DNA from: Flexivirga meconopsidis
GTDB taxonomy: Bacteria > Actinomycetota > Actinomycetes > Actinomycetales > Dermatophilaceae
Reading direction: 5' to 3'
DNA: 64,000 nucleotides
Assembly (NCBI RefSeq): GCF_026162425.1
Contig: NZ_JAOBQJ010000003.1
Span: 124,001-188,000 of the forward strand
The notes under the pieces were generated by a model. That model was not told the origin of the DNA and ran no database searches. It saw only the letters and a list, made by a program, of their open reading frames with translations. Each line of letters opens with the position of its first letter. The first letter of the stretch is position 1. Shown here piece by piece: positions 1 to 64,000 of the stretch. The position numbers and the translations under genes are program-made.

Positions 1-196
1 TGTTCCCGGTCCCGACCGTCCCGTCCACCGAGCCCTGGGCGACTCGGGTCGTCCAGCCGGACGCGGTCGTGGGCAGCTGTGCGCACGGGCAGGACGCCGT
101 CACCGCCACGGCCGGCGACCCGACGGCAAGGATAGGCACCGACCAGGCTGCGCCCTTGGCAAGCGTCCGACGAGTGACCGTGGTCGTGTCCGCCAT
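1..196 (-). CDS. Secreted protein with Tat-type signal, 3' part outside window
   Basis: The frame is open from the ATG at 194-196 to the window edge, giving the first 65 residues. The start MADTTTVTRRTLAKGAAW carries a twin-arginine motif at residues 9-10. A hydrophobic stretch ending near SPAVAVTAS follows, and then a Cys-Pro-Cys segment. This is the usual look of an actinobacterial Tat-exported surface or secreted protein. A purine-rich AAGGGG lies about 12 bases upstream. No domain can be named because only the signal region and a short mature part are visible. It is transcribed leftwards, downstream of the pckG terminator. Confidence 0.6.
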   Translation of the reverse strand, partial: MADTTTVTRRTLAKGAAWSVPILAVGSPAVAVTASCPCAQLPTTASGWTTRVAQGSVDGTVGTGN

Positions 197-315
197 TGCT
201 CTCGGAGCCCCTTCTGCGAGAAATCTGTCGAGTACGACGCTAACAGTGCTCGCCGCCTGATCGGCACTCGGACGTAGGACGAATGTCACGCCGAGGCGGC
301 GGACGGCGCGTAAGC

Positions 316-363
316 ACGAAAAAGGGATCGGGCCCGTGCGGTGACTCCGCACAGGCCCGATCC
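316..363 (-). terminator. Rho-independent terminator of pckG
   Basis: A 17-bp stem (325-341 paired with 347-363) closes a 5-base loop. The single non-Watson-Crick pair is G-U in the leftward transcript. The leftward RNA then reads UUUUUCG (complement of 317-323). It starts 45 bases past the pckG stop, so it ends that gene. Confidence 0.9.
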
Positions 364-407
364 GGTATGACGAGCCGATCCCCCGGATTCTGGCCCGCGG
401 GTGACGA

Positions 408-2237
408 CTACAAACCGAGGCGCGCCTTCAGCCCGTCGAGCTCCACCTGCAGCTGGGTCGGCAGCTGGTCGCCGAACTTGGCGAACCACTCCTCGATCTG
501 CGGGATCTCGGCCTTCCACTCCTCCGGGTCGACCGCGAGCGCGGCCTCCACCTGCTGGGGCGTCAGGTCCAGGCCCTCGATGTCCAGCGACTCCGGGGTC
601 GGCACGTGACCGATCGGGGTCTCGACGGCCGCCGCGCGTCCCTCGAGACGTTCGATGACCCACTTCAGCACCCGGGAGTTTTCCCCGAAGCCCGGCCACA
701 AGAAGCCGCCGTCCTCATCGCGACGGAACCAGTTGACGTAGAAGATCTTCGGCAGCTTCGCGGCGTCGGCGTCCTTGCCGACATTGATCCAGTGGCCGAA
801 GTAGTCGCCGGCGTTGTAACCGATGAACGGCAGCATCGCCATCGGGTCACGGCGTACGACGCCGACCTGGCCGACCGCGGCCGCGGTTGTCTCGGACGAC
901 AAGGTGGCGCCCATGAACGTGCCGTGCACCCAGTCGCGCGACTCGGTCACCAGCGGCACCGTCGTCTTGCGGCGCCCCCCGAACAGGATCGCCGAGATCG
1001 GCACACCCTGCGGGTCGTCGTACTCGTCGGCCAGGATCGGGCACTGGTCGATCGGGGTGCAGTAGCGCGAGTTGGGGTGCGACGAGAGTTCCTCCGAGTC
1101 CGGGGTCCAGTCCTCGCCCTTCCAGGAGGTGGCGTGTGCCGGTTCGTTCTCCAGGCCCTCCCACCAGACGCCGAGGTCGTCGGTCAGCGCGACGTTGGTG
1201 TAGACCGAGTTGCCCTTGGCGAGCGTGCGCATCGCGTTGGGGTTGGTCTTCTCGTTGGTGCCCGGCGCGACTCCGAACAGGCCGAACTCGGGGTTGACGG
1301 CATAGAGGCGGCCGTCCTTGCCGAAGCGCATCCAGGCGATGTCGTCGCCGAGCGTCTCCACCTTCCAGCCCGGGATCGTCGGCTCGAGCATCGCCAGGTT
1401 GGTCTTGCCGCACGCACTCGGGAAGGCCGCGGCAACGTAGTAGACCTGCTGCTCGGGGGAGATCAGCTTCAGGATCAGCATGTGCTCGGCGAGCCAGCCC
1501 TCGTCGCGCGCCATCACCGAGGCAATGCGCAGCGAATAGCACTTCTTGCCGAGCAGGGCGTTGCCGCCATACCCCGAGCCGTAGGACCAGATCGTGCGCT
1601 CTTCGGGGAACTGCACGATGTACTTGGTCTGGTTGCACGGCCAGGGCACGTCCTCCTGGCCGGGCTCGAGTGGTGCGCCGAGCGAGTGCAGCGCCGGCAC
1701 GTAGTTGGCCGAATCGCCAAGCTCCTCAATGCGGTTCAGCACCTTGGTGCCACAGCGGGCCATGACGCGCATGGACGCCACGACATACTCGCTGTCGGTG
1801 ATCTCGACACCGAACATCGGCTTCTCGGCGTCGAGGTGACCCATGACGAAGGGGATGACGTACATCGTCCGGCCCTTCATCGACCCCCGATAGAGGTCGG
1901 TCATGATCGCCTTCATCTCGTCCGGCGCCATCCAGTTGTTGGTCGGGCCGCAGTCCTTCTCGTCCACCGAGCAGATGAACGTGCGGTCCTCGACGCGCGC
2001 GACGTCGGTCGGGTCGGAGGCGGCGTAGAAGCTGTTCGGGTGGGTCTGCTCGTTCAGTCGGGTGAAGGTGCCGGCCGCGACCAGCTTGTCGGTGATCTCT
2101 TGCCACTCCTCATCGCTGCCGGTGATCCATTGCACCCGGTCGGGGGTGGTGAGCGCCGCGACCTCGTCGACCCAGGCGGCGAGGCCGGGGTGGGAGGTGC
2201 CGGTGCCCGCCGGCGCGGTGGGAGTGTCGGTAGTCAT
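408..2237 (-). CDS. pckG: Phosphoenolpyruvate carboxykinase (GTP)
   Basis: Converts oxaloacetate plus GTP to PEP, CO2 and GDP, the first committed step of gluconeogenesis in the cytoplasm. The 609-residue length is normal for the GTP-dependent family. The kinase-1a P-loop [13 protein letters not shown] lies around residues 270-285. The family substrate stretches around residues 100-130 and 230-250 are intact. I chose the ATG at 2235-2237 (MTTDTPTAP), which has AAGGA upstream. The open frame continues 37 codons further upstream, but that part is arginine-rich with no family resemblance. It is a single-gene unit with its own terminator, and a perfect CRP-type palindrome lies 138 bases upstream, in line with known catabolite control of this gene in other bacteria. 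Confidence 0.97.
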
Positions 2238-2367
2238 CGAAAAGACCGTCCTTGTTGTCGGCTCACGGGAAGTGGTCGGCCGCCCGATCCAGGCGCCCAG
2301 TGAGAACCACTCCCGCGAACGTACGCCGCGCTCCCGAGCCGGCTCCAACCAGCGCGTGGGACCTAAA

Positions 2368-2383
2368 TGTGATCCGTGTCACA
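2368..2383. promoter_or_regulatory. CRP/GlxR-type palindrome
   Basis: TGTGA-N6-TCACA is an exact match to the classical cAMP-receptor-protein / GlxR consensus. It sits between the divergent pckG (start 2237) and antiporter (start 2499) genes. pckG is the likelier target because gluconeogenesis is commonly cAMP-controlled. The rest of the 2238-2498 gap shows no gene. Confidence 0.6.
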
Positions 2384-2498
2384 CATGTAGTGGGGTTTGT
2401 TCACTTCATGGTGGGTGCTGTTCACGTCGGCGTCGCACGGCTTCCTCGCCGCACAAAAACCAACAAACTCCGCCTAGTGAAGATGAGCGATCGGACGT

Positions 2499-3698
2499 AT
2501 GACGCAGCACCCACAGCCGTCCGGGACAATGGTGCAGGTGAGCCAGTCCCGAGTGCGATCGCTACTGACCCGCTGGACCGTCTGGGCGCCCATCCTGGCG
2601 CTGGTCCCACTCCCGTTCACCTGGGGTAAGCACATCGGCCCTGCGTGGATCGCCATCGTCGCGATCCTGCTCGGCGCATCGGTCCTGGCGGCCGTGCACC
2701 ACGCGGAGGTCGTTGCGCACCGGGTCGGCGAACCCTTCGGGTCACTGGTGCTCGCGGTCGCGGTGACCGTGATCGAGGTCGCGCTCATCGTCACGTTGAT
2801 GGTCAGTGGCGGCTCGGACGCCAGCACGCTCGCGCGGGACACAGTCTTCTCTGCGGTGATGATCACCTGCAACGGCATCGTCGGAATCTCGTTGCTGGTA
2901 GGGGCGATTCGGCACGACACGGTGACGTTCAACGCCGAAGGCACCGGCGCCGCGCTGGCCTGCGTGCTGACCCTGGCCACGGTCTGCCTGGTGCTGCCGA
3001 CCTTCACCTCCAGCGTGTCCGGGCCGGAATTCTCCGGCTCGCAACTGACCTTCGCCGCAATCGCATCGCTCGCCCTCTACGGCCTGTTCGTGGTGACCCA
3101 GACCGTCCGACACCGTGACTTCTTCCTGCCGGTCGCGCGCGAGGACTATCGCCCGCTGGCGGTCGGGTCGACCGGTGGCGCCGGCCCGGTCGACGACCCC
3201 AGCACCCAGGAGTATGACGGGGAGCACGCCGACCCGCCGAGCAACCGCGAGGCGCTGCTCAGCCTCGGCATGCTGCTGGTTTCGCTGGTCGCGGTCGTCG
3301 GACTGGCCAAAGTGGAGTCCAAGCCGATCGAAGACGGGGTGGGCGCACTCGGGTTGCCGCACTCGTTCGTCGGCGTGATCATCGCGCTGCTCGTGCTTGC
3401 ACCGGAGACCCTCGCGGCGGTCAACGCGGCGCAGCGGGACCGCCTGCAGATCAGCCTCAACCTCGGCTACGGCTCGGCGATGGCCTCGATCGGGCTCACC
3501 ATCCCGGTCATCGCGCTCGCCTCGATCTGGCTGCCGACCCCGCTGCACCTCGGCCTCGGCTCGACCCAGATCGTGCTGCTTGCGATCACCGCAGCGGTCG
3601 GGATCCTCACGATCGTGCCGGGCCGCGCCACGCGCTTGCAGGGCGGCATACATCTGGTGTTGTTGGTGGCGTTCGTCTTCCTGGCAGCGAATCCGTAG
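2499..3698 (+). CDS. chaA: Ca2+/H+ antiporter, ChaA-like (CaCA family)
   Basis: Integral membrane cation/proton exchanger of 399 residues with about eleven hydrophobic segments. The two inverted alpha-repeats typical of the family are readable. The first is around residues 76-97 (GEPFGSLVLAVAVTVIEVAL, with the acidic residue in the VIEV core). The second is around 302-337 (PETLAAVNAAQRDRLQ, then a glycine- and proline-containing membrane segment). A hydrophilic loop at about 205-250 carries an Asp/Glu-rich stretch, also common in ChaA proteins. Start choice is uncertain: ATG 2499 is used, but Met at 2529 would also work and neither has a strong ribosome binding site. Ion preference (Ca2+, Na+ or K+) cannot be read from sequence. 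Confidence 0.85.
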   Translation: MTQHPQPSGTMVQVSQSRVRSLLTRWTVWAPILALVPLPFTWGKHIGPAWIAIVAILLGASVLAAVHHAEVVAHRVGEPFGSLVLAVAVTVIEVALIVTLMVSGGSDASTLARDTVFSAVMITCNGIVGISLLVGAIRHDTVTFNAEGTGAALACVLTLATVCLVLPTFTSSVSGPEFSGSQLTFAAIASLALYGLFVVTQTVRHRDFFLPVAREDYRPLAVGSTGGAGPVDDPSTQEYDGEHADPPSNREALLSLGMLLVSLVAVVGLAKVESKPIEDGVGALGLPHSFVGVIIALLVLAPETLAAVNAAQRDRLQISLNLGYGSAMASIGLTIPVIALASIWLPTPLHLGLGSTQIVLLAITAAVGILTIVPGRATRLQGGIHLVLLVAFVFLAANP

Positions 3699-3709
3699 AG
3701 CGCGCGCCC

Positions 3710-5473
3710 TCAGGCGACCGCACCCCCGACCGCTGGCCGAGTCCGTCCCGGGGACGGCAACACCAGGCGCTGCTGCGCGGACCGGCTCAACTGCGCGAAC
3801 TCCGCAAGCAACGGGTGAATATGCAGTCCCGATCCATCAGGTCGAGGCACGAGCATCGAGTCGCAAGCCAGCGCGGCCAGCGCCTCCTCGGGGTTGTCGG
3901 TGTCGGCGGCGCGGCGCAGCGCTTGCCAAGGCTCGGGCGCAGTGCGACGACGCCACGCCTCGAAGCTGGCCCGCACTGACAGATCACCAACGGTGAGCGC
4001 CTCGAGCGGGGCTGCGCCGTTGAGCTCGCCGAGCAGGGCTGGCAGGGACAAGGCCGGTTGACTGACCAACCTGGCTGCTGCCGCACGTAGTGCCAACGGA
4101 AGCCCGTGGCAGTGACGGGCGAGGGTTCGCAGCGCGACATCATCGGCGGTGCGCTCGTCGGCGTACAGGAGATTGGTCAACAGGACCGTCGCGGCGTCCT
4201 CGTCGAGCGGATCGATCCGCACATGCGCCAAGCCGAGTTGGACCGCCAACTGGCTTGGTCCAACGATCAAGCAAGCCGAACGGTCCCCGGCAGGCAGCAG
4301 GTCGCACACCTCGGCGGCGTCGGTCGCGTTGTCGATGATAAGGAGCACCCCGCGCAACGCTGACACCGAACGGTATTGCGCTCGCATTCCGTCGGCGTCG
4401 CCGGCCGGACGGCAGCCGAGGGATGTCAGCAGAGAACGCAAGCTGTCCTCGAGTGTCCGGCGGCGGCCGTCAGCGTCGGACATCGAAAGGTAGAGGTGCC
4501 CATCGGGGTAGTCCTCACCGCCGCCGTACGCCGCGCGCACCGCGATCGCAGTCTTGCCGACACCGCTCATCCCGGACACGACGCAGCGGCGCGCCGTCTT
4601 CAGCGGGGTACGACGGTCAAGGACATCCTGCAGCCGGTGCAGCAGCTCGTCCCGTCCGACCAATCCGCTCGGGTCGACCGGCAACGTGTGTGGCGCGGGC
4701 CGGTGGTTAGGCCGGGTCGACGGCGTGACGGCGACTGGGGTTTCCAGTGAGCCGCGAAGCACGGCCTCGTAGGTGTGGATGAGTTCTGGACCCGGGTCGA
4801 CACCGAGTTCCTCGCCCAACAGAGTGCGCGCTTCGTGATAGGTCTGCACGGCGTCTGCAGTCCGCCCACCCCGAGCCAGCGCGACCATGTAGAGGCGGCG
4901 GCTGTGCTCGCAGAAGGGCCGGTCCCGGACGGTCTTGGCGAGAAGCGGCAGGACCTCCTCGTGCCGGCCAAGTTCTAGAGTCGCCTCGAACTGGGTCAGC
5001 TGAAGCTGATCGAACTGCCGCGACCAGTGCTCACCCTCGCGCACCCGCAGCGTCTCAGTGGTGTTGGCGACCACCGAACCGGTGAACAGGGCGAGTGCCG
5101 CGTCCAACTCGGAGCAGGCGACCGCCGGCTGGCCGTCGCGCAGGGCATCGCGCCCCGCTCGCGCGTGGATGGTGAATTCGACTGCGTCGATCCGAGTCTG
5201 CCTCGCCTCCAGGAGATAACCGGGCGGGCACCGTCGAATCGCGACATCTGGCTCAAGAGCCTTGCGCAGCCTGGAAACGTAGGTGTACAGCTGGGCGTTC
5301 ATGGTGGCCGGGGGATGCTGTGCCCACAGCAAGTCAGCCAGCTCGTCGTCCGGTACGACGCGATCGGCGCAAAGGCTTAGAGCAGCGAGCAGAGTGTGCA
5401 CCTTGGCGCCGGTGAGCGGCACCTCTGCGCCGTCGCGCTCGACACGCACTGGCCCGAGCAATCGGATCCGCAT
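3710..5473 (-). CDS. SARP/AfsR-type transcriptional activator with NB-ARC-like ATPase
   Basis: 587 residues. It has an N-terminal winged-helix DNA-binding domain (about 1-95, starting MRIRLLGPVRVERDG), a BTAD bacterial transcriptional activation domain (about 100-245) and an STAND-type ATPase with P-loop GMSGVGKTAIAV near 300. It lacks the long TPR tail of AfsR. I chose ATG 5471-5473 because GGAG sits six bases upstream. Starting further up, at MECQ or MTSV, would put that site inside the coding region. It belongs to the family that activates antibiotic clusters by binding heptamer repeats at promoters. It sits at the left edge of the cluster, convergent with the antiporter gene. Confidence 0.88.
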   Translation of the reverse strand: MRIRLLGPVRVERDGAEVPLTGAKVHTLLAALSLCADRVVPDDELADLLWAQHPPATMNAQLYTYVSRLRKALEPDVAIRRCPPGYLLEARQTRIDAVEFTIHARAGRDALRDGQPAVACSELDAALALFTGSVVANTTETLRVREGEHWSRQFDQLQLTQFEATLELGRHEEVLPLLAKTVRDRPFCEHSRRLYMVALARGGRTADAVQTYHEARTLLGEELGVDPGPELIHTYEAVLRGSLETPVAVTPSTRPNHRPAPHTLPVDPSGLVGRDELLHRLQDVLDRRTPLKTARRCVVSGMSGVGKTAIAVRAAYGGGEDYPDGHLYLSMSDADGRRRTLEDSLRSLLTSLGCRPAGDADGMRAQYRSVSALRGVLLIIDNATDAAEVCDLLPAGDRSACLIVGPSQLAVQLGLAHVRIDPLDEDAATVLLTNLLYADERTADDVALRTLARHCHGLPLALRAAAARLVSQPALSLPALLGELNGAAPLEALTVGDLSVRASFEAWRRRTAPEPWQALRRAADTDNPEEALAALACDSMLVPRPDGSGLHIHPLLAEFAQLSRSAQQRLVLPSPGRTRPAVGGAVA

Positions 5474-5626
5474 CTGACACTCCATTCGTTCGGTCCGGCG
5501 CCCCTCCCAGCGTCCGTGCACCGAAGTCATGGTGCGACAAGGTCATGTCATCCGGATTTCGTCATCCAGTCCCGCAGCAACGAAATTGAGACGAAACCGA
5601 CGGACCGGATCGGCTGTCTAGTGTCG

Positions 5627-5655
5627 TTGACAGCTGCTCGCCCATGGGGGGCTAG
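5627..5655 (+). promoter_or_regulatory. Possible promoter of the small peptide gene
   Basis: TTGACA at 5627-5632, a 17-base spacer, and a weak -10 candidate GGCTAG at 5650-5655. The start codon follows 24 bases later. The -35 is perfect, the -10 is poor. Confidence 0.35.
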
Positions 5656-5679
5656 GGCGCTTACCTGGAAGGCACGACG

Positions 5680-5838
5680 ATGAAGTTGTCCCGCGTGATT
5701 GCACTTGTTCTGCTCGTTGGTGGACTGTCTGGTGGGGTGGCCGGCGCACACAGTGCCGACGCGTCGCAGACCCCCTCCGCGACCGACTCAACCACCGCGA
5801 TCTGGCCCTGGCCGGATGGTGTGGGGGGTGCCCGCTGA
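5680..5838 (+). CDS. Small secreted peptide (52 aa)
   Basis: Short gene with a strong GGAAGG ribosome binding site seven bases before its ATG. The product begins MKLSRVIALVLLVGGLSGG and reads as a clear Sec signal: positive N-terminus, a 15-residue hydrophobic core, then Ala-Gly-Ala-His as a plausible cleavage zone near residue 23. The mature part would be about 28 residues, rich in Ser/Thr/Ala, ending in a Trp-Pro-Trp-Pro tail (residues 43-46) followed by a Gly-rich C-terminus. No cysteines occur, so it is not a disulphide bacteriocin. It lies alone on the plus strand between two SARP genes, which makes a signalling or sensing role conceivable, but no family is recognised. Confidence 0.55.
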   Translation: MKLSRVIALVLLVGGLSGGVAGAHSADASQTPSATDSTTAIWPWPDGVGGAR

Positions 5839-5856
5839 GCCGCACCATCCGCCCCA

Positions 5857-5900
5857 AGACGCGGCCCTCCTTAAGCTTCCAGCTGCGGCGGGCCGCGTCT
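5857..5900. terminator. Hairpin between the peptide gene and SARP gene ends
   Basis: Perfect 11-bp arms (5857-5867 and 5890-5900) around a 22-base loop. It lies 18 bases after the peptide stop and 42 bases beyond the end of the convergent SARP gene, so it could stop both transcripts. No U-tract follows on either strand. Confidence 0.4.
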
Positions 5901-5941
5901 GGTGTCGCGTGAGGCGTGGCGTGGCAGGCTCGAGTTTGTCG

Positions 5942-8900
5942 TCAGTCGCGCAGGCGTTGGAAAAGTTCGTCGCCGGAGGCGGACGATTGGGTCGCCAGCA
6001 TTTCCTTGACGCGGTCGGCGCGATGCATCCAGGTCGTCGACCCGGCGCGCTCGAACGCGGCGACTGCCAGACTGGCGGAGTTCTCCGCGCTGGGCAGGCC
6101 GGACAACCATGCGGTACACGCCAGCATCAGGTGGCAACGCCCCGAAGCCATCGGGTCGGCCCGCTCGACCGCGATGTCCAGCGCCTCACCCAGCACCTGC
6201 TCGGCTTCCGGCAGCAGACCGCGGCGGGCATGGATCTCGCCCAACAAGGTGAGCGCGTGCAACCGACCCGTGCGATCTCCGCCCTCGATGGCCAACGACA
6301 GCGCCTCACCGCACGCGGCAGCCGCGCGCTCCAGGTCGTGCCGGGACATCAGAGCGAACGCCATCCAGTAGAGGCTCTGTGCCTCGGCCCGCCACGTGCC
6401 GGACTCGCGGCTGAGAGTGACGGCACGCTGCGATAACTCGATCGCGCGGTCGTGGTTGCCGCGCTCGGACTCGATCTGAGCGAGCAGTCCCATGGCGTGG
6501 GTTGCGCTCCGGATCTGGCCCATCCGCAGGAGTTCATTGACCACCGGGTCGCAGTAGTTGTAAGCGGCATCGAGATCGCCATCGGCGCGAGCGATCGAAG
6601 CCAGCAACCGGCGCACGCGGGCCTGGCCGATGCGGTCGCTGGTTTCGAGCATGGCCAGGGCTTCCTCGAGGTGCTCGCGGGCCAGGTCGAACCGACCTCG
6701 GTAGAACGCGACCACGCCGAGCGAACGGAGCATCACCTCGCTGCCATGCTTATCGCCTGCTACGCGGCAACCTTCCAACGCCGCCGAAACACAGTCGTGC
6801 CAGTCGTCGAGATAGCGACCGGTCTCGAAATAGGTCGCCAACGAACTCACCGTCTGCCACGAGTAACGAACGAACTTGCCACTTCTGGTGCTGTTCACCG
6901 CACCACGAATCGCGGAGCGCTCCTGGGCAAACCAATGCTCCGGGTGTTGCAGCACCTCCTCGATCACCGGTTGCGGTAGGACCGGCTCGGTCTGATCGGG
7001 ATGGTCGACGTCCTCGTGGTCCACGAGCAGCGCGGCTCCGCGCGCCAGCTGTGCGAACGCGCGGTGGAATCTTTCGAGCGCTGCGTCGTCGTCGACGCTT
7101 TCCCCGGCCAGTTCGCGGGCGTACAGCCAGACCAAGTCCTGCATGCGGTACCGCACCCCGGGTTGATCGCCGCGAACCACCACCTCAAGCAGTTGAGCCT
7201 GCGCCAGCTGTTCCAGCAGGTCGTCGGCGTCCCAGGGGTCGACGTCCATCAGAGCGCTCGCTACCCAGCCGGCGAAATCGGGCACCTCGACACGGCCGAG
7301 CCGGCGGAACAGAGTCGCTGCCTGGTGAGAGAGGGATCGGTAGGACAGGAAGAGACTGGCGCGGACGCCTCGTTCGTCCTGGCTCAGTTCGTCCAGCCGG
7401 CGGCGTTGGTCACGCAACCGCCGGGCGAACGATTCGAGTCGGATGTGCGGCCCAGCTGACAGGCGGGCGCCGACGACGCGCAGCGCGAGCGGCAGACCGT
7501 TGCACAAGTCGGCGATCTCGTCGGCTGCTGCTGCCTCCTGCTCGACTCGTTCGGAGCCGACGATGCGCCCGAGCATCGTGTGTGCGTCGGAGGTGGCGAG
7601 CATTGTCAGCTCGATGTGGGTCACCGCGTGGTCCCCGGCCAAGTCGCTGACGGTGCCGCGGCTGGTGACGATGACCCGCGAGGCGCCCTCGCCCGGGATC
7701 AGCGACGTCAGCTGTCCGTGGCTGTGCGCGTTGTCCAGCACGATCAGTACGGAGCGATCGGCGAGCGCGGACCTCAACATTGCCGACCGGTCGCTACGGC
7801 CAGCAGGGATTTGCGCGACAGACACCCCCAGAGCCCGCAGCATTGCATCAAGCGCGGCGGTGGCACTGACCGGCGGATCGTTCTCGGAGAACCCGCGCAG
7901 ATCGATGAACAGTTGGCCGTCGGGGAAACGGTGGGCGTTGCGGGTGGCCCAGCGCACGGCGAGACTGGTCTTCCCGACACCGCCGACACCGGTCACCAAG
8001 GCGATGGGCGGGGTAGCGGGGTCCTCGGACAGCAGCGAGTCCAGCAGGGTCAACTCGCGGTTTCGGCCGGTGAAAGCGTGTGCCGGCGCCGGGAGCTGAG
8101 CGGGTCGATCGAGTGACGGCTCTGCCGTCGGGCCGCTTGCAGAGGCGGATTCGGGTGTCGTCGCGGCCAGTTCGGCGTCGTCCTGTAGCACCCGCTCGTG
8201 CATGGTCTGCAACTGAGGTCCTGGTTCGATGCCGAGCTCCGAAACCAGCCGTCGGCGACCCTCCCGAAACACCCTCAGTGCCTCCGCGCGCTGACCGGCC
8301 CGGTAAAGCGCATGCATCAGCAGCGCGCGGGCGCACTCGCGTAGCGGGTGCTTGTCGACCACCGCTGTGAGCTCGCGCAGCGCCTCCTTATCTCGGCCGA
8401 GTTCGAGTAGAAGCGATCCGCGGTCCTCATGCAGATCGACGAACTCATTGCTCAGCTGCTCGATTTCGGGTCGCAGTTGCTCGATGACCAGTCCGTCAAG
8501 GACGGCTCCGCGCCAAATTTGCAGGGCCTGGTCTACGGTCTCCAATGCCTGCGCAGGTTGCCCCTCCGCGCTCTGTGACGCGGCGGCGACCCGCAGCTTC
8601 TGGAACTCATCGACGTCGATGATGCAGTTGCCTGGATCGAGCAGGTAACCAGGGTGTTTGGTGTGGATCAGGTCGTCGCGACCGGTGTGCTCTTTCAGTT
8701 GTTTGCGCAGCGCCGCGACGCAGATTGCGACCTGGTTGCGAGCAGTGCTGGGCGGGTCCTCGTCCCAAATGGCGTCGATGAGGGTGTCGACCGGCACCGT
8801 TCGTCCGGCAGACAGAAGGAGCGCCGCAAGGGCAGCCCGCTGCCGGCCGCTGGTCGGGCGCAGCACGACATCGCCGGCCAGGACATCCAGCGATCCGAGC

Positions 8901-8965
8901 ACGCGAAATGTCACCGGCGGGCCAGTCTTGTCCGGATGTGATTGGTCATCGACCATCGTCAGCAC
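5942..8965 (-). CDS. AfsR-like SARP regulator with NB-ARC and TPR domains
   Basis: 1007 residues with full AfsR architecture. A winged helix and BTAD domain cover about 15-265, an Ala/Ser/Pro linker about 270-295, and an NB-ARC ATPase has P-loop TGVGGVGKTSLAV near 325. The C-terminal third is helical with TPR-like repeats (about 740-1000). I chose the GTG at 8963-8965 (VLTMVDDQSH) because GGGAGGG lies six bases upstream. An alternative GTG at 9058 overlaps the carboxyltransferase stop as GTGA but adds a low-complexity N-terminus and lacks a good site. It is last in the minus-strand acp operon, so it may be co-expressed with its likely targets. Confidence 0.88.
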   Translation of the reverse strand: MLTMVDDQSHPDKTGPPVTFRVLGSLDVLAGDVVLRPTSGRQRAALAALLLSAGRTVPVDTLIDAIWDEDPPSTARNQVAICVAALRKQLKEHTGRDDLIHTKHPGYLLDPGNCIIDVDEFQKLRVAAASQSAEGQPAQALETVDQALQIWRGAVLDGLVIEQLRPEIEQLSNEFVDLHEDRGSLLLELGRDKEALRELTAVVDKHPLRECARALLMHALYRAGQRAEALRVFREGRRRLVSELGIEPGPQLQTMHERVLQDDAELAATTPESASASGPTAEPSLDRPAQLPAPAHAFTGRNRELTLLDSLLSEDPATPPIALVTGVGGVGKTSLAVRWATRNAHRFPDGQLFIDLRGFSENDPPVSATAALDAMLRALGVSVAQIPAGRSDRSAMLRSALADRSVLIVLDNAHSHGQLTSLIPGEGASRVIVTSRGTVSDLAGDHAVTHIELTMLATSDAHTMLGRIVGSERVEQEAAAADEIADLCNGLPLALRVVGARLSAGPHIRLESFARRLRDQRRRLDELSQDERGVRASLFLSYRSLSHQAATLFRRLGRVEVPDFAGWVASALMDVDPWDADDLLEQLAQAQLLEVVVRGDQPGVRYRMQDLVWLYARELAGESVDDDAALERFHRAFAQLARGAALLVDHEDVDHPDQTEPVLPQPVIEEVLQHPEHWFAQERSAIRGAVNSTRSGKFVRYSWQTVSSLATYFETGRYLDDWHDCVSAALEGCRVAGDKHGSEVMLRSLGVVAFYRGRFDLAREHLEEALAMLETSDRIGQARVRRLLASIARADGDLDAAYNYCDPVVNELLRMGQIRSATHAMGLLAQIESERGNHDRAIELSQRAVTLSRESGTWRAEAQSLYWMAFALMSRHDLERAAAACGEALSLAIEGGDRTGRLHALTLLGEIHARRGLLPEAEQVLGEALDIAVERADPMASGRCHLMLACTAWLSGLPSAENSASLAVAAFERAGSTTWMHRADRVKEMLATQSSASGDELFQRLRD

Positions 8966-9054
8966 ACCGGTCCCTCCCGCGCGTCCGCCCTCGGCACAGT
9001 ATGACAGCCGGTCTGATATGTGGGCAGATTCCTTTGAACGGTCTCGATGCGTGG

Positions 9055-10686
9055 TCACAACGGAGGGTTACCGTGCCGACGTTGGGCTGCTTCGCCCCGG
9101 CTCCGTAGCATCGCGAGGCCCTCGATCAGTGCTGCTCGGGTCTCATCGGGTTCGATGACGTCGTCGACCAGCCCACGTTCGGCGGCATAGAACGAGTGCA
9201 TGAGCTGCTCCGAGTACTCCTGGACGCGGCGGGCACGTGTTGCCTCGGGCTCATCCGAGCCGGCGATCTCCTTGCGGAAGATGACGTTTGCGGCTGCATC
9301 TGCGCCCATCACCGCGATCTCGTTGGTTGGCCAGGCGAAGGAGAGGTCGGCGCCGATCGAGCGCGAGTCCATCACGATGTACGCGCCGCCATACGCCTTG
9401 CGCATGATGACCTGGATGCGCGGGACTTGCGCATTGCAATATGCGTAGATGAGCTTGGCCCCGTGGCGGATGATGCCGCCTCGCTCCTGGTCGGTGCCGG
9501 GCAAGAAGCCAGGCACATCGACCAGCGTGATGATCGGAATGCCGAAGGAGTCGCACTGGGTGACGAACCGTGCGGCCTTCTCCGAGCTGGAAATGTCCAT
9601 CGCGCCGGCGAGCCGGGTCGGCTGGTTGGCGACGATGCCGACGGTCTGCCCGTCGATCCGGGCGAAGACGCACACGATGTTCGGCGCCCAGGTCTCGTGC
9701 ACCTCGATGAACTCGCTGTCGTCGACCAGTGTCTCGATTACCTGCAGCACGTCGTAGGACTTTTGCGGCTCGGCCGGCACCAGTTCGGCCAGGTCGACCT
9801 GCACCGCGGGGTCCTCGGGCAGCACCTCCGGGGGAGGGGTGTGGTTATTGGCGGGCAACAGCGACAGCAGGAAGCGAACGTCATCCAGGCACTCGCGCTC
9901 GTCGTCGTAGACGAAGCTGACGACGCCCGACGCGGCGCTGTGTATGTCGGCGCCGCCCAATTGCTCGGCGGTCATCGACTCGCCGGTCACCGCGGTCACC
10001 ACGTCCGGGCCCGTGACGAACATCTGCGACGTCTGCCGCACGGCGAAGACGAAGTCGGTCAGCGCGGGAGCGTATGCCGCGCCACCAGCGCATGGACCGA
10101 CCATCACGCTGATCTGTGGCACCACCCCGGATGCGGCGACGGTGCGACGGAAGATGCCGCCGTAGCCGGCCAGTGCGCTGACCCCTTCTTGGATGCGGGC
10201 ACCTGCACCGTCGTTGATCGACACGATCGGCGCGCCGGCCTGTAGTGCAAGGTCCATCAGCTTGTGCACCTTCTGCGCGTGCGCCTCGCCGAGGCTCCCA
10301 CCGAAGATGCGAAAGTCGCTGGCGTAGGCGAAGACTCGGCGGCCATGGACCATGCCCCACCCGGTGATGACGCCGTCGGAGTGCGGTCGCCGGTCGGCCA
10401 TCCCGAAGTCGGTCGCGCGATGTCGGCGGAAGCCCTCGATCTCGTGGAAGGTGCCAGAGTCGAAGAAATGCTCGACGCGCTCGCGGGCGGTCAGCTTGCC
10501 GCGGCCACGCTGCACCTCGCTGGCCCGGTCGGTCGTCGAGCGCACCTCGTCACGCATGCGCCGCAACCGGATGATGCCGTGCTGCATGGTGGGCGATGTC
10601 GGCGCTGCGTCCGGGGGGCTCGGCGGGATCACCCGCAGCGCGGGGCGCGTCGGCTGTTCGTCGTCGGCGGTCTGCAACTGGCTCAT
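9055..10686 (-). CDS. Acyl-CoA carboxylase carboxyltransferase (AccD/PccB type)
   Basis: 543 residues, the usual size for fused-type carboxyltransferase beta subunits that make malonyl- or methylmalonyl-CoA from biotin-bound CO2. Both crotonase-fold halves are present. Acyl-CoA-binding glycine pairs are seen at GPCAGGAAYAP and, in the C-terminal half, at RKAYGGAYIVM. The entry MRDEVRSTTDRASEVQRGRG and GKLTARERVEHFFDSGTF are family hallmarks. The start ATG 10686 has AAAGGAG at seven bases. No biotin-carrying alpha subunit is encoded nearby, so it must borrow one from primary metabolism. In this operon it probably raises extender-unit supply for the KAS enzymes. Substrate length cannot be read reliably. 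Confidence 0.9.
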   Translation of the reverse strand: MSQLQTADDEQPTRPALRVIPPSPPDAAPTSPTMQHGIIRLRRMRDEVRSTTDRASEVQRGRGKLTARERVEHFFDSGTFHEIEGFRRHRATDFGMADRRPHSDGVITGWGMVHGRRVFAYASDFRIFGGSLGEAHAQKVHKLMDLALQAGAPIVSINDGAGARIQEGVSALAGYGGIFRRTVAASGVVPQISVMVGPCAGGAAYAPALTDFVFAVRQTSQMFVTGPDVVTAVTGESMTAEQLGGADIHSAASGVVSFVYDDERECLDDVRFLLSLLPANNHTPPPEVLPEDPAVQVDLAELVPAEPQKSYDVLQVIETLVDDSEFIEVHETWAPNIVCVFARIDGQTVGIVANQPTRLAGAMDISSSEKAARFVTQCDSFGIPIITLVDVPGFLPGTDQERGGIIRHGAKLIYAYCNAQVPRIQVIMRKAYGGAYIVMDSRSIGADLSFAWPTNEIAVMGADAAANVIFRKEIAGSDEPEATRARRVQEYSEQLMHSFYAAERGLVDDVIEPDETRAALIEGLAMLRSRGEAAQRRHGNPPL

Positions 10687-10725
10687 GCTTGGCTCCTTTG
10701 GGTTGGGGCTGCGGTGACCCGACGG

Positions 10726-11391
10726 TCAGGACACGACCACTGCGGCCAGCAGGAAATCGTCGTAGCGGCACCAGCGCCCCGGCCAGTCCCAGCGCTCGCC
10801 ACGGTGTCGATTAGGGCGGGTGGTGGTCACCACGAAGGTGCCGTCCGGAAACACCCGCGAGCGCGCCCCTGTCATCGGGAGGGTCCGGTCGGTCAATGTG
10901 TGGAATGCCTTGTAGGCGGCTTCCTTGGTGCTGAAAAGCAAACGCTCCCAAGCAATTTCATTGCCGAAGTAGTGGCCCAGCTCTGCGAGCTGGTGGATCT
11001 CGTCCTCGGTGGTGAAGGCACGATGCGCCCCGCCCACTGGTTCGTTGGGCTCCGCATCGATGCCGATCGCCCGGTGATGGCGGCCCAATCCGACTGCGGC
11101 ACCGAGGTATCCGTCGGTATGGGTCAGTGAGCCGACGATGCCCACGGGCCAGGCTGGCGCGCCCGAGTCCTGTCGGCCGATCGGCATGTGGGCGAAGCCG
11201 ATCTCACCCAGCGCCTCCCGTGCGCAACGGCGAGCCAGCACCGACTGCATCGCCCGTGCCCCGCGCCCGACCAGGTGCTGTTCGTCGGTGCGAACCTCTG
11301 CGTCGGTGCTCTCGCCCAGCAGCTGTGCACAGGCGACGGTCGGCGGCAGGATCGCCCGCAGACCGTCACCTGTGATCAGCAGCTCAGCCAA
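10726..11391 (-). CDS. 4'-phosphopantetheinyl transferase (Sfp/EntD type)
   Basis: Transfers phosphopantetheine from CoA to the serine of carrier proteins. The family motifs are clear: GIDAEPN around residues 108-114 (Mg2+-binding Asp) and WERLLFSTKEAAYKAFH around 147-163 (WxxKE.xxK, Mg2+-binding Glu and catalytic Lys). The 221-residue length is typical of EntD-like enzymes. The gene overlaps the end of the ketoreductase gene by 8 bases and precedes the carboxyltransferase by 39. Likely clients are the two carrier proteins at 13127-13378 and 28671-28928. Its presence is characteristic of dedicated biosynthetic loci. Confidence 0.93.
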   Translation of the reverse strand: MAELLITGDGLRAILPPTVACAQLLGESTDAEVRTDEQHLVGRGARAMQSVLARRCAREALGEIGFAHMPIGRQDSGAPAWPVGIVGSLTHTDGYLGAAVGLGRHHRAIGIDAEPNEPVGGAHRAFTTEDEIHQLAELGHYFGNEIAWERLLFSTKEAAYKAFHTLTDRTLPMTGARSRVFPDGTFVVTTTRPNRHRGERWDWPGRWCRYDDFLLAAVVVS

Positions 11392-12133
11392 GTGTCACAC
11401 CGCCGTCGACACTCACGACCTGGCCGGTCATGTAGTCGGCACCGAGGAACATCCCCAGCACCTCCGCGACTTCCTCGGGCGTGCCGTACCGACCGAGCGG
11501 GATGCGCGTGCGCATGCCGTCTTTCACACTGTCGGAAAGGGACTCGGTCATGCCGGTGATGACGAAACCGGGCGAGAGCGCATTGACCGTCACGCCGCGA
11601 CGGGCGCACTCGACGGCGAGGGTGCGCGTCATACCGATCAGGCCGGCCTTGGACGCCGAGTACGCGGTCTGACCCGGGGTCGCGACGATCCCCGATGGGG
11701 AGACGACGTTGACCACCCGGCCCCACCGAGCCTTCAGCATCGCCGGCAGGAAGGCCCGGGCGACGTGAAAGCTGCCGACCAGGTTGGTCTGGATGACTTG
11801 CGCCCAATCGTCCGGGTTCTGCATCGCCATCAGGGCGTCCTTGCGCACGCCGCTGTTGTTGACCAGCACGTCGACGACGCCGAGCTGCTCGGTCACCTCC
11901 TGCTGCATTCGCTGGACCTGCTCCCACGACGAGATGTCGCCCCCGAGGACACAGTGCGGGTTGTGCAGATCCGCAGCGGTCTTCTCGGCGCCATCGCGCG
12001 AGGAGTTGTAGTGCACCGCGACCCGACAGCCAAGGCGGTCCAACTCGATCGCCATCGCCCGGCCCAGGCCGCCGGACGCGCCGGTGACAAGGGCAATGTG
12101 CGGCGAATCTGCTTGTTTCTGTGCGATGTTCAT
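11384..12133 (-). CDS. 3-oxoacyl-ACP reductase, SDR family (FabG-like)
   Basis: 249-residue short-chain dehydrogenase that probably reduces a beta-ketoacyl carrier thioester with NADPH. The dinucleotide motif TGASGGLG lies at about 17-24. NNSG lies near 95. The catalytic Ser (VVSPSG, near 144), Tyr and Lys (TAYSASKAG, near 157-161) follow in correct order. ATG 12131-12133 is preceded by AAGGAGG and forms an ATGA overlap with the KAS III stop, showing tight coupling. FabG-like enzymes also act in type II polyketide and alkyl-pyrrole pathways. Here the pairing with KAS III and an ACP points to a short fatty-acid-like chain. Confidence 0.9.
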   Translation of the reverse strand: MNIAQKQADSPHIALVTGASGGLGRAMAIELDRLGCRVAVHYNSSRDGAEKTAADLHNPHCVLGGDISSWEQVQRMQQEVTEQLGVVDVLVNNSGVRKDALMAMQNPDDWAQVIQTNLVGSFHVARAFLPAMLKARWGRVVNVVSPSGIVATPGQTAYSASKAGLIGMTRTLAVECARRGVTVNALSPGFVITGMTESLSDSVKDGMRTRIPLGRYGTPEEVAEVLGMFLGADYMTGQVVSVDGGVTLG

Positions 12134-13125
12134 GCTGCCTCCTTGGATTCCCCACCCCACCGGAGGACCATCGATCCCCAGGTCATTCCGGCACCGAAGC
12201 CCATCAACATGATCAGGTCACCCTGCTGGATCCGGCCTTCGCCGACCGCTTCGTCGAGGGCGATCGGGATCGAAGCCGACGCGGTGTTGCCATACCGCTC
12301 CAGGTTGGTGAACACCCGGTCCGGGTCGAGTCCGGCGTGGGAGGCTATCGAGTTGATGATGCGAATGTTCGCCTGGTGCGGGATGACCAGCGCCAGATCT
12401 TCGACCTCGACGCCCGCGTTGTCGAGCGTCCGTCGTGCGGTGGCGACCGACAGCCGGACGGCGTTGAGGTAGATTTCGTTGCCGTTGATCTTGGCGTAGT
12501 GCAGACCCTCGTCGATGGCCTCCTTGGACGGAGGCATGCGACTACCGCCGCAGACCGCCTGGAGGCTCGAGGTCCAGCGGCCCTCGGCCCCCAGATCCCA
12601 ACCGAGCACCCAGTCGGACTCGCCCGGGGTGAGCACGACGGCACCTGCACCGTCACCGACGAGGATGCCGAGGTCGCGGTCCTCCGGATTGGCGGTCAGT
12701 GAGTGAGTGTCGGTGCCGATCAACAGGATTGGGCGAGGGTCGACGCGCATCAGTGCGTAGGCGTGGACTAGCCCGTACATAAAGCCGGAACACTCGGCGT
12801 TGACGTCGTGCGCGCTACCGGCGACCCCGAGCTCGTGCTGGACGAACGCGGAGGTCGCTGGCGACGGCTGCTCCGGGGTCGCGGTCGCCACCACGAGGTG
12901 AGCGATGTCGTCGGCGGTCAGCCCGGCGTGTTCGAGGGCGGCCCGGCCGGCGTCCACCGCCAGCGAAGCGGTGGTCTCACCGTCGCGCACCCAACGGCGT
13001 TCGCGGATGCCGCATCGGCTCTCGATCCACTCCTCATCGATGTCGAACTTCTCTGCGAGCTCGGCGTTGGTGACGACCCGGTCGGGGACTGCCTTGCCCC
13101 AACCGGTGATCTGCATGTGCTGCAT
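12130..13125 (-). CDS. 3-oxoacyl-ACP synthase III (KAS III, FabH-like)
   Basis: Starts chains by condensing an acyl-CoA or acyl-carrier with malonyl-ACP. 331 residues. The catalytic triad is visible: Cys in NAECSGFMYG (near 110), His in HQANIRIINS (near 249) and Asn in YGNTASASIP (near 280). I start at ATG 13123-13125 (MQHMQITGWGKAVPD), one base after the ACP stop. A second Met lies three codons later. There is no clear ribosome binding site, so it relies on coupling to the ACP gene. KAS III enzymes of this type choose the starter unit. The starter here could be an acyl-CoA or a carrier-bound ring. The pocket cannot be judged by eye. Confidence 0.92.
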   Translation of the reverse strand: MQHMQITGWGKAVPDRVVTNAELAEKFDIDEEWIESRCGIRERRWVRDGETTASLAVDAGRAALEHAGLTADDIAHLVVATATPEQPSPATSAFVQHELGVAGSAHDVNAECSGFMYGLVHAYALMRVDPRPILLIGTDTHSLTANPEDRDLGILVGDGAGAVVLTPGESDWVLGWDLGAEGRWTSSLQAVCGGSRMPPSKEAIDEGLHYAKINGNEIYLNAVRLSVATARRTLDNAGVEVEDLALVIPHQANIRIINSIASHAGLDPDRVFTNLERYGNTASASIPIALDEAVGEGRIQQGDLIMLMGFGAGMTWGSMVLRWGGESKEAA

Positions 13126-13126
13126 G

Positions 13127-13378
13127 TCAGGCGGCCGCCGCGGCGACCTTGACCAGGCGGTCGTGCACGATCCGCAGCGTGGTCGAGCCGTCCTCATTCT
13201 CGAAGATGTCCGGGTCGGCACCGACCTCCGGGTGCTCGGACTGGAAGGAGTAGAGCCACTCCATCATGTCCATCGAGTCGATGTCGGAGATCTCCACCAG
13301 AGCGGCGTCCGGGTCGACGTCGGTGGCGCCGGAGACGGCCTCGATCTGGGCAAGGAACTCGCTGAGGGTCAGGGTCAT
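13127..13378 (-). CDS. Acyl carrier protein
   Basis: 83-residue acidic protein. The phosphopantetheine site is Ser35 in SDIDSMDMMEWLYSFQ, with the downstream Met-Met-Glu-Trp helix expected of carrier proteins. AAGGAG stands seven bases before ATG 13376-13378. It is first in the leftward operon with KAS III, ketoreductase, PPTase and carboxyltransferase. It shares its upstream region with the rightward monooxygenase operon. The motif is DSM rather than the DSL of the housekeeping ACP, which supports a dedicated role. It would carry the chain built by KAS III and the FabG-like reductase. Confidence 0.9.
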   Translation of the reverse strand: MTLTLSEFLAQIEAVSGATDVDPDAALVEISDIDSMDMMEWLYSFQSEHPEVGADPDIFENEDGSTTLRIVHDRLVKVAAAAA

Positions 13379-13441
13379 CGTTTTCTCCTTCGCTTGCGCC
13401 GGCGCACCGGCAGTGCGCGGCGACGTTGCTGGACGTCGATC

Positions 13442-13515
13442 AGTGAACGGGCCGGGCGCAACGCGAACGCAAGACCGGCGCACGTTGCGCCGCTGTTGCG
13501 CGCGGCCCGCAGTCT
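13442..13515. promoter_or_regulatory. Divergent SARP-type promoter region with paired heptamer repeats
   Basis: On the plus strand GTTGCGC (13484-13490), four bases, then GTTGCGC (13495-13501), eight bases, then CAGTCT as -10 candidate (13510-13515). On the minus strand CTTGCGT, four bases, GTTGCGC (complement of 13456-13473), eight bases, then TTCACT as -10 (complement of 13442-13447). Eleven-base repeat period and an 8-base gap to -10 are the known arrangement for SARP binding. The two halves are nearly mirror images and would serve the acp and monooxygenase operons. Confidence 0.6.
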
Positions 13516-13575
13516 CGGATCCGACGGCGAGCCATCCGGGCCCGTCTGCCGTGTCCCGCAGCGAAAGGCAGCACC

Positions 13576-15123
13576 ATGACAGCAACCGTCGCCGACCGGA
13601 CCGTCGGCACCGTGAGCCCCCGGCCGGTGGACGACCTGTCCGGGTCGGGCGAACACACCCACGCCGTGCTGATCGTCGGCGCAGGGTTCTCCGGCATCGG
13701 GATGGCGATCCGGCTGCGGCAGGAAGGCATCCACGACGCCGTCGTGCTGGAGCGCGCCAGCACGCTCGGAGGCACCTGGCGGGACAACACCTACCCCGGC
13801 AGCGCCTGCGACGTGATGTCACTGCTCTACTCCTTCTCGTTCGCGCCCAGCACGACCTGGGCACACACGTTCGGCAAGCAGCCGGAGATCCTCGCCTACC
13901 TGCAAGAGTGCTCCGAGCGCTTCGGCATCAGCGATCAAATCCGGTACAACCAGGAAGTCGTCGAAGCCCGTTGGGATGAGCGCGAATCGGTGTGGACGGT
14001 GCACACCGGCGACACGCAGTACCGCGCCCGAGTGCTGGTCAACGCCACCGGTTACCTGTCCGACCCGTCTCTGCCTGACGTGCCCGGCGTCGCCGACTTC
14101 ACCGGGCGGATCGTGCACACCTCGGCGTGGGATGCCGAAATCGACCTGACCGGCAAACGTGTGGCGGTGGTCGGCACCGGCGCGTCCGCGATCCAGGTGG
14201 TGCCAGCGATCCAGCCGCAGGTCGAGTCACTCGACCTCTACCAGCGCACTCCGGCCTGGGTGGCACCGAAACCAGACAAGGAGATCACCGACCGGGAGAA
14301 GTGGGTGCGGCGCAATCTGCCCGGTTACCAACGGTTCCGGCGCAACTTCAATAAATACGGCCGGGAGGTGCTGATCCCGATGTTGTCCCGTCCTGCGGTG
14401 ATGGAGAAGACCCTGCAGGGTCAGGCACTGAAGATGCTCGGCGAACAGATCGAAGACCCGCAGCTGCGCGAGCAGCTCACTCCCGACTACACCGTCGGCT
14501 GTAAGCGCATCCTTTTCTCCAACGCGTACTACCCGGCGCTCGCCGCCTCGAACACGACGCTCGTGCCGTCCGCGGTGACCGGCTTTACCGAGACCGGTGT
14601 CGTCGCCGATGGCGTCGAGCGACCGGCCGACGTCGTGGTGCTGGCTACCGGTTTCCAAGCCACGAAGCGTCCGGTGGCCGACCGTATCGTCGGCCGGGAC
14701 GGTCAGTCGCTCACCGACGCCTGGAGCCAGACCATGTCGGCATACCTCGGCACGACCGTGCACGGCTTCCCCAACCTCTTCCTCATGCTCGGCCCGAACA
14801 CTGCCCTCGGGCACTCGTCGCAGACGGTGATGATCGAGGCCCAGATCGAGTATGTGCTCGGTGCCCTACGCACGATGCAGGACCGCGGAGTCGCCGCCCT
14901 GGAGGTGCGCGAGGAGGTACAGCGGTCGTATGTCGAATGGCTGCAGAACCGCTTCGAGGGCACCGTGTGGCAGTCCGGTGGATGCACCAGTTGGTACCAG
15001 GACTCGACCGGTCACAACCCGTCGATATGGCCGACCTTTACCTGGACCTTCCGCAAGCAGACCCGCAACTTCCGCGCCGCGGACTACGCACTCGTCACCA
15101 CGCCCGTGCGGGCGTCGGCCTGA
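13576..15123 (+). CDS. Flavin monooxygenase, Baeyer-Villiger type
   Basis: 515-residue FAD/NADPH enzyme that inserts oxygen next to a ketone or oxidises a heteroatom. The FAD Rossmann motif GAGFSG lies at 35-40 and GTW at about 76 (TLGGTWRDNTYPG). The Baeyer-Villiger fingerprint FTGRIVHTSAWD lies at about 175-186. The NADPH Rossmann motif GTGASA follows near 200, and a late ATGF segment near 358. The N-terminal 27 residues are disordered-looking. First gene of a three-gene rightward operon driven from the heptamer-repeat promoter. It is probably a tailoring oxygenase for the cluster product. The ketone formed by the alpha-oxoamine synthase or by chain extension is a possible substrate, but that is guesswork. 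Confidence 0.88.
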   Translation: MTATVADRTVGTVSPRPVDDLSGSGEHTHAVLIVGAGFSGIGMAIRLRQEGIHDAVVLERASTLGGTWRDNTYPGSACDVMSLLYSFSFAPSTTWAHTFGKQPEILAYLQECSERFGISDQIRYNQEVVEARWDERESVWTVHTGDTQYRARVLVNATGYLSDPSLPDVPGVADFTGRIVHTSAWDAEIDLTGKRVAVVGTGASAIQVVPAIQPQVESLDLYQRTPAWVAPKPDKEITDREKWVRRNLPGYQRFRRNFNKYGREVLIPMLSRPAVMEKTLQGQALKMLGEQIEDPQLREQLTPDYTVGCKRILFSNAYYPALAASNTTLVPSAVTGFTETGVVADGVERPADVVVLATGFQATKRPVADRIVGRDGQSLTDAWSQTMSAYLGTTVHGFPNLFLMLGPNTALGHSSQTVMIEAQIEYVLGALRTMQDRGVAALEVREEVQRSYVEWLQNRFEGTVWQSGGCTSWYQDSTGHNPSIWPTFTWTFRKQTRNFRAADYALVTTPVRASA

Positions 15124-15153
15124 GCGCCAACTCACCAAGGAGAGGACACCACC

Positions 15154-16650
15154 ATGACGACGACCAACGTCAGCCGACGCACCATGATCGGTGCCACCGC
15201 TGGAGCGACCGTGCTCGCCTGGCTCCCGGCGAGCCGCAGCTGGGCCACCACGCTGCCCTCCGACGCCACGGCGATGCCGGTGCCCAAGCTGCGCGGCACG
15301 CTCACCACCTCGGCCGTCGACGGCTACAGCCACGACTTCGGCGGCATGCGCACCGCACGCCCGTACGCCGTCCTGACTCCGGCCGGTGCCGACGACATCG
15401 CGGCGATGATCCGGTTCGCCCGCAACCGGAGAATCTCGGTCGCGATGAACGGGCAGAGCGGCGAGACCGGGCTGCTCGAGTCGCATTCCTGCCTCGGTCA
15501 GGCGCTCACCGCCGGCGGTGTGCAGATCAACTCCCGCGGGCTTCGCACCGTGCACTCGGTCAACACCAGGGTCGCCGACGTCGACGCCGGGGTGACCTGG
15601 GCCGAATTGGCCACTGCCGCAGCGAAAGTCGGCGCCCGAGTGCCAGCGCTGACCGACTATCTGCACTTGTCGATCGGCGGCACCGTGTCGGTGGGCGGAA
15701 TTGGCGGCGGTGTGCAGCGCTTCGGGTTGCAGAGCGACCTGGTCACCTGGGTCGAGGTCGTGACCGGCACCGGCAGCATCGTGCGGGCCTCGGCAACCTC
15801 GAACAAGGCGCTGTTCGACGCGGTGCGGGCCGGCGCCGGCCAATTCGGCATCATCACCCGGCTCGGCATCTCGATGGCGCCCGCCGAGCAGACCGCGACG
15901 ATCACCACGCTCTACTACGACGACGCCGCGACGTTCGTCGCCGACCACGTCGCGCTGATGGAGGCCGACTGCTTCGACCACCACGCCGGCAGCCTGATCA
16001 GCACCGACGACGGCAAGTCCTGGGCCTACTCGATCGAGGTTGGCAGCTTCCACACCGCGCCCGAGCTGCCCGCCGCACCGGCTGCGCTGGCCAACGCCAA
16101 GGACGTGCGCTCCCGGCGCACGACCGCATCGATGCCCTACCAGAGCTGGGCGTTCCGGGTCGACGAGTTCGCCGCGGCGATGGTCTCCAGCGGCCATTGG
16201 TCGGGTCCGAAACCATGGCTCAACCTGCTGGTCACCAAGGAGAAGGTGGTGGAGTTCCTGCAGTACGTCGAGACGCAGCTGACCCCAGCCGACTTCGGCG
16301 CCGGCTTCTGCATCATTGCCCCGCTGCAGGAGAAGACGCTGAAGTCGCCGGCGTTCGCGCTCGGCAACTCGCGGTCGGGCGTGCACTTCTTCTTCGACAT
16401 GCTGTCCTTTCCTGGTGCCGACGCGCCGCCGGTGGCGGAGGCGATGGCTAAGAACCGGCGGATCTACGACTGGCTGGTCGACCGCGGCGGGAAGCGCTAC
16501 ATCATCGGAGCCATCGAAATGTCGATCGGTGACTGGATGCGGCACTTCGGCGCGCGCTACACGACATTGAAGTCGCTGCGCGATCGCTTCGACCCGAGCG
16601 GGATCCTCACCCCGGGCCAGGGCATGTTCTCTCGGAGCAGTGCCAAATGA
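15154..16650 (+). CDS. Tat-exported FAD-linked oxidase, cytokinin-dehydrogenase-like
   Basis: 498 residues. The N-terminus has a twin-arginine signal (NVSRRTMIGATAGATVLAW, cut near residue 33), so the enzyme should act outside the membrane. A PCMH-type FAD domain follows (about 65-250), with TDYLHLSIGGTVSVGGIGGG and GLQSDLV closely resembling cytokinin dehydrogenases. The C-terminus FDPSGILTPGQGMF is also CKX-like. The stretch where CKX enzymes carry the flavin-linking His (GHS) reads NGQSGET here, so covalent FAD by that residue appears lost. A ribosome binding site, AAGGAGAGG, precedes ATG 15154. An ATGA overlap follows. It probably oxidises an exported amine or alcohol of the pathway. Confidence 0.75.
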   Translation: MTTTNVSRRTMIGATAGATVLAWLPASRSWATTLPSDATAMPVPKLRGTLTTSAVDGYSHDFGGMRTARPYAVLTPAGADDIAAMIRFARNRRISVAMNGQSGETGLLESHSCLGQALTAGGVQINSRGLRTVHSVNTRVADVDAGVTWAELATAAAKVGARVPALTDYLHLSIGGTVSVGGIGGGVQRFGLQSDLVTWVEVVTGTGSIVRASATSNKALFDAVRAGAGQFGIITRLGISMAPAEQTATITTLYYDDAATFVADHVALMEADCFDHHAGSLISTDDGKSWAYSIEVGSFHTAPELPAAPAALANAKDVRSRRTTASMPYQSWAFRVDEFAAAMVSSGHWSGPKPWLNLLVTKEKVVEFLQYVETQLTPADFGAGFCIIAPLQEKTLKSPAFALGNSRSGVHFFFDMLSFPGADAPPVAEAMAKNRRIYDWLVDRGGKRYIIGAIEMSIGDWMRHFGARYTTLKSLRDRFDPSGILTPGQGMFSRSSAK

Positions 16651-17933
16651 CGCTCCGTTACAGGGTGACCGACGCGGTCGACCTGCCGACGGACGCCCGC
16701 CACACGTGGGCGCAGTTGGTGCAGGAGCTATCCGGCGCCGGCGCCTGGTGGAACACCAACAACACCTTCGAGTCGCGGCGGCCGGTCGGGCAGCAGGGCA
16801 CCGTCAGCACCATGACGGTCTTCCCCGGTGGAGTCGGCAAACCCGGACCGCGCATCCGGTTCTCCGGCCGGACGACCAAGGTCGTGCCGGAATCCCTTCT
16901 GGAGCAACGGTATTCGGGAGCTTTCCGTGGCGTCGGGCAGTTCCGGATCGAATCGACCGGGCCTGGTCGCAGCCGGCTGTCGTTCACCTTCGACGTCGAG
17001 CCGCGGGGCTGGGTGCGCCAACTCGCCCGGGTCAAGGATGTCGGTGAGGAGCACTCGACCGCTACCCGCGCGGCCTTCCGCCGCCTTGCGGAGCTTTTCG
17101 CGCAGGAGCGCGCCGAAGTGACGAGCGCGCCACCGATCGAGCGGATCGTACGAGCCGCAGACGGTGCGGGACTGCACACCTACGATCACGGTCCGCGGGA
17201 CGGGGCTCCCGTCATACTCGTGCACGGGTGGGGTTCGCGCGCGTCCGCCTGGAACGGGGTGCGCAGCCGGCTGGTTGACGCCGGCCGGCGGGTGATCGCC
17301 CTCGACCTGCGCGGGCACGGGGACTCCGGCACCGGCACGGCCCCGGTCAGCCTCACCGTGCTGGCCGACGACCTTCGGCGGGTGCTGCGGGCTCTCGATG
17401 TCGAGGGCGCGGTCTGTGTGGGACACTCCGGCGGCGGGCTCGCGGCGTTGCAGCTCGCACATCACGAACCCGACCTGGTCGGCGGTCTGGTGCTACTCGG
17501 CACCGCAGCGCAGGACTCTGGCGCGGCACCGCCCGAGGTCGCCCTCATGGGCTCACCCCTCCTCACCGCCGCGCTGCGGCGGCCGCGGTTCGCGCACCGG
17601 ATCCTGTCCGCGACGATGGGCCCGGATCGGCGGATCGCCGCCAGGGATCAGATCGCGGCCGACCTGGCGGACACGCCGTCCGGCGTGCGCGCGGCCTACT
17701 TCCGCGCCACCCAGCACGTCGACCTGACCGCGCAGTGTGCGCAGCTGCAACTGCCGGTCGTCGTCGCGCGCGGCGACGAGGACAAGGTGGTCGGCGGCGC
17801 GGGCGTCGAGCAGACGGCGCAGCTGCTCGGCACGTCAGTGCGGGTGGTGCCGTTTGCCGGTCACAGCCTGCCGCTCGAGGAACCCGAGGTTGTCGCCGAA
17901 GCGGTGGAGGAGGTGCTTTCCCGGATCGTATGA
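16647..17933 (+). CDS. SRPBCC ligand-binding domain fused to alpha/beta hydrolase
   Basis: 428 residues in two parts. Residues 1-160 look like a SRPBCC (START/PYP) hydrophobic-ligand domain, with a long C-terminal helix near 130-155. Residues 175-428 form an alpha/beta hydrolase with oxyanion HGWGS near 191-196, nucleophile elbow VGHSGGGLAAL (Ser near 260), acidic residue in ARGDEDKVV and His in PFAGHSLPLEEP. Fusion of a steroid/polyketide-binding fold to a hydrolase is unusual and suggests a bulky hydrophobic ester or lactone substrate. Placed after a Baeyer-Villiger enzyme by an ATGA overlap, it could open the lactone that enzyme makes. Confidence 0.75.
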   Translation: MTLRYRVTDAVDLPTDARHTWAQLVQELSGAGAWWNTNNTFESRRPVGQQGTVSTMTVFPGGVGKPGPRIRFSGRTTKVVPESLLEQRYSGAFRGVGQFRIESTGPGRSRLSFTFDVEPRGWVRQLARVKDVGEEHSTATRAAFRRLAELFAQERAEVTSAPPIERIVRAADGAGLHTYDHGPRDGAPVILVHGWGSRASAWNGVRSRLVDAGRRVIALDLRGHGDSGTGTAPVSLTVLADDLRRVLRALDVEGAVCVGHSGGGLAALQLAHHEPDLVGGLVLLGTAAQDSGAAPPEVALMGSPLLTAALRRPRFAHRILSATMGPDRRIAARDQIAADLADTPSGVRAAYFRATQHVDLTAQCAQLQLPVVVARGDEDKVVGGAGVEQTAQLLGTSVRVVPFAGHSLPLEEPEVVAEAVEEVLSRIV

Positions 17934-17943
17934 CGGCAGCTGC

Positions 17944-17976
17944 GCGCCGGCCCGGGCGGACCGCCCGGGCCGGCGC
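17944..17976 (+). terminator. GC-rich palindrome after the monooxygenase operon
   Basis: Near-perfect 16-base arms (17944-17959 and 17961-17976) begin 10 bases after the hydrolase stop. This is a very stable hairpin followed by TTCGG rather than a U-tract, as is common in high-GC actinobacteria. It probably ends the 13576-17933 transcript. Confidence 0.65.
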
Positions 17977-18004
17977 TTCGGCGTACCCGGACGCGGCCTG
18001 CGTC

Positions 18005-18026
18005 ATACCGAATATGGATCCGGTAT
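18005..18026. promoter_or_regulatory. Short dyad upstream of the NmrA-like gene
   Basis: ATACCG-N10-CGGTAT lies about 90 bases before the ATG at 18117. The size and spacing could fit a dimeric repressor site. No matching regulator gene lies alongside, so this is only a candidate. Confidence 0.2.
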
Positions 18027-18116
18027 AGGTCGGTGATGGGTCCCCGAAGTGCACTGGACGTGCGCCACCGAACGGCGCTTCCTTGAGCACCAGACCCCAC
18101 GAAGGAGTTGGACACC

Positions 18117-18938
18117 ATGACCGTTCTCGTGATCGGTGGCACCGGCAAGACCGGCCGGCGCGTTGCCGAGCGGCTCGCGGAGCGCGGAATCGACCACCGA
18201 GTCGGATCGCGTTCTACCACACCCGCATTTGACTGGGATGACGAATCCACCTGGGACGCCGCACTGGACGGCGTCACCGCCGCCTACGTGACTTACTACC
18301 CGGACCTGGCATTTCCCGGGGTGCCGGCACTGATCTCCGCACTCTGCGAGCACGCCAAGAAGGCTGGCGTCCGCAAGCTGGTGCTGCTGTCCGGGCGCGG
18401 TGAGGAAGGTGCTGTCGAGTGCGAGCAGGTAGTGCAGGGCAGCGGCCTCGCCTGGAGCATCGTGCGCTGCAACTGGTTCATGCAGAACTTCGACGAGAGC
18501 TTCTTCCTGGACCCGGTGCGCTCCGGCCACATCAACATCCCGGCGGGCGACGCGGTCGAGCCGTTCGTCGACGCTGACGACATCGCCGACGTCGCGACCG
18601 AGGCACTGCTCGACGAGCGTCACGACGGCCAGCTCTACGAGTTGTCCGGGCCTCGGCTACTGTCCTTCACCGAGGTCGCCCGCGAGCTGAGCAACGCGAC
18701 CGGCCGGGACATCGAATACACCCCGGTCACCCACGAGGAGTATGTCGCCGAGTTGGAGAAAGAAGGTCTGCCGGCCGACTTCGCCGACCTGTTCGCGCTC
18801 ATCCTTGACGGTCGCAACGCCTCGGTGACCGACGGCGTGCAGCGAGCGCTCGGCCGGGCGCCGCGCGACTTCCGCGAGTACGCGCGGGAGGCCGCGGCGA
18901 CCGGCGTCTGGGACGCCCAGCCGCAGCCGGTCGGCTGA
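18117..18938 (+). CDS. NmrA-like NAD(P)-binding protein (atypical SDR)
   Basis: 273 residues. The Rossmann motif VIGGTGKTGRR lies at 5-15. The protein has the overall shape of NmrA/NAD(P)H:quinone-oxidoreductase relatives, with a segment LVLLSGRG near 90-97 and VEPFVDADDIADVA near 145-160 that match that family. ATG 18117 is used because GAAGGAG ends nine bases before it; TTG 18108 is the alternative. Such proteins are redox sensors, isomerases or reductases, and a catalytic Tyr-Lys pair of classical SDRs is not evident. It is a single-gene unit between the hydrolase operon and a hypothetical gene. Whether it takes part in the pathway is unknown. Confidence 0.75.
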   Translation: MTVLVIGGTGKTGRRVAERLAERGIDHRVGSRSTTPAFDWDDESTWDAALDGVTAAYVTYYPDLAFPGVPALISALCEHAKKAGVRKLVLLSGRGEEGAVECEQVVQGSGLAWSIVRCNWFMQNFDESFFLDPVRSGHINIPAGDAVEPFVDADDIADVATEALLDERHDGQLYELSGPRLLSFTEVARELSNATGRDIEYTPVTHEEYVAELEKEGLPADFADLFALILDGRNASVTDGVQRALGRAPRDFREYAREAAATGVWDAQPQPVG

Positions 18939-18975
18939 CCGCCGGCAAGCCGGGCGCCGACCACGACCTCGTCCC

Positions 18976-19980
18976 ATGGACCTGGACCTCCAGCCACCGT
19001 CGGCCGGCGTAGAGCCGGTTGCGCGGACGGTGCTCGTGTGCGCCACCGGCGCGGTCGGTGAGCTGCTGCCGTCGCAGTGGTCGAGCCGGCCCGGACCGGC
19101 CGCGGCCGGTCCGGGCCGGTCAGCCGTCGTGCCGTCGGTGCTCGCAGTGGCCCGCTGGTTGCGGAGCCTGTCCCGCACCGACTCGGCCGTGGTGTTACCC
19201 ATCGACAGTTGCGGGCAACCGCCTGGCCACGGTCCGACCGACCTGGCCGGGCGGTTGCTGGCTGCCGAGCCCCGGCGACTACTCGTCGGCGCGCAGTTGG
19301 CGCCGGTCATTGGCCCCATGGTGGCCGGCCGGTGGGAGCTGACCAGGGTCCGAGAGGGCGGCGCCGAACCGGTCTTGGCCTTGGCGCAGCTCCGTGCGGC
19401 TGGGGCGCTTGCCGACCGCCCGCTGCTCGCCTGGGCGTTACGCACCCCGGAACCGGCGGTCGTCGCAGACCTCCCGCGCCGCGGGCGGGTACGTCAATTG
19501 ACCGGCGACCCCGCAGTCGTCGACCAGCAATTGGCCGGTCTCCTGATCGCTGCGCACCACAGCGGGCGCCTGGTGCTCTCGCACCGAGCCGTGCTGGGCG
19601 ATCGGAGCCGGCCACTGCACGCGTTGCAGGCGCTCGTCGAGTCGTATGCCCGCAGGCGTCCGGTCGATCGGGCGCGCTGGCCGGCCGTGCCGGGCACAGC
19701 CGACGGCGTCACCTCCCGGCCGGTCCACCGGCGACTGGACGACCTGCTGAAGACGCTGCAGGAGCTCTCCGCCGCTGCGGAGACCGTGTTGCTGCTGCGC
19801 GATGTCGAGCATCTCGACAAATCGTCCGTGATCGGCCTGGAATGGTTGGTCGGCGCCAGCCGATTGAGCCTGATCGTTACCAGCGCCGAGCCACGCCCCG
19901 ACCTCGTGCGGCGGTGGCACCGGCGGCTGCCCGGTTTCGAGACCGCCGCGCCGTCGGGGACCTTCGAACGCGCCGGCTGA
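18976..19980 (+). CDS. Hypothetical protein with Walker-B-like segment
   Basis: 334 residues, unrecognised. Third-position GC is strongly coding in this frame, unlike the overlapping frames, so I accept it despite no visible ribosome binding site. The C-terminal region has a hydrophobic strand followed by acid residues (ETVLLLRDVEHLDKSSVIGL, near 263-282) and then a strand LSLIVTSAE. This resembles the Walker B / sensor stretch of ATPase domains in SARP and LuxR regulators. No P-loop is present. It may be a decayed or non-nucleotide-binding relative of such a domain. It converges with the third SARP gene, leaving 29 bases between stops. Confidence 0.5.
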   Translation: MDLDLQPPSAGVEPVARTVLVCATGAVGELLPSQWSSRPGPAAAGPGRSAVVPSVLAVARWLRSLSRTDSAVVLPIDSCGQPPGHGPTDLAGRLLAAEPRRLLVGAQLAPVIGPMVAGRWELTRVREGGAEPVLALAQLRAAGALADRPLLAWALRTPEPAVVADLPRRGRVRQLTGDPAVVDQQLAGLLIAAHHSGRLVLSHRAVLGDRSRPLHALQALVESYARRRPVDRARWPAVPGTADGVTSRPVHRRLDDLLKTLQELSAAAETVLLLRDVEHLDKSSVIGLEWLVGASRLSLIVTSAEPRPDLVRRWHRRLPGFETAAPSGTFERAG

Positions 19981-20009
19981 CTAACCGCTGACGTGGGCGA
20001 ACGCCGATG

Positions 20010-23000
20010 TCAGCCGACCGCGTCGGCGATCAGCGCACGGGCCTCACGTGCCAACTCGTCGGCGGCCGCCTCGTCGCCGCGCTCACCCCTGGCCAGCATC
20101 ACTCGGGACAGCTCGTGACACGCCAGCGCCACCCACAGATCGGTGTGATCCCAGGTCGCCAGTTGCTCCAGTGCGTTGGTGAGCTCCCGCTCGGCTCGGT
20201 CGAACGACCCCAGACGGGCGGCCACCCGGCCCTGGTGTAGCGAGACCGGCCCGGCATAGAGGTCGTGGCCGGCTGCACAGGTCAGGCCCGCCCACGCGTC
20301 GAGTCGGTGTTGCACGGTGCGCAGTTCGGCCTCCGAGCCGGTCGGGACGACCGTCAACGCGAGGAGACCCTCGTCGTACAGGGCGAATGGTGAGTGGCGG
20401 TCGCGGCGACGGCGCAACTCGACCGCCACCGCGTGTCTGGCCTGGGTGCCCCTCCCGGATAGCAGGTGCGCCGCCGCGATGTCCCCCGGTTCGCGAGGGT
20501 CCCGCCCGACGCCGGCGCCCTGCAGACCGAGGCTCTGTCGCAGGAGCGCGTTCGCCCACAGCTGTCGATGGTCGGCCGCGAACTGCGCCGGGGTGTCTCG
20601 TCCGCTCCGGGCTGCCTCGGATCGCGTCACCGTGTCGGTCGCGTCGTTGTTGCACAGCGCACCGCGGTGTACCGCGTAGCGCTCGGCCGAGCCGAGCACC
20701 GAGGCGCAGGCGAGCCCGTGCTCGCCTGCGGCGATCGACGCGGCGCGGTCGCCGACATGGTCGGCCAGCGTGCCGAGATCGCGAGCGAAGCGCTCGGCGG
20801 GAGTGGCATCGACCGGGGTGACCGGACCGCGTACCCGGTCGAGACACAGCTCGGTCAGTCGTGCCTGCAACCCGGTGCTGCCCGCGGCCTGGAGCCGTAT
20901 GCCGTGGGCCACGACTGCGAGGGCGGGCGCTGTCATCGTCCGCAGTTCCTCGTCGGGCACCCGCTCGAGTTGCTCGCTCATCATCTCGATCAGGGCGACG
21001 AGATCGTGCTGCCGGCCGAGGTCGCTCGTGTCGCGGACGCCGGCGGTGTAGGCGTCGGCCAGCATCGACGTCGCTGAGAGCGCGGTGGTCACCGAGTTGC
21101 CGGCCATGGCGTCGTATACCCCGCTCATCATGTGTCCGATCGCGGTGGACCGGGCCGACGCCAGGGCGAGCTCGCCGAGGTCGAGGTTGACCTGGGCGCG
21201 CCGCCCATCGCACTCCGGCAGCGCATTGAGCGCCCGGTGCAGGAGTTCCTCGGCTCGTCGGTCGGCGCCTACCGAGCGTGCACGACTGGCCGCCAGCAGG
21301 TAGCCGTCGGCCGCGACTTGTCCGGACTCACCGGCTCCTTCCAGATGTATGGCGAGCTCGTCGGCGTAACGGGAGATCACGTGGGATCGCCGGCTCCAGA
21401 TCTGGTCGGCGATTTGCTGATGCATTCTGCGGCGCTGCGACTCGGGCAGATCGCGGTAGATGGACTCACGGACCAGGCCGTGCACGAACCCGCAGGTGCC
21501 GGGCTGGTCGCCGTCCATCAGCAACTGGCGCCGGCTCAGCTCCTGGACCGCGATCGAAGTCGTCGCATCATCGAATCCTGCTGCGGCACCTATGATTTCG
21601 GGTTCGAACGAGTCGGCTGAGGTAGCGGCGACCTGCAGGAAGCGCAGGCTCGAACCACTGATCCCGTCGAGACGGCGGCTGCAGTAGTAGCTGAGCGTGT
21701 CGACCCCGGCGCCGTCGGGCCGTAGCTGCGACAGCAGCAGGTAGGGATTGCCGCCGGACCGGCGGACCAGTTCGCCGACCGACCGCTCGTCGCCCTCCTC
21801 GGGCGGTGCGAGTTGCCAGGTGATTTCGTGCACCTGTGAGGGCCCCAGCCGGCGCAGTGCGCGGTGCTGGGTATGGCAGACCGTCTCGCCGGCGGCCAGC
21901 AGTGCGGCCCGGCCCGGTTTCAGCGCCTGGGTCGGGTCAGAGGTCGCGACGATGGTGATGGGCAGTGCCGGGTGTTCGACCACGGCGTCATACAACGCCC
22001 TCAGGCTGACGTCGTCGATCGCAGGCACGTCGTCGAGCAGGACGAGCAGGGGGCCGTGGTGGACGGCAAGTGCGACTACCGCCCGCTTGAGAGCCGCGGA
22101 CAGCAGCGTGTCGGCATCCTCGCCGAAGCGATGCCTGCGCACCGCCTCGGTCGCCGTTGATACCTGCTCGCCGGGCTCCGCGGAGAGCGCGTCGGCCAGG
22201 AAGAGCACTCCCTCAGCGAGTGCGGAGTGCGCCGGTGACGCTGCCTTGCCGTGGCACCAGATCGCGGTGTCCTCGGGGGTCAACGCGGTGCGGACGAACT
22301 CCTGCAGGAGGCGGGTCTTGCCCATGCCGGGCTCCCCGGTGACCAGCATCAGCCGGGGCTGTTGTTCGGCCGACTGCCAGGTCGCGGTGAGCGCGCGCAG
22401 GTCGTCCAAGCGGCCGACGAACGGTGCATCGGTGCCGGTGTCCCGCGACCGGCGTTGCTCGCCCGCGTCGGTGCCGAGGGCGGTCAGGTAGACCTGTCCG
22501 GTGGCTTCGGACGGGGCCACCCCGAGCTCGCTGACCAGTAACCGTTTGAGGTGGGCGAAGGTCCGCAGCGCGTCCGCCCGGTTGCCGGCCGCGAGTTGGG
22601 CGCGCATCAACGCCCGATGGCCGCTTTCCCGCAACGGGGCGGCCTCGACTGCGGTACGTGCGATCGCCTCCGCCCGCGCGAAATCGCCGGCCTTGGTGAG
22701 CTGCAGGGCGGCGAATTCGTAGCATTTGGAGCGTAATTCATCGATATGGGACCGGGTCTCGTCGGCCCATGAGCTGGTGTTGTCGGGCAGGAAGGACCGT
22801 TCGAGTGTGGCCAGCAGGATCTGCACCCGAGCGGGATCGGGCTCGGCGGATCGTTCGCCGTCCAGCACAAATGCGGACAACTCCTCAAGGTCGACCTCCA
22901 GCGCGGCCGGCAGCCGCACCAGGTGCCGGCCATTGCGGGACTCGATGTCGGTGTCGCCGACGTCGGCCTCGGCGAGGAAGCGTCGCACCCGGGTCAGGAT

Positions 23001-23207
23001 GCTCCGCAGCGCCGAACTCCACGTGTCCGGCGCGCCGTCCGGCCAGACGACCGCCGCGAGCTCGTCGCGCGCCGAACCGCCGGTCTCCCGGTCGATCACT
23101 AGCCGGGCCAGCACAGCCTGCGATTTGGGACTGGGCAGCCGCAATTCCCGTCCGTCGGAACGGACGATCGTCACCTCTCCGACGAGGCGCAACCGATGTC
23201 GCGTCAC
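20010..23207 (-). CDS. Large SARP-family regulator with BTAD and AAA ATPase
   Basis: 1065 residues. A winged helix (about 1-95) and BTAD (about 100-250) precede an AAA/STAND ATPase with P-loop TGEPGMGKTRLLQEF near 300 and Walker B LLVLLDDVPAID near 395. A long helical, TPR-like C-terminal half follows. There is no LuxR-type HTH at the C-terminus. I chose the GTG at 23205-23207 (VTRHRLRLVGEV) because GGGGGA lies about seven bases upstream and the family's first strand begins right there. The extra 39 upstream codons are arginine-rich. It is transcribed divergently from the main biosynthetic operon at 23433, whose promoter carries a heptamer repeat. It is therefore the best candidate activator. 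Confidence 0.87.
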   Translation of the reverse strand: MTRHRLRLVGEVTIVRSDGRELRLPSPKSQAVLARLVIDRETGGSARDELAAVVWPDGAPDTWSSALRSILTRVRRFLAEADVGDTDIESRNGRHLVRLPAALEVDLEELSAFVLDGERSAEPDPARVQILLATLERSFLPDNTSSWADETRSHIDELRSKCYEFAALQLTKAGDFARAEAIARTAVEAAPLRESGHRALMRAQLAAGNRADALRTFAHLKRLLVSELGVAPSEATGQVYLTALGTDAGEQRRSRDTGTDAPFVGRLDDLRALTATWQSAEQQPRLMLVTGEPGMGKTRLLQEFVRTALTPEDTAIWCHGKAASPAHSALAEGVLFLADALSAEPGEQVSTATEAVRRHRFGEDADTLLSAALKRAVVALAVHHGPLLVLLDDVPAIDDVSLRALYDAVVEHPALPITIVATSDPTQALKPGRAALLAAGETVCHTQHRALRRLGPSQVHEITWQLAPPEEGDERSVGELVRRSGGNPYLLLSQLRPDGAGVDTLSYYCSRRLDGISGSSLRFLQVAATSADSFEPEIIGAAAGFDDATTSIAVQELSRRQLLMDGDQPGTCGFVHGLVRESIYRDLPESQRRRMHQQIADQIWSRRSHVISRYADELAIHLEGAGESGQVAADGYLLAASRARSVGADRRAEELLHRALNALPECDGRRAQVNLDLGELALASARSTAIGHMMSGVYDAMAGNSVTTALSATSMLADAYTAGVRDTSDLGRQHDLVALIEMMSEQLERVPDEELRTMTAPALAVVAHGIRLQAAGSTGLQARLTELCLDRVRGPVTPVDATPAERFARDLGTLADHVGDRAASIAAGEHGLACASVLGSAERYAVHRGALCNNDATDTVTRSEAARSGRDTPAQFAADHRQLWANALLRQSLGLQGAGVGRDPREPGDIAAAHLLSGRGTQARHAVAVELRRRRDRHSPFALYDEGLLALTVVPTGSEAELRTVQHRLDAWAGLTCAAGHDLYAGPVSLHQGRVAARLGSFDRAERELTNALEQLATWDHTDLWVALACHELSRVMLARGERGDEAAADELAREARALIADAVG

Positions 23208-23344
23208 GGCTTTTCCCCCAGGACGTAGTCGGGGCACCAGCCAACGGGTTCGGCGACCACCCCACCGGTCGCCGGTCCGGCGCCGAGCCCGAGGATACCG
23301 ACCTTGCGCCGCGGCGGGCGTCATACCGCCGATCTCGTCACGAC

Positions 23345-23376
23345 ATTGCGGCGGTGTTGCGGCACCGGCGGATGGT
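23345..23376 (+). promoter_or_regulatory. SARP-type promoter of the main biosynthetic operon
   Basis: ATTGCGG (23345-23351), four bases, GTTGCGG (23356-23362), eight bases, then GATGGT as -10 candidate (23371-23376). Repeat sequence, 11-base period and 8-base gap all match the element at 13484-13515. It lies 57 bases upstream of ATG 23433. Confidence 0.6.
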
Positions 23377-23432
23377 GTCGACGTAAGGCAGCCACCACCG
23401 CAAGCATCATCGATCGGGAAGGACCCAAGTCC

Positions 23433-23996
23433 ATGAAGTCACGCGCGAGAGGCATCATCGCGGCGGCGGGTGCCGTCGGCAGCGCCGTCACCGCCGGTGT
23501 CTACATCCTCTTCTCGGCCAAGCTCATGCCGGACTTTCGGCGCATGAGTGACGTGAGCGGCATCCTCAAGATGCAGCAGTTCAACCGCGACGCCGTGCAG
23601 CCGCCGTTCATGATCTGCTTCTTCGGGGGCGCCCTCGCCGGCGTCTACCTCGTGGCCAGTGCCTTTCGCGGTCGGCGCACCCGATGGGATCTGGTCGCGG
23701 CAACGGGCGGGGCGTTCTACCTGCTCGGCTTCGGCCTGACCATCGCCTACAACGTTCCGCTCAACGACCAGCTTGCCGCCGTCAACGCGCACGACCCCTC
23801 GGCCGCCCAACTCTGGCATGACTACCTCAACAATTGGACCAACGCCAACAGCGTCCGCGCGGTCTTGTCCGCGATCGGCGCCGCGCTGCTGATCGCCGGC
23901 GCGGTCGGCCTGATTCGGGGCCGTGGGCAGGACGTGGACGGCAAACAGCATTTCGTGCCGGCCCCGCGGCAGCGCGACCTGACGGGCTCGCGATGA
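23433..23996 (+). CDS. DUF1772 membrane protein (anthrone-oxygenase-like)
   Basis: 187 residues with four hydrophobic segments (near 9-30, 55-75, 83-103 and 145-165). It has the DUF1772 signature around YNVPLNDQLAAV and the following WHDYLNNWTNANSVR. Members include small membrane proteins called anthrone oxygenases in aromatic polyketide loci and many uncharacterised proteins. GGAAGGA stands nine bases before ATG 23433. The gene is first in the 11-kb operon and joins the next gene by ATGA. It could be a cofactor-free oxygenase or a membrane anchor for the pathway; the sequence does not decide. Confidence 0.75.
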   Translation: MKSRARGIIAAAGAVGSAVTAGVYILFSAKLMPDFRRMSDVSGILKMQQFNRDAVQPPFMICFFGGALAGVYLVASAFRGRRTRWDLVAATGGAFYLLGFGLTIAYNVPLNDQLAAVNAHDPSAAQLWHDYLNNWTNANSVRAVLSAIGAALLIAGAVGLIRGRGQDVDGKQHFVPAPRQRDLTGSR

Positions 23997-25201
23997 CCAC
24001 CTCCCGCGAACTCCTCCAGGCGCGGGCCGAACGCACCCAGCGATGGGTGGGGCGCCTCGAGTCGACGCCCCATCGGCGCAACAGCTTCATGCCCTACCGG
24101 CCGGTGCCCGGCGGACCGTATGTCGATGTCGAGGGCGAACGCCTACTGATGATGTCCGGTTACAGCTATCTCGGTCTCGCGCACGACCCGCGGCTGGCGG
24201 ATGCTGCGACCGCCGCGATGGCGACCTTTGGCACCGGCGCCCACGGGGTGCGGGCGCTGGCCGGTACCACCCCGCTGCACCACGAACTCGAGGCGCAGGT
24301 TGCCCGGATGCTGGGCCGTGAGTCGGCGTTGGTTTTCGGATCCGGCTATGCCACCAACGTGGGGGTGATTGGTGCGATCTGTGGGCCGGGTGACACGGTC
24401 GTGGTCGATAAGCTGGATCACGCCTCCATCGTCGACGGCTGCAACCTGAGCGGTGCCGACGTGGTGCGCTTCCGGCACAACGATGCCGAACACCTGGACC
24501 GCCGGCTGTCCGCGCTGACCGGCGACGGCCTGCGACTGGTCGTGGTGGACAGCGTCTACTCGATGGACGGCGACATCGCGCCGCTACCGCAGTTGCGCGA
24601 GGTCTGCGACCGGCACGGGGCACTGCTGATGGTGGACGAGGCACACGGGCTCGGCGTCATCGGCGCCACCGGGCGCGGCATCGAGGAGCACTTCGATATG
24701 CCGGGCGGCGCCGACATCAAGGTCGGCACGCTGTCCAAGGGCATCCCGTCCGTGGGCGGCTGGGTGGTCGGGTCCCCCGAGCTGACCTATCACCTGCGGT
24801 ATGCCGCGAGGCCGTTCCTCTTCTCCGCGGCGCTGCCGCCGGCGCAGACCGCGATCGCGCTGGAGGCGCTGCGCGTGCTGGACGCCGAACCGGATCGGGT
24901 GACGTTGATCCAGCAGGAGTCGGCGCGCTTCCGCGACAAGGTGCGGGAGATCGGCATCGATGTCGGCGACAGCGAGACCGCGATCGTGCCGCTCATCATC
25001 GGCAGCGACGAGGCCGCATACGACTACGCGACCCGGTGCAGGGAGAACGGCGTCGTCGGCCTACCGGTCGTGACTCCCGCCGTACAGCCCGGTATGGCGC
25101 GGTTGCGCATCGCGATCACGGCGGCGCACAACCGCGACCACATCGATGAGGCGCTGGGCGCGTTCGCCGCCGCGGCGCAGGCACAGGGCCTGGCAGCATG
25201 A
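23993..25201 (+). CDS. Alpha-oxoamine synthase (KAPA synthase-like, PLP)
   Basis: 402-residue fold-type I PLP enzyme. This family condenses an amino acid with an acyl thioester, losing CO2, to give an alpha-aminoketone. PLP features: DKLDHASIVDG near 133-143, VDEAHGLGVIG near 215-225 and the Schiff-base lysine in GTLSKGIPSVGG near 243-254. GSGYATN matches the 8-amino-7-oxononanoate synthase group. It is not fused to an ACP. Neighbours are KAS II and, further on, a carrier-loading system, not biotin genes. This recalls the RedN/PigH step of prodiginine pathways, where an oxoamine synthase unloads a carrier-bound chain. Joined by ATGA overlaps on both sides. Confidence 0.9.
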   Translation: MTTSRELLQARAERTQRWVGRLESTPHRRNSFMPYRPVPGGPYVDVEGERLLMMSGYSYLGLAHDPRLADAATAAMATFGTGAHGVRALAGTTPLHHELEAQVARMLGRESALVFGSGYATNVGVIGAICGPGDTVVVDKLDHASIVDGCNLSGADVVRFRHNDAEHLDRRLSALTGDGLRLVVVDSVYSMDGDIAPLPQLREVCDRHGALLMVDEAHGLGVIGATGRGIEEHFDMPGGADIKVGTLSKGIPSVGGWVVGSPELTYHLRYAARPFLFSAALPPAQTAIALEALRVLDAEPDRVTLIQQESARFRDKVREIGIDVGDSETAIVPLIIGSDEAAYDYATRCRENGVVGLPVVTPAVQPGMARLRIAITAAHNRDHIDEALGAFAAAAQAQGLAA

Positions 25202-26418
25202 CTGCGCCAGTGGTGTTCACCGGCCGCGGGGTGGTCAGCCCCGCCGGCTGCGGCGTCAATGCGTTCTGGGACGCATTGCTCGCCGCACGCTCTGCGGCCG
25301 CACCCATCGACCGCTTCGACGCGACCCGCCATCGCGTCCGGATCGGTTGTCAGGTGCCGTCACTGGAAGCGCCGAATGGTGTTGACAGTAAGGCATTTCG
25401 ACGCAGTGACCTGTTCACCCAGTATGCGCTGTCGGCCGCCCGAGAGGCGATCGACGACGCGGGGATCGGGGCGATGCGCGGAAGCCGCGTCGGCATAGTC
25501 GTCGGCAACGCTGTCGGTGGCCGCACCACCAGCGACAAGGAGAGCGTGAAGTTTGCCGAACGCGGTGCCGGGGGCGTGAGCCCGCTGATGCCGCTGCTGA
25601 CGATGCCTAACGCGGCCGCCGCCAACATCGCGATGTCCTTCGGCTGGACCGGTCCGGCGTACACAGTGGCGACCACCTGCGCGAGCGGGCTCGACGCGCT
25701 TGGCCTGGCTCGGGCGCTGTTAAGGGCCGATGTCGTGGACGTCGTTCTAGCCGGCGGCTGCGAGGCCACGATCAGCCCGGTCACCATCGCCGCGTTCGGA
25801 ACCCTTGACGCGTTGTCCACCCGGAACGACGCGCCGGCGGCTGCCTGTCGACCGTTCGACGTCGACCGGGACGGGTTCGTCATGGGTGAGGGAGCCGCGT
25901 TCGTCGTACTCGAACGGGAGGCGGACGCGATTTCCCGCGGCGCTACTGTCCACGGCCGCCTGCTCGGGTATGCCGCGACGTCCGACGCGCATCATCTGAC
26001 CGCGCCGCACCCGCAGTCGCTCGGCGCGATCGACGCCATGCGAGGTGCCCTTCGCGACGCCGGCTGCGCGACCACCGACATCGGGCACGTCAACGCGCAC
26101 GGCACGTCCACCAAGTTGAACGATGCCGCCGAAGCGCGAGCGTTACGAGGTGTTTTCGGTGACGCGGCGGTGCCGCCTGTCACCGCGACGAAGGGGGTTA
26201 CCGGACACATGCTCGGCGCGTCCGGCACCGCCGAGGTCATCGCATCGCTCTCCGCCCTCGCAGCGGGTCGTGTGCCGCCCGTCGCGAACCACGCCACGAC
26301 CGACGCCGAGCTCGGCCTCGACGTGGTGCACGACACCCCCCGCCAGGTGCGCCGCGCACCTGTGCTGTCCAACTCCTTCGGTTTCGGCGGGCATAACGCA
26401 TCCGTCGTGGTCGGCTGA
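25198..26418 (+). CDS. Beta-ketoacyl-ACP synthase II (KAS II, FabF-like)
   Basis: 406 residues. The decarboxylative condensing triad is complete: Cys in VATTCASGLDALG (near 161), His in VNAHGTSTK (near 301) and His in KGVTGHMLGASG (near 336), with the Lys just before it. Pairing with no chain-length factor argues against a classical aromatic type II PKS. It elongates a carrier-bound acyl or heterocyclic acyl unit with malonyl-ACP. Alone beside an oxoamine synthase it is comparable in position to the condensing enzyme RedX/PigJ of pyrrole pathways. ATGA overlap upstream, and a 16-base gap to the MaoC gene. Confidence 0.93.
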   Translation: MTAPVVFTGRGVVSPAGCGVNAFWDALLAARSAAAPIDRFDATRHRVRIGCQVPSLEAPNGVDSKAFRRSDLFTQYALSAAREAIDDAGIGAMRGSRVGIVVGNAVGGRTTSDKESVKFAERGAGGVSPLMPLLTMPNAAAANIAMSFGWTGPAYTVATTCASGLDALGLARALLRADVVDVVLAGGCEATISPVTIAAFGTLDALSTRNDAPAAACRPFDVDRDGFVMGEGAAFVVLEREADAISRGATVHGRLLGYAATSDAHHLTAPHPQSLGAIDAMRGALRDAGCATTDIGHVNAHGTSTKLNDAAEARALRGVFGDAAVPPVTATKGVTGHMLGASGTAEVIASLSALAAGRVPPVANHATTDAELGLDVVHDTPRQVRRAPVLSNSFGFGGHNASVVVG

Positions 26419-26434
26419 CCAGAAAGGGAACGTC

Positions 26435-27205
26435 ATGACCGTCATCGATCTGCCCACCCGCATCGCCCGTGAGGGCGCCGACGCCGAGCTGGAGACCCTG
26501 CTGGGTGCCGAACCGGGGCGGGTCGAACTGCTCCGTGCCTTCATCATCGCCCACCCGCACATCGGCAGGCTGGTCGAAGAACGGTTCGCCGCACACACCT
26601 CGCTGGTCCACCTCGACCAGCAGATCGAACTGCACGTTCCCTCCCTCGCCGGGCGAGAAATCCGAGTCACCGCCGAGGCGGCACCGCAGCGCCCGCACCC
26701 GACAGGGACGACCGTCGCGCTGCAGGCGACGCTCACTGACATAGCGGACGGTACGGCGCTCGCCAGCCTGCACGGAACCGTGCTGCTCGCTGGGATCACC
26801 GCGGAGCCAGTGGTCGCCGCCGCGCCCCGGCACCAACCCGCGGCGGCATCGGGGGAACCCCGTGTCCGCCACGTCGGCGTCGGCCAGAACTTCATCAGCG
26901 CCTACGCCCGAATCTCCGGTGACGACAATCCGATTCACCTGGTGCCGAAAGCCGCACGAGCCGCAGGCTTCGAGGGCACGATTGCGCACGGCATGAGCAT
27001 CGTCGGCCTAGTGCTCGCGCGCGCACCCCGCCGCGCGACCGCCGTGGGTGTTCGCTTCGCGCAGCCGGTCGTCGTCGACGACATCGTTCGGCTGTCCATC
27101 GGCCGCACCGTCGACCCGGGCGAGTTCCGGGTCGCGGTGGCCTCCGAGCGCGGCCCTGTCATCAAGGCCGGCTGGCTGCGGGTTTCGCAGGAAGCAGTGA
27201 GATGA
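26435..27205 (+). CDS. MaoC-like hot-dog hydratase/dehydratase
   Basis: 256 residues. The C-terminal half carries the MaoC/R-hydratase motif: Asp and His in ARISGDDNPIHL (near 157-168) and the following GFEGTIAHGMS (near 179-189). The N-terminal half (about 30-125) looks like a second, degenerate hot-dog domain, as in two-domain MaoC proteins. It would dehydrate a 3-hydroxyacyl thioester made by KAS and a FabG-like reductase, or hydrate an enoyl. AGAAAGGGA precedes ATG 26435. An ATGA overlap connects it to the adenylation-domain gene. Confidence 0.85.
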   Translation: MTVIDLPTRIAREGADAELETLLGAEPGRVELLRAFIIAHPHIGRLVEERFAAHTSLVHLDQQIELHVPSLAGREIRVTAEAAPQRPHPTGTTVALQATLTDIADGTALASLHGTVLLAGITAEPVVAAAPRHQPAAASGEPRVRHVGVGQNFISAYARISGDDNPIHLVPKAARAAGFEGTIAHGMSIVGLVLARAPRRATAVGVRFAQPVVVDDIVRLSIGRTVDPGEFRVAVASERGPVIKAGWLRVSQEAVR

Positions 27206-28674
27206 GCACCGCGGCACTCGACGGCACCGGCCTCGCGCGTGCGATCCGGCAGTCTATCGAGCGGGACGGCTGCAGCACCGCTCTGGTGACGTCGGACAAG
27301 GAGGTCGGTTTTGCCGAGTTGGGACGGCTCGCCGACGGCATCGGCGAACAGCTGACCGCCGCAGGAGTCACTCCCGAGACTGGGCTCGCGGTGCTCGCGG
27401 AGAAGTCTGTCCCGGTCATCGGCACTGTGCTGGCGGCGGCCGAGCTCGGCATACCCACGCTCCTGCTGTCGCCACTCCTGCCCGGCGCGACCCGTCGACA
27501 GGCGCTGCAGGAGTCCGGTTGCGGCTTCTTGGCGGACGTATCCGGTCCGGACCCGATCACCAGGGTCGAGTCGGCGTCTGGTCCGTCGAATTGCGCACTC
27601 ATGCTGACGACATCCGGGTCGAGCGGCACCCCGAAGGTCGTGCGGCTCGGCGCGGCCGCCGTCGCGCGGTTCCTGCGGTGGGGTCGGACGACGTTCGATC
27701 TTGGACCGGATCGTGCGTCGCTCTCGTTGGCACCACTGAACTTCGACCTGTCGCTGCTCGACGTCTGGGCGACGCTGGCTGCCGGCGGTAGCAGCGTGCT
27801 GATCGGGGAGCAGACTGCGTTGCGCGGTGCCGAGGTGCTACATCAGATCGCCCGGCACCGGGTGCGGCTGGTCCAGGCCGTGCCGCTCTTCTTCCACCAG
27901 ATGCTGGAAGCTGCCGCCGGCCCTCTCGACTGCGTCGAGCACGTGATCGTCACCGGGGACCGCATCACCCAGGAGACGCTCGACGGCGTCCGTCTGATCT
28001 TCCCGAAGGCGTTGCTGCACAACGTGTATGGCGCGACGGAGACCAACGACAGCTTCTTGCACACCATCACTCCCACCGACCCGCGGCCGCAGGTGCCGTT
28101 GCCGATCGGGCGACCGATCGACGGAGTGACCGCCCTGCTCGTCGACGACGACGGACGACCGGTCGACGGAGCCGGGACCGGTCGGCTGGTCGTACGCACG
28201 CCGTTCCAGGCTGATGGCTATTCGGACGGCGACCTCCACGCAGCGTCGTTCATCACCCGGGCCGACAGCGGGGCGATGTTCTTCGTCACCAGCGACCGGA
28301 TCCGACGCGACACTGACGGGTTGTGCCACTACGAGGGGCGGTGCGACCGCAAGGTAAAGGTGCGCGGGGTGCTGATCGACCTCGACGAGCTGGAGGTGGT
28401 GCTGTGCCGACACGAGGCAGTGCGTGAGGCAGCCGCCCTCGCAACCCCGGATCCTGTTTCTGGACAGCGAATTTCGGTCGTCGTATCGGTGACCGAGCTG
28501 ACCCCCGGCCTCGGTGTTGCACTCCGGTTGCACTGCAGCGGAAGTCTTCATCGTGCGGGTGTTCCCGGCGCGTTCCATCTCGGTACCGGGCCGCTCCCGC
28601 GGACCACGACAGGCAAGATCGACCGCCGCCGCGCGCACCGCGAGGTGGCAGACACCGAAAGGAAGATCGCATGA
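27202..28674 (+). CDS. Stand-alone adenylation domain (NRPS-like amino acid activation)
   Basis: 490 residues. It activates a carboxylic acid as the adenylate and passes it to the carrier encoded next. Core motifs are A3 TTSGSSGTPK (near 137-147), A4 around NFDLSLLDVW (180-189), A5 NVYGATET (274-281), A8 around GRCDRKVKVRGVLIDLDELE and A10 PRTTTGKIDRR with the catalytic Lys. By hand alignment to GrsA the pocket reads Asp182, Leu183, Leu186, Gln225, Ile249, Thr251, Val275, Asp283. The first three (D-L-L) recall prolyl-activating RedM/PltF-type enzymes. Asp283 near the pocket floor is unlike them and could bind a second amine. ATGA overlaps on both sides. Confidence 0.88.
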   Translation: MSTAALDGTGLARAIRQSIERDGCSTALVTSDKEVGFAELGRLADGIGEQLTAAGVTPETGLAVLAEKSVPVIGTVLAAAELGIPTLLLSPLLPGATRRQALQESGCGFLADVSGPDPITRVESASGPSNCALMLTTSGSSGTPKVVRLGAAAVARFLRWGRTTFDLGPDRASLSLAPLNFDLSLLDVWATLAAGGSSVLIGEQTALRGAEVLHQIARHRVRLVQAVPLFFHQMLEAAAGPLDCVEHVIVTGDRITQETLDGVRLIFPKALLHNVYGATETNDSFLHTITPTDPRPQVPLPIGRPIDGVTALLVDDDGRPVDGAGTGRLVVRTPFQADGYSDGDLHAASFITRADSGAMFFVTSDRIRRDTDGLCHYEGRCDRKVKVRGVLIDLDELEVVLCRHEAVREAAALATPDPVSGQRISVVVSVTELTPGLGVALRLHCSGSLHRAGVPGAFHLGTGPLPRTTTGKIDRRRAHREVADTERKIA

Positions 28675-28928
28675 CCGTCATCGAGCAACTGGAGAAGTAC
28701 GTCGCGCAAGAGTTCCTGGGCCAGCCCGGCGAGGCGATCCCCACCGATCTGGATCTGCTGAACAGTGCCATCCTGGACAGCCTCGGCATGCTGAAGATGA
28801 TCGCCTGGATCGAGACGACCTTCGACGCCGTGATCTCCGACCAGGACCTCGACCCGGAGAACTTCCGTTCGATTGGCTCGATCGCCGAGTTCGTCGAACG
28901 CGCCGGTAGCGTCCGCACGGTGGCATGA
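28671..28928 (+). CDS. Peptidyl/acyl carrier protein
   Basis: 85 residues with the phosphopantetheine serine at Ser37 in NSAILDSLGMLKMIAWIE and acidic helices typical of free-standing carriers. It directly follows the adenylation domain by an ATGA overlap and precedes the TrpD-like gene by another. It is therefore the likely carrier for the activated amino acid and the platform for the dehydrogenase and Trp-like enzymes. It differs clearly from the ACP at 13127-13378, so the cluster has two carriers: one for chain building, one for amino-acid loading. Confidence 0.92.
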   Translation: MTVIEQLEKYVAQEFLGQPGEAIPTDLDLLNSAILDSLGMLKMIAWIETTFDAVISDQDLDPENFRSIGSIAEFVERAGSVRTVA

Positions 28929-29944
28929 GCTCCCAGGAGCTGCTCGGCCGGTTGATCCGCCAGGAGCCGGCGGAGCAACCATTGTGGGCCGCTCTGTGGC
29001 GACGACTCGACCGTGACGAAGTCAGTCCGACCGAGCTGGCCGCAGTGCTCACCGCGGCTAGCCTCCCCGGCGTTGATGGCGCGACCCTCGTGGGTTTCGT
29101 CCGGTCGTTGCAGGCTCCCGCCGACCGCACGACAGTGCCTGGCGAGTCGGTGAACATCGTTGGCACCGGAGGAGGTCCGCGAACCTTCAACGTATCCACG
29201 GCATCGGCCCTGGTGGCTGCCGCGGCCGGCGCCCATGTCGTTAAGACCGGATCCCGCGGCTACAGCAGTGCGGTTGGCGCAACGGAGATCGTCGAGCGGG
29301 CCGGTTTCCCGGTCGCCAAGTCGAACGACGACATTCGGGTGCACACACAGGCGCACCGCATCGCGTTCACCGGCCACCAGGTCTATCCGGCCCAGCTGGT
29401 CCGGATAGCCCGGCGCATCGTTCCCCTCGGGATGCGCTCGTTCGGGGCTTTCCTCAACCAGGTCGGTCCGTTCTTGGCCGACGTTCCGGTCACCGCGCAG
29501 TTGACGGGAGTCAGCGCGTCGTTTCGGATGTCGCAGATGAGCCGGCTGGTCCAGGTTGTCCCCGGCAGGGAGATCACCCTGGTGTCCAGTCAGTGCGGTA
29601 TCGACGAACTGGTCAGTTGCTCGCGGTCCCTGGTCGTCCACCCGGACGGTGAGGTGCGGGTGATCGAGCCCGGCGAATTCGCAACCGGCGATGGCGGGTT
29701 GGCCGATCTTGCGCCGGTCGACCCCGAGCGCGCGGTCGAGCATCTCGCCGAGGTCGTGGACGGCCGCGCGTGCCGCACAGCGACCGCGACTGTGGTGCTG
29801 AACGCCGCGCTGTTGCTCCAGCTTGCCGGGTGCAACAACTCGTTCCGCGACGCGGTCGACACCGCACAGGACACCATCGCGTCCGGTCTGGCGTCCTCGC
29901 TGATGGAGACCTTGGCGGCTCGAACGGTGGCGTCCGGTGTCTGA
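28925..29944 (+). CDS. Divergent anthranilate phosphoribosyltransferase-like protein (TrpD')
   Basis: 339 residues, the TrpD fold. TrpD transfers phosphoribose from PRPP to the amine of anthranilate. The PRPP loop is IVGTGGGPRTFNVST (78-92): the conserved Asp of GTGGD is Gly84. The KHGNR block is KTGSR (107-111), so the His and Asn that contact anthranilate are Thr108 and Ser110. The Mg2+-binding Asp-Glu pair is kept (CGIDEL, near 223-228), and LGMRSFGAFLNQVGPF is recognisable. The catalytic scaffold survives but the acceptor site is remodelled, suggesting PRPP transfer to a different amine. ATGA after the carrier gene. A canonical trpD exists at 43907-44956. Confidence 0.85.
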   Translation: MSSQELLGRLIRQEPAEQPLWAALWRRLDRDEVSPTELAAVLTAASLPGVDGATLVGFVRSLQAPADRTTVPGESVNIVGTGGGPRTFNVSTASALVAAAAGAHVVKTGSRGYSSAVGATEIVERAGFPVAKSNDDIRVHTQAHRIAFTGHQVYPAQLVRIARRIVPLGMRSFGAFLNQVGPFLADVPVTAQLTGVSASFRMSQMSRLVQVVPGREITLVSSQCGIDELVSCSRSLVVHPDGEVRVIEPGEFATGDGGLADLAPVDPERAVEHLAEVVDGRACRTATATVVLNAALLLQLAGCNNSFRDAVDTAQDTIASGLASSLMETLAARTVASGV

Positions 29945-30725
29945 CCGCCGCCCCGGGGTGGTGCTCTTCCTCACCGCGGGCGACCCCGACCTGGCAACTA
30001 CGGAACGGCTGTTGCGCAGCGCCGACGAGCACGAGGTGGACTGGGTCGAGCTGGCCGTGCCGTTCCCGGACTCGCCGACCGACGGGCCCACGATCCGCCG
30101 GTCGGCGGATCGTGCCCTAGGCGGAGGTGTGGGGATGGTCGACGTGCTATCGCTGGTCGCCCGCGTGCGACCAACGTTGCGGCACAGTCGGATTGCCCTA
30201 CTCACCGATTGGTCGGCGACGTTGCGCGAGGTCGGGATGGGGGAGGGACTGACAGCAGTTCACCATTCGGGGGCGGACGCGGTTCTGGTGCACGGTCTAC
30301 CGCCGCGGATGAGGGCCGAACACGACAGGGTGACAAGTGCACTCGGACTTGCGGTGGTGACCACCTGTTACGCGGGCGTGTCCGACGAGCGCACGCTGCG
30401 CGCCGCAGCGAACGGAGCCCCGGCATACATCTATCTCGTGTCGAAGTACGGACGTACCGGCGGCACCCTCGACACCGCGAACGACGCGGTTGCCACGACG
30501 GTCAGCCGGTTGCGCGCATGGACCACCGCTCCGATCGCAGTCGGCTTCGGGGTGCGGGACTCCACACATCTGGACGCGATCGGCGCGGCAGGTGCGGATG
30601 CGGCGGTCATCGGGACCGCCTGCGTCGAGGCGGTGGAAGAGGGCATCGGAGGCGATGTGCTCGGTTCGTTCGAGGCGTTCCTTAGTCGCCTCGGGCTGCT
30701 TCGCAAGATCAGCTCACGGGTGTGA
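29937..30725 (+). CDS. Divergent tryptophan synthase alpha-like lyase (TrpA')
   Basis: 262 residues, TIM barrel. TrpA cleaves indole-3-glycerol phosphate to indole and glyceraldehyde 3-phosphate. Both catalytic acids are kept with the right spacing: Glu38 and Asp49 in VELAVPFPDSPTDGP. Phosphate-binding stretches IAVGFGVRDS and AVIGTACVEA are present. The loop normally reading SRxGVTG is SKYGRTG. Interface residues toward TrpB are hard to judge, and no TrpB' accompanies it. It may work alone as an indole-glycerol-phosphate-lyase-like enzyme that releases a ring and a triose phosphate. Overlaps TrpD' by 8 bases. The canonical trpA is at 41156-41959. Confidence 0.85.
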   Translation: MSDRRPGVVLFLTAGDPDLATTERLLRSADEHEVDWVELAVPFPDSPTDGPTIRRSADRALGGGVGMVDVLSLVARVRPTLRHSRIALLTDWSATLREVGMGEGLTAVHHSGADAVLVHGLPPRMRAEHDRVTSALGLAVVTTCYAGVSDERTLRAAANGAPAYIYLVSKYGRTGGTLDTANDAVATTVSRLRAWTTAPIAVGFGVRDSTHLDAIGAAGADAAVIGTACVEAVEEGIGGDVLGSFEAFLSRLGLLRKISSRV

Positions 30726-30752
30726 GCGCTACCTGGAAGAAGGGAACTCATC

Positions 30753-31127
30753 ATGTTGATTCGTCAGAAGGTCGACAGTCCGCGCGTTGCCTGGGGGAAC
30801 GGTGACAGCTACCGGATGGTCGTCGAGAACGACGGCCTCGGCTTCGCGCTCGCGCACACCGTGGTCACCAAGGGAACGGTGTCCCGGCTGCAGTACCGCA
30901 ACCACATCGAGGCCTGCTACTGCATCAGCGGTAGTGGAGCCGTCGTCGAGGCGGACGGCACTCGACACGAGATAACTCCGGGGGTGCTCTACGCGCTGAA
31001 CAACCATGACCCGCACGAGCTCGTCGCCGACAACGAAAGCGACCTGGTGCTCCTGTCCGTCTTCAACCCGCCGATCGTCGGCAACGAGCAGCACGTGCTC
31101 GACGACGCCGGCTACTCCTGCTACTGA
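30753..31127 (+). CDS. Ectoine synthase-like cupin (EctC')
   Basis: 124-residue cupin with end-to-end similarity to ectoine synthase, which closes N-gamma-acetyl-diaminobutyrate into a cyclic amidine by losing water. The iron ligands known in EctC appear conserved: Glu53 (NHIEACYCISG), Tyr80 (GVLYALNNHD) and His88 (DPHEL), with near-identical spacing. The usual Val-Cys-Val-Phe-Asn-Pro-Pro reads LSVFNPP, so that Cys is Ser. There is no ectA, ectB or ectD, so this is not an osmolyte operon. It sits inside the Trp-like block. A cyclodehydration on a pathway intermediate is the natural guess. AGAAGGGA precedes ATG 30753. Confidence 0.85.
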   Translation: MLIRQKVDSPRVAWGNGDSYRMVVENDGLGFALAHTVVTKGTVSRLQYRNHIEACYCISGSGAVVEADGTRHEITPGVLYALNNHDPHELVADNESDLVLLSVFNPPIVGNEQHVLDDAGYSCY

Positions 31128-31129
31128 TT

Positions 31130-32236
31130 ATGACCTCTGTCCTGTCACCCGCGATCCGGTTCGACTTCTCCGGGCTGCCCTCCTCGGAGGGCGGCTTCAC
31201 CGCCACCTCCTGGGACCGCGTCCGCGCCACGGGGGTCCTGCGCGAAATCTTCCCGCGGCAGTTCGGGGGTGCAGGACACTCGCTGTCCGAGGCGCTCGAC
31301 GCCTTCGAGCGCCTCGGACACGCGAATCCTGATGCGGGGCTGAGTTTTTCGGCCGCCACCGCGGTCGCCAGCACCGGGGTACCACTCGAGTCGTTCGGCA
31401 GCGACTACCTCAAGCATCGTTACCTGCCCTCGGTTTGTGACGGCAGCCTGGTCGGTGCTCACGCGATCACCGAGGCGTCCAGCGGCTCCGACGCCTTGCA
31501 CATGGCGACCCGGGCCGTTCCCCACGGCGAGGACTTCGTCATCGAGGGCAGCAAGACCTTCGTCACCAACGCCGGCATCGCCGACTACTACGTCATCTAC
31601 GCGCGGACCAGCGACCACCCAGGTCCGTTCGGGCTGACCGCTTTCCTGGTGCCAGCGGATGCACCCGGTCTGCAGGTCGTGCGAACCCTGCCGACGATGG
31701 GTCTGCGCACCTCCCCGGTCGGAGAGCTGCGGCTGGCGGACCTACGGGTGCCGCGCGACCATGTGATCGGTGGTGTCGGTCGCGGTTTTTTGGTGCTCGA
31801 CCATGTCATGCAGCGCGAGATCCTGCTGTCCTTCACGATCAACGTCGGCGAGATGGCTCGACGACTGGAGGAGAGCGTGGAGTGGGTGCGGGGACGCACT
31901 CAGTACGGCGCGCCGATCGCGTCCTACCAGGCTGTCGCCCGCCGCGTGGTCGACATGCGCATCGCGGTCGACACCTCGCGGCTCTGGCTGAGGGACGCAG
32001 CCCGACGCATCGACGCCGGCGAGGATGCGTCGGCACAGGTGGCGATTGCGAAACTGACTGCGAGCGAGGCGAATCTGGAGACTGCGATCAGCGCCACGAG
32101 ACTCTTCGGCGGCCGCGGTTACCTGACCGAGTTCGGGGTGGAGCAGCAGCTTCGCGACGCGGCGGGCGGGGCGATCTACTCCGGTACCAACGACATCCAG
32201 TACAACCGACTGGCAGCACTGATGGGATTGCGATGA
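31130..32236 (+). CDS. Acyl-CoA dehydrogenase-like flavoenzyme, probably carrier-bound substrate
   Basis: 368-residue ACAD fold: N-terminal helices, a central beta domain with EASSGSD and FVTNAGIADYYVI, and a C-terminal helical domain with FGGRGYLTEFGVEQQLRDA. The usual catalytic Glu of IYEGT is Ser351 (IYSGTNDIQ). A Glu occurs instead at 230 (VMQREILLSF), the place used by isovaleryl-CoA dehydrogenase and, as I recall, by prolyl-carrier dehydrogenases of the PltE/RedW/PigA group. With an adenylation domain and carrier in the same operon, oxidation of an aminoacyl-carrier to an enamine/imine is likely. Two-base gap from EctC', ATGA to TrpF'. Confidence 0.87.
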   Translation: MTSVLSPAIRFDFSGLPSSEGGFTATSWDRVRATGVLREIFPRQFGGAGHSLSEALDAFERLGHANPDAGLSFSAATAVASTGVPLESFGSDYLKHRYLPSVCDGSLVGAHAITEASSGSDALHMATRAVPHGEDFVIEGSKTFVTNAGIADYYVIYARTSDHPGPFGLTAFLVPADAPGLQVVRTLPTMGLRTSPVGELRLADLRVPRDHVIGGVGRGFLVLDHVMQREILLSFTINVGEMARRLEESVEWVRGRTQYGAPIASYQAVARRVVDMRIAVDTSRLWLRDAARRIDAGEDASAQVAIAKLTASEANLETAISATRLFGGRGYLTEFGVEQQLRDAAGGAIYSGTNDIQYNRLAALMGLR

Positions 32237-32922
32237 CCGCTCAACTGAAGGTTTGCGGGGCGACCTGCAGCTATGAGATCGAGCAGGCGTCGGCTGGCGG
32301 GGCGGACCTCGTCGGCCTCTGGTGGCGGGTGCCCGGATCCCCGTTCAGCCTCCCTGAGTCAGAGCTCGCCGCACTGCGTGAGACCGCCGAATGGTGTGGA
32401 GTCCGCGCCTGTCTGGTGACTTTCGAGGGGGATGCGGCCGCGATCGCCGGCTGCCTGTCGGAGACCGGGATCCGCGCGGTGCAGTTGCACGCCTTCCAGG
32501 CACCCAGCGTCGTGCAGGAGATCGTCGCCGCATCGGGCGACCACGTGTCCGTGCTCAAGGTGCTGCATTGTGACGGCGACACCTGCCTCGACGGCAGATT
32601 CGCAGGTGCGTACGCCCGGGCGGGTACTTCGGCTTTCATCCTCGACGCGGTGCGCAACGGTCGAATCGGCAGCACCGGCAGCATGATCGGGGCAGATACG
32701 GTGCACCGAATGCTTGACGAACTGACGCTGCCGGTCATGCTGGCCGGTGGCCTCGGTGGGGTGGTCCCGACCGGTCACGATGGTGTGTTGAGGCACCCCA
32801 GGTTTGCTGGGGTCGACGTCGATGGCTCTGCCCGAGACTGCGACGGCCTCATCAATGCCGCTGCCGTGCAGGCCGTCGCCGATGCATGGACGGTCATGGC
32901 CGAGACCCGGAAGGCGTCATGA
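32233..32922 (+). CDS. Divergent phosphoribosylanthranilate isomerase-like protein (TrpF')
   Basis: 229 residues, TIM barrel. TrpF performs the Amadori rearrangement of N-phosphoribosyl anthranilate. The general base Cys8 (LKVCGATC) and general acid Asp138 (AFILDAVRNG) are conserved, as are VQLH near 83-86 and LAGGLGG near the phosphate site. Beyond these the family text is altered: the SxRxV stretch near residue 33 is missing and the C-terminal SSGVE-KD motif reads VDGSARDCD. This fits an isomerase for a different N-phosphoribosyl amine. Overlaps neighbours as ATGA at both ends. A canonical trpF lies at 47843-48448. Confidence 0.83.
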   Translation: MTAQLKVCGATCSYEIEQASAGGADLVGLWWRVPGSPFSLPESELAALRETAEWCGVRACLVTFEGDAAAIAGCLSETGIRAVQLHAFQAPSVVQEIVAASGDHVSVLKVLHCDGDTCLDGRFAGAYARAGTSAFILDAVRNGRIGSTGSMIGADTVHRMLDELTLPVMLAGGLGGVVPTGHDGVLRHPRFAGVDVDGSARDCDGLINAAAVQAVADAWTVMAETRKAS

Positions 32923-33611
32923 GTCGGTTCGTCGATGCCCTGCAGGACGGGGAACGGCCGCTGATCGCAGAGGTCAAACGGAGCAAGCCCGACGGATCGC
33001 CGCTGGTGGGCCGACGCAGTGTCGGCGACGTGGTCGACACCTACCACCGAATCGGCCCGGGCTGCATCTCGGTGGTAACCGGAAGCTGGTTTGGCGGGGA
33101 CGACGAACTCCTGTCGACAACTCGCGCGCTCACCGAACTTCCCATCCTGCGTAAGGATTTCGTCACTCGTCGAGATCAGGTCACCCGGTCACGCGACCTG
33201 GGAGCCGACGCGGTGCTACTGACCGCGGGCCTGTTGCCCCCGTCCGGTCTCAACGCGTTGGTGATGCAGTGTGTCGACCTGGGACTGGCGCCCTTCGTGG
33301 AGGTCACGTCGGCCGCCGAGGTCGTGTCTCTGGACGACCCCGGATCGTGCGTCGTCGCCGTCAACAACCGGGACATCCGAGTCCGGGAGACCGATGGGGA
33401 AGGCCCGGAGCGCAGCATGCGGCTCGCCGACGCGGTGTTCGCTGCCAGGCCGGCGATCGCGGTGAGTGCCAGCGGCATCGTGTCCGTCCAGGCCGCCGAG
33501 GCGCTGTTGCGTCGCGGCTACGAGGCACTGCTGGTCGGCTCAGCACTGCTCACCTCGGCGGACCCCGTTGAGTGGGGCCGTCTCCGCCGCCCCGCGGGAG
33601 TCACGCTATGA
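32919..33611 (+). CDS. Divergent indole-3-glycerol-phosphate synthase-like protein (TrpC')
   Basis: 230 residues against 263 for the canonical copy in this window. The N-terminal helices that close over CdRP are missing (the first catalytic Glu is residue 18, not 46). TrpC cyclises CdRP with loss of CO2 and water. Glu18 and Lys20 (IAEVKRS), Lys79 (ILRKDF), Glu128 (PFVEVTS) and Asn149-150 (AVNNRDI) match the known catalytic set. The SPS segment after EVK is changed (SKPDG), and VSESGI is VSASGI, replacing a conserved Glu by Ala184. A ring closure with altered substrate, perhaps without decarboxylation, is plausible. ATGA overlaps on both sides. Confidence 0.85.
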   Translation: MSRFVDALQDGERPLIAEVKRSKPDGSPLVGRRSVGDVVDTYHRIGPGCISVVTGSWFGGDDELLSTTRALTELPILRKDFVTRRDQVTRSRDLGADAVLLTAGLLPPSGLNALVMQCVDLGLAPFVEVTSAAEVVSLDDPGSCVVAVNNRDIRVRETDGEGPERSMRLADAVFAARPAIAVSASGIVSVQAAEALLRRGYEALLVGSALLTSADPVEWGRLRRPAGVTL

Positions 33612-34318
33612 CCGGTCCGGTCGCGGTCTGCCTGCCTCCGGCCGGCGGGTCTGCGACGATGACGCGATCCTGGAGGCTGCCCAGCGAGTCGGTGGTCTGT
33701 CCCAACATTCGCCGGTTACGCTCCCAAGTGGGCAGATTCGACCTTGAGGCCGTCGCTGGCGAGGTTGCCAGCCGCGTGCTGTCCGGCCGACGGACGGTGC
33801 TCATCGGCCACTCCCTCGGTGGCCTGCTCGCCTACGAGGCCGCACGAGTCGCCATTGCGGCCGGGCAGCCACCGGCAGCGGTCGTGGTCATGGGTTCCCG
33901 GCCGCCGCACGTCCCGACTGGGGTCCTCTTCGAGCACCTACTCGACCTGGACGACGACGCATTCCTCACCCGGTTGGCCGACCTCGGTGCGGTCGATGCC
34001 GCGCTGTGTCGCGGCCCCTTCGCACGGTTGATCGTCGGCCCGTTGCGTACAGATCTTCGGCTGGTGTGCAGCTACGCGCCCGACCCAGTCCTCCGGCGTG
34101 CGCATCCACTCGATGTCCCTCTGCACGTGTGGGGCGGCGTGGACGACCCGCTCGCACCCTCGGCGATGCTCGACCATTGGGCGCCGTATGCCGCAACTAT
34201 CCACCGGCGTACCTTCGACGCCGATCATCAATTCCCGACCGCTTGCGGTGACCGGGTCGGCGCCGCGCTGCGCGACCTCCTCGCTACGTGTCCGGCCCCT
34301 TCCCGCGCTTCGGCATAG
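33608..34318 (+). CDS. Type II thioesterase (alpha/beta hydrolase)
   Basis: 236 residues. Typical external thioesterase of NRPS/PKS loci: PPAGGSA near the N-terminus, nucleophile Ser in LIGHSLGGLLAYEAAR (near 76), Asp in VWGGVDDPLAP and His in FDADHQFP. It removes wrong or stalled acyl groups from carrier proteins, or releases the final product. It is the last gene of the 23433-34318 operon, joined by ATGA to TrpC', and converges on the opposite operon with only 43 bases between stops. N-terminal region is a little shorter than usual, lacking part of the first strands. Confidence 0.87.
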   Translation: MTGPVAVCLPPAGGSATMTRSWRLPSESVVCPNIRRLRSQVGRFDLEAVAGEVASRVLSGRRTVLIGHSLGGLLAYEAARVAIAAGQPPAAVVVMGSRPPHVPTGVLFEHLLDLDDDAFLTRLADLGAVDAALCRGPFARLIVGPLRTDLRLVCSYAPDPVLRRAHPLDVPLHVWGGVDDPLAPSAMLDHWAPYAATIHRRTFDADHQFPTACGDRVGAALRDLLATCPAPSRASA

Positions 34319-34361
34319 CGCACCGCCGAGTGGTGGTGGGCCACGACCCGGCGGGCGCCGT

Positions 34362-35669
34362 TCACGCCGGTTCCTCGAAGGTGAGTGCGTCACCTACCCG
34401 CAGGTCGAGGTCCTCCGCGGTCACCACCGCCGGCGCGTCGAGGATGATGTTGTAGTGGTTGGGGTGGTGGCACTCGTCGAAACCGGCCACCGTGCCGAGT
34501 TCGCGGTCGTTGACCTTCACCCTGTCGCCACGCTCGACGACGGTCGCCTCGACGAACTCGGCGAAGCCGAGGAACCCGGCGGCATCGACCCGGTCACCGG
34601 CTCGCTGCGGCCGGTCGGTTGTGGTCAGCAGTTCGTGGATCTCGCCGCTGCGCACGCATCGGCTGGTCCACTCCGACAGTTCCATGCCGCGCTCGTCCCT
34701 GCGGTGGAAGAGCAGCTTGACGAAGCGCGCATGCGCCGGCGCTTTTGCCGACATGCCGGAGCGGAGCTCCTTTCGGCGCGCGATGCGGTAGGCGTCGTCG
34801 ACCAGCCGGACCAGCTGCTGCCCGACATCGTCGGTGCGGTGACGAACGACCGTGTCGACGAAATCCTCGACTATGCCGTCGTATTCATGCTCCAGCGATG
34901 ATTTGAAGCCAGGAAATCCGGCCAGCATGTCGACCACACGCTGGGACCCGTCGGCCAGGTCGAGCGTGACGTCCTTGACCTCGCCGTTCGCCAGCCCCCA
35001 GTCGAGTTCGACCCGGACCGGCACTCCGTCCTGGTTGATCAGGTCGACGTTGGCCCGAAACTCAACGCCGGCACGGACGTCTCCGATGGTCGCGTCGACA
35101 ACGTCGAGATCGCCCACGAGCGACCGCACGGCATCAATTGCGTTGGGACCGTTGTCGATCAAGCAACCGCCGCCGCATCGGTCCCGATCGAGGTACCAGC
35201 GCTCGGCACCCGTGTGTTCCTCGATGTTCTCGTGGTATCGGGCGGTCACCGCCGTCACCTTCGGCCCTGAGAGCAGGGACGGTGCCACCTGCTGAATGTT
35301 CCGGTTGTAGCGTCGGTGCAAGGCGGTGAACAGCGTGACGTCGTGCCGCTCGGCGAGGGCCGTCAGACGCTCAGCATCGGAGGCAAGGACAGTCAGCGGC
35401 TTCTCGCAGCAGACGTGCACGCCTGCGACCAGGGCGTTTCCGGCAATCTCCGCGTGTGCCGAGTTCGGCAAGGTGAGGATCACCGCGTCGGCCAGCCCGG
35501 CCGCCAGCAGGTCGTGATGGTCGGTAAAGCGGGCGACGTGGTCGGGTATGTCGCCGAACCTGCTCTCGTCCAGATCGCAGACCGCGGTGAGCTCGGTGTC
35601 CGGGCATCGTTCGACGGCGCGCCGGAAGTATGGGGAGATGACCCCCAATCCGATGATGGCGATACGCAT
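34362..35669 (-). CDS. Gfo/Idh/MocA oxidoreductase with extra C-terminal domain
   Basis: 435 residues. An N-terminal Rossmann fold (IAIIGLGVISPYFR at 3-16), the family EKP motif (HVCCEKPLTVLAS near 88-100) and HRRYNRN mark an NAD(P)-dependent sugar or inositol dehydrogenase. The catalytic-like His region DNGPNAIDA follows near 165. After about residue 325 an extra ~110-residue domain follows, with repeated GDRV-type beta-barrel text (GDRVDAAGFLGFAEF and ECHHPNHYNIIL), not part of normal Gfo/Idh enzymes. Last gene of the long leftward operon; its ATG overlaps the preceding stop as TGATG. In WbpA-WbpB-WbpE pathways a Gfo/Idh enzyme makes the 3-keto sugar for DegT transamination. Confidence 0.8.
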   Translation of the reverse strand: MRIAIIGLGVISPYFRRAVERCPDTELTAVCDLDESRFGDIPDHVARFTDHHDLLAAGLADAVILTLPNSAHAEIAGNALVAGVHVCCEKPLTVLASDAERLTALAERHDVTLFTALHRRYNRNIQQVAPSLLSGPKVTAVTARYHENIEEHTGAERWYLDRDRCGGGCLIDNGPNAIDAVRSLVGDLDVVDATIGDVRAGVEFRANVDLINQDGVPVRVELDWGLANGEVKDVTLDLADGSQRVVDMLAGFPGFKSSLEHEYDGIVEDFVDTVVRHRTDDVGQQLVRLVDDAYRIARRKELRSGMSAKAPAHARFVKLLFHRRDERGMELSEWTSRCVRSGEIHELLTTTDRPQRAGDRVDAAGFLGFAEFVEATVVERGDRVKVNDRELGTVAGFDECHHPNHYNIILDAPAVVTAEDLDLRVGDALTFEEPA

Positions 35670-36745
35670 CAGGCCGCTCCTTGCTGTGAGGTGACCACGG
35701 GCAGGGTGAGATTCAGATCCTCGGCCAGCTCCTCGAGCTGGCGAACTAAGAACGGTTGCAAGGCAATCCCGTCGCGTCGATGAAGAGCGGCACGCTGCGC
35801 GTCGGGTGCGCCCGGGTAGCTGACCGGTGTCCCGTCGAGAGCGGGCTCGTCGCGAAGCAGCCGGTCCAGGACCTCACGACTGCGCGTCGGCAACGCCATA
35901 CCCACACCCAGGCGCTCTGGGTCGATCGCGATCACCACGTGCCCGATCCCGTCGGAGTCGCAGTCATCGGTGCCCGCATCCGCACCGGCCAGTGGGCCGC
36001 AGAGCAGTTCGACGAGCACGCCGAGCCCGAAGCCCTTGACCGCACCGCGCGTCAGGTCTCCGCCCAACCAGGTCAATGCCGCCCGGCCGCTGAAGTAATC
36101 GTCCGGATGGGTCACCGGCTGACCCACGGCATCGCGCAGCCAGCCCTCGGGCACCAGTGCTCCCGCCGCCTGCCGCTCGCGCACCTTCCCGCTGGCGACT
36201 GTCGTGGTGCTCATGTCCAGCACGAACGGCGGCCCGCCCGGCGCCGGCACCGCTGCCGCGATCGGGTTGGTCCCGAGCAGCTTGGTGGTCCCGCCGAGCG
36301 GGGGCACCACGCCCTGACTACCGCAGTTGGTCATCGCCATCGACACGACTCCGCGGAGGGCAGCGCGTCGGGCGTAGTAGCCAGCGCTGCCGAAGTGAGT
36401 GCTGTTGCGGACGGTGCAGATGCCTACGCCGTGCTCGTGCGCTCGTTGCACCGCGAGGTCGGTTGCGAACTGCGCTGTGGCGTGGCCGAGAGCACGGTGA
36501 CCATCGACGACGCAGCACGCTCCACCGTCCTGCACAAGCTGCGGACGGGCGCGGGCGTCGATGCGTCCTTCCCGTAGACCGGGCACGTAGATCGGGGCCA
36601 GCCCGGCGCAGCCGTGGGTGCTGAACCCGTGGAGGTCGGCGTAGATGAGGACGTCGGCGGTCACCGTCGCCTGGTCGCTGGGTACGTCGTGCCGCAGCAA
36701 CACCGCGCGCACGAAATCGTGCAGGTCCTCGTGGCTGATGATCAT
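35669..36745 (-). CDS. Ldh2-family (malate/L-sulfolactate type) NAD(P) dehydrogenase
   Basis: 358 residues of the malate/lactate dehydrogenase 2 family, which oxidises 2-hydroxyacids with a non-Rossmann fold. Recognisable are DLHGFSTHG near 38-46 (catalytic His), NSTHFGSAGYYA near 115-126, GTNPIAAAVPA near 155 and GLGVLVELLCGPLAG near 248. It could make or reduce a 2-keto acid for one of the two aminotransferases. The ATG overlaps the M20 stop as ATGA; its own stop overlaps the Gfo/Idh start. The substrate cannot be read from sequence. Confidence 0.87.
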   Translation of the reverse strand: MIISHEDLHDFVRAVLLRHDVPSDQATVTADVLIYADLHGFSTHGCAGLAPIYVPGLREGRIDARARPQLVQDGGACCVVDGHRALGHATAQFATDLAVQRAHEHGVGICTVRNSTHFGSAGYYARRAALRGVVSMAMTNCGSQGVVPPLGGTTKLLGTNPIAAAVPAPGGPPFVLDMSTTTVASGKVRERQAAGALVPEGWLRDAVGQPVTHPDDYFSGRAALTWLGGDLTRGAVKGFGLGVLVELLCGPLAGADAGTDDCDSDGIGHVVIAIDPERLGVGMALPTRSREVLDRLLRDEPALDGTPVSYPGAPDAQRAALHRRDGIALQPFLVRQLEELAEDLNLTLPVVTSQQGAA

Positions 36746-38073
36746 GCTGCCACCTCGCGCTGACGATTGCCGAAGGCGACCACCAGTTCCTTGATCCGTT
36801 GGGCGTAATCGCGCAGGTCCGCGATCTCGACGAACTCCTCCGGGGTGTGTGCTCTGTTTGTGGACAGCCGACCCGGGCCGCACACGGCGACGTAGCGGCC
36901 GGGTGCACCGGCCCAGATCGCGTCGCAGGTGAAGGCCGAGCCGTCGCTGATGCCGTCGTGCCGGGGCAGGCCGGCCAGGCGGAACACCGTCTCCATCTCC
37001 GCGTCCCGGTTGGCCAGGGTTGGCAGGTCTCGCTTGAGCCAGGAGCCGTGCACCACCTCGCCCCATTCATCCACCAGGCGCAGGGCGAGCGGGTTCTCAC
37101 GGTGGGTCCGGGCGAACTCGGCACCTGCCGCGTCCACCAGGTCGAGCAAGTCTTGTTGCAATGCCTGCGCCGAATCTTCCTGTGCATACGCGATATTCAG
37201 CAGCAGTCGGCCTGATCCGTATGCCCGGTTGTGCGCGGTGCCGGTCTCTAGCCCGGCTATGCAGAGCTTGGCGTCGAGACCGCGTGCGACTGGTCCGAAG
37301 CGCCGCGCCAGGAACTCGGCGAGGAAGCCCAGTGCGATCGTCGCGTTGTGGGCGGCTTCCGGGTGGTCGTCGGTGCTGTCCTCTCCGGCCACCTCGATCT
37401 GGAAGGTCATCGCCGAGGTGCAGTGGTCCATTGCTCGGTTCCCAGAGGGTTCGGCGAAAACCATCAGCCGGCCCACGTGGCCGCGGTCCACCAGGTGTTT
37501 GGTGCCGTAAACACCCATCGCGCCACCTTCCTCACCCGGCACGCTCGTCAGCCGGACTTCGATCTCGTCTGCCAGCCAAGGGTGTTCGGCGAAGGCGGAG
37601 GCGATGCCGGCGGCTGCGGCAACGCCGGGGCCTTTGTCGTCCACAGCGCCCCTGCCGTGCAGCACACGACCGTCGAAGGTGACCTCGAGGTGCGGTCCGA
37701 CGGTGTCGACGTGGAAGTTGACGATCAGGCGCCGTTGCTCGGGTTGTTCCCGGCCCATCCGTAGAACGAGCGACGGCTGGTCGCGCAGAAAGCCGTGTGG
37801 GTCAGCCTCGGCCGCATCACGAACGATCTGTGGCACCTCGTCGGTCTCGAGAAAGAGATCGACCGAGGGAGAAGAACATTCGACGACTTCGAAGCCGAGC
37901 TCCTCGGCACCGGCTCGCACGATCTGTTGTGCTCGCCGCGTCTGCGCGGGGTCACCGCCCTCCAGCGGCGAGACCGATGGGACCTCGAGTAGCTCAATGA
38001 GCCAGGCGAGGTCGCTCGGGCCGAACGGGATGACCGACCGCAATGCCCGATCCGCAAAGTCAGGCTGCAACAT
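36742..38073 (-). CDS. M20-family metallopeptidase/deacylase (DapE/ArgE-like)
   Basis: 443 residues. Two-zinc site residues are in order: His-x-Asp in VNFHVDTVGPH, Asp in GRGAVDDKGPG, Glu-Glu in VPGEEGGAMG, and a late His in NRAHTPEEF. A dimerisation domain sits between. The family removes acyl or amino-acid groups (DapE, ArgE, carnosinase, LysW-deprotecting enzymes). ATG 38073 with GGAGGA at five bases is clear; the gene overlaps the isomerase end by 14 bases. With two ATP-grasp ligases elsewhere in the cluster, it may cleave a protecting or carrier amide. That role is inferred. Confidence 0.87.
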   Translation of the reverse strand: MLQPDFADRALRSVIPFGPSDLAWLIELLEVPSVSPLEGGDPAQTRRAQQIVRAGAEELGFEVVECSSPSVDLFLETDEVPQIVRDAAEADPHGFLRDQPSLVLRMGREQPEQRRLIVNFHVDTVGPHLEVTFDGRVLHGRGAVDDKGPGVAAAAGIASAFAEHPWLADEIEVRLTSVPGEEGGAMGVYGTKHLVDRGHVGRLMVFAEPSGNRAMDHCTSAMTFQIEVAGEDSTDDHPEAAHNATIALGFLAEFLARRFGPVARGLDAKLCIAGLETGTAHNRAYGSGRLLLNIAYAQEDSAQALQQDLLDLVDAAGAEFARTHRENPLALRLVDEWGEVVHGSWLKRDLPTLANRDAEMETVFRLAGLPRHDGISDGSAFTCDAIWAGAPGRYVAVCGPGRLSTNRAHTPEEFVEIADLRDYAQRIKELVVAFGNRQREVAA

Positions 38074-38899
38074 GGCTGTCCTCCAAGATGTGTCGGAAGT
38101 TTCCGGCGCAGGAGACGAATCCCTGGGTGAGCTCGGTAGGCGAGCCGGTCTGGTGTAGATGCGGTATGTGGCTGACGTGTGGTTCGAGGCTGTACCAGCC
38201 GTCGAAGCCCCGTCGCCGCAGGATCTCCAGGCACTCGGCCAAGCGCGCCGAGCCATGACCGGGAGGCAGGAAGACCGCGCCGTCGGTCCTTCGGACCCCG
38301 TCCTTCACATGCACATGTCGGACCGCCGGAAGTACCGCGTCGAGGTATGCGACGGCGTCGTAGCCGTAGGCGAGACCATTGCCCACGTCGAAGATCACGT
38401 CGAGTCCGTCGCCGACCCCCTCGAGTAGTCGGCATGCCTGATCGGGGCCAGCGCCGCCGAACCCGGCGCAGTTCTCGTGCAGCAGGGTGACTCCGAGAGC
38501 ATCGGCCTCGATGACCAGTCGACGAACACGGCGGATCGCCTGTGTAGCCCACTCGTGCTCCGACAGTCCGTCGTTCGGGTAGGACATGATGCGCAGCCGC
38601 GCACCGAAACGGCGTGCGATCTCGGCGTACTGCGCGAGCAGCGCCAGCTCCGCGCGCTCGTCGGTCATGACGGAGGTCGACCATCCGCCGATCGGTGTGT
38701 CGATGACCGGCACTTCGAATCCCCGCTCGCGCACAGTCCGGACCAGGTCCTCGAGGTGCTCCCGGTGCAGTTCGTGCAGCAACCGTCCGTCGACGGTGCG
38801 CAACTCGATCGCGGTCATCCCGCACGAGTCGAGGATGTCCAGCTGATCGGGGAGGGCTCGCGCGGCTTCGTCGCCGATGCCACATAGTCGGGTACTCAT
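38060..38899 (-). CDS. Sugar phosphate isomerase/epimerase-like TIM barrel
   Basis: 279 residues of the AP-endonuclease-2/xylose-isomerase-like fold (IolE, IolI, hydroxypyruvate isomerase relatives). Metal ligands appear as Glu in LLHENCAGFGG (near 143), Asp in IFDVGNGLA (near 170), His in HVHVKDG (near 194) and Glu in YSLEPHVSH (near 238). These enzymes isomerise or dehydrate sugars and keto-inositols. Start is either ATG 38897-38899 (TGATG junction) or the preceding GTG at 38902. In an operon with nucleotide-sugar dehydrogenase, Gfo/Idh and aminotransferases it fits remodelling of a sugar or keto-sugar acid. Confidence 0.85.
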   Translation of the reverse strand: MSTRLCGIGDEAARALPDQLDILDSCGMTAIELRTVDGRLLHELHREHLEDLVRTVRERGFEVPVIDTPIGGWSTSVMTDERAELALLAQYAEIARRFGARLRIMSYPNDGLSEHEWATQAIRRVRRLVIEADALGVTLLHENCAGFGGAGPDQACRLLEGVGDGLDVIFDVGNGLAYGYDAVAYLDAVLPAVRHVHVKDGVRRTDGAVFLPPGHGSARLAECLEILRRRGFDGWYSLEPHVSHIPHLHQTGSPTELTQGFVSCAGNFRHILEDSHVAA

Positions 38900-40029
38900 C
38901 ACTGCGCCCCGAAGAACCGACGGATCGCGTCACACACAAATTCTGCCGTTGAGTCCGCCATCCGCGGATGTAGCGGGAGGGTGAACGTTTCGCGGCACAG
39001 GCGTTCGGCGACCGGGAACTGCCCGGCACGGTACCCGAGGTGGGCGAATACCGGCTGCAGTGGCAGCGGTCGTGGATAGTAGACCTTTGTCTCGATCCCG
39101 TTGCGGCGCAAGTATGCTCGCAACCGGTCGCGGTCGGCACAGCGCACCGGGTAGGTATAGACCGCGCGGTCGCGCAGGTCACAGGTCGGAACGGTCAGCA
39201 GGGGCGTCAGGTCGCTCAGGCGCTCGCGATACAGGTCGGCGACGCGCCTTCTGCGCCGAAGGATTTCGTCAAGGTTGTCGAGTCTGCGGAGGACGAACTC
39301 CGCGGTCAGCTCGTCCATGCGGGCGTTGTAACCGATCAGTCGGTGCACGAATCGTTCGCCGGGCTGCTGCCCGTGGTTGCGCAGCATGACTGCTGTCCGC
39401 GCGAGCCGCTCGTCATCGGTGAGGAGGACTGCGCCGTCGCCGATCCCGCCGGCCGGCTTGGCCGGGAAGAATGAGAAGACTCCCATGTCACCGTGCCGTC
39501 CTGCCGGGACGCCGGCGACCTGCGTGCCGAGCGCGACCGCACTGTCCTCGATCACCGAAAGACCATGGAAGGAGGCGATTTCGGTCAGTCGCGGTAGGTC
39601 AGGGGCGTGGCTGTAGAGGTATGCCGGTAGTAGTGCGGCCGTGTCCGCTTCGCAAGCTGCGTCTGCCGCATCTGGGTCGAGAGCCATCGTCGCCTCGTCC
39701 ACGTCGGCGAAGATCGGCCTGGCCCCGACCTGGGCCACGGTGCTGGCCGAGGAGATGAACGAATATGCGGGGGTGACCACCGACTGTCCGGGTCCGATGC
39801 CGAGCGCCCGCAGCGCGAGAACCAGCGCGGCCGTCCCGTTCGCGGTGGCGATGACGTGCGCAGCGCCGGTGCGCTCGGCGATTGCGGCTTCGAGTCGGGC
39901 GACTGCCGGTCCGAGGATGAAGCGGTCCTCGATGGCCACCCGGCGCACCAAGTCGACGATCGCAGAGGCGTCGTCGGCGAATCGGCTCGACCAGTCGAAG
40001 TACGGCACGGTCAGCGTGTCGATGCTCAT
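38899..40029 (-). CDS. DegT/DnrJ/EryC1 aminotransferase (second copy)
   Basis: 376-residue PLP aminotransferase of the sugar-aminotransferase class. The PLP lysine lies in VFSFFPAKPAGGIGDGAVLL (near 185), with ATANGTAALVLAL near 60 and VIEDSAVALG near 160. It aminates keto-sugars or similar cyclic ketones with glutamate or glutamine. GGGAGG precedes ATG 40029, and the start overlaps the neighbouring aminotransferase stop as ATGA. The copy is clearly different from the 40026-41159 protein, so two distinct amination steps are likely. The Lys context AKPAGG differs from the common SKNLGG but the Lys is kept. Confidence 0.88.
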   Translation of the reverse strand: MSIDTLTVPYFDWSSRFADDASAIVDLVRRVAIEDRFILGPAVARLEAAIAERTGAAHVIATANGTAALVLALRALGIGPGQSVVTPAYSFISSASTVAQVGARPIFADVDEATMALDPDAADAACEADTAALLPAYLYSHAPDLPRLTEIASFHGLSVIEDSAVALGTQVAGVPAGRHGDMGVFSFFPAKPAGGIGDGAVLLTDDERLARTAVMLRNHGQQPGERFVHRLIGYNARMDELTAEFVLRRLDNLDEILRRRRRVADLYRERLSDLTPLLTVPTCDLRDRAVYTYPVRCADRDRLRAYLRRNGIETKVYYPRPLPLQPVFAHLGYRAGQFPVAERLCRETFTLPLHPRMADSTAEFVCDAIRRFFGAQ

Positions 40030-41159
40030 GGGCCCTCCCGGTAGAAATCGAGGATCACGTCGCAGACGTAGTCGACGTCGGCGTGGGCCAGATCGGCGTA
40101 CATCGGTAGGGCGACGGCCCGCTCGCTTGCGGATTCTGCTGTCGGACAAGGGAAACGGGTGCCGATGCGACCGGCGAAAGCCGGTTGGCGGTGTACCGGC
40201 ACGGGGTAGTAGGTTTCGGTGCCGATGCCGTGTTCGGCGAGGTGGTCGACGAGCCGATCCCGATCGCGCGCCTCGATCAGGTAGACGTAGCAGACCTGAG
40301 TGCCGGGCTCGCTCGTCGGCAGCAAGCGCGGGGTGCGCACTGCGGGCATCAGGCCCGCCAGCCGCCGGTCGTAGTGGGCGGCGAGGGCAGCGCGGTGGGC
40401 TATGTCCGCGGGCAGGTGTTCCAGTCGAGTCAGTAGCACCGCCGCCTGCAACTCGTCCAGCCTGCTGTTGTAGCCGAGTTCGACGTATTCGTCGGGGTTT
40501 TCGGCCTGTGCTCCGTGCGCCCGCAGCCGGCGTGCAGCCGTGGCAACCGCATGGTCATCGGTGAGCAGCATGCCCCCGTCACCGAGGCCGCCAAGAGTCT
40601 TAGTCGGGAAGAACGACAGCACGCCACCCGCACCGTGCAGCCCGGCATGGCGGCCGCCCTGGAACATGCCAATACCCTCCGCGCTGTCTTCGAGCAGGAG
40701 TAGACCGTGCTCAGCGGCGAGTGCGCGCAGCGGTGCCATGTCGGCCATCTGGCTGAACAGGTGGACCGGCATGATCGCCTTAGTGCGGGGACCGATGGCG
40801 GCACGTGCAGCGCCTGGGTCCATCGCGTAGGAGCCGGAGACGACATCGACCATGACCGGCTCGGCACCGACCAGGGCCACCGAACTCGCCGTCGAAAAGA
40901 ACGTGTAGGCGGGCACGATTACCTCATCACCCGGTCCGATGCCCACGGCTCGCAACAGGATGACGATCGCGTCGCTGCCGTTGGCCACAGCAATCGCGTG
41001 GCGCGCGCCGGTGAATCGCTCAACTGCGCGCTCAAGCTCCATGCCCACGGCGCCATAGGTGAATTGGCCCCTAGCGATGACTTCGGTGAGTCGTTGTTCC
41101 AGGTTCGGCCAGTCGCGTTCGATTGAACGCGCACCGGTGAAGAATGGTATGACGCTCAT
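40026..41159 (-). CDS. DegT/DnrJ/EryC1 aminotransferase (first copy)
   Basis: 377 residues of the same sugar-aminotransferase family. The PLP lysine lies in LSFFPTKTLGGLGDGGMLL (near 183), with the binding-site stretches VANGSDAIVILL near 60 and LLEDSAEGIG near 160, and GYNSRLDELQAAVL near 230. This is closer than the neighbouring copy to WbpE/ArnB-type enzymes. ATG 41157-41159 forms ATGA with the trpA stop; a TTG at 41165 with GAAGGG upstream is an alternative. Together with the nucleotide-sugar dehydrogenase and Gfo/Idh enzyme it gives the parts for a 3-amino uronic acid type sugar, though no glycosyltransferase is present. Confidence 0.9.
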   Translation of the reverse strand: MSVIPFFTGARSIERDWPNLEQRLTEVIARGQFTYGAVGMELERAVERFTGARHAIAVANGSDAIVILLRAVGIGPGDEVIVPAYTFFSTASSVALVGAEPVMVDVVSGSYAMDPGAARAAIGPRTKAIMPVHLFSQMADMAPLRALAAEHGLLLLEDSAEGIGMFQGGRHAGLHGAGGVLSFFPTKTLGGLGDGGMLLTDDHAVATAARRLRAHGAQAENPDEYVELGYNSRLDELQAAVLLTRLEHLPADIAHRAALAAHYDRRLAGLMPAVRTPRLLPTSEPGTQVCYVYLIEARDRDRLVDHLAEHGIGTETYYPVPVHRQPAFAGRIGTRFPCPTAESASERAVALPMYADLAHADVDYVCDVILDFYREGP

Positions 41160-41959
41160 CGGCAAGCGCCCTTCAATTCGCGGATGAAGCCGCTCGCCAT
41201 GTCTTCCCGTGCCGATGCCGTGCGGGCGTCATCCAGCCGTTGCATCAAAGCGCTGCCCACGATGACCCCTGCGGCGCGCCCGTGTAGGGACCGCACGTGC
41301 TCGGGGCGAGAAATTCCGAATCCGACACAGACCGGGAGAGTTCCGGCGATTGCGGCGACCCCATCCAGGTACTGTCCGATGGCCGGATTGAGCTCTGCGC
41401 GGCTTCCTGTGACGCCGTTCGTGGCGAGAGCGTAGAGGAAGCCGCTGCTTGCCGCGACGGTTCGCTCCAGCCGCTCCGGACGACTCGTGGGCGCAGCGAA
41501 GAAGACCTGGGCGAGGTCACTCTCCGTCGCGCACTTGATCCAGTCGCCGGCTTCGTATGCCGGTAGGTCGGGGACGACCAGGCCGTCGGCTCCTGCGGCC
41601 GCGACGTCGGCATACAACGTGGTCAGCCCATAGCGCAGAAAGGGATTGCTGTAGCCCATCAGGACGATGGGCGTATCGACCCCGTTCTCTCGCACCTCTC
41701 GTACCGTCTCGATCACTCCCGGCAGCGTCATACCCGCAGCGAGAGCGTGGGCGGCCGTGTGCTGAATGACCGGTCCGTCGCCCATCGGGTCGGAGAACGG
41801 CACTCCGAGTTCGACGATGTCCGCGCCCGCGTCGGCGACGCTGGTGATCAGTCCGGCCATCTCGGCGCCCGCGGGATAGCCGCAGGTCAGATAGGCGACC
41901 AGGGCTGTCTCGGAGCGTTCGGCCGTCGCCGCGAAGGTCTTCGCCAAGCGTTCCATCAT
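41156..41959 (-). CDS. trpA: Tryptophan synthase alpha chain
   Basis: 267 residues. Cleaves indole-3-glycerol phosphate to indole, which is channelled to TrpB. Catalytic Glu and Asp sit in DIVELGVPFSDPMGDGP (near 48-64), VLMGYSNPF near 105, LATNGVTGSRAEL near 180 and CVGFGISRPEHV near 213, all canonical. AAAGGA precedes the first of two adjacent ATGs (41957-41959), which overlaps the trpB stop as ATGA. It is the ordinary partner of the neighbouring trpB and contrasts with the altered TrpA' at 29937-30725. Confidence 0.96.
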   Translation of the reverse strand: MMERLAKTFAATAERSETALVAYLTCGYPAGAEMAGLITSVADAGADIVELGVPFSDPMGDGPVIQHTAAHALAAGMTLPGVIETVREVRENGVDTPIVLMGYSNPFLRYGLTTLYADVAAAGADGLVVPDLPAYEAGDWIKCATESDLAQVFFAAPTSRPERLERTVAASSGFLYALATNGVTGSRAELNPAIGQYLDGVAAIAGTLPVCVGFGISRPEHVRSLHGRAAGVIVGSALMQRLDDARTASAREDMASGFIRELKGACR

Positions 41960-43137
41960 GCGTCCTTTCGGGTGTCGAGGGCGTCCATCGCAGTGGTGAG
42001 ATCCTTGTCGCCGCGGCCGGACAGGTTGACAAGTAGCTGGCTGCCGCGTGGCAGCGACGGGGCGATGCGCAGGGCACCGGCCACAGCGTGGGACGACTCC
42101 AGCGCCGGCAGGATTCCTTCATTGCGGGACAACGCCACGAACGCATTAAGCGCTTCGTTGTCATCCGCAGTGAGGTACTCCACCCGGCCGATGTCCTTGA
42201 GATGGCTGTGTTCCGGGCCGGCACCCGGGTAGTCGAGACCGGGCGCGATGCTGTGCGTGAGTTCGACCTGTCCGTTGTCATCCTGCAGGAGGTATGTGCG
42301 CATGCCCTGCAGCACTCCGGGGGTTCCGTAGACGAGCGGCGCTGCATGTTTACCGCGCGCGCCGCGGCCATCGCCAGCCGCTTGGATCCCGACGAGGCGC
42401 ACTCGATCATCGAGGAACGCGCTGAAGATGCCGATCGCGTTGGAACCCCCGCCGACACAAGCGACCACAGCATCCGGAAGCCGTCCGGTCGCGTCGAGGA
42501 ATTGTTGCTTCGCCTCTTGGCCGATCACCGACTGGAATTCGCGGACCATCCGCGGAAATGGATGCGGCCCGAGCGCAGAACCGAGCAGATAGTGGGTCGT
42601 GTCCGGATTGCCGATCCAGTCGCGAATCGCCTCGCTCACCGCATCTTTGAGCGTCGCGGTGCCTTGGTCGACCAGTTGCACAGTGGCGCCCAACAACTCG
42701 ATGCGTTGTAGGTTTGGCCGTTGCCGAGCAGCGTCCACACTGCCCATGTAGATGGTCGCGTCGAGGCCGAGGTACGCGCACGCTGCGGCGACGGCAACGC
42801 CGTGTTGACCGGCGCCGGTCTCCGCCACGATCCGCCGCTTTCCCAGGCGTCGGGCGAGCAGCGCCTGACCGATTGCGTTGTTGATCTTGTGCGCGCCGGT
42901 GTGCGTCAGGTCCTCCCGCTTGAGCCACATCGTGACTCCGTGCGGTTCGATTCCCAGATGCTGCAGCCTGGTCAGGGGCGTGGGACGTCCGACAAATGTG
43001 GTGAGCAGATGGTCCAGTTCGGCGCGGAAGATCGGATCCTGTAGAGCCTGATCGTAGGTTTCGCAGAGCTCCTCTAGTGGCGCCACGAGCGTCTCGGCTA
43101 CGAACTGCCCTCCGTAGTCACCGAAGCGGGTAGTCAT
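41956..43137 (-). CDS. trpB: Tryptophan synthase beta chain
   Basis: 393 residues. PLP-dependent condensation of indole with serine. PLP lysine in LTHTGAHKINNA (near 84), KREDL before it, ETGAGQHG near 106, the phosphate loop CVGGGSNAIG near 228, and HSIAPGLDYPGAGPEHSHL near 278 are all as in ordinary TrpB1 enzymes. It lies between trpC and trpA with ATGA overlaps at both ends. No second trpB accompanies the divergent Trp-like set, so either that set needs none or this one serves both. A TrpB accepts some indole analogues, so it could also build an unusual amino acid. Confidence 0.97.
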   Translation of the reverse strand: MTTRFGDYGGQFVAETLVAPLEELCETYDQALQDPIFRAELDHLLTTFVGRPTPLTRLQHLGIEPHGVTMWLKREDLTHTGAHKINNAIGQALLARRLGKRRIVAETGAGQHGVAVAAACAYLGLDATIYMGSVDAARQRPNLQRIELLGATVQLVDQGTATLKDAVSEAIRDWIGNPDTTHYLLGSALGPHPFPRMVREFQSVIGQEAKQQFLDATGRLPDAVVACVGGGSNAIGIFSAFLDDRVRLVGIQAAGDGRGARGKHAAPLVYGTPGVLQGMRTYLLQDDNGQVELTHSIAPGLDYPGAGPEHSHLKDIGRVEYLTADDNEALNAFVALSRNEGILPALESSHAVAGALRIAPSLPRGSQLLVNLSGRGDKDLTTAMDALDTRKDA

Positions 43138-43925
43138 GCTGCCACCCCCGCTTGGCTGCGAGATGGGTCGCCCGTGAGCAGTGTGCGAAGAGCTACTCCA
43201 GGGTCTGCGGCGCGGAGCAAGGATTCACCGACGAGGCACGCATCGAAGCCTGCTTCGGCGACCCGGCGCAAATCGTCGGCGGTCCCGATGCCGCTTTCAC
43301 TGACGGTCAGTACACCGCGGGGAACGCTTTCCCGGATCCTGGCGCCGCGGTCGAGGTCCACCGAAAAATCTTGAAGGTCACGATTGTTAACTCCGATGAT
43401 CGTTGCGCCCGCCGACAGGGCTCGCTCGACGTCTTGCTCGGAGAAGGTCTCCACGAGCGCGTCCAGGCCCGCCTCCGCGGCATCCTTGAGCAGTTCACCG
43501 AGCAGTTCGTCGTCGACGGCCCGCACGATAATGAGCAGGGCTGCCGCACCCGAGTTTGCGGCGAGGCTCACCTGTCGGGGGTCGACGACGAAATCCTTAT
43601 AGAGGACTGGGACATCGACTCCCCGATCGGTCGAGACTCTCTTCACCAACTCCGGAGAGCCGCCAAAGAAGCGATCCTCGGCCAGTACCGACACGGCCCG
43701 TGCGCCGTAGGCAGCGTACTTGCGGGCAACTGGAACGGCGTCATCAGTGGACAGCAGTTGTCCCTTGGAAGGGGAGGCCGGCTTCACCTCTGCGATGACC
43801 GACATGCCGGGCAGAGCCACGGCGGCGGCAAATCGGCCGTGGTTAGGACGCTTTGTCACAGTCGGTGACGCAGGGTCACCGGACCAGACCCGTTGCTTGT
43901 GAGCGATTATCTCGTCGAGATACAT
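43134..43925 (-). CDS. trpC: Indole-3-glycerol-phosphate synthase (canonical copy)
   Basis: 263 residues. All expected residues are present: Glu46 and Lys48 (VIAEVKPASPSKG), Lys in VLYKDFVVD, Glu in DALVETFSEQ, Asn in GVNNRDLQDF and the Glu-Ser of TVSESGIGT. The N-terminal helix region MYLDEIIAHK is complete. It overlaps trpD by 19 bases and trpB by ATGA. This copy gives an internal standard for the shortened, altered TrpC' at 32919-33611. Confidence 0.96.
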   Translation of the reverse strand: MYLDEIIAHKQRVWSGDPASPTVTKRPNHGRFAAAVALPGMSVIAEVKPASPSKGQLLSTDDAVPVARKYAAYGARAVSVLAEDRFFGGSPELVKRVSTDRGVDVPVLYKDFVVDPRQVSLAANSGAAALLIIVRAVDDELLGELLKDAAEAGLDALVETFSEQDVERALSAGATIIGVNNRDLQDFSVDLDRGARIRESVPRGVLTVSESGIGTADDLRRVAEAGFDACLVGESLLRAADPGVALRTLLTGDPSRSQAGVAA

Positions 43926-44956
43926 GTGACGTTCTCCTCCGGGCAGTCGGTTGATGGTTGGCTGAGACGTCGCAGCTGATCGATTGCTGCACCTGAGGCA
44001 ATAGCGTCCGAGACCAACGAAAGACAGGTATCGAGATCACCTCGCCCGCCGACATGCAGGGCAGCCGCCGCGTTCAGAGCACATGTCTGCCGTATGGCAT
44101 GAGAACCCTTGCCGGCCAATGCATTACGGGTTAGGACCATGTTGGTCGCGAGATTGCCTCCAGCAAGTTCGCCGATCGTCGCAGGCGCCATCCCCCACTC
44201 AGCGGGGTCGAGCACGAACCGGTCTGACCGGCCGGTGGACACCGTTAGCACCCGCGCGACACCCGTCGTGGTCAGTTCGTCCATGCCATCGGCGCCGCGC
44301 ACGATCCACGTGTTCACTCGCCCCAGGCGGGACACTGCCTCGGCCAATAGTTCCTGGTCGCTTGGAGTGGTCACACCAATGATCGCTCCGGCCAGCGGGA
44401 CCGGGTTTCCCAGCGGTCCTAGTTGATTGAAAATGGTTGGAAATCCTAATGATCGACGCACAGACGCGAGTCGGTCCAGGGACGGATGAACCGCCCTGCT
44501 GAAAAGGAAGGCGAAGTGATGCCGGCGCAGCCGATCAGCGATATGTGGGCCGTAGTCGGTTGGCACACCGAGTCCTTCGAGCAGGTCGGCACTGCCGCAT
44601 CGGCTGGTGGCCGCCCGGTTTCCCACCTTGGCGACCGTGCTTCCGACCGCACTCGCAAGGATGGCTGAGATGGTTGACACATTGACTGATCCGCTGTGAT
44701 CGCCACCTGTGCCGACGATGTCGATGCACGACGGTGCGTCGGCGGGCGCGATGGCCCGATCCTGCAGGGCCCGGAGCGCCGCGAGCAGCTCGTCCACGTG
44801 GGTTCCCTTATGTGCCAACGCTGTCAGGAAGATAGCGGTATCGGCCTCGGAGGATTTATCAAGAAGCTCGGCGAACGCCGCATCGGCTAGGTCGGCCGAC
44901 AGGGTCCGCCCAGCGGTCAGCTCCTTGGTGGCCCGGTGAAGCGGTGCGCCGGTCAC
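43907..44956 (-). CDS. trpD: Anthranilate phosphoribosyltransferase
   Basis: 349 residues. The PRPP loop DIVGTGGDHSGSVNVST (near 78-94) keeps the Asp missing in TrpD'. The next block reads AKVGNRAATS, keeping the Asn-Arg but with Val for the usual His. FNQLGPLGNP and DGMDELT complete the family pattern. The C-terminal 30 residues after IDQLRRLSQP are extra. Start is GTG 44956, overlapping the dehydrogenase stop as GTGA. Neither trpE nor trpG is present in the window, so anthranilate must come from elsewhere in the genome. Confidence 0.93.
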   Translation of the reverse strand: MTGAPLHRATKELTAGRTLSADLADAAFAELLDKSSEADTAIFLTALAHKGTHVDELLAALRALQDRAIAPADAPSCIDIVGTGGDHSGSVNVSTISAILASAVGSTVAKVGNRAATSRCGSADLLEGLGVPTDYGPHIADRLRRHHFAFLFSRAVHPSLDRLASVRRSLGFPTIFNQLGPLGNPVPLAGAIIGVTTPSDQELLAEAVSRLGRVNTWIVRGADGMDELTTTGVARVLTVSTGRSDRFVLDPAEWGMAPATIGELAGGNLATNMVLTRNALAGKGSHAIRQTCALNAAAALHVGGRGDLDTCLSLVSDAIASGAAIDQLRRLSQPSTDCPEENVTCISTR

Positions 44957-46290
44957 AGCAGCTGCACATTCGCGGCGGGCCGCAATTCACCCTTGGTGTC
45001 CAGCACCCGGGCAGCAAAGTCCCATCGTGGGTCGGTGAGCAGCGGACCGTGCGCGGTGACCAGCACCACCAAGTCCTGACGGCTGATCGTCTGGTCGTTC
45101 CACGGGACCGAGTAGTGATCCTCGCCGTCGATGTGTACTGACGGGGCGAGCGGGTCGTGGTAGCAAACCTCGGCACCCAGCCGTGCGAGTCTGGCAAGAA
45201 TCTCTACCCCTGGAGCGTTGCGCAGATCCGGAACCCCCGGCTTGTACGCGATACCCACCACCATGATGCGAGCGCCGTAGACCCGTATGTCTGCATCAAG
45301 CAGCACCTCGACGCATCGATCCACTGTCTCGCATGGGCGGTTGACGATCCGATCCCGCGCGACGCTGAGGACGGGCATCGAGGTGCCCTGTGCGGCAGCC
45401 TGTTCCAAGAGGAAGTTGGGATCGACCGGGATGCATTCACCACCGACGCCCGGGCCGGGATAGTGGGGGAGGAATCCGAAGGGCTTCGTTGCCGCAGCGT
45501 CGATCACCTCCCGCGGTCGGATACCGAGCGGCCGACACAGGTCGGCGAGGTCGAAAGCGAGCGCGATGTTGACCATGCGGAAGGTGTTCTCGTACACCTT
45601 TGATAATTCGGCGACTGCTGGCGTGGAGACCGGGCACACCGTCGTACAAATCAACTCGAAAAGCAGGGTCGCCCGTCGGGTGCACTCCGGGGTAAGACCG
45701 CCGACCAGCTTCGCGGTGTTCGTGACCGTCCAACCGTCGGTGTTCCCGGGGTCGACCCGCTCGGGTGCTACGGCGACGTGGAAGTCGGTGCCGGGCACCA
45801 GGCCGCTCGCAGCGGCGAGGCGACGTGCCATCCGTTCGGTTGTGCCGGGAGGGACAGTGGACTGCAGCACCACCAGTGTCCCGAGCTGCAGGTATGGCGC
45901 CACGGCATCCGTCGCCGACCATACCGCGCTGAGATCGGCCCCGTGTTGTGCCGTCACCGGTGTGGGCACGCAGATGATGATCGCCTCGCAGCCAGCGAGG
46001 GATTCACAATCAGTCGAGGCGTGCAGCTTGCCGTGCACGTCGGCAAGGTCTGCAACGGTCACGTCTGGCAGGTAGGAGATGCCATCGGTCAGCAGCTCAA
46101 CCTTGCGCGCGTCGAGGTCGACACCGACAACCTCGAGTCCGGCATCGGCGAAACCGTGGGCTAAGGGCAGGCCGGTAAACCCCAAACCGACGACGCCGAT
46201 TCGAAGGGTCAGGTCCGAGAGCGCGGTGTCGAATTGCGCCACGGACACGGTCCGGGCGTCCGTCTCGAAACCCGGAGTCAACAAGCTCAT
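44953..46290 (-). CDS. Nucleotide-sugar 6-dehydrogenase (WbpA/WecC type)
   Basis: 445 residues. Two-step NAD+ oxidation of a UDP- or GDP-hexose(amine) at C6 to the uronic acid. GVVGLGFTGLPLAHGFA (near 33-49) is the Rossmann start, VPTPV near 110, VLQSTVPPGTTERM near 140, and the catalytic Cys lies in GPGVGGECIPVDP near 285 (usually GGHCIPVDP). The text is closer to UDP-N-acetyl-hexosamine dehydrogenases than to UDP-glucose ones. ATG 46288-46290 has GGGAG at about seven bases. It is first in the 12-kb leftward operon, facing a MocR gene. Confidence 0.88.
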   Translation of the reverse strand: MSLLTPGFETDARTVSVAQFDTALSDLTLRIGVVGLGFTGLPLAHGFADAGLEVVGVDLDARKVELLTDGISYLPDVTVADLADVHGKLHASTDCESLAGCEAIIICVPTPVTAQHGADLSAVWSATDAVAPYLQLGTLVVLQSTVPPGTTERMARRLAAASGLVPGTDFHVAVAPERVDPGNTDGWTVTNTAKLVGGLTPECTRRATLLFELICTTVCPVSTPAVAELSKVYENTFRMVNIALAFDLADLCRPLGIRPREVIDAAATKPFGFLPHYPGPGVGGECIPVDPNFLLEQAAAQGTSMPVLSVARDRIVNRPCETVDRCVEVLLDADIRVYGARIMVVGIAYKPGVPDLRNAPGVEILARLARLGAEVCYHDPLAPSVHIDGEDHYSVPWNDQTISRQDLVVLVTAHGPLLTDPRWDFAARVLDTKGELRPAANVQLL

Positions 46291-46410
46291 GATCTTCTCC
46301 CTGCGAGTCGTGGTGGCCGTTTCCTCAATGGCACCGCGGAGCGGCCACACTCGACAGACCACTTGGCACAGGGCGATACAGACCGATCGATCGAAATCGT
46401 GGAGATCTCA

Positions 46411-46417
46411 TATAGAT
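46411..46417 (+). promoter_or_regulatory. Possible -10 box of the MocR-type gene
   Basis: TATAGAT is the only AT-rich -10-like heptamer in the 147-base gap between the divergent dehydrogenase and MocR genes. It would give a start about 14 bases before ATG 46438. No good -35 is seen. The gap also holds GATCGATCGAAATC (46387-46398 area), a possible regulator contact. Confidence 0.3.
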
Positions 46418-46437
46418 TCGCGGCCCACGCTGCTTCC

Positions 46438-47880
46438 ATGTCTTGGCACATGACCCTGGAGGTTGACCGGTCCGCCGTCGACTCGCTGACCCATCAGGTG
46501 CAGCAAGCGATCCGGTCACGCATCGAGAACGACCTGCTCCCCGCGGGCAGTCGGCTGCCGTCGACCCGTCAGCTTGCGGCGGATCTGGGCATCTCCCGGA
46601 GTGTCGCGGTCGAGGCGTACGAGCAGTTGACTGCCGAAGGCTTTCTGCTCTGCCGCCGCGGCTCCGGGACCCTGGTTGCCGACCAGGGTGCCGAAAAGCC
46701 GGCCGGAGCAATCCGGGCACTCACGCCAGCTCGCATTCGGTGGGATCTGCGGTGTAAGCGCGGCCCCGTGCCGGACTTCCCGCACGCCGAATGGCTGGGT
46801 TGTTATCGCACCGCATTGGCGGCTGCAGGTGAGTCCGAGCTGGGGTATGTCGACCCTGATGGTTCGCCACGGCTGCGGGAAGTGTTGGCGCGCTACCTGG
46901 CGAGAGTTCGCGTCGCAGCCGCGACAGTCGAATCTGTAACGATTACAGCGGGTTTCGCGCAGGGGATTTCATTGATAAGTCAAGTCCTGCAGGACCGTGG
47001 GCTTCGCCAGGTCGGGATGGAAGAGCCATGCTCCGCGGCCGTGCGTACCTTCCTGCAGCGTGGTGGCCTGGAGCCGGTTCCGGTTCCGCTGACCCGTGCC
47101 GGCCTCGATATGCGTCGGCTTCGGGAGAGCGGGGTGCGAGCGGTCGTGGTTTCACCTGCCCACCAGTTCCCGACCGGTCAGACGATGAGCGGCGAGGGAC
47201 GTGCCGCACTGGTGGAGTGGGCTCGAGAGGTCGACGGCTGGATTGTCGAGGACGACTACGACGGAGACCTCTGGTTGGATGCGGCGTCCCGCACCGTTGC
47301 ACTGCACGCATTGGACCCTGAACGTGTCATCTATGGCGGCACAACAAGTATGACGATGGCCCCCGGGTTGCGGCTCGGCTGGTTGGTGGTGCCCGAAGCA
47401 TTACGCGAGGAGATGGCTGCAGTTCGACGGGTCCGTGACCTCGGCGTCGACACTCTGCAGCAGTGCGCTTTAGCAGAATTCGTCACCAGCGGACTGTTCG
47501 ACCGGCATCTGCGCCGCGTGCGCCTGCGCTACCGCAGCCGACGCGAGCTGTTCGTCTCGGCGCTGCATCGCCATTTTCCCCATGCACAGTTGACCGGGAA
47601 CGCAGCGGGAGTGCATGCGCAGCTGCTGTTGCCGCGGTGGATGGACGAAGCCGACTTCGTCGCCGCGGCCGCCCGGCGCGGCGTTCAAGTCGACGGGGGC
47701 GCGCACTTCTGGGCGCACACCGCGAGCCCCCCAGCGTCGTTGATCCTGTCATACGCGGGCGTGTCAGCGAGCGGTCTGGGTGATGCGGTTACCGAGCTCG
47801 GGCTCGCTGCTCAGGCGATGGACCGGTCCCGCAAGTGGCAGGTCAGTCCACCGACTGCGCGTGTCGGACGAAGCGCCTGA
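46438..47880 (+). CDS. MocR/PdxR-type regulator lacking the PLP lysine
   Basis: 480 residues (476 if ATG 46450 is used; neither start has a clear ribosome binding site). N-terminal GntR winged helix (about 15-80, RIENDLLPAGSRLPSTRQLA, then LGISRSVAVEAYEQL) joined to a fold-type I aminotransferase domain. These regulators normally bind PLP on Lys in GTFSKxLxPxLRLG. Here the text is GTTSMTMAPGLRLGW with Met305 (ATG codon at 47350-47352) in the Lys place. EDDYDGDLW is kept. It may therefore sense a pathway amine or PLP noncovalently, or act without ligand. Divergent to the operon starting at 46290, its likely target. Its 3' end overlaps convergent trpF by 38 bases. Confidence 0.9.
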   Translation: MSWHMTLEVDRSAVDSLTHQVQQAIRSRIENDLLPAGSRLPSTRQLAADLGISRSVAVEAYEQLTAEGFLLCRRGSGTLVADQGAEKPAGAIRALTPARIRWDLRCKRGPVPDFPHAEWLGCYRTALAAAGESELGYVDPDGSPRLREVLARYLARVRVAAATVESVTITAGFAQGISLISQVLQDRGLRQVGMEEPCSAAVRTFLQRGGLEPVPVPLTRAGLDMRRLRESGVRAVVVSPAHQFPTGQTMSGEGRAALVEWAREVDGWIVEDDYDGDLWLDAASRTVALHALDPERVIYGGTTSMTMAPGLRLGWLVVPEALREEMAAVRRVRDLGVDTLQQCALAEFVTSGLFDRHLRRVRLRYRSRRELFVSALHRHFPHAQLTGNAAGVHAQLLLPRWMDEADFVAAAARRGVQVDGGAHFWAHTASPPASLILSYAGVSASGLGDAVTELGLAAQAMDRSRKWQVSPPTARVGRSA

Positions 47881-48448
47881 TGAGGTCCGGATCCTTCACG
47901 CCACGCGTGCGTTCGACGCCGCTGGAGACATCGACGCCGAAGGGTCGCAACCGTCGGATTGCGGCCACAACATTGTCGGGGGTGAGACCGCCCGCCAAGA
48001 GCCATCGCCCCTGCGGTTGCGCTGTCAGTGTGTCGGCGTTCCAGGTGTCGCCGGATCCCGGCACCGGGCCGTCGAGGATAAGCAAGTCCTCGCCATACGC
48101 ACCACAACTCGGCGCGTCTGTCTCCTGAGCCGCGGTTGCCCGAATAAGCTTGCGTCCCAGAGGTTTCAGTGATTCAAATCGGTGGGAGGTATGGAGTCCG
48201 TGCAGCTGTATCGCGCTTACTCCGGCCTCCTCTACGGAGGTCCTGATCGCAGTGTCATCCTCGTCGGTGAACACACCCACGGTCTCGACGTGGCCCGGGA
48301 CCGCGCATTTACGCAGGAGAATGCGGACATCTGCTGGCTGGATCTGACGGACGCTCCGTGACATCACAAAGCCGAGTGCGCAGGCACCAGCTTCGACAGC
48401 TGCCGCGACCGATTCCGGGTCGGTCAACCCGCAAACTTTCACGTACAT
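47843..48448 (-). CDS. trpF: Phosphoribosylanthranilate isomerase (canonical copy)
   Basis: 201 residues. Cys in VKVCGLTD (residue 6), GFVMSRSVRQI, VGVFTDED, IQLHG, the acid Asp in LLILDGPVPGSG, LLAGGLTPDNV and the C-terminal VDVSSGVERTRGVKDP are all canonical. It completes, with the trpD-C-B-A block, a normal pathway from anthranilate to tryptophan within the cluster. It is last in the leftward operon with exporter and ATP-grasp genes; start ATG 48448 shares a base with the MFS stop (TGATG). Its 3' end overlaps the convergent MocR gene. Confidence 0.94.
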   Translation of the reverse strand: MYVKVCGLTDPESVAAAVEAGACALGFVMSRSVRQIQPADVRILLRKCAVPGHVETVGVFTDEDDTAIRTSVEEAGVSAIQLHGLHTSHRFESLKPLGRKLIRATAAQETDAPSCGAYGEDLLILDGPVPGSGDTWNADTLTAQPQGRWLLAGGLTPDNVVAAIRRLRPFGVDVSSGVERTRGVKDPDLIRRFVRHAQSVD

Positions 48449-49701
48449 CACGTGGCCTCGCGGACGACGCGGAGCCGGCTGAAAAGCATTGCACCGACGG
48501 TTAACCCGGCTGCTGCGACTACGAGTGCTGTGCGACCGCCGGTGGTCGCCGCCAGAACTGCTGCGGCCAGGCCGCCGAGCGGTATGACGATGAACGCGAC
48601 GCACCGATAGGTCGCGCTGACCCGGCCGAGCAGTTGAGTTGGAACCCTGGATTGCCGCAGGCTCATCGAGTGAATGTTGAACAACACCATTCCAAGTCCG
48701 TTGCCGATGTATGCGATTGCCATCAGGAGCAACGCCATCGGGGCTGGACCGGATGCGATCGGCAGCAGGATCAAGACGACCGAGCCGAGGACCATTCCCA
48801 TTCCCATGGCGCGCCCGGCGCCCCACCGCTGACCGATCTTGGGGGCGAGGACCGATCCGACCAACGCGCCCAGACTGCCTCCGGCAATCAACGGCCCGAG
48901 CACCGCCGTGGGCAGCCCGAGGCCAGTGACCACATGCCACGGCATGAGCACCAAGACGATGTCCCAGAAGAAGTTGAAGCATGCCGACTGCAGCATCACG
49001 CTTCGCAGTAGGCGGTCGGACCAGGTGATCTGCAGGCCTTCGCGCAAGTCCGCGAGCACCGAGCGACCGGTGTCGGTCGGCGCGGGCTCGGGTGTACGGA
49101 TCCTGGTCAGGGCGGTCACCGAGATGAAGTAACCGACCGAATTCACCGCAATCGCAACGGGTGCGGTGAGCAGCTGCACGATGAGGCCGCCTGCTCCGAG
49201 GCCGGCGGCCTGGGAGACCGACGCGCTCGACTGGAGTTTGCTGTTCGCATCGATCAGCTGCTCCGGCTTGACGACGGCTGGAAGGTAGGACTGATAGGCG
49301 ACGTCGAACTGCGCGGTGAACGCTCCGGTGACGAACGCAACCAGATAGAGCAGGCCCATCGTCAGCTGGCCGGTGAGAAAGGCGATTGGCACGAGCGCCA
49401 GCGTGATCGTCCGGCCGATGTTGCCGATGATCAGCAGCGGTCGCCTGCGCACCCGGTCGGCAAGCACGCCGGCGATCAGCGTGACAACCGCGATCGGTAG
49501 GAACTGCACGGCGTTCAGCAGTCCGAGCTGGCCGGGACCAGCGTGCAGCATCGTGATTGCGGTCAACGGCAGTGCCAGAAGGGTTATCTGCTCACCGAAC
49601 AGCGCGACGGTCTGGCCGAACCACAGCCGAAGGAAGTCCTGGTGCCGCCATAACGTTGGCTGGGCCGGGGCCGCCTGCGGTGGCGACAGCAGCGTGCTCA
49701 T
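48448..49701 (-). CDS. MFS exporter (drug/siderophore efflux type)
   Basis: 417 residues with about twelve membrane segments. The loop after segment 2 reads GVLADRVRRRPLLI, the MFS signature, and the first segment begins LWFGQTVALFGEQIT, as in EntS/MefA-like efflux proteins. Placed between trpF and an ATP-grasp ligase in one coupled operon, it is the obvious export and self-resistance route for the cluster product. ATG 49701 overlaps the ligase stop by ATGA. Substrate unknown. Confidence 0.9.
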   Translation of the reverse strand: MSTLLSPPQAAPAQPTLWRHQDFLRLWFGQTVALFGEQITLLALPLTAITMLHAGPGQLGLLNAVQFLPIAVVTLIAGVLADRVRRRPLLIIGNIGRTITLALVPIAFLTGQLTMGLLYLVAFVTGAFTAQFDVAYQSYLPAVVKPEQLIDANSKLQSSASVSQAAGLGAGGLIVQLLTAPVAIAVNSVGYFISVTALTRIRTPEPAPTDTGRSVLADLREGLQITWSDRLLRSVMLQSACFNFFWDIVLVLMPWHVVTGLGLPTAVLGPLIAGGSLGALVGSVLAPKIGQRWGAGRAMGMGMVLGSVVLILLPIASGPAPMALLLMAIAYIGNGLGMVLFNIHSMSLRQSRVPTQLLGRVSATYRCVAFIVIPLGGLAAAVLAATTGGRTALVVAAAGLTVGAMLFSRLRVVREAT

Positions 49702-50918
49702 GCCGCACCGGCGGATGACCAGTCGATGCGGTAGTCCTCGCGCGTCCGAGCGATCGCCGCCTCCACCTCCGCGGCAGTCGGCAGCGCGAACCGGTACACC
49801 CCCGCAGTGTGTATGGCGCCGCCGTTTCCAGCGAGAACCGTTCCGGGAGTAGGCAACTCCTCGGCATACAGCCCGTCGATGGTGCCGCGCAACGAACTCA
49901 CCGAGTGCACTGTGCAGGGCCGCATCGGTGGCTGCGGCATCATCAGGTAGCCGGCCACCTGATTACTGGTGGGGGGTGCCGGCAACGCGGCGCGGTCACC
50001 GACCGCGCAGAGCAGGGAGGCGCGCACCAGGTCGACTCCATACACCTCATCCCAGACGAAGCGGACCTGGCCACCGCCCGCCCGGGCGCCGACCTCGAGA
50101 AAGACCAGGTCTCCGGTGCCGTGTTCGACGAAGAGCTCGAGGTGGAAGACGTCGTCCACAAGACGCAGCGCCTGCGTGACGCGAACGGTGAAGTCGGTGA
50201 TGCGGCGCTCCAGGTCGGCGTCGTCGTTGGCTACCGAGGCGAACGGCAGTCCGCCTGCGAAGTCGAGGCAGGACGCGAGGCAGTGCCAGCTGCGGGAGAG
50301 TCGCAGCTCACCGTCCGCAACCACGCCATCGACCTGGTAGAACTCGCCTTGAATGAACTCCTCACACTCGAAACCATCGAGTGGAGAGTCGGATTCGAGC
50401 AACCCGTGCGCTGCTGCCGCGTCGGTGAGGACGTGTACTTCCTGGCTGTCGGCGCCGAGTCGTGGTTTGACCACGACCGGGTAGTCGAGTTCATCGGCCA
50501 TCGCTGCGAAGTGATCGCGCCCGTCGACCGGCCGATGCCAGGGCACCCTCAGTCCAGCGGCTGCCACGGCGTGCTTCATCGCGACCTTATCTCGCACGAG
50601 CGCGACGTCGCGCTCCCCGCGACCCGGCACGCCGAGCCGGTCACGCAGGATCCCGGCGTGGATGAGGTCGAACTCCGAGAGCGCGACGATGTGCGTGAAA
50701 CCGCCGTGCAGTGTCGCGAGTTCCGTTGCGTGGCGAGTGAGTTCGTCGATGTCGTCGATGTCATCGACGACGCGGATCTCCTCGGCACGGTCGGAAAGCC
50801 GGTGCGCGCCCGCCTGCGTGGTCAGGTAACTGACCGCCGTGCGCTCGTGATCGAGGTGCCGGTGATACTCGGCGAACCGGTTGGTCCAGCGGTTGAGGAT
50901 GAGCACGTGTCGAGACAT
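49698..50918 (-). CDS. ATP-grasp ligase 1
   Basis: 406 residues. ATP-grasp fold of the carboxylate-amine ligase group: a pre-ATP domain (about 1-100), lid and ATP-binding lysines in YPVVVKPRLGADSQEV (near 150-165), ECEEFIQGEFYQVDGVV (near 185-200) and the Mg2+-binding Glu/Asn-type strand HLELFVEHGTGDLVFLEVGA (near 265-285). It joins a carboxylate, through an acyl phosphate, to an amine. Start ATG 50916-50918, seven bases after ligase 2. Two such ligases in tandem suggest two amide bonds in the product. Substrate cannot be assigned. Confidence 0.87.
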   Translation of the reverse strand: MSRHVLILNRWTNRFAEYHRHLDHERTAVSYLTTQAGAHRLSDRAEEIRVVDDIDDIDELTRHATELATLHGGFTHIVALSEFDLIHAGILRDRLGVPGRGERDVALVRDKVAMKHAVAAAGLRVPWHRPVDGRDHFAAMADELDYPVVVKPRLGADSQEVHVLTDAAAAHGLLESDSPLDGFECEEFIQGEFYQVDGVVADGELRLSRSWHCLASCLDFAGGLPFASVANDDADLERRITDFTVRVTQALRLVDDVFHLELFVEHGTGDLVFLEVGARAGGGQVRFVWDEVYGVDLVRASLLCAVGDRAALPAPPTSNQVAGYLMMPQPPMRPCTVHSVSSLRGTIDGLYAEELPTPGTVLAGNGGAIHTAGVYRFALPTAAEVEAAIARTREDYRIDWSSAGAA

Positions 50919-50925
50919 AGCGGGC

Positions 50926-52197
50926 TCAGCCGGCAGCGGCCAGATCGGCGGCGGTCGCGTACTCGCTGATCGCATGATCGAGCGCGGCCAGCACGGGTTC
51001 GCGCTGCGCCGATGCCGCCATCGCATATGCCAGGCGTCGGGCGGAGCACGCGACTTGTCCGACGCCGGTATGCCTCAGCCGACCTTGCTCGAAAACGTCC
51101 GCAGCCGAGCCGATCTGGGCTGCCAACGGCGCTGATGTTTCAGATCCGTCCAGGTCCAGATAGCGGATGCCGACGTGCTGGTCCGGTCGGGCAACGTCCA
51201 GGCGCACCTCCTCACCGAGGTATGACGCGACGGTCGCGGCGTACAGGTCCGCGCCCGCGGCACGCAGCCACAGGTCCGGGATACGATCGCCCGGGAGTCG
51301 CGCCGCGACCTCCATCAGCATCGGCCCGCGAACGCCCATCCGAACTTCCAGGTGGAACGGTCCGAGTCGAAGACCCAATGCATGCACCACTTTTCGGGCA
51401 TATTCGCGCAGTTCCTGCTGGCAGCGATCGTCGATACCAGCAGGCACCAGATGCCCGATCTCGACGAAGGTAGGCTCCGAGCCGAGCCGCTTCTCGGTGA
51501 CCCCGACCACGTGCACAGTTCCGTCGGCTACGACGCCTTCGACGCTGAACTCCGGGCCCTCGACGTACTCCTCGACCAGGATCGGATGGTCCTCGTCAAC
51601 CTCAACCAGACGCGCGATCTGCGCCATCGCGGCTCGCGCGTCGCTGACGGTCTCGACCTTGCGCACCCCGAGGCTGCCGGATTGGTCGACTGGCTTCACC
51701 ACGCTCGGTGTGCCGGTCACGCGCAGCGCCGCGCGCACTGCGGCTGATCCTGTCACCGCCACGTAGCGCGGCTGGTCGATTCCGGCATTGCGCACCGCGT
51801 CACGCATCAGGTGCTTGTGCCGAAGTCGTTGGGCGACAACGGGCCCCGGCGTCCGCAAGCCGAGCTCGACCGCGAGTCGGGCGGCCGGCTGGACCGCCTG
51901 CTCCTGGCCGGGGAACAGCGCCCCGATCGGGGTACGGCGGTGCAGCTCGCGCAGGGCGCGACCGGTCGCGGCGATGTCGGCAGTGTCGACCCGCACGATC
52001 TCCGTGATGTCTTCCACCACCTGGTCGGCCAGCAGGGCGTAGCCTTCGGCACCGACCACGACTACGACCGGATGCCCCAAGCGAGCCGCGTGCTTCAGCA
52101 GCCGCAGGCCACTCGAGCGTGGCTCCAGCACGACGAACCGGGGCCGCGGGTCCGCCGCCACCGTGCCTGCGATCGCGTTCACTAGTACGGCGCTCAT
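50926..52197 (-). CDS. ATP-grasp ligase 2
   Basis: 423 residues of the same fold: an N-terminal Rossmann-like domain (RFVVLEPRSSGLRLLKHAAR), a Lys-bearing strand GTPSVVKPVDQSGSLGV (near 162-178), ILVEEYVEGPEFSVEGVV (near 205-222) and the metal-binding strand GPFHLEVRMGVRGPMLMEVA with Asn-equivalent region AARLPGDRIP (near 275-310). Resembles L-amino acid ligases and carbamoyl-phosphate-synthase-like enzymes. It shares ATGA with the upstream Gfo/Idh gene. It differs enough from ligase 1 to be an old duplication or a separate recruit. Confidence 0.88.
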   Translation of the reverse strand: MSAVLVNAIAGTVAADPRPRFVVLEPRSSGLRLLKHAARLGHPVVVVVGAEGYALLADQVVEDITEIVRVDTADIAATGRALRELHRRTPIGALFPGQEQAVQPAARLAVELGLRTPGPVVAQRLRHKHLMRDAVRNAGIDQPRYVAVTGSAAVRAALRVTGTPSVVKPVDQSGSLGVRKVETVSDARAAMAQIARLVEVDEDHPILVEEYVEGPEFSVEGVVADGTVHVVGVTEKRLGSEPTFVEIGHLVPAGIDDRCQQELREYARKVVHALGLRLGPFHLEVRMGVRGPMLMEVAARLPGDRIPDLWLRAAGADLYAATVASYLGEEVRLDVARPDQHVGIRYLDLDGSETSAPLAAQIGSAADVFEQGRLRHTGVGQVACSARRLAYAMAASAQREPVLAALDHAISEYATAADLAAAG

Positions 52198-53210
52198 GAC
52201 AGCACCAGTTCGCGGTCGTAGGAGTCGAGCACGCTGTCCAGTGCCAGTGTCTCGGCCTCAGCGAGCAGCACGGTGGTCTGCTGGTGCAGTCGCAGGCCGC
52301 ACACCGGGCGCGGCCCGTTGCCGTCAAAGAACGAGTACGCCGCGTCGAGGAACTGGTCGATCGGCCGGTCCTCGATCAGCGCCCGGCCGGGTCGGTCGCT
52401 GACCCGCACCTGACCGCAGTGCGAGCCCTCACCCAGGGGGTAGTCGGCGATGATCTCACCCCGGTCCCCGGTCACCCGCAGCCGGCGGCGTCGTTCCGGC
52501 GCAGTCAGATCTGAGCGCAGCGTGCTGATGACCCCGTTGTCGTGCAGCAGGGTGAGGTCGGCACCGCCCATCATGCAGCCGGTGCCGCCGAGCTCCGGTG
52601 CCGGGCGGCTGGCGGCCTGTGCCACGGTGGCGTCGCCGCCGGCCAGGTGCAGGGCGAGCAGCACCTGGTGCGGCAACTCCACGCTGAAGGCGGAGCGGTG
52701 CCCGTCGGGGCGGGCGAAGCGGGGCTTGTTCTGCTCGAAGTCGAGCGATCGCACCGCGCCGATCGTGCCTGCGGCCAACAGCTCGATGACGCGCGTGGTG
52801 ACCCGGCTGTGCGGCCACACGCTCATCGGCACGATCTCGCAGTTGCGGCCGAGCGACCGCAGTAACCAGGCGTCCCGGGGCGTGCGCGCGACTGGCTTCT
52901 CGACGATGATCGAACGGGCGCCCAACTCGACCAGTTTGGTTACCGTCGGCACGTGGTCAGCCGGGGGAGTGGTGACGTGGAAGACGATGTCGCCGATCGG
53001 TGCGATCGTGCCGCAGTCGGCGAGGTCGGGCAGCAGCGGCACGTCGTCCGGGCTGGCATCGTATGCCGGGTCGACGGCATACAGGTCTACCGGTCGGCCC
53101 AGCTGCTCGAGTGCGTTGCGGTGGAGGTTTCGACCCGCGTGGCCGTACCCGACGATCACGACGGGACGTGGTGCAGGTTCCTGGACGAGATTCAGGTGCT
53201 GTGTCGTCAT
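52194..53210 (-). CDS. Gfo/Idh/MocA-family oxidoreductase
   Basis: 338 residues. A Rossmann strand VVIVGYGHAGRNLHRNAL (near 17-34) and the family EKP motif in IIVEKPVARTPRDA (near 99-112) are present. The C-terminal sheet domain is shorter than in the 34362 protein and carries no extra domain. Its Rossmann glycines (GYGHAG) are good, so it should bind NAD(P). First gene of the leftward operon reaching trpF. May reduce an imine or oxidise a hydroxyl in the ligase substrates. Start ATG 53208-53210 has a GAAGG stretch upstream. Confidence 0.83.
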   Translation of the reverse strand: MTTQHLNLVQEPAPRPVVIVGYGHAGRNLHRNALEQLGRPVDLYAVDPAYDASPDDVPLLPDLADCGTIAPIGDIVFHVTTPPADHVPTVTKLVELGARSIIVEKPVARTPRDAWLLRSLGRNCEIVPMSVWPHSRVTTRVIELLAAGTIGAVRSLDFEQNKPRFARPDGHRSAFSVELPHQVLLALHLAGGDATVAQAASRPAPELGGTGCMMGGADLTLLHDNGVISTLRSDLTAPERRRRLRVTGDRGEIIADYPLGEGSHCGQVRVSDRPGRALIEDRPIDQFLDAAYSFFDGNGPRPVCGLRLHQQTTVLLAEAETLALDSVLDSYDRELVLS

Positions 53211-53367
53211 GTTCCGGCCTTCGTGGAGTGGTTCGACTTGTTCGGATGACGACAGCTTGATTCGTCCTTCCGGCCGCGAGCCATACCAACCGGGCCGTTC
53301 GGCAGCGGACCATTCTCCGCCCCGGATTGATTACCTCACGCGCACTCGCGCGCCGGATGACTCCCGG

Positions 53368-54513
53368 TCACAACCACTTTCGTCTGCGGAAGACCAGGAA
53401 GAGCACGCCACAGACCACGAGCATCAGGCAGAGCGCGATGGGATAGCCGACCGGCCAGGACAGCTCCGGCATACGCTCGAAGTTCATCCCGTAGATGCCG
53501 CTGATCAGTGACGGTGCGAAGAGGATCGCCGCCCAGGCGGAGATCTTCTTGACCTCGTCGTTCTGCTCCATGCCGGCTTCGGCAAGGCGGCGCATCTCCT
53601 CGTTCTGGGTCTGCGCGACGAGGGTGGCGTTGAGGGTGAGGATGTCGGCCAGGTTGCTGCGGAAGCCGTCGACCCGCTCCACCACGCTGGTGGCGTGGTC
53701 GGCGACGTCGCGCAGGTTGCGCTGCAACTCCTCGTCGGTGCCGTACTTGTCGAAGCCGCGCTCCAGGCCGCGCACGATCTGCAACAACGGCTTGGTGGCG
53801 CGCTGCAACTCGGCGACCTCACGCGAAAGCTCGTAGATGCGCCGGGACACCGCCGGGTCGGACTCGAAGACCTGGTTCTCGATCTCGTCGATGTCGTTCT
53901 CCAGGCCCGCGATCACCGGTGCGTAGCCGTCGACGACGAAGTCGATCATGGCGTAGAGCACGGCCTCGGGGCCGAGTGCGAGCAAGTCCGGGTCGGCCTC
54001 CATCCGGTGCCGCACCGCCGCCAGGTTCGGGCGGTCGGTATGACGAACCGTCAGCACGAAATCGCGGCCGATGAAGATGTGCAGCTCGCCGATCTGGACG
54101 GTCTCCGACTCGTCCAGGTAGATGGCGGGGCGCAGCACCACGAAGAGCGTGTCGTCGTAGCGCTCCAGCTTGGGTCGCTGGTGGGCGACGATCGCGTCCT
54201 CGACCGACAGCGGGTGCAAGTCGAAGACCTTGGCCATGTCGGTGATCTGCGCCTCGGTCGGGTGCACCAGGCCGATCCAGGCCATCGCCTTGTCGGGGTC
54301 GTGCAGCCGGTGCATCGCCTCGCGCAGCGAGTGCGGCGCCTCCAGGCGCCGGCCGTGCAGGTAGACCGCCTTCTCGACGACCGACTCCTCGACCGGCACC
54401 TCGTCGTCACGACGCGGCTGGAGCGCGCGTTCGGGTGCGTCTTCTTCCGCCGGCCGGTTGCGCGAGGGCAACACGGACGTGGGCAGGAACGCACGGTTTC
54501 TCCAGCTGGGCAC
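53368..54513 (-). CDS. corA: CorA-family Mg2+/Co2+ transporter
   Basis: 381 residues. The family signature YGMNF lies before two C-terminal membrane segments (near 330-375); the N-terminal two thirds form the soluble funnel with long helices. The GTG start at 54511-54513 is used; the first 45 residues are variable and rich in charged residues. It is a single-gene unit and marks return to housekeeping content after the biosynthetic locus. Confidence 0.94.
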   Translation of the reverse strand: MPSWRNRAFLPTSVLPSRNRPAEEDAPERALQPRRDDEVPVEESVVEKAVYLHGRRLEAPHSLREAMHRLHDPDKAMAWIGLVHPTEAQITDMAKVFDLHPLSVEDAIVAHQRPKLERYDDTLFVVLRPAIYLDESETVQIGELHIFIGRDFVLTVRHTDRPNLAAVRHRMEADPDLLALGPEAVLYAMIDFVVDGYAPVIAGLENDIDEIENQVFESDPAVSRRIYELSREVAELQRATKPLLQIVRGLERGFDKYGTDEELQRNLRDVADHATSVVERVDGFRSNLADILTLNATLVAQTQNEEMRRLAEAGMEQNDEVKKISAWAAILFAPSLISGIYGMNFERMPELSWPVGYPIALCLMLVVCGVLFLVFRRRKWL

Positions 54514-54530
54514 GATTGCCAGGGTAGTGC

Positions 54531-54630
54531 TTCGCCGAGAGGCTCACTTACCGTCCAGAGGCTCACGTATTTGCGGTGTTCGGACCGCGAATACGTGAGC
54601 CTGTCGCTGATAAGTGAGCCTCTCGGCGAG
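54531..54630. repeat. Nested double inverted repeat between corA and fumC
   Basis: Outer arms of 18 bases (54533-54550 and 54611-54628) are perfect. Inner arms of 18 bases (54559-54576 and 54585-54602) have one mismatch, with an 8-base centre. Outer and inner arms also share the core AGGCTCAC, so four related copies alternate in orientation. The element lies just past the fumC stop (54642) and just ahead of corA (54513). It may act as the fumC terminator or as a REP-like element. Confidence 0.75.
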
Positions 54631-54641
54631 GGGGCGGACGG

Positions 54642-56063
54642 TTACTCCTGCGGGCGGGTCATCGCAAGCACATCGAGCACCCGGTCCAGGTCCGCCTCGC
54701 TGATCGAGCCGTCCTTGACGTGGCCGCGTTCGATGACGACCTGCCGGATCGTCTTGCCCTCCTTCAGCGACTGTTTGGCGATTGCGGCTGCCTCGTCATA
54801 CCCGACGTAGTGGTTGAGCGGGGTCACGATCGAGGGCGACGACTCGGCGTACTCCCGGTCGCGCTCGACGTTGGCGGTGATGCCGCTGGCGCAGCGGTCG
54901 GCGAACAGCACCGACACGTTGGCGAGCAGGCCGATGGACTGCAGCAGGTTGTCGGCGATGACCGGCAGCATCACGTTGAGCTCGAAGTTGCCGGACGCGC
55001 CGCTCCACGCGACGGCCGCGTCATTGCCGACAACCTGCGCGCTCACCTGGCAAACCGCCTCCGCCAGCACGGGATTGACCTTGCCGGGCATGATCGAACT
55101 GCCGGGCTGGAGGTCGGGCAGGAAGATCTCGGTGAGGCCGGTGCGCGGCCCCGAGCCCATCCAGCGGATGTCGTTGGCGATCTTGGTCAGGCCGACCGCG
55201 ATGGTGCGCAGCATGCCGGAGAGCTCGACGAGAGCGTCACGCGCGCCCTGCGCCTCGAAGTGGTTTGCCGCCTCGGTGAGCGGCAGGTCGAGGTCCTTCG
55301 CCAGGTGCGAAATAACCTCTGCAGCAAGGCCTTTCGGCGCGTTGATGCCGGTGCCGACGGCGGTGCCACCGAGGGGGAGAGCGCCCACACGGGGGAGCGA
55401 GTCCTGCAGGCGCGCGACGCCGAGGCGGATCTGTGTGGCATATCCGCCGAACTCCTGGCCGAGAGTGACCGGGGTGGCGTCCATCAGGTGGGTGCGACCC
55501 GACTTCACCACCTCCGCGAACTCGGTCTCTTTGGCCTCGAGCGCCTCAGCGAGGTGCTCGAGCGCCGGGATCAGGGTGCGTACGACGGCGCGCGCGGCGG
55601 CGATGTGGATCGCCGCCGGGAACTGGTCGTTGGAGGAGAAGGGGTCATTGACGTCGTCGTTGGGGTGCACCGGCGCACCGAGCGACTCCTGCGCGAGCGA
55701 GGCGATGACCTCGTTGGCGTTCATGTTGGACGACGTGCCCGACCCGGTCTGGAACACGTCGATCGGAAACTGCTCGTTCCACTCGCCGCGGGTGACGGCC
55801 GCCGCGGCGTCGGCGATCGCCCGCGCCTTGTCGGTGTCGAGCATCCCGCGCTCGGCACGCGCCGCCGCCGAGGCGCCCTTGATCGCGGCGAGTGCCGCGA
55901 TGAGCTCGGGGTCGATGGGGCGCCCGGAGATCGGGAAGTTCTCGACCGCGCGCTGGGTCTGCGCACGCCACTTCGCCTGCGCGGGCACGCGCACCTCGCC
56001 CATCGAGTCGTGCTCGATGCGGGTCATCAGGGTGTTCGGGGTCTGCTCGGTTTGCTCGGTCAC
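54642..56063 (-). CDS. fumC: Class II fumarate hydratase
   Basis: 473 residues. Interconverts fumarate and malate in the TCA cycle. The superfamily signature [11 protein letters not shown] lies near 328-338; [14 protein letters not shown] near 107 and [12 protein letters not shown] near 195 are the other two conserved regions. The GTG start at 56061-56063 is used, with GAGGAG about a dozen bases upstream. It stands alone as a unit followed by the nested inverted repeat. Confidence 0.97.
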
Positions 56064-56119
56064 TGTGGGAGCGCTCCTCTGCTTGTCGAAGGCCTGCTCC
56101 CAGTCTGCGCCTGCCGGAT

Positions 56120-58495
56120 CTAGTGCAGTGACCCGGCCACGATCGGCGCGCGCCCGACCGGTTGCGTCGGCCGCGGCGTCAGCGGCTTGGGGGGCCGGGT
56201 CGGTTTCGACACCGGCTTGCCGGTGCGCAGCAGGAACTTCTTGCCGTAGTGCTTGACCTCGGTGTGCGCGTCCGGGCCGTCTTCGAGGTGATAGGTCGTG
56301 TGGTCGTGGGTTACCTCAACCCGGATCTTGCAGCCGTGCCAGCGCACCGTGAAGGCGAGGCGGGTGATGGTCTCCGGCAGCGTCGGCGCGAAGCTGAGCT
56401 CACCGTGGTAGTCCCGCAGTCCGCCGAAGCCACACACCAGCGCGAGCCAGGCGCCGGCGAGCGAGGCGACGTGCACGCCGTCCTTGGTGTTGTGCTCCAG
56501 ATCGCGCAGGTCCATCAGGGCCGCCTCGGTCAGGTAGTCGTGCGCCAGCTCGACCTGCCCGACGTCCGCGGCGACGACTGCCTGCGTGCATGCCGACAGC
56601 GACGAGTCGCGACAGTTGATCGCCTCGTAGTATTCGAACGCCCTGGCCTTCTGCTTGGGGGTGAATTCGTTGCCGCACCAGTGCATTGCGAGCACCAGGT
56701 CGGCCTGCTTGACGACCTGCTGCGGGTAGATGTCGACGTAGGGGTAGTGCAGCAACAGCGGGTAGGAATCGTTGGTGTAGGTCTCCTGGAAGTCCCACAC
56801 CCGGTGGTTGGTGAAATCGGCGTCCTGCATGTAGACGTCGCGCTCGGCGTCGAACGGCATCGCGATCGTCTCGCACGCGGCGCGCCAGTCGGCGACCTCC
56901 GCCTCGGTGACATTGAGCGCCTTGGCTTCCTCGGGCCAGCGCTCGGTGACGTCGGCCGCGTAACGCAGGTTCCGGGCTGCCATCAGGTTGGTGTAGATGT
57001 TGTCGTCGACGATCGCGCTGTACTCGTCGGGGCCGGTGACTCCGTCGATGTGGAAGCGCCCGTCGTCGCCGTGATAGCCGAGGTCGGCCCACAGCCGCGC
57101 GGTGCGCACGAGCAACGGCAGGGCGACCTCGTGGTCGAACTCGTCATCCCCGGTCCAGAAGACGTAACGCGCCGCAGCCACGGCGATATCGGCATTGATG
57201 TGGAATGCGGCCGTACCAGCCGGCCAATAAGCCGAGCACTCCTGTCCACGGATCGTGCGCCACGGGAAGGTTATTCCCTTGAGTTTCAACGTCTTTGCAC
57301 GCTCTTCGGCAAGGTCGGCGATGGACAGCCGCCACCAGAGCGCATCCCGCGCGGCGAGCGGGGCGGTCGCGGTCAGCACCGGCAGCACGAACATCTCGGT
57401 GTCCCAGAAGGAGTGCCCGTCGTAGCCGGGACCGGTCAGTCCCTTGGCAGGTATGGCGCGGCCTTCGGCCCGGGCACCGGCCTGCAGCACATGCCACAAC
57501 CCGAAGCGCACCGCCTGCTGCACGACCGGGTCGCCGTCGACCTCGACGTCGGCGCCGTCCCAGAACTCCTCGACATACGCCTGCTGTTCGGCGACGAGCC
57601 CGTCCCACCCGGTGTGCAGGACGGCCGACAGTGCGGCGTCGACCTGGTCGCGAAGCGCCGGCAGCGTGCGCTGCGAACTCCAGCCGTAGGCAACGAATTT
57701 CGTCACGCCGACGGTTTCACCGGGCTTCAGCTCGGTGCCGATCGTGGTGCGCGACCAGTCCGGCTCGACGTAGGTGTTGCTGTGCACGTCGTCCCCGTGC
57801 ACGATGTGGTCGCAGGCGGCGGCCAGACGCAACTCGCTGGCCCTCGTGCAGTGGATCAACGATGACCGATTGCCGCTGAACGAGTGCTCCTCCGGCACGA
57901 GCGGGTCCTTGAGTGCCGCCGCGACTCGCGGATCCTTCGAGGTGACCGGAATCTCTTCGTTGGCAACCATTTCGGACTGGATGACCACGCGCAGCGGCTG
58001 GTCGACGGCCTCCACCGTGTAGTTGATCGCGAGGATCGCACGCTGGGTGAAGGACACCAGTCGGGTCGAGCGAACGCGGACCTTCTTGCCGGCGGTGGTC
58101 TCCCAGATCAGATCCCGGTGCAGCAACCCGGTGCGCATGTCGAGGGTCCGCTCCTGGTGCCGGACCACGCCGTAGCGCAGGTCGAGCGGCTGGTCGTCGA
58201 CCAGCAGCCGGATGAGCTTGCCGTCGGTCACGTTGACGACCGTCTGCCCTTCCTCCGGGTAGCCATAGCCGGCCTCGGCGTAGGGCAGTGGGCGCTTCTC
58301 ATAGAACGAATTCAGATAGGTGCCAGGCAAACCCGACGGGTCGCCCTCGTCGTAGTTGCCGCGCACTCCGATGTGCCCATTCGACAGCGCGAAGACCGAC
58401 TCGGACTGCGCCAGGTTGCCGGGGTGCAGCCCGATCTCACGCACCCGCCACGGCTCGACCGTGAATTCGCTCTTGGTGTCGGGGCCGGTCGTCAT
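56120..58495 (-). CDS. GH65 disaccharide phosphorylase (trehalose/maltose/kojibiose type)
   Basis: 791 residues. GH65 enzymes split alpha-glucosyl disaccharides with phosphate to beta-glucose 1-phosphate. N-terminal beta-sandwich (about 10-300), helical linker, then the (alpha/alpha)6 barrel with [13 protein letters not shown] near 360 and the catalytic Glu in [15 protein letters not shown] near 486-500; the phosphate-binding and C-terminal barrel follow. The C-terminal 40 residues are proline- and lysine-rich. It overlaps the beta-phosphoglucomutase gene by ATGA, a classic pairing that turns beta-G1P into glucose 6-phosphate. Which disaccharide is used cannot be read with certainty. Confidence 0.93.
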
Positions 58496-59229
58496 GCGTT
58501 CTCCTGATCGATCAGTTCGGCAAGGTCTTGGACGACGACATCGGCGCCGTTCTTCCTCAGCTCGTCCGCGTGGTCGACCCGGTCGACACCGACGACGTAG
58601 CCGAATTTGCCTGCGCGGCCGGCTTGTACGCCGGAAACCGCGTCCTCGAAGACCACGGACTGGTCGGGGGTGGCACCGGCGAGCTTCGCGCCGGCGAGGA
58701 AGGAATCGGGCGCCGGCTTGCCCTTGATGTCTTGCTCGGCGAGGGTGACGCCGTCGACGCGACCTTCGACATACTCACCGAGTCCGGTGACCTCGAGGAC
58801 CATCGCGGTGTTCGCGCTGGACGATACGACGATCCGGCGCAGACCGGCCTGCTGGGCGAGTTGCAGGTAACGCCGGCTGCCTTCGTAGACGGTGACCCCG
58901 TCTTTTTTGATCGTGGACTGCACCAGGGCGTTCTTGCGGTTGCCGAGACCCCAGACCGTCTCCTTGGCCGGCTCGTCGTCGGGGTCGCCATCCGGCAGCG
59001 TGATGTGTCGGGACGTCAGGAAGTCGCGCACGCCGTCCTGGCGGGGTTTGCCGTCGACATACCGGTTGTAGTCGTCGTCGGTGAACGGCTGGAAGTCGTT
59101 ACCGTCCTTGGCTTTCAGATACTCGTCGAACATCTGCTTCCACGCCGTGCGGTGCACACTCGCGGTGTCGGTGAGCACCCCGTCGAGATCGAAGAGGCAG
59201 GTGGTGATGGTGTCCGGCAGACCGAGCAT
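58492..59229 (-). CDS. pgmB: Beta-phosphoglucomutase (HAD family)
   Basis: 245 residues. The HAD motif [15 protein letters not shown] carries the two catalytic Asp residues (near 14 and 16). Motif II SSSAN and motif [14 protein letters not shown], then [12 protein letters not shown], are in order. The cap domain is of the beta-PGM type. Converts the beta-glucose 1-phosphate made by the GH65 phosphorylase. ATG 59229 is upstream of the phosphorylase in one coupled transcript. Confidence 0.94.
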
Positions 59230-59336
59230 GAGGCGGCTTCCCTGGTCGACAGTGCTCCCCGGACGACGGTCCGGTGAAGCGGTCCAGGTGGCAGGCTAGC
59301 GCCGCCCGCCGGGCCCGCCAAGCAGGTGCATAGCGT

Positions 59337-59381
59337 GGCGATGGCTGCGTTCTCGCGCGCGGCGTGAACGCAGCCATCGCC
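59337..59381 (-). terminator. Hairpin after the ClpN/HTH operon
   Basis: A 16-bp perfect stem (59337-59352 with 59366-59381) around a 13-base loop lies 13 bases past the ClpN stop. No U-tract follows. Confidence 0.6.
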
Positions 59382-59393
59382 GGGTCGGTCTGA

Positions 59394-60161
59394 TCAGGTG
59401 GTCGGTGCCTTGCCGGCGAGCTCGTCGGCATCGGCGATGAGTTGCCGCGGGTTGTCGGCCGCCTCGACAATCGCCCCGACGACCGGGTCGTCGGTGTGCA
59501 GCAGCGCGGACAACAACCGCGCCCCGCTGAGGTTCGGCGCACGCCCGGTGCCGATGCTCTCGACAGCCTCCGACCGGAGGCCTTCACTCAGCTCGCGCAT
59601 GACGTCCTGCAGGCCGGGGCTGATGTTGCCGAAGCCTCGCCGGCTGCGCGGGCCACGACGCCCGCGGCCGGGCCGGCCCCACTCCCCGAAGTCTTCGGCG
59701 AAGGGTGCCCAGCCCGGACCACCTCCTCGCTGACCGTGCCCGCCCGGGCCGCGTCCCCGGCGGCCGGGACCGCCGCGACGTGGCCCGCGGCGCTCGCCCC
59801 AGCCGTCGGTGATGTCGTCGCCGAAGGTATCGCGGACGGCGGCGCGCACCTTGTCGAGGTCGATGCCGATGGCGCGCAGCGCCTCCCGGTCGTCGTCAAG
59901 ACTGCTTGACGCATCCCCCGGGTGTGGCGCGGCATCGGACTGGTCCTCAGGCTCTTCGCGGTGTTTGTCGACCACCACTTGCCGCGCCAGCTCATAGCTC
60001 ACGCCGTGCTGGGTGAGCAGCTTGTATGCCGATCCGCGCACGTTGCTCAGCAGACCCAGCAGGAGGTGATCTGCCCCTAGTTGGTCGTGGCCGAGCTCGC
60101 GCTGCTCGTCGGCCGCCTGCATCATGGCGATCCTGATCTCAGAATTTGTTGGGTTGAACAT
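59394..60161 (-). CDS. Clp N-terminal-domain protein with Gly/Arg-rich linker
   Basis: 255 residues. N-terminal Clp_N repeat (MFNPTNSEIRIAMMQAADEQ and HDQLGADHLLLGLLS, about 1-60), which in ClpC binds adaptors or substrates. A second, weaker Clp_N-like segment occupies the C-terminus (GARLLSALLHTDDPVVGAIV). Between lies a low-complexity stretch, about 120-180, dominated by Gly, Arg and Pro. No ATPase domain is present. AAGGAG stands eight bases before ATG 60161. It follows a small HTH gene in one transcript; such pairs are common in actinobacteria and are thought to relate to protein quality control. The role here is unknown. Confidence 0.85.
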   Translation of the reverse strand: MFNPTNSEIRIAMMQAADEQRELGHDQLGADHLLLGLLSNVRGSAYKLLTQHGVSYELARQVVVDKHREEPEDQSDAAPHPGDASSSLDDDREALRAIGIDLDKVRAAVRDTFGDDITDGWGERRGPRRGGPGRRGRGPGGHGQRGGGPGWAPFAEDFGEWGRPGRGRRGPRSRRGFGNISPGLQDVMRELSEGLRSEAVESIGTGRAPNLSGARLLSALLHTDDPVVGAIVEAADNPRQLIADADELAGKAPTT

Positions 60162-60198
60162 GGTTGAAACTCCTTGAAGTTCGAGATTTGCTCGACGC

Positions 60199-60405
60199 TC
60201 ATCGAGCGTGTTTCTGATGGACGGCCTGCCGACTCACGTGCAGCACGTCGGCGATCGCCTGCCAGCTCCAGCCCTGCTCGCGCGCATTGCGCACCTGCAC
60301 GTCCTCGAGGCGGTCGGCCAGCGCGCGAAGCGCCCGAACCGCGGCGAGACCCTGGGCCGGATTGCTGCTGGCGGCTGCTTCGGCCAGCTTCTGATCGTCG
60401 TCCAT
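60199..60405 (-). CDS. Small HTH DNA-binding protein paired with ClpN
   Basis: 68 residues from ATG 60403-60405; a TTG at 60414 with AGGA upstream would add three. Residues 45-65 form a helix-turn-helix, SWQAIADVLHVSRQAVHQKH. A preceding coiled helix ALADRLEDVQVRNAREQG is typical of regulators encoded ahead of Clp_N proteins. The 37-base gap to the ClpN gene indicates one operon. A dyad overlapping the -35 just upstream suggests self-regulation. Confidence 0.8.
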   Translation of the reverse strand: MDDDQKLAEAAASSNPAQGLAAVRALRALADRLEDVQVRNAREQGWSWQAIADVLHVSRQAVHQKHAR

Positions 60406-60421
60406 GCCCGTCAACTTATCC

Positions 60422-60442
60422 TGACATCCGCATCCGTGTCAA
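60422..60442 (-). promoter_or_regulatory. Dyad operator overlapping -35 of the HTH/ClpN operon
   Basis: TGACA-N10-TGTCA (60422-60441). The leftward strand reads TTGACA at 60442-60437, an exact -35. The arrangement suits control by the small HTH protein or a stress regulator. No CIRCE or perfect HAIR element is visible. Confidence 0.4.
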
Positions 60443-60562
60443 CTAAACATGACATCAATTGGCAGCCGTGTTTCCTGGGACGCCCGCGCGGCCCACGCGG
60501 GCCCGCCCGTCGGCTAGCGTTGGCGGATCGAGCCGACCGGACGTGACCGAGGGGGACCTCCC

Positions 60563-61981
60563 ATGACCGCGCATCAGTCCGACGCCAGTCGCGGAAAAGT
60601 AGTAGCCGCAAGTGTTTCCGCCGCTGTCGGCGCCTTCCTCTTCGGCTTCGATTCCGCTGTCATCAACGGCGCCGTCGACGCCATCGGCAGCGGCTTCGAG
60701 CTCGGTGCGTTCGTCAAGGGCTTCACGGTTGCCATCGCGCTGCTCGGCTGCGCCGCCGGCGCCTGGTATGCCGGACAGCTCGCCGACCGGATCGGACGCA
60801 AGAAGGTCATGCTCATCGGGGCGGGCCTGTTCTTCGCCAGCTCGGTCGGCTCAGCGCTGGTCGGCACGGTGTGGGAGCTGATGTTCTGGCGGCTCGTCGG
60901 CGGTCTCGGCATCGGCGTCGCTTCGGTGATCTCCCCGGCGTACATCTCCGAGATCGCACCCGCGCGGATGCGCGGGGCGCTCACGTCGGTGCACCAACTC
61001 GCAATCACCATAGGTATTTTCGCGGCTCTGCTGTCCGACGCCGTGCTCGCCAACTCCGCGGGCGACGCGTCCGACCAGCTCTGGCTTGGCCTCAGCGCGT
61101 GGCGCTGGATGTTCCTGGTCGGCGTCATCCCCGCCGTCATTTACGGCACGCTGTCCATGGCGCTGCCGGAGTCGCCGCGTTACCTGGTGCGCATCGGCGA
61201 GGGACGCGAGGCGGAGTTGGTGCTCACCGACATGGGCGAGCCGGACCCGGCCCGCAAGGTCGAGGAGATCCGCGAGTCGATCCAGGCCGAGGACCGCACC
61301 AGCTTCGCCGACATCGCCGGGCCGCGGTTCGGGCTGAAGCCGCTGGTGTGGGTCGGCATCATCCTGGCCGGTCTGCAACAGCTCGTCGGCATCAACGCGA
61401 TCTTCTACTACTCCACCACCCTCTGGAAGTCGGTCGGCTTCTCCGAGAGCGACTCCTTCCGCACGTCGGTGATCACCTCGGTGATCAACGTGACGTTCAC
61501 CTTCGTCGCGATCCTCTGGGTCGACCGGTTCGGCCGGCGACTGCTGTTGCTCGTCGGCTCGGTCGGTATGACGGTCGGCCTCGGTATGGCGTCGGCCGCG
61601 TTCTTCACCGCGCACAAGGTGAACGGCGAGGTCACGCTGCCGCAGGGATGGGGCATCGTCGCGCTGATCGGCGCGAACCTCTTCGTCATCTTCTTCGCCG
61701 CCACCTGGGGCCCGATCGTGTGGGTGCTGCTCGGGGAGATGTTCCCCAACACCCAGCGTTCCTACGCGCTGGCGATCGGCACGGTCAGCAACTGGCTGTG
61801 CAACTTCCTGGTCTCGGTGTCGTTCCCGTGGCTCTCCGACCGCATCGGCCTCGGTCTGATGTACGGCATCTACGCCGCGTTCGCGGTCGCGTCCTTCTTC
61901 TTCGTGCGCACCAAGATCCCGGAGACGACCGGTCAGGAGCTCGAGTCGATGACCGGGCAGACCTATCAGGCCCGCGCCTGA
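60563..61981 (+). CDS. Sugar porter, MFS (XylE/GlcP-like H+ symporter)
   Basis: 472 residues with twelve membrane segments. Sugar-porter signatures: GFDSAVINGA in segment 1, ADRIGRKKVML after segment 2, the central PESPRYLV, the sugar-binding QQLVGINAIFYYS near 270-283, VDRFGRRLLL after segment 8, and PETTGQELE near the C-terminus. It imports glucose, xylose or a related sugar with protons. AGGGGG lies upstream of ATG 60563. Location near the phosphorylase genes is suggestive but it is a separate transcript in the opposite direction. Confidence 0.93.
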   Translation: MTAHQSDASRGKVVAASVSAAVGAFLFGFDSAVINGAVDAIGSGFELGAFVKGFTVAIALLGCAAGAWYAGQLADRIGRKKVMLIGAGLFFASSVGSALVGTVWELMFWRLVGGLGIGVASVISPAYISEIAPARMRGALTSVHQLAITIGIFAALLSDAVLANSAGDASDQLWLGLSAWRWMFLVGVIPAVIYGTLSMALPESPRYLVRIGEGREAELVLTDMGEPDPARKVEEIRESIQAEDRTSFADIAGPRFGLKPLVWVGIILAGLQQLVGINAIFYYSTTLWKSVGFSESDSFRTSVITSVINVTFTFVAILWVDRFGRRLLLLVGSVGMTVGLGMASAAFFTAHKVNGEVTLPQGWGIVALIGANLFVIFFAATWGPIVWVLLGEMFPNTQRSYALAIGTVSNWLCNFLVSVSFPWLSDRIGLGLMYGIYAAFAVASFFFVRTKIPETTGQELESMTGQTYQARA

Positions 61982-62006
61982 CGGTGCCGTGCGGTAGACC
62001 ACTGCC

Positions 62007-62933
62007 ATGAGCGATGCGCAGTGGCGACCGATCGACGCCGCCGAGCTGCCGCAGTGGCGGCAAGCGGCCGGCGAGCACCTGCGGGAGGTCCGCAGAGCCG
62101 CCGGTGAGGTCGGCTATGACCGGGCGGTCGATGGCGCCCTCGCGCGCGCGATCACCGATGGCGCACTCGCCCTCGACCATGCCGTATGGCGGGTCACCAC
62201 CGCGGACGCCGCAGCCGGGTGGGTGTGGCTGGTCCGCCGGCCGGACGCGGTGGTGGTCGCCGACCTGGCGGTGCCTGACGCAGCAGCCGATGCCGTCGCC
62301 GGGAAGCTGCCTGACGTCATACGAGATCTGGACCGAAACGCTTTCACCTTCAGCGTGTTTCGGCATGACCCGGTGACCGCGGCGCTCCGGCGGGCCGACG
62401 ACCGGCTGATCGCGTCACACATGCAGATCGACGTCGACGCGGTGCCGCCCGCGGAGGGCCTCACGCTCCGTCCGATGACTCCGGCGCGGTATGCCGACTT
62501 CGCCCGGTTCGCGGTCGACCACTACGCGAGTGAGTTACTGGCTGCGGGCGCCGCACCCAATCTCGCTGCGGCGGAGAGGGCCGCGCGAGAGTCGTTCGCG
62601 CGGCTGCTGCCCGACGGCCTGCAGACCCCCGGGCACTGGATATGGGCCGCCTGCGCAGGCGACGCCGAGGTCGGGATGCTCTGGGTCGGGGTGCAGCCCG
62701 AGCGTGCCTTCATCTTCAACATTGAGGTCGCCCCGGCGCACCGCCGCAAGGGCTATGCCACCCAGATCTTGCGCGCGGGCGCCGAGCAGGCCCGCATCGC
62801 CGGTCGCGGCACGCTTGCGCTCAACGTGTGGGGTCACAACACCGGCGCCAAGCAGCTGTATGACGCGGTCGGCTACCTCACCACCGACCAGGTGTTCCGG
62901 CGCGAGCTGCCGAGGCGGCCGCGCCGCACGTGA
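62007..62933 (+). CDS. GNAT-family N-acetyltransferase
   Basis: 308 residues. The C-terminal half is a GNAT domain: FIFNIEVAPAHRRKGYATQI (near 232-251) gives motif A, the acetyl-CoA pyrophosphate loop RRKGYA, and NTGAKQLYDAVGYL gives motif B. The N-terminal half (about 1-145) may be a second, degenerate GNAT fold. Substrate unknown. It converges on the permease gene with one base between stops. Confidence 0.85.
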   Translation: MSDAQWRPIDAAELPQWRQAAGEHLREVRRAAGEVGYDRAVDGALARAITDGALALDHAVWRVTTADAAAGWVWLVRRPDAVVVADLAVPDAAADAVAGKLPDVIRDLDRNAFTFSVFRHDPVTAALRRADDRLIASHMQIDVDAVPPAEGLTLRPMTPARYADFARFAVDHYASELLAAGAAPNLAAAERAARESFARLLPDGLQTPGHWIWAACAGDAEVGMLWVGVQPERAFIFNIEVAPAHRRKGYATQILRAGAEQARIAGRGTLALNVWGHNTGAKQLYDAVGYLTTDQVFRRELPRRPRRT

Positions 62934-62934
62934 G

Positions 62935-64000
62935 TCAGGCGACGCCGGAGCCTTCCTCGTCGAACACGCTGGAATCAATGCGCTTTCGCACCGCGAACCA
63001 GCCGCCGACCATCGCGGCCGCGACCAGCGGCAGGGCCAGGCAGATCGTCCAGGTGCCGATGTCACCGTCGGTGCCGATCAGCACCAGCACCGCGGCCAGG
63101 AAGACCAGAGTGACGATGTTGATCACCGGTGCTCCGCCGAGCCGGAAGCCGGGACGTTCGATCTCGCCGCGCTGCGCCTTCCGGACGAACATCAGGTGGC
63201 TGATCATGATCATGGACCACACACCGATGATGCCGACCGAGGCGAGGTTGAGCACGATCTCGAAGGCCTTGCCCGGCTGCAGGTAGTTGACGACCACCCC
63301 GAGCACACCGACAGCCGCGGTGGCGGCGATCCCGCCATACGGCACATGCGTCTTGCTCATCAGGCCGGTGAAGCGTGGTGCGGTGCCGGCCAGCGACATC
63401 GAGCGCAGCACGCGCCCGGTGGAGTAGAGGCCGGAGTTCATCGACGACGCGGCCGCGGTGATCACCACGACGTTCATCACGTCTCCCGCACCGCTCACAC
63501 CGAGCTTGGACAGCACTGTGACAAAAGGTGATTCGCCGGAGCTGAACGAGGTGTAGGGCAGCAGCAGGCAGAGGAGTATGACGGAGCCGATGTAGAAGAT
63601 CGCGATGCGCCAGATGATCGAATTGACCACTTTGGGCATCACCTTGCGCGGCTCCGGGGTCTCGCCTGCGGCGACGCCGACCAGCTCCATCGAGGCGTAG
63701 GCGAAGACCACGCCCTGCATCAGCGCGAACATCGGCCAGGCACCCTGCGGGAAGAAGCCGCCGTTGTCGCTGATCACCGAGAAGCCGGGCGCGGTGCCGC
63801 CGACGTGGTGGCCGGAGACGATGACGCCGATCGCGATCAGCATGAAAATCACCAGCGCGGCGACCTTGATGATCGCGAACCAGAACTCCAGCTCGCCGAA
63901 GAGCGCGACGCCGACCAGGTTGACCACGAGCACCACGACCAGCGCGATGAGCGCGATCAGCCACTGGGGGACGTTGTCGGAGAAGAAGCCCCAATAGTGG
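62935..64000 (-). CDS. Amino acid permease (APC superfamily), 5' part outside window
   Basis: 355 residues visible; the frame stays open to the window edge, so the N-terminal membrane segments are missing. Conserved APC text of the AAT family is plain: FWFAIIKVAALVIFML, GVVFAYASMELVGVAAGE, then TPEPRKVMPKVV, the consensus amphipathic region. Closest in feel to GABA, L-asparagine or D-serine/D-alanine/glycine permeases. The substrate cannot be fixed. Confidence 0.9.
   Translation of the reverse strand, partial: HYWGFFSDNVPQWLIALIALVVVLVVNLVGVALFGELEFWFAIIKVAALVIFMLIAIGVIVSGHHVGGTAPGFSVISDNGGFFPQGAWPMFALMQGVVFAYASMELVGVAAGETPEPRKVMPKVVNSIIWRIAIFYIGSVILLCLLLPYTSFSSGESPFVTVLSKLGVSGAGDVMNVVVITAAASSMNSGLYSTGRVLRSMSLAGTAPRFTGLMSKTHVPYGGIAATAAVGVLGVVVNYLQPGKAFEIVLNLASVGIIGVWSMIMISHLMFVRKAQRGEIERPGFRLGGAPVINIVTLVFLAAVLVLIGTDGDIGTWTICLALPLVAAAMVGGWFAVRKRIDSSVFDEEGSGVA

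Follow-up and report, generated by a model that had tools for sequence, protein, structure and literature searches.

Two described biosynthetic pathways stand close to the locus studied here. The bicyclic amidine of kosinostatin (quinocycline B), in what Ma et al. (2013) are said to have established, is built by tryptophan-like steps, and PigI, PigG, PigA, PigJ and PigH belong to the prodigiosin/undecylprodigiosin bipyrrole (MBC) pathway. The precursors of kosinostatin are given, in a review and in passages of papers citing Ma et al., as nicotinic acid and ribose, the nicotinic acid being incorporated by an NRPS unit. One passage states that the kstC genes turn pyrrole and phosphoribosyl pyrophosphate (PRPP) into pyrrolopyrrole (PMC7918784), and an excerpt on the ksn genes reports that disruption of ksnC3, encoding a putative phosphoribosylanthranilate isomerase, left no kosinostatin (PMC13099267). 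Ectoine synthase, EctC, is described in part of another paper as converting glutamine to ADPC with very low efficiency (PMC5924519), and the function of orphan EctC proteins is described in two papers as unresolved. In the genome paper of Flexivirga meconopsidis Q11T, a plant-associated bacterium, Region 3.2 is labelled "ectoine, 8% kosinostatin" (PMC10745605). The preliminary description of this DNA knew of no pathway using relatives of TrpD, TrpA, TrpF and TrpC together, which did not hold, as the kosinostatin pyrrolopyrrole pathway has them as its core. The reuse of the four enzymes is hence known; what is new is the AONS-type branch of the cassette described below.

The window, a stretch of 64,000 nucleotides of the F. 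meconopsidis genome, contains an operon of 12 genes on the forward strand, from 23993 to 34318. It begins with AONS, a BioF/serine-palmitoyltransferase-like alpha-oxoamine synthase (23993..25201, start re-set by eye to the ATG at 23993; TIGR00858 388 bits, cut-off 426; PLP lysine motif LSKG), followed by KS, a stand-alone FabF-like ketosynthase with Cys-His-His motifs (25198..26418; TIGR03150 437 bits), and a MaoC-like dehydratase (26435..27205; PF01575 2e-14), whose likely ATG at 26435 was also chosen by eye. The stand-alone adenylation enzyme A (27202..28674; TIGR01733 225 bits) and a discrete ACP/PCP with a DSL serine (28671..28928; NF058660 and other ACP models, all under cut-off) precede TrpD' (28925..29944), TrpA' (29937..30725), the ectoine-synthase-like cupin EctC' (30753..31127), the flavoenzyme ACAD (31130..32236), TrpF' (32233..32922), TrpC' (32919..33611, with a longer frame from 32886) and a thioesterase (33608..34318; PF00975 6e-16). 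Eight of the 11 junctions are overlaps of 4 or 8 bases, the gaps being 27 bases before EctC', 2 before ACAD and 16 between KS and the likely MaoC ATG; no named operon gene has an internal stop. The coupled operon reported earlier for 28925-33611, with the four Trp-like genes beside A and the carrier, is therefore real in its genes but longer than was described. Upstream lie an anthrone-oxygenase-like gene of uncertain coding start (23430..23996, forward strand; PF08592 1e-14) and, on the reverse strand, a SARP-family activator (20010..23324), the probable cluster regulator, with SARP homologues in 31 of the loci compared for it. A flavin monooxygenase and a cytokinin-dehydrogenase-like FAD oxidase (13576..16650, forward strand) are possible tailoring enzymes, judged from homologues (51-54% and 39-43% identical, respectively) near the cassettes of L014, L048 and L052.

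The family assignments lie well outside chance, and all four Trp-like proteins exceed their Pfam gathering scores. TrpD', an anthranilate-phosphoribosyltransferase-like protein with an altered acceptor pocket, matches TIGR01245 with 161.8 bits (E=2.4e-47), under the curated cut-off of 199, while TrpA', indole-glycerol-phosphate-lyase-like, matches PF00290 (142.6 bits, 1.4e-41) and exceeds the TIGR00262 cut-off. TrpC', indole-glycerol-phosphate-synthase-like, matches PF00218 (129 bits, 2e-37, scored on the longer frame). TrpF', phosphoribosylanthranilate-isomerase-like, is the weakest match (PF00697 25.7 bits, 1.1e-05, cut-off 22.7) and reached the cut-off in none of the eight NCBIfam models that it matched. 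The catalytic residues named in the preliminary description were all found, in a numbering that we take to be the usual one: TrpD' Asp227-Glu228 (DE in 69/69 family members), TrpA' Glu38/Asp49 (Glu, Asp and Tyr in 71/71 relatives), TrpF' Cys8/Asp138 (Cys in 82/83, Asp in 83/83) and TrpC' E18/K20/K79/E128, counted from the ATG at 32919 (equivalents of E51/K53/K110/E159 in 79/79). The changes it had noted in residues that read anthranilate were borne out as well. The anthranilate Arg occurs in none of 69 TrpD' sequences, the carboxylate Arg is retained in only 11 of 83 TrpF', and E210 is replaced by Ala in 78 of 79 TrpC'; the window TrpC' retains an Arg (R162) where 77 of 79 relatives have Lys. 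Each protein, moreover, falls in a clade separate from the bona fide Trp enzymes (four trees, SH-aLRT 100), none within them. The four enzymes thus seem to have been taken over jointly for another amine, probably one linked to a carrier, as had been proposed: the clades are separate and the catalytic residues kept, and all or most members of the family have altered anthranilate-reading residues.

The families, catalytic residues and presumed reaction types are those of primary TrpD-F-C-A, and a redundant or specialised pathway feeding tryptophan to the cluster would also keep its main catalytic residues. Such a supply role is nevertheless very improbable, given the fully supported separate clades, the altered anthranilate and carboxylate residues and an operon with neither anthranilate synthase nor trpB, in a genome that has two other trp sets. 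In this genome trpA, trpC and trpD each have three matches. The ordinary copies mentioned earlier are indeed present at 41156-48451, but they are only the second set and were misleading as the primary pathway; the housekeeping genes are likely trpCBA on contig 5 and trpD on contig 3.

EctC' (PF06339 117 bits) shares with EctC the cupin family and the iron ligands, kept in 71/71, together with equivalents of Tyr52, Thr40, Arg25 and Ser23. It differs in that the conserved Trp of the pocket stands three positions away, in a WGNG motif that is invariant, and in that the carboxylate position of EctC (Asn38/His) is Thr, Ala or Cys in the EctC' family. As the Trp is shifted and not lost, the pocket is less altered than a first alignment suggested. 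The intact iron site and the antiSMASH type 'ectoine' agree with the automatic annotation of the locus as an ectoine cluster (Region 3.2, PMC10745605). However, ectA and ectB were not found among the operon genes, and a separate EctC on contig 7 scores higher (177 against 116 bits) and coincides in position with Region 6.1, whose published similarity to ectoine is 100% (PMC10745605), so that ectoine formation by this operon has a negligible probability.

The cassette is not confined to this genome. All eight core genes (A, PCP, TrpD', TrpA', EctC', ACAD, TrpF' and TrpC') are present in 57 of 73 fetched loci, nearly all from Actinomycetota, and in 54 they follow the window order on one strand, which answers the earlier question of whether the order from TrpD' to TrpC' recurs. 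Six loci (L037, L039, L049, L073, L075, L090) lack some core genes despite long stretches, two (L062, L081) lack EctC, possibly because their stretches end too early, and eight further loci are incomplete through contig ends or short contigs. Beyond the core no neighbour was conserved in more than half of 63 loci, except for cross-matches of ACAD and KS paralogues (174 ORFs, 18 loci). The AONS-type branch, which includes the window, accounts for at least 32 of the 73 loci and is common among those of Streptomyces; it carries AONS, KS and MaoC genes where others have a type II polyketide synthase. KS is conserved in the branch, AONS homologues, mostly 64-75% identical, lie next to other cassettes, and in 25 of 30 AONS-type loci a SARP-type regulator gives a match. 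The thioesterase matches above 60 bits only L030, L046 and L056 among the 73 loci and adjoins the cassette only in a Micrococcales sub-branch. Proteins named as anthrone oxygenases are annotated near the cassette in L014, and the window protein matched only L080 by tblastn. A literature search found no product in print for the AONS-type branch.

The kosinostatin genes, kstB/kstC of Micromonospora sp. TP-A0468 and ksn of Streptomyces albidoflavus, likewise encode a discrete A enzyme and PCP, homologues of TrpD, TrpA, TrpF and TrpC, and an ectoine-type protein. In place of the original kst sequences the comparison used L067, from Nocardiopsis alkaliphila, a species named in a passage of PMC7918784 as carrying an almost complete kosinostatin cluster. 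L067 has dTDP-sugar (dTDP-glucose) genes nearby and, roughly 16 kb from its cassette, a ketosynthase/CLF pair; such a pair is also found near L053 and L042. The eight-gene core is common to L067 and the window, with 41-52% identity per protein but in different clades. Unlike the kosinostatin type, the window has AONS, KS, MaoC and thioesterase in place of the type II synthase, and it is without an additional gene, situated between ACAD and TrpF', for which 7 of 7 kosinostatin-type loci but 0 of 30 loci of the AONS type gave a match. Among the operon genes there is one FabF-like KS and no second KS that would make a ketosynthase/CLF pair; as the operon has no type II partner, kosinostatin itself is not the expected product. 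A search with PF04673 does not discriminate, since neither the window's genome nor that of L067 has a match.

The likeness to the prodigiosin MBC pathway lies in the use of A, PCP and ACAD for a pyrrolyl-carrier thioester, followed by a KS and an alpha-oxoamine synthase. ACAD keeps the catalytic base Glu and SGTNDIQ, and its second-best PDB match is the L-prolyl-PCP dehydrogenase 5zw0. Its best NCBIfam matches, RedW/PigA, are far under cut-off (309 bits against the RedW cut-off of 650 for NF045652; 289 against 500 for NF053553), KS and AONS are closest to FabF and BioF, and the PigJ ketosynthase model gave 72.6 bits for KS (cut-off 900). The window also adds the Trp-like and EctC steps.

Taken together, the locus is quite probably a new branch of the kosinostatin-type pyrrolopyrrole cassette, its eight core proteins building a bicyclic amidine on the carrier by the logic of the tryptophan pathway. 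For the starting acid, the code of the A enzyme, D-L-L-Q-I-T-V-D-S in a numbering that we presume to be standard, is near-invariant in 69/69 cassettes and identical in the window and L067, which argues that the same acid is activated. It differs from what we take to be the glutamine code; its first Asp is typical of amine-bearing acids. Together with the resemblance of ACAD to prolyl-PCP dehydrogenases and an EctC that forms amidines, this amine-type code points to L-glutamine, which we put forward tentatively. The A enzyme would load the amine-bearing acid, glutamine being favoured, onto PCP, and EctC' would join the alpha-amine to the side-chain amide with loss of water, giving the cyclic amidine 5-amino-dihydropyrrole-2-carboxyl-PCP, which ACAD would oxidise to 5-aminopyrrole-2-carboxyl-PCP. 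TrpD' would then use PRPP to phosphoribosylate the exocyclic amine, TrpF' would carry out the Amadori rearrangement, TrpC' would form the second ring at the adjacent carbon of the pyrrole, releasing water without decarboxylation, and TrpA' would release glyceraldehyde 3-phosphate. The predicted product is pyrrolo[2,3-b]pyrrole-carboxyl-PCP, with an acyl part of +132.03 Da on holo-PCP. Glutamine would supply both ring nitrogens, and orphan EctC proteins would on this view acquire a function.

The published use of nicotinic acid is evidence against a glutamine start. There, A loads nicotinic acid, the carrier-bound pyridine becomes a pyrrole, and TrpD', TrpF', TrpC' and TrpA' then add the ribose-derived ring; this contests the glutamine part and not the cassette itself. 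It is a possible course, though a doubtful one in view of the first Asp, present in 69/69: it gives EctC' no obvious role, the source of one nitrogen would be unexplained, and the branches share no gene beyond the core by which a pyridine could be opened, aminated or deformylated. Another outcome can be drawn from the carrier, whose best NCBIfam match, under cut-off, is the cispentacin protein AmcB: a beta-aminoacyl-carrier substrate could receive phosphoribose and close to a pyrrol(in)e-3-carboxyl unit with no bicyclic amidine, as a 3-aminoacryl thioester could in principle give a five-membered ring within IGPS geometry. We consider this improbable, because it leaves EctC' without a role and the identical A code places the window with the kosinostatin branch, which makes a bicyclic compound.

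On the preferred bicyclic amidine, the KS of the window branch would extend the acyl group and AONS would then condense an amino acid with it, much as in the making of the prodigiosin bipyrrole, these steps replacing the joining to a type II polyketide. It is conceivable, if somewhat speculative, that pyrrolopyrrole antibiotics, kosinostatin included, derive from glutamine and PRPP and not from nicotinate, through an EctC-made amidine, an ACAD-made aminopyrrole and a non-decarboxylating Trp quartet, and that in the window branch KS and AONS couple this ring with an amino acid to give a new class of bipyrrole-like products. A single purified enzyme would thereby suffice to test the published nicotinate assignment directly, and some orphan EctC proteins, at least, receive a concrete assignment. 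What had been a single rare antibiotic pathway becomes a widespread eight-gene module, in which a quartet of primary metabolism would have been recruited as a block to carrier-bound chemistry.

The cassette lies within a plus-strand operon of twelve genes (23993-34318), encoding an alpha-oxoamine synthase (AONS), a FabF-like ketosynthase (KS), MaoC, an adenylation enzyme (A), a carrier protein (PCP), TrpD', TrpA', EctC', an acyl-CoA-dehydrogenase-like flavoenzyme (ACAD), TrpF', TrpC' and a thioesterase, where primes denote divergent relatives of the Trp enzymes and EctC. Adjacent genes overlap by 4-8 bases or are separated by gaps of at most 27, and none of the twelve contains an internal stop. 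The Trp-like quartet is encoded as the preliminary description, whose coordinates span TrpD' through TrpC', had reported. The genome comprises 4,283,908 bases in 10 contigs, with the window on a contig of 750,316 bases. EctC' starts at position 154,753 of this contig, 5,000 bases within a Flexivirga meconopsidis Q11T antiSMASH region (149,753-160,127) published as type 'ectoine' with 8% similarity to kosinostatin (PMC10745605); the other EctC of the genome (contig 7, 18,107) is likewise found 5,000 bases within the published Region 6.1 (13,107-23,508; ectoine, 100%; PMC10745605). From these coordinates we infer that the cassette locus corresponds to the published ectoine/kosinostatin-like region, for which the accessible text of that paper leaves the Trp-like genes unmentioned. 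Elsewhere in the window (3710-9058, minus strand) two more SARP-like regulators, read by eye, adjoin a carboxyltransferase-like gene (9055-10686).

Residue numbers for TrpD', TrpC', TrpA', TrpF' and EctC' follow what we take to be the numbering of the known structures, and counts refer to all extracted rows of at least 70% length, the window included (A 69, ACP 69, TrpD 69, TrpA 71, EctC 71, ACAD 78, TrpF 83 and TrpC 79). At least two contigs probably enter these counts twice, as their equal lengths suggest (L010/L063 and L011/L065). In TrpD' the Mg-site Asp-Glu is kept in 69/69 rows, as are Lys107 and Arg111, whereas the anthranilate-contacting Arg, present in 24/24 ordinary enzymes, is gone in all 69; Pro occupies the His155-equivalent position and GTGGD has lost its Asp, both in 69/69. 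TrpC' conserves the equivalents of Glu51, Lys53, Lys110 and Glu159 (79/79) and Asn180 (78/79), with Arg182 changed to Lys in 77/79, the window retaining Arg, and Glu210 changed to Ala in 78/79. The equivalents of Glu49, Asp60 and Tyr175 are found in every TrpA' row (71/71), and TrpF' keeps Cys8 (82/83) and Asp138 (83/83), the carboxylate Arg being retained in 11/83. Judged by these alignments, the quartet has the residue pattern predicted for active enzymes with a new acceptor, which bears out the earlier reading that catalytic residues are retained and acceptor residues changed. The three EctC iron ligands (PMC6344544) are conserved in EctC' without exception, and so is Tyr52 (71/71 each). 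In 69/71 rows (2 gaps) the pocket Trp is displaced upstream by three residues and forms part of a WGNG motif; with this realignment the replacement of Trp21 by Gly was withdrawn. At the position of Asn38, where the free carboxylate of the ordinary substrate is held, 69 rows have Thr, Ala or Cys (2 gaps), and the seven bona fide actinobacterial EctC proteins used for comparison have His. Among the PDB matches of ACAD, 6cxt, labelled butyryl-CoA dehydrogenase, ranks first, and the best six include 5zw0 (L-prolyl-PCP dehydrogenase) and 4irn (prolyl-ACP dehydrogenase); Glu230 of the window protein aligns with the Glu altered in 6af6 relative to 5zw0.

Three matches each were found in the genome for trpA, trpC and trpD, and the single copy of ordinary TrpF is located in the window (47843-48451). 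The housekeeping copies appear to be trpCBA of contig 5 and trpD of contig 3; five minus-strand genes of the window (trpA, B, C, D and F) therefore form a second, ordinary-looking set, and the cassette proteins are the third. Identity between TrpA, B, C and D of the second set and their housekeeping counterparts is 37-57%. Single-protein trees were built with hand-picked cassette rows (TrpF 34/83, TrpA 34/71, TrpC 32/79, TrpD 32/69) plus 20-24 bona fide rows; the minus-strand TrpA, C, D and F fell on the bona fide side in all four, while a relative from Aliiroseovarius (L017) formed a long branch of unsure placement. On the strength of the trees and the residue patterns, a redundant Trp pathway was rejected as the role of the cassette quartet. 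The second set (trpA-B-C-D plus trpF, 41156-48451, minus strand) is interleaved with UDP-sugar dehydrogenase and may have a role in a different specialised pathway; a MocR-type regulator (GntR plus aminotransferase; 46234-47880, plus strand) is encoded amid its genes. The minus-strand stretches 34362-41165 and 49698-53210 encode two DegT-type aminotransferases, two Gfo/Idh-like oxidoreductases (one with a DUF6917 fusion), Ldh_2, an M20 peptidase, a xylose-isomerase-like protein and an ATP-grasp enzyme, a set that resembles a cluster of its own, for an aminosugar or for amide formation. Beside other cassettes, the minus-strand genes of 34362-53210 have scattered family matches only, at about 30-34% identity (MFS, Gfo/Idh, and TrpB-like in four loci), apart from paralogous Trp cross-matches, and they probably belong to something other than the cassette cluster.

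The distribution of the cassette was examined through TrpF'. Within the class, 394 genomes scanned with TrpF' gave 7 matches, the window counted, one weak match being ordinary TrpF (L013). A nine-sequence TrpF' profile run against an 84,980-species collection led to 73 loci, from fewer than 73 genomes as at least four contribute two loci each. Streptomyces predominates, accompanied by Arthrobacter, Sanguibacter, Nocardiopsis, Lentzea, Actinokineospora, Actinoplanes, Kitasatospora and others; the set also includes three loci from Alphaproteobacteria and one Dormiibacterota contig. The full eight-gene core, from A and PCP through TrpC', is present in 57/73 loci, and the search for genomes of the same gene order, proposed in the preliminary description, found the window order on a single strand in 54 of these 57. 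Among the 16 incomplete loci, contig ends or short contigs truncate eight, and L062 and L081 may not extend far enough; L037, L039, L049, L073, L075 and L090 are long loci, with at least one core gene missing from the stretch examined. Streptomyces sp. MJM8645, Streptomyces sp. CB02056 and Kitasatospora sp. MAA19 each have two different cassettes (L028/L066, L031/L076 and L033/L068). Lentzea and Actinokineospora cassettes (L050, L055, L039 and L075) have a TrpB-like gene immediately upstream of TrpF' and possibly represent a further branch with a synthase step. The alphaproteobacterial relatives on an Aliiroseovarius plasmid (L017, with TrpF' and TrpA' relatives only) and in Roseomonas (L062) adjoin genes for a UbiD decarboxylase, which could remove a ring carboxylate, and an MMPL transporter.

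AONS, KS and MaoC, which in the branch of the window take the place of a type II PKS, are present in 32/73 loci, and the thioesterase adjoins the cassette only in the two Arthrobacter loci and Sanguibacter. In a concatenated FastTree phylogeny (seven proteins, 67 rows) the window is sister to Sanguibacter (97) and then Arthrobacter (100, 100), a placement to be read with caution, window and Sanguibacter being long branches; kosinostatin-type loci group in a different clade. Four changes of the AONS-KS-MaoC label are required on this tree, and four rows within the AONS-type clade are unlabelled, three from loci cut short (L035, L040, L044) and one with MaoC only (L063).

The preliminary view of the quartet's evolution, as recruitment of the four enzymes to a different amine, appears to be right. 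The preliminary description knew of no pathway using all four Trp-like enzymes, a claim contradicted by kosinostatin. In its biosynthesis kstB is assigned to nicotinic acid loading and conversion to pyrrole, and kstC to the conversion of pyrrole and PRPP into pyrrolopyrrole (PMC7918784); disruption of ksnC3, a putative phosphoribosylanthranilate isomerase gene, abolishes production (PMC13099267). Nocardiopsis alkaliphila has an almost complete kosinostatin cluster (PMC7918784), and the locus of strain YIM 80379 (L067) contains all eight core genes, dTDP-glucose synthase and 4,6-dehydratase genes and, about 16 kb from the cassette, a ketosynthase/CLF pair whose CLF is 57% identical to that adjoining the L053 cassette. 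Kosinostatin is represented in this comparison by L067 and the published kst/ksn gene roles. PF04673 proved uninformative for recognising the type II PKS branch and was replaced by direct ketosynthase/CLF comparison. A gene between ACAD and TrpF' (L067:9291-9998 and equivalents) occurs in 7/7 kosinostatin-type, 10/26 other and 0/30 AONS-type loci; it is possibly an off-loading enzyme, and the gene in the corresponding position in Streptomyces xanthii (L015) is annotated as transglutaminase-like.

The A code reads D-(L/I/V)-(L/F)-Q-x-(T/S)-(V/I/L)-D-S in 69/69 rows and is identical in the window and L067; therefore, as far as the code can tell, the window cluster and kosinostatin very probably share their starting acid, whichever acid it is. 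An Asp at the first code position generally binds an amine. It fits badly with nicotinic acid, the precursor given in print for kosinostatin (PMC7918784), and this start is further opposed by the closeness of ACAD to prolyl-carrier dehydrogenases, by EctC', present at 70% length or more in 70 of 82 loci (71 rows once the window is counted), and by the lack, within about 10 kb of TrpF', of any other gene conserved across branches able to open, aminate or contract a pyridine. The neighbour test compared 174 ORFs from 18 representative loci with 63 long loci, none extending beyond about 10 kb from TrpF' in either direction, so that more distant conserved genes would escape; its simple ORF caller may miss genes, a similar one having mis-called several in L056 and L017. 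Only cross-matches of an ACAD paralogue (60/63) and of CLFs (33/63) exceeded half, followed by regulator genes (27 of 63), anthrone-oxygenase-like genes (18) and the gene between ACAD and TrpF' (17). Were L-glutamine loaded by A, EctC' would make a cyclic amidine and the Trp-like quartet would add the second ring, so that each of the eight proteins would have one role and both nitrogens would be supplied. EctC converts free glutamine into the cyclic amidine ADPC, at very low efficiency (PMC5924519). Glutamine is nevertheless put forward tentatively, as a rather doubtful candidate, because it requires another explanation for the published labelling. A route from a beta-aminoacyl-PCP to pyrroline-3-carboxylate was dropped because it left EctC' without a role and the A code matches that of the kosinostatin branch.

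The window KS has the Cys, His and His motifs and would extend the ring acyl group with malonate, after which AONS would condense the product decarboxylatively with an amino acid. Since it is KS and AONS that adjoin the cassette, in place of a type II PKS, such a fate, by analogy with the prodigiosin bipyrrole, appears the likeliest for the AONS-type branch. The resemblance to prodigiosin PigJ is distant, KS reaching 72.6 bits where the cut-off is 900, and the 25 best model matches of AONS include no prodigiosin model. A flavin monooxygenase and a FAD oxidase (13576-16650), with homologues near the cassettes L014, L048 and L052, may be tailoring enzymes. A search of open-access titles and abstracts, most subscription papers lying outside it, yielded neither a product of the AONS-type branch nor any paper that deals with this branch, with carrier-associated Trp-like genes or with an origin from glutamine. 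The cassette is a novel variant of the kosinostatin type, and belongs to a large branch.
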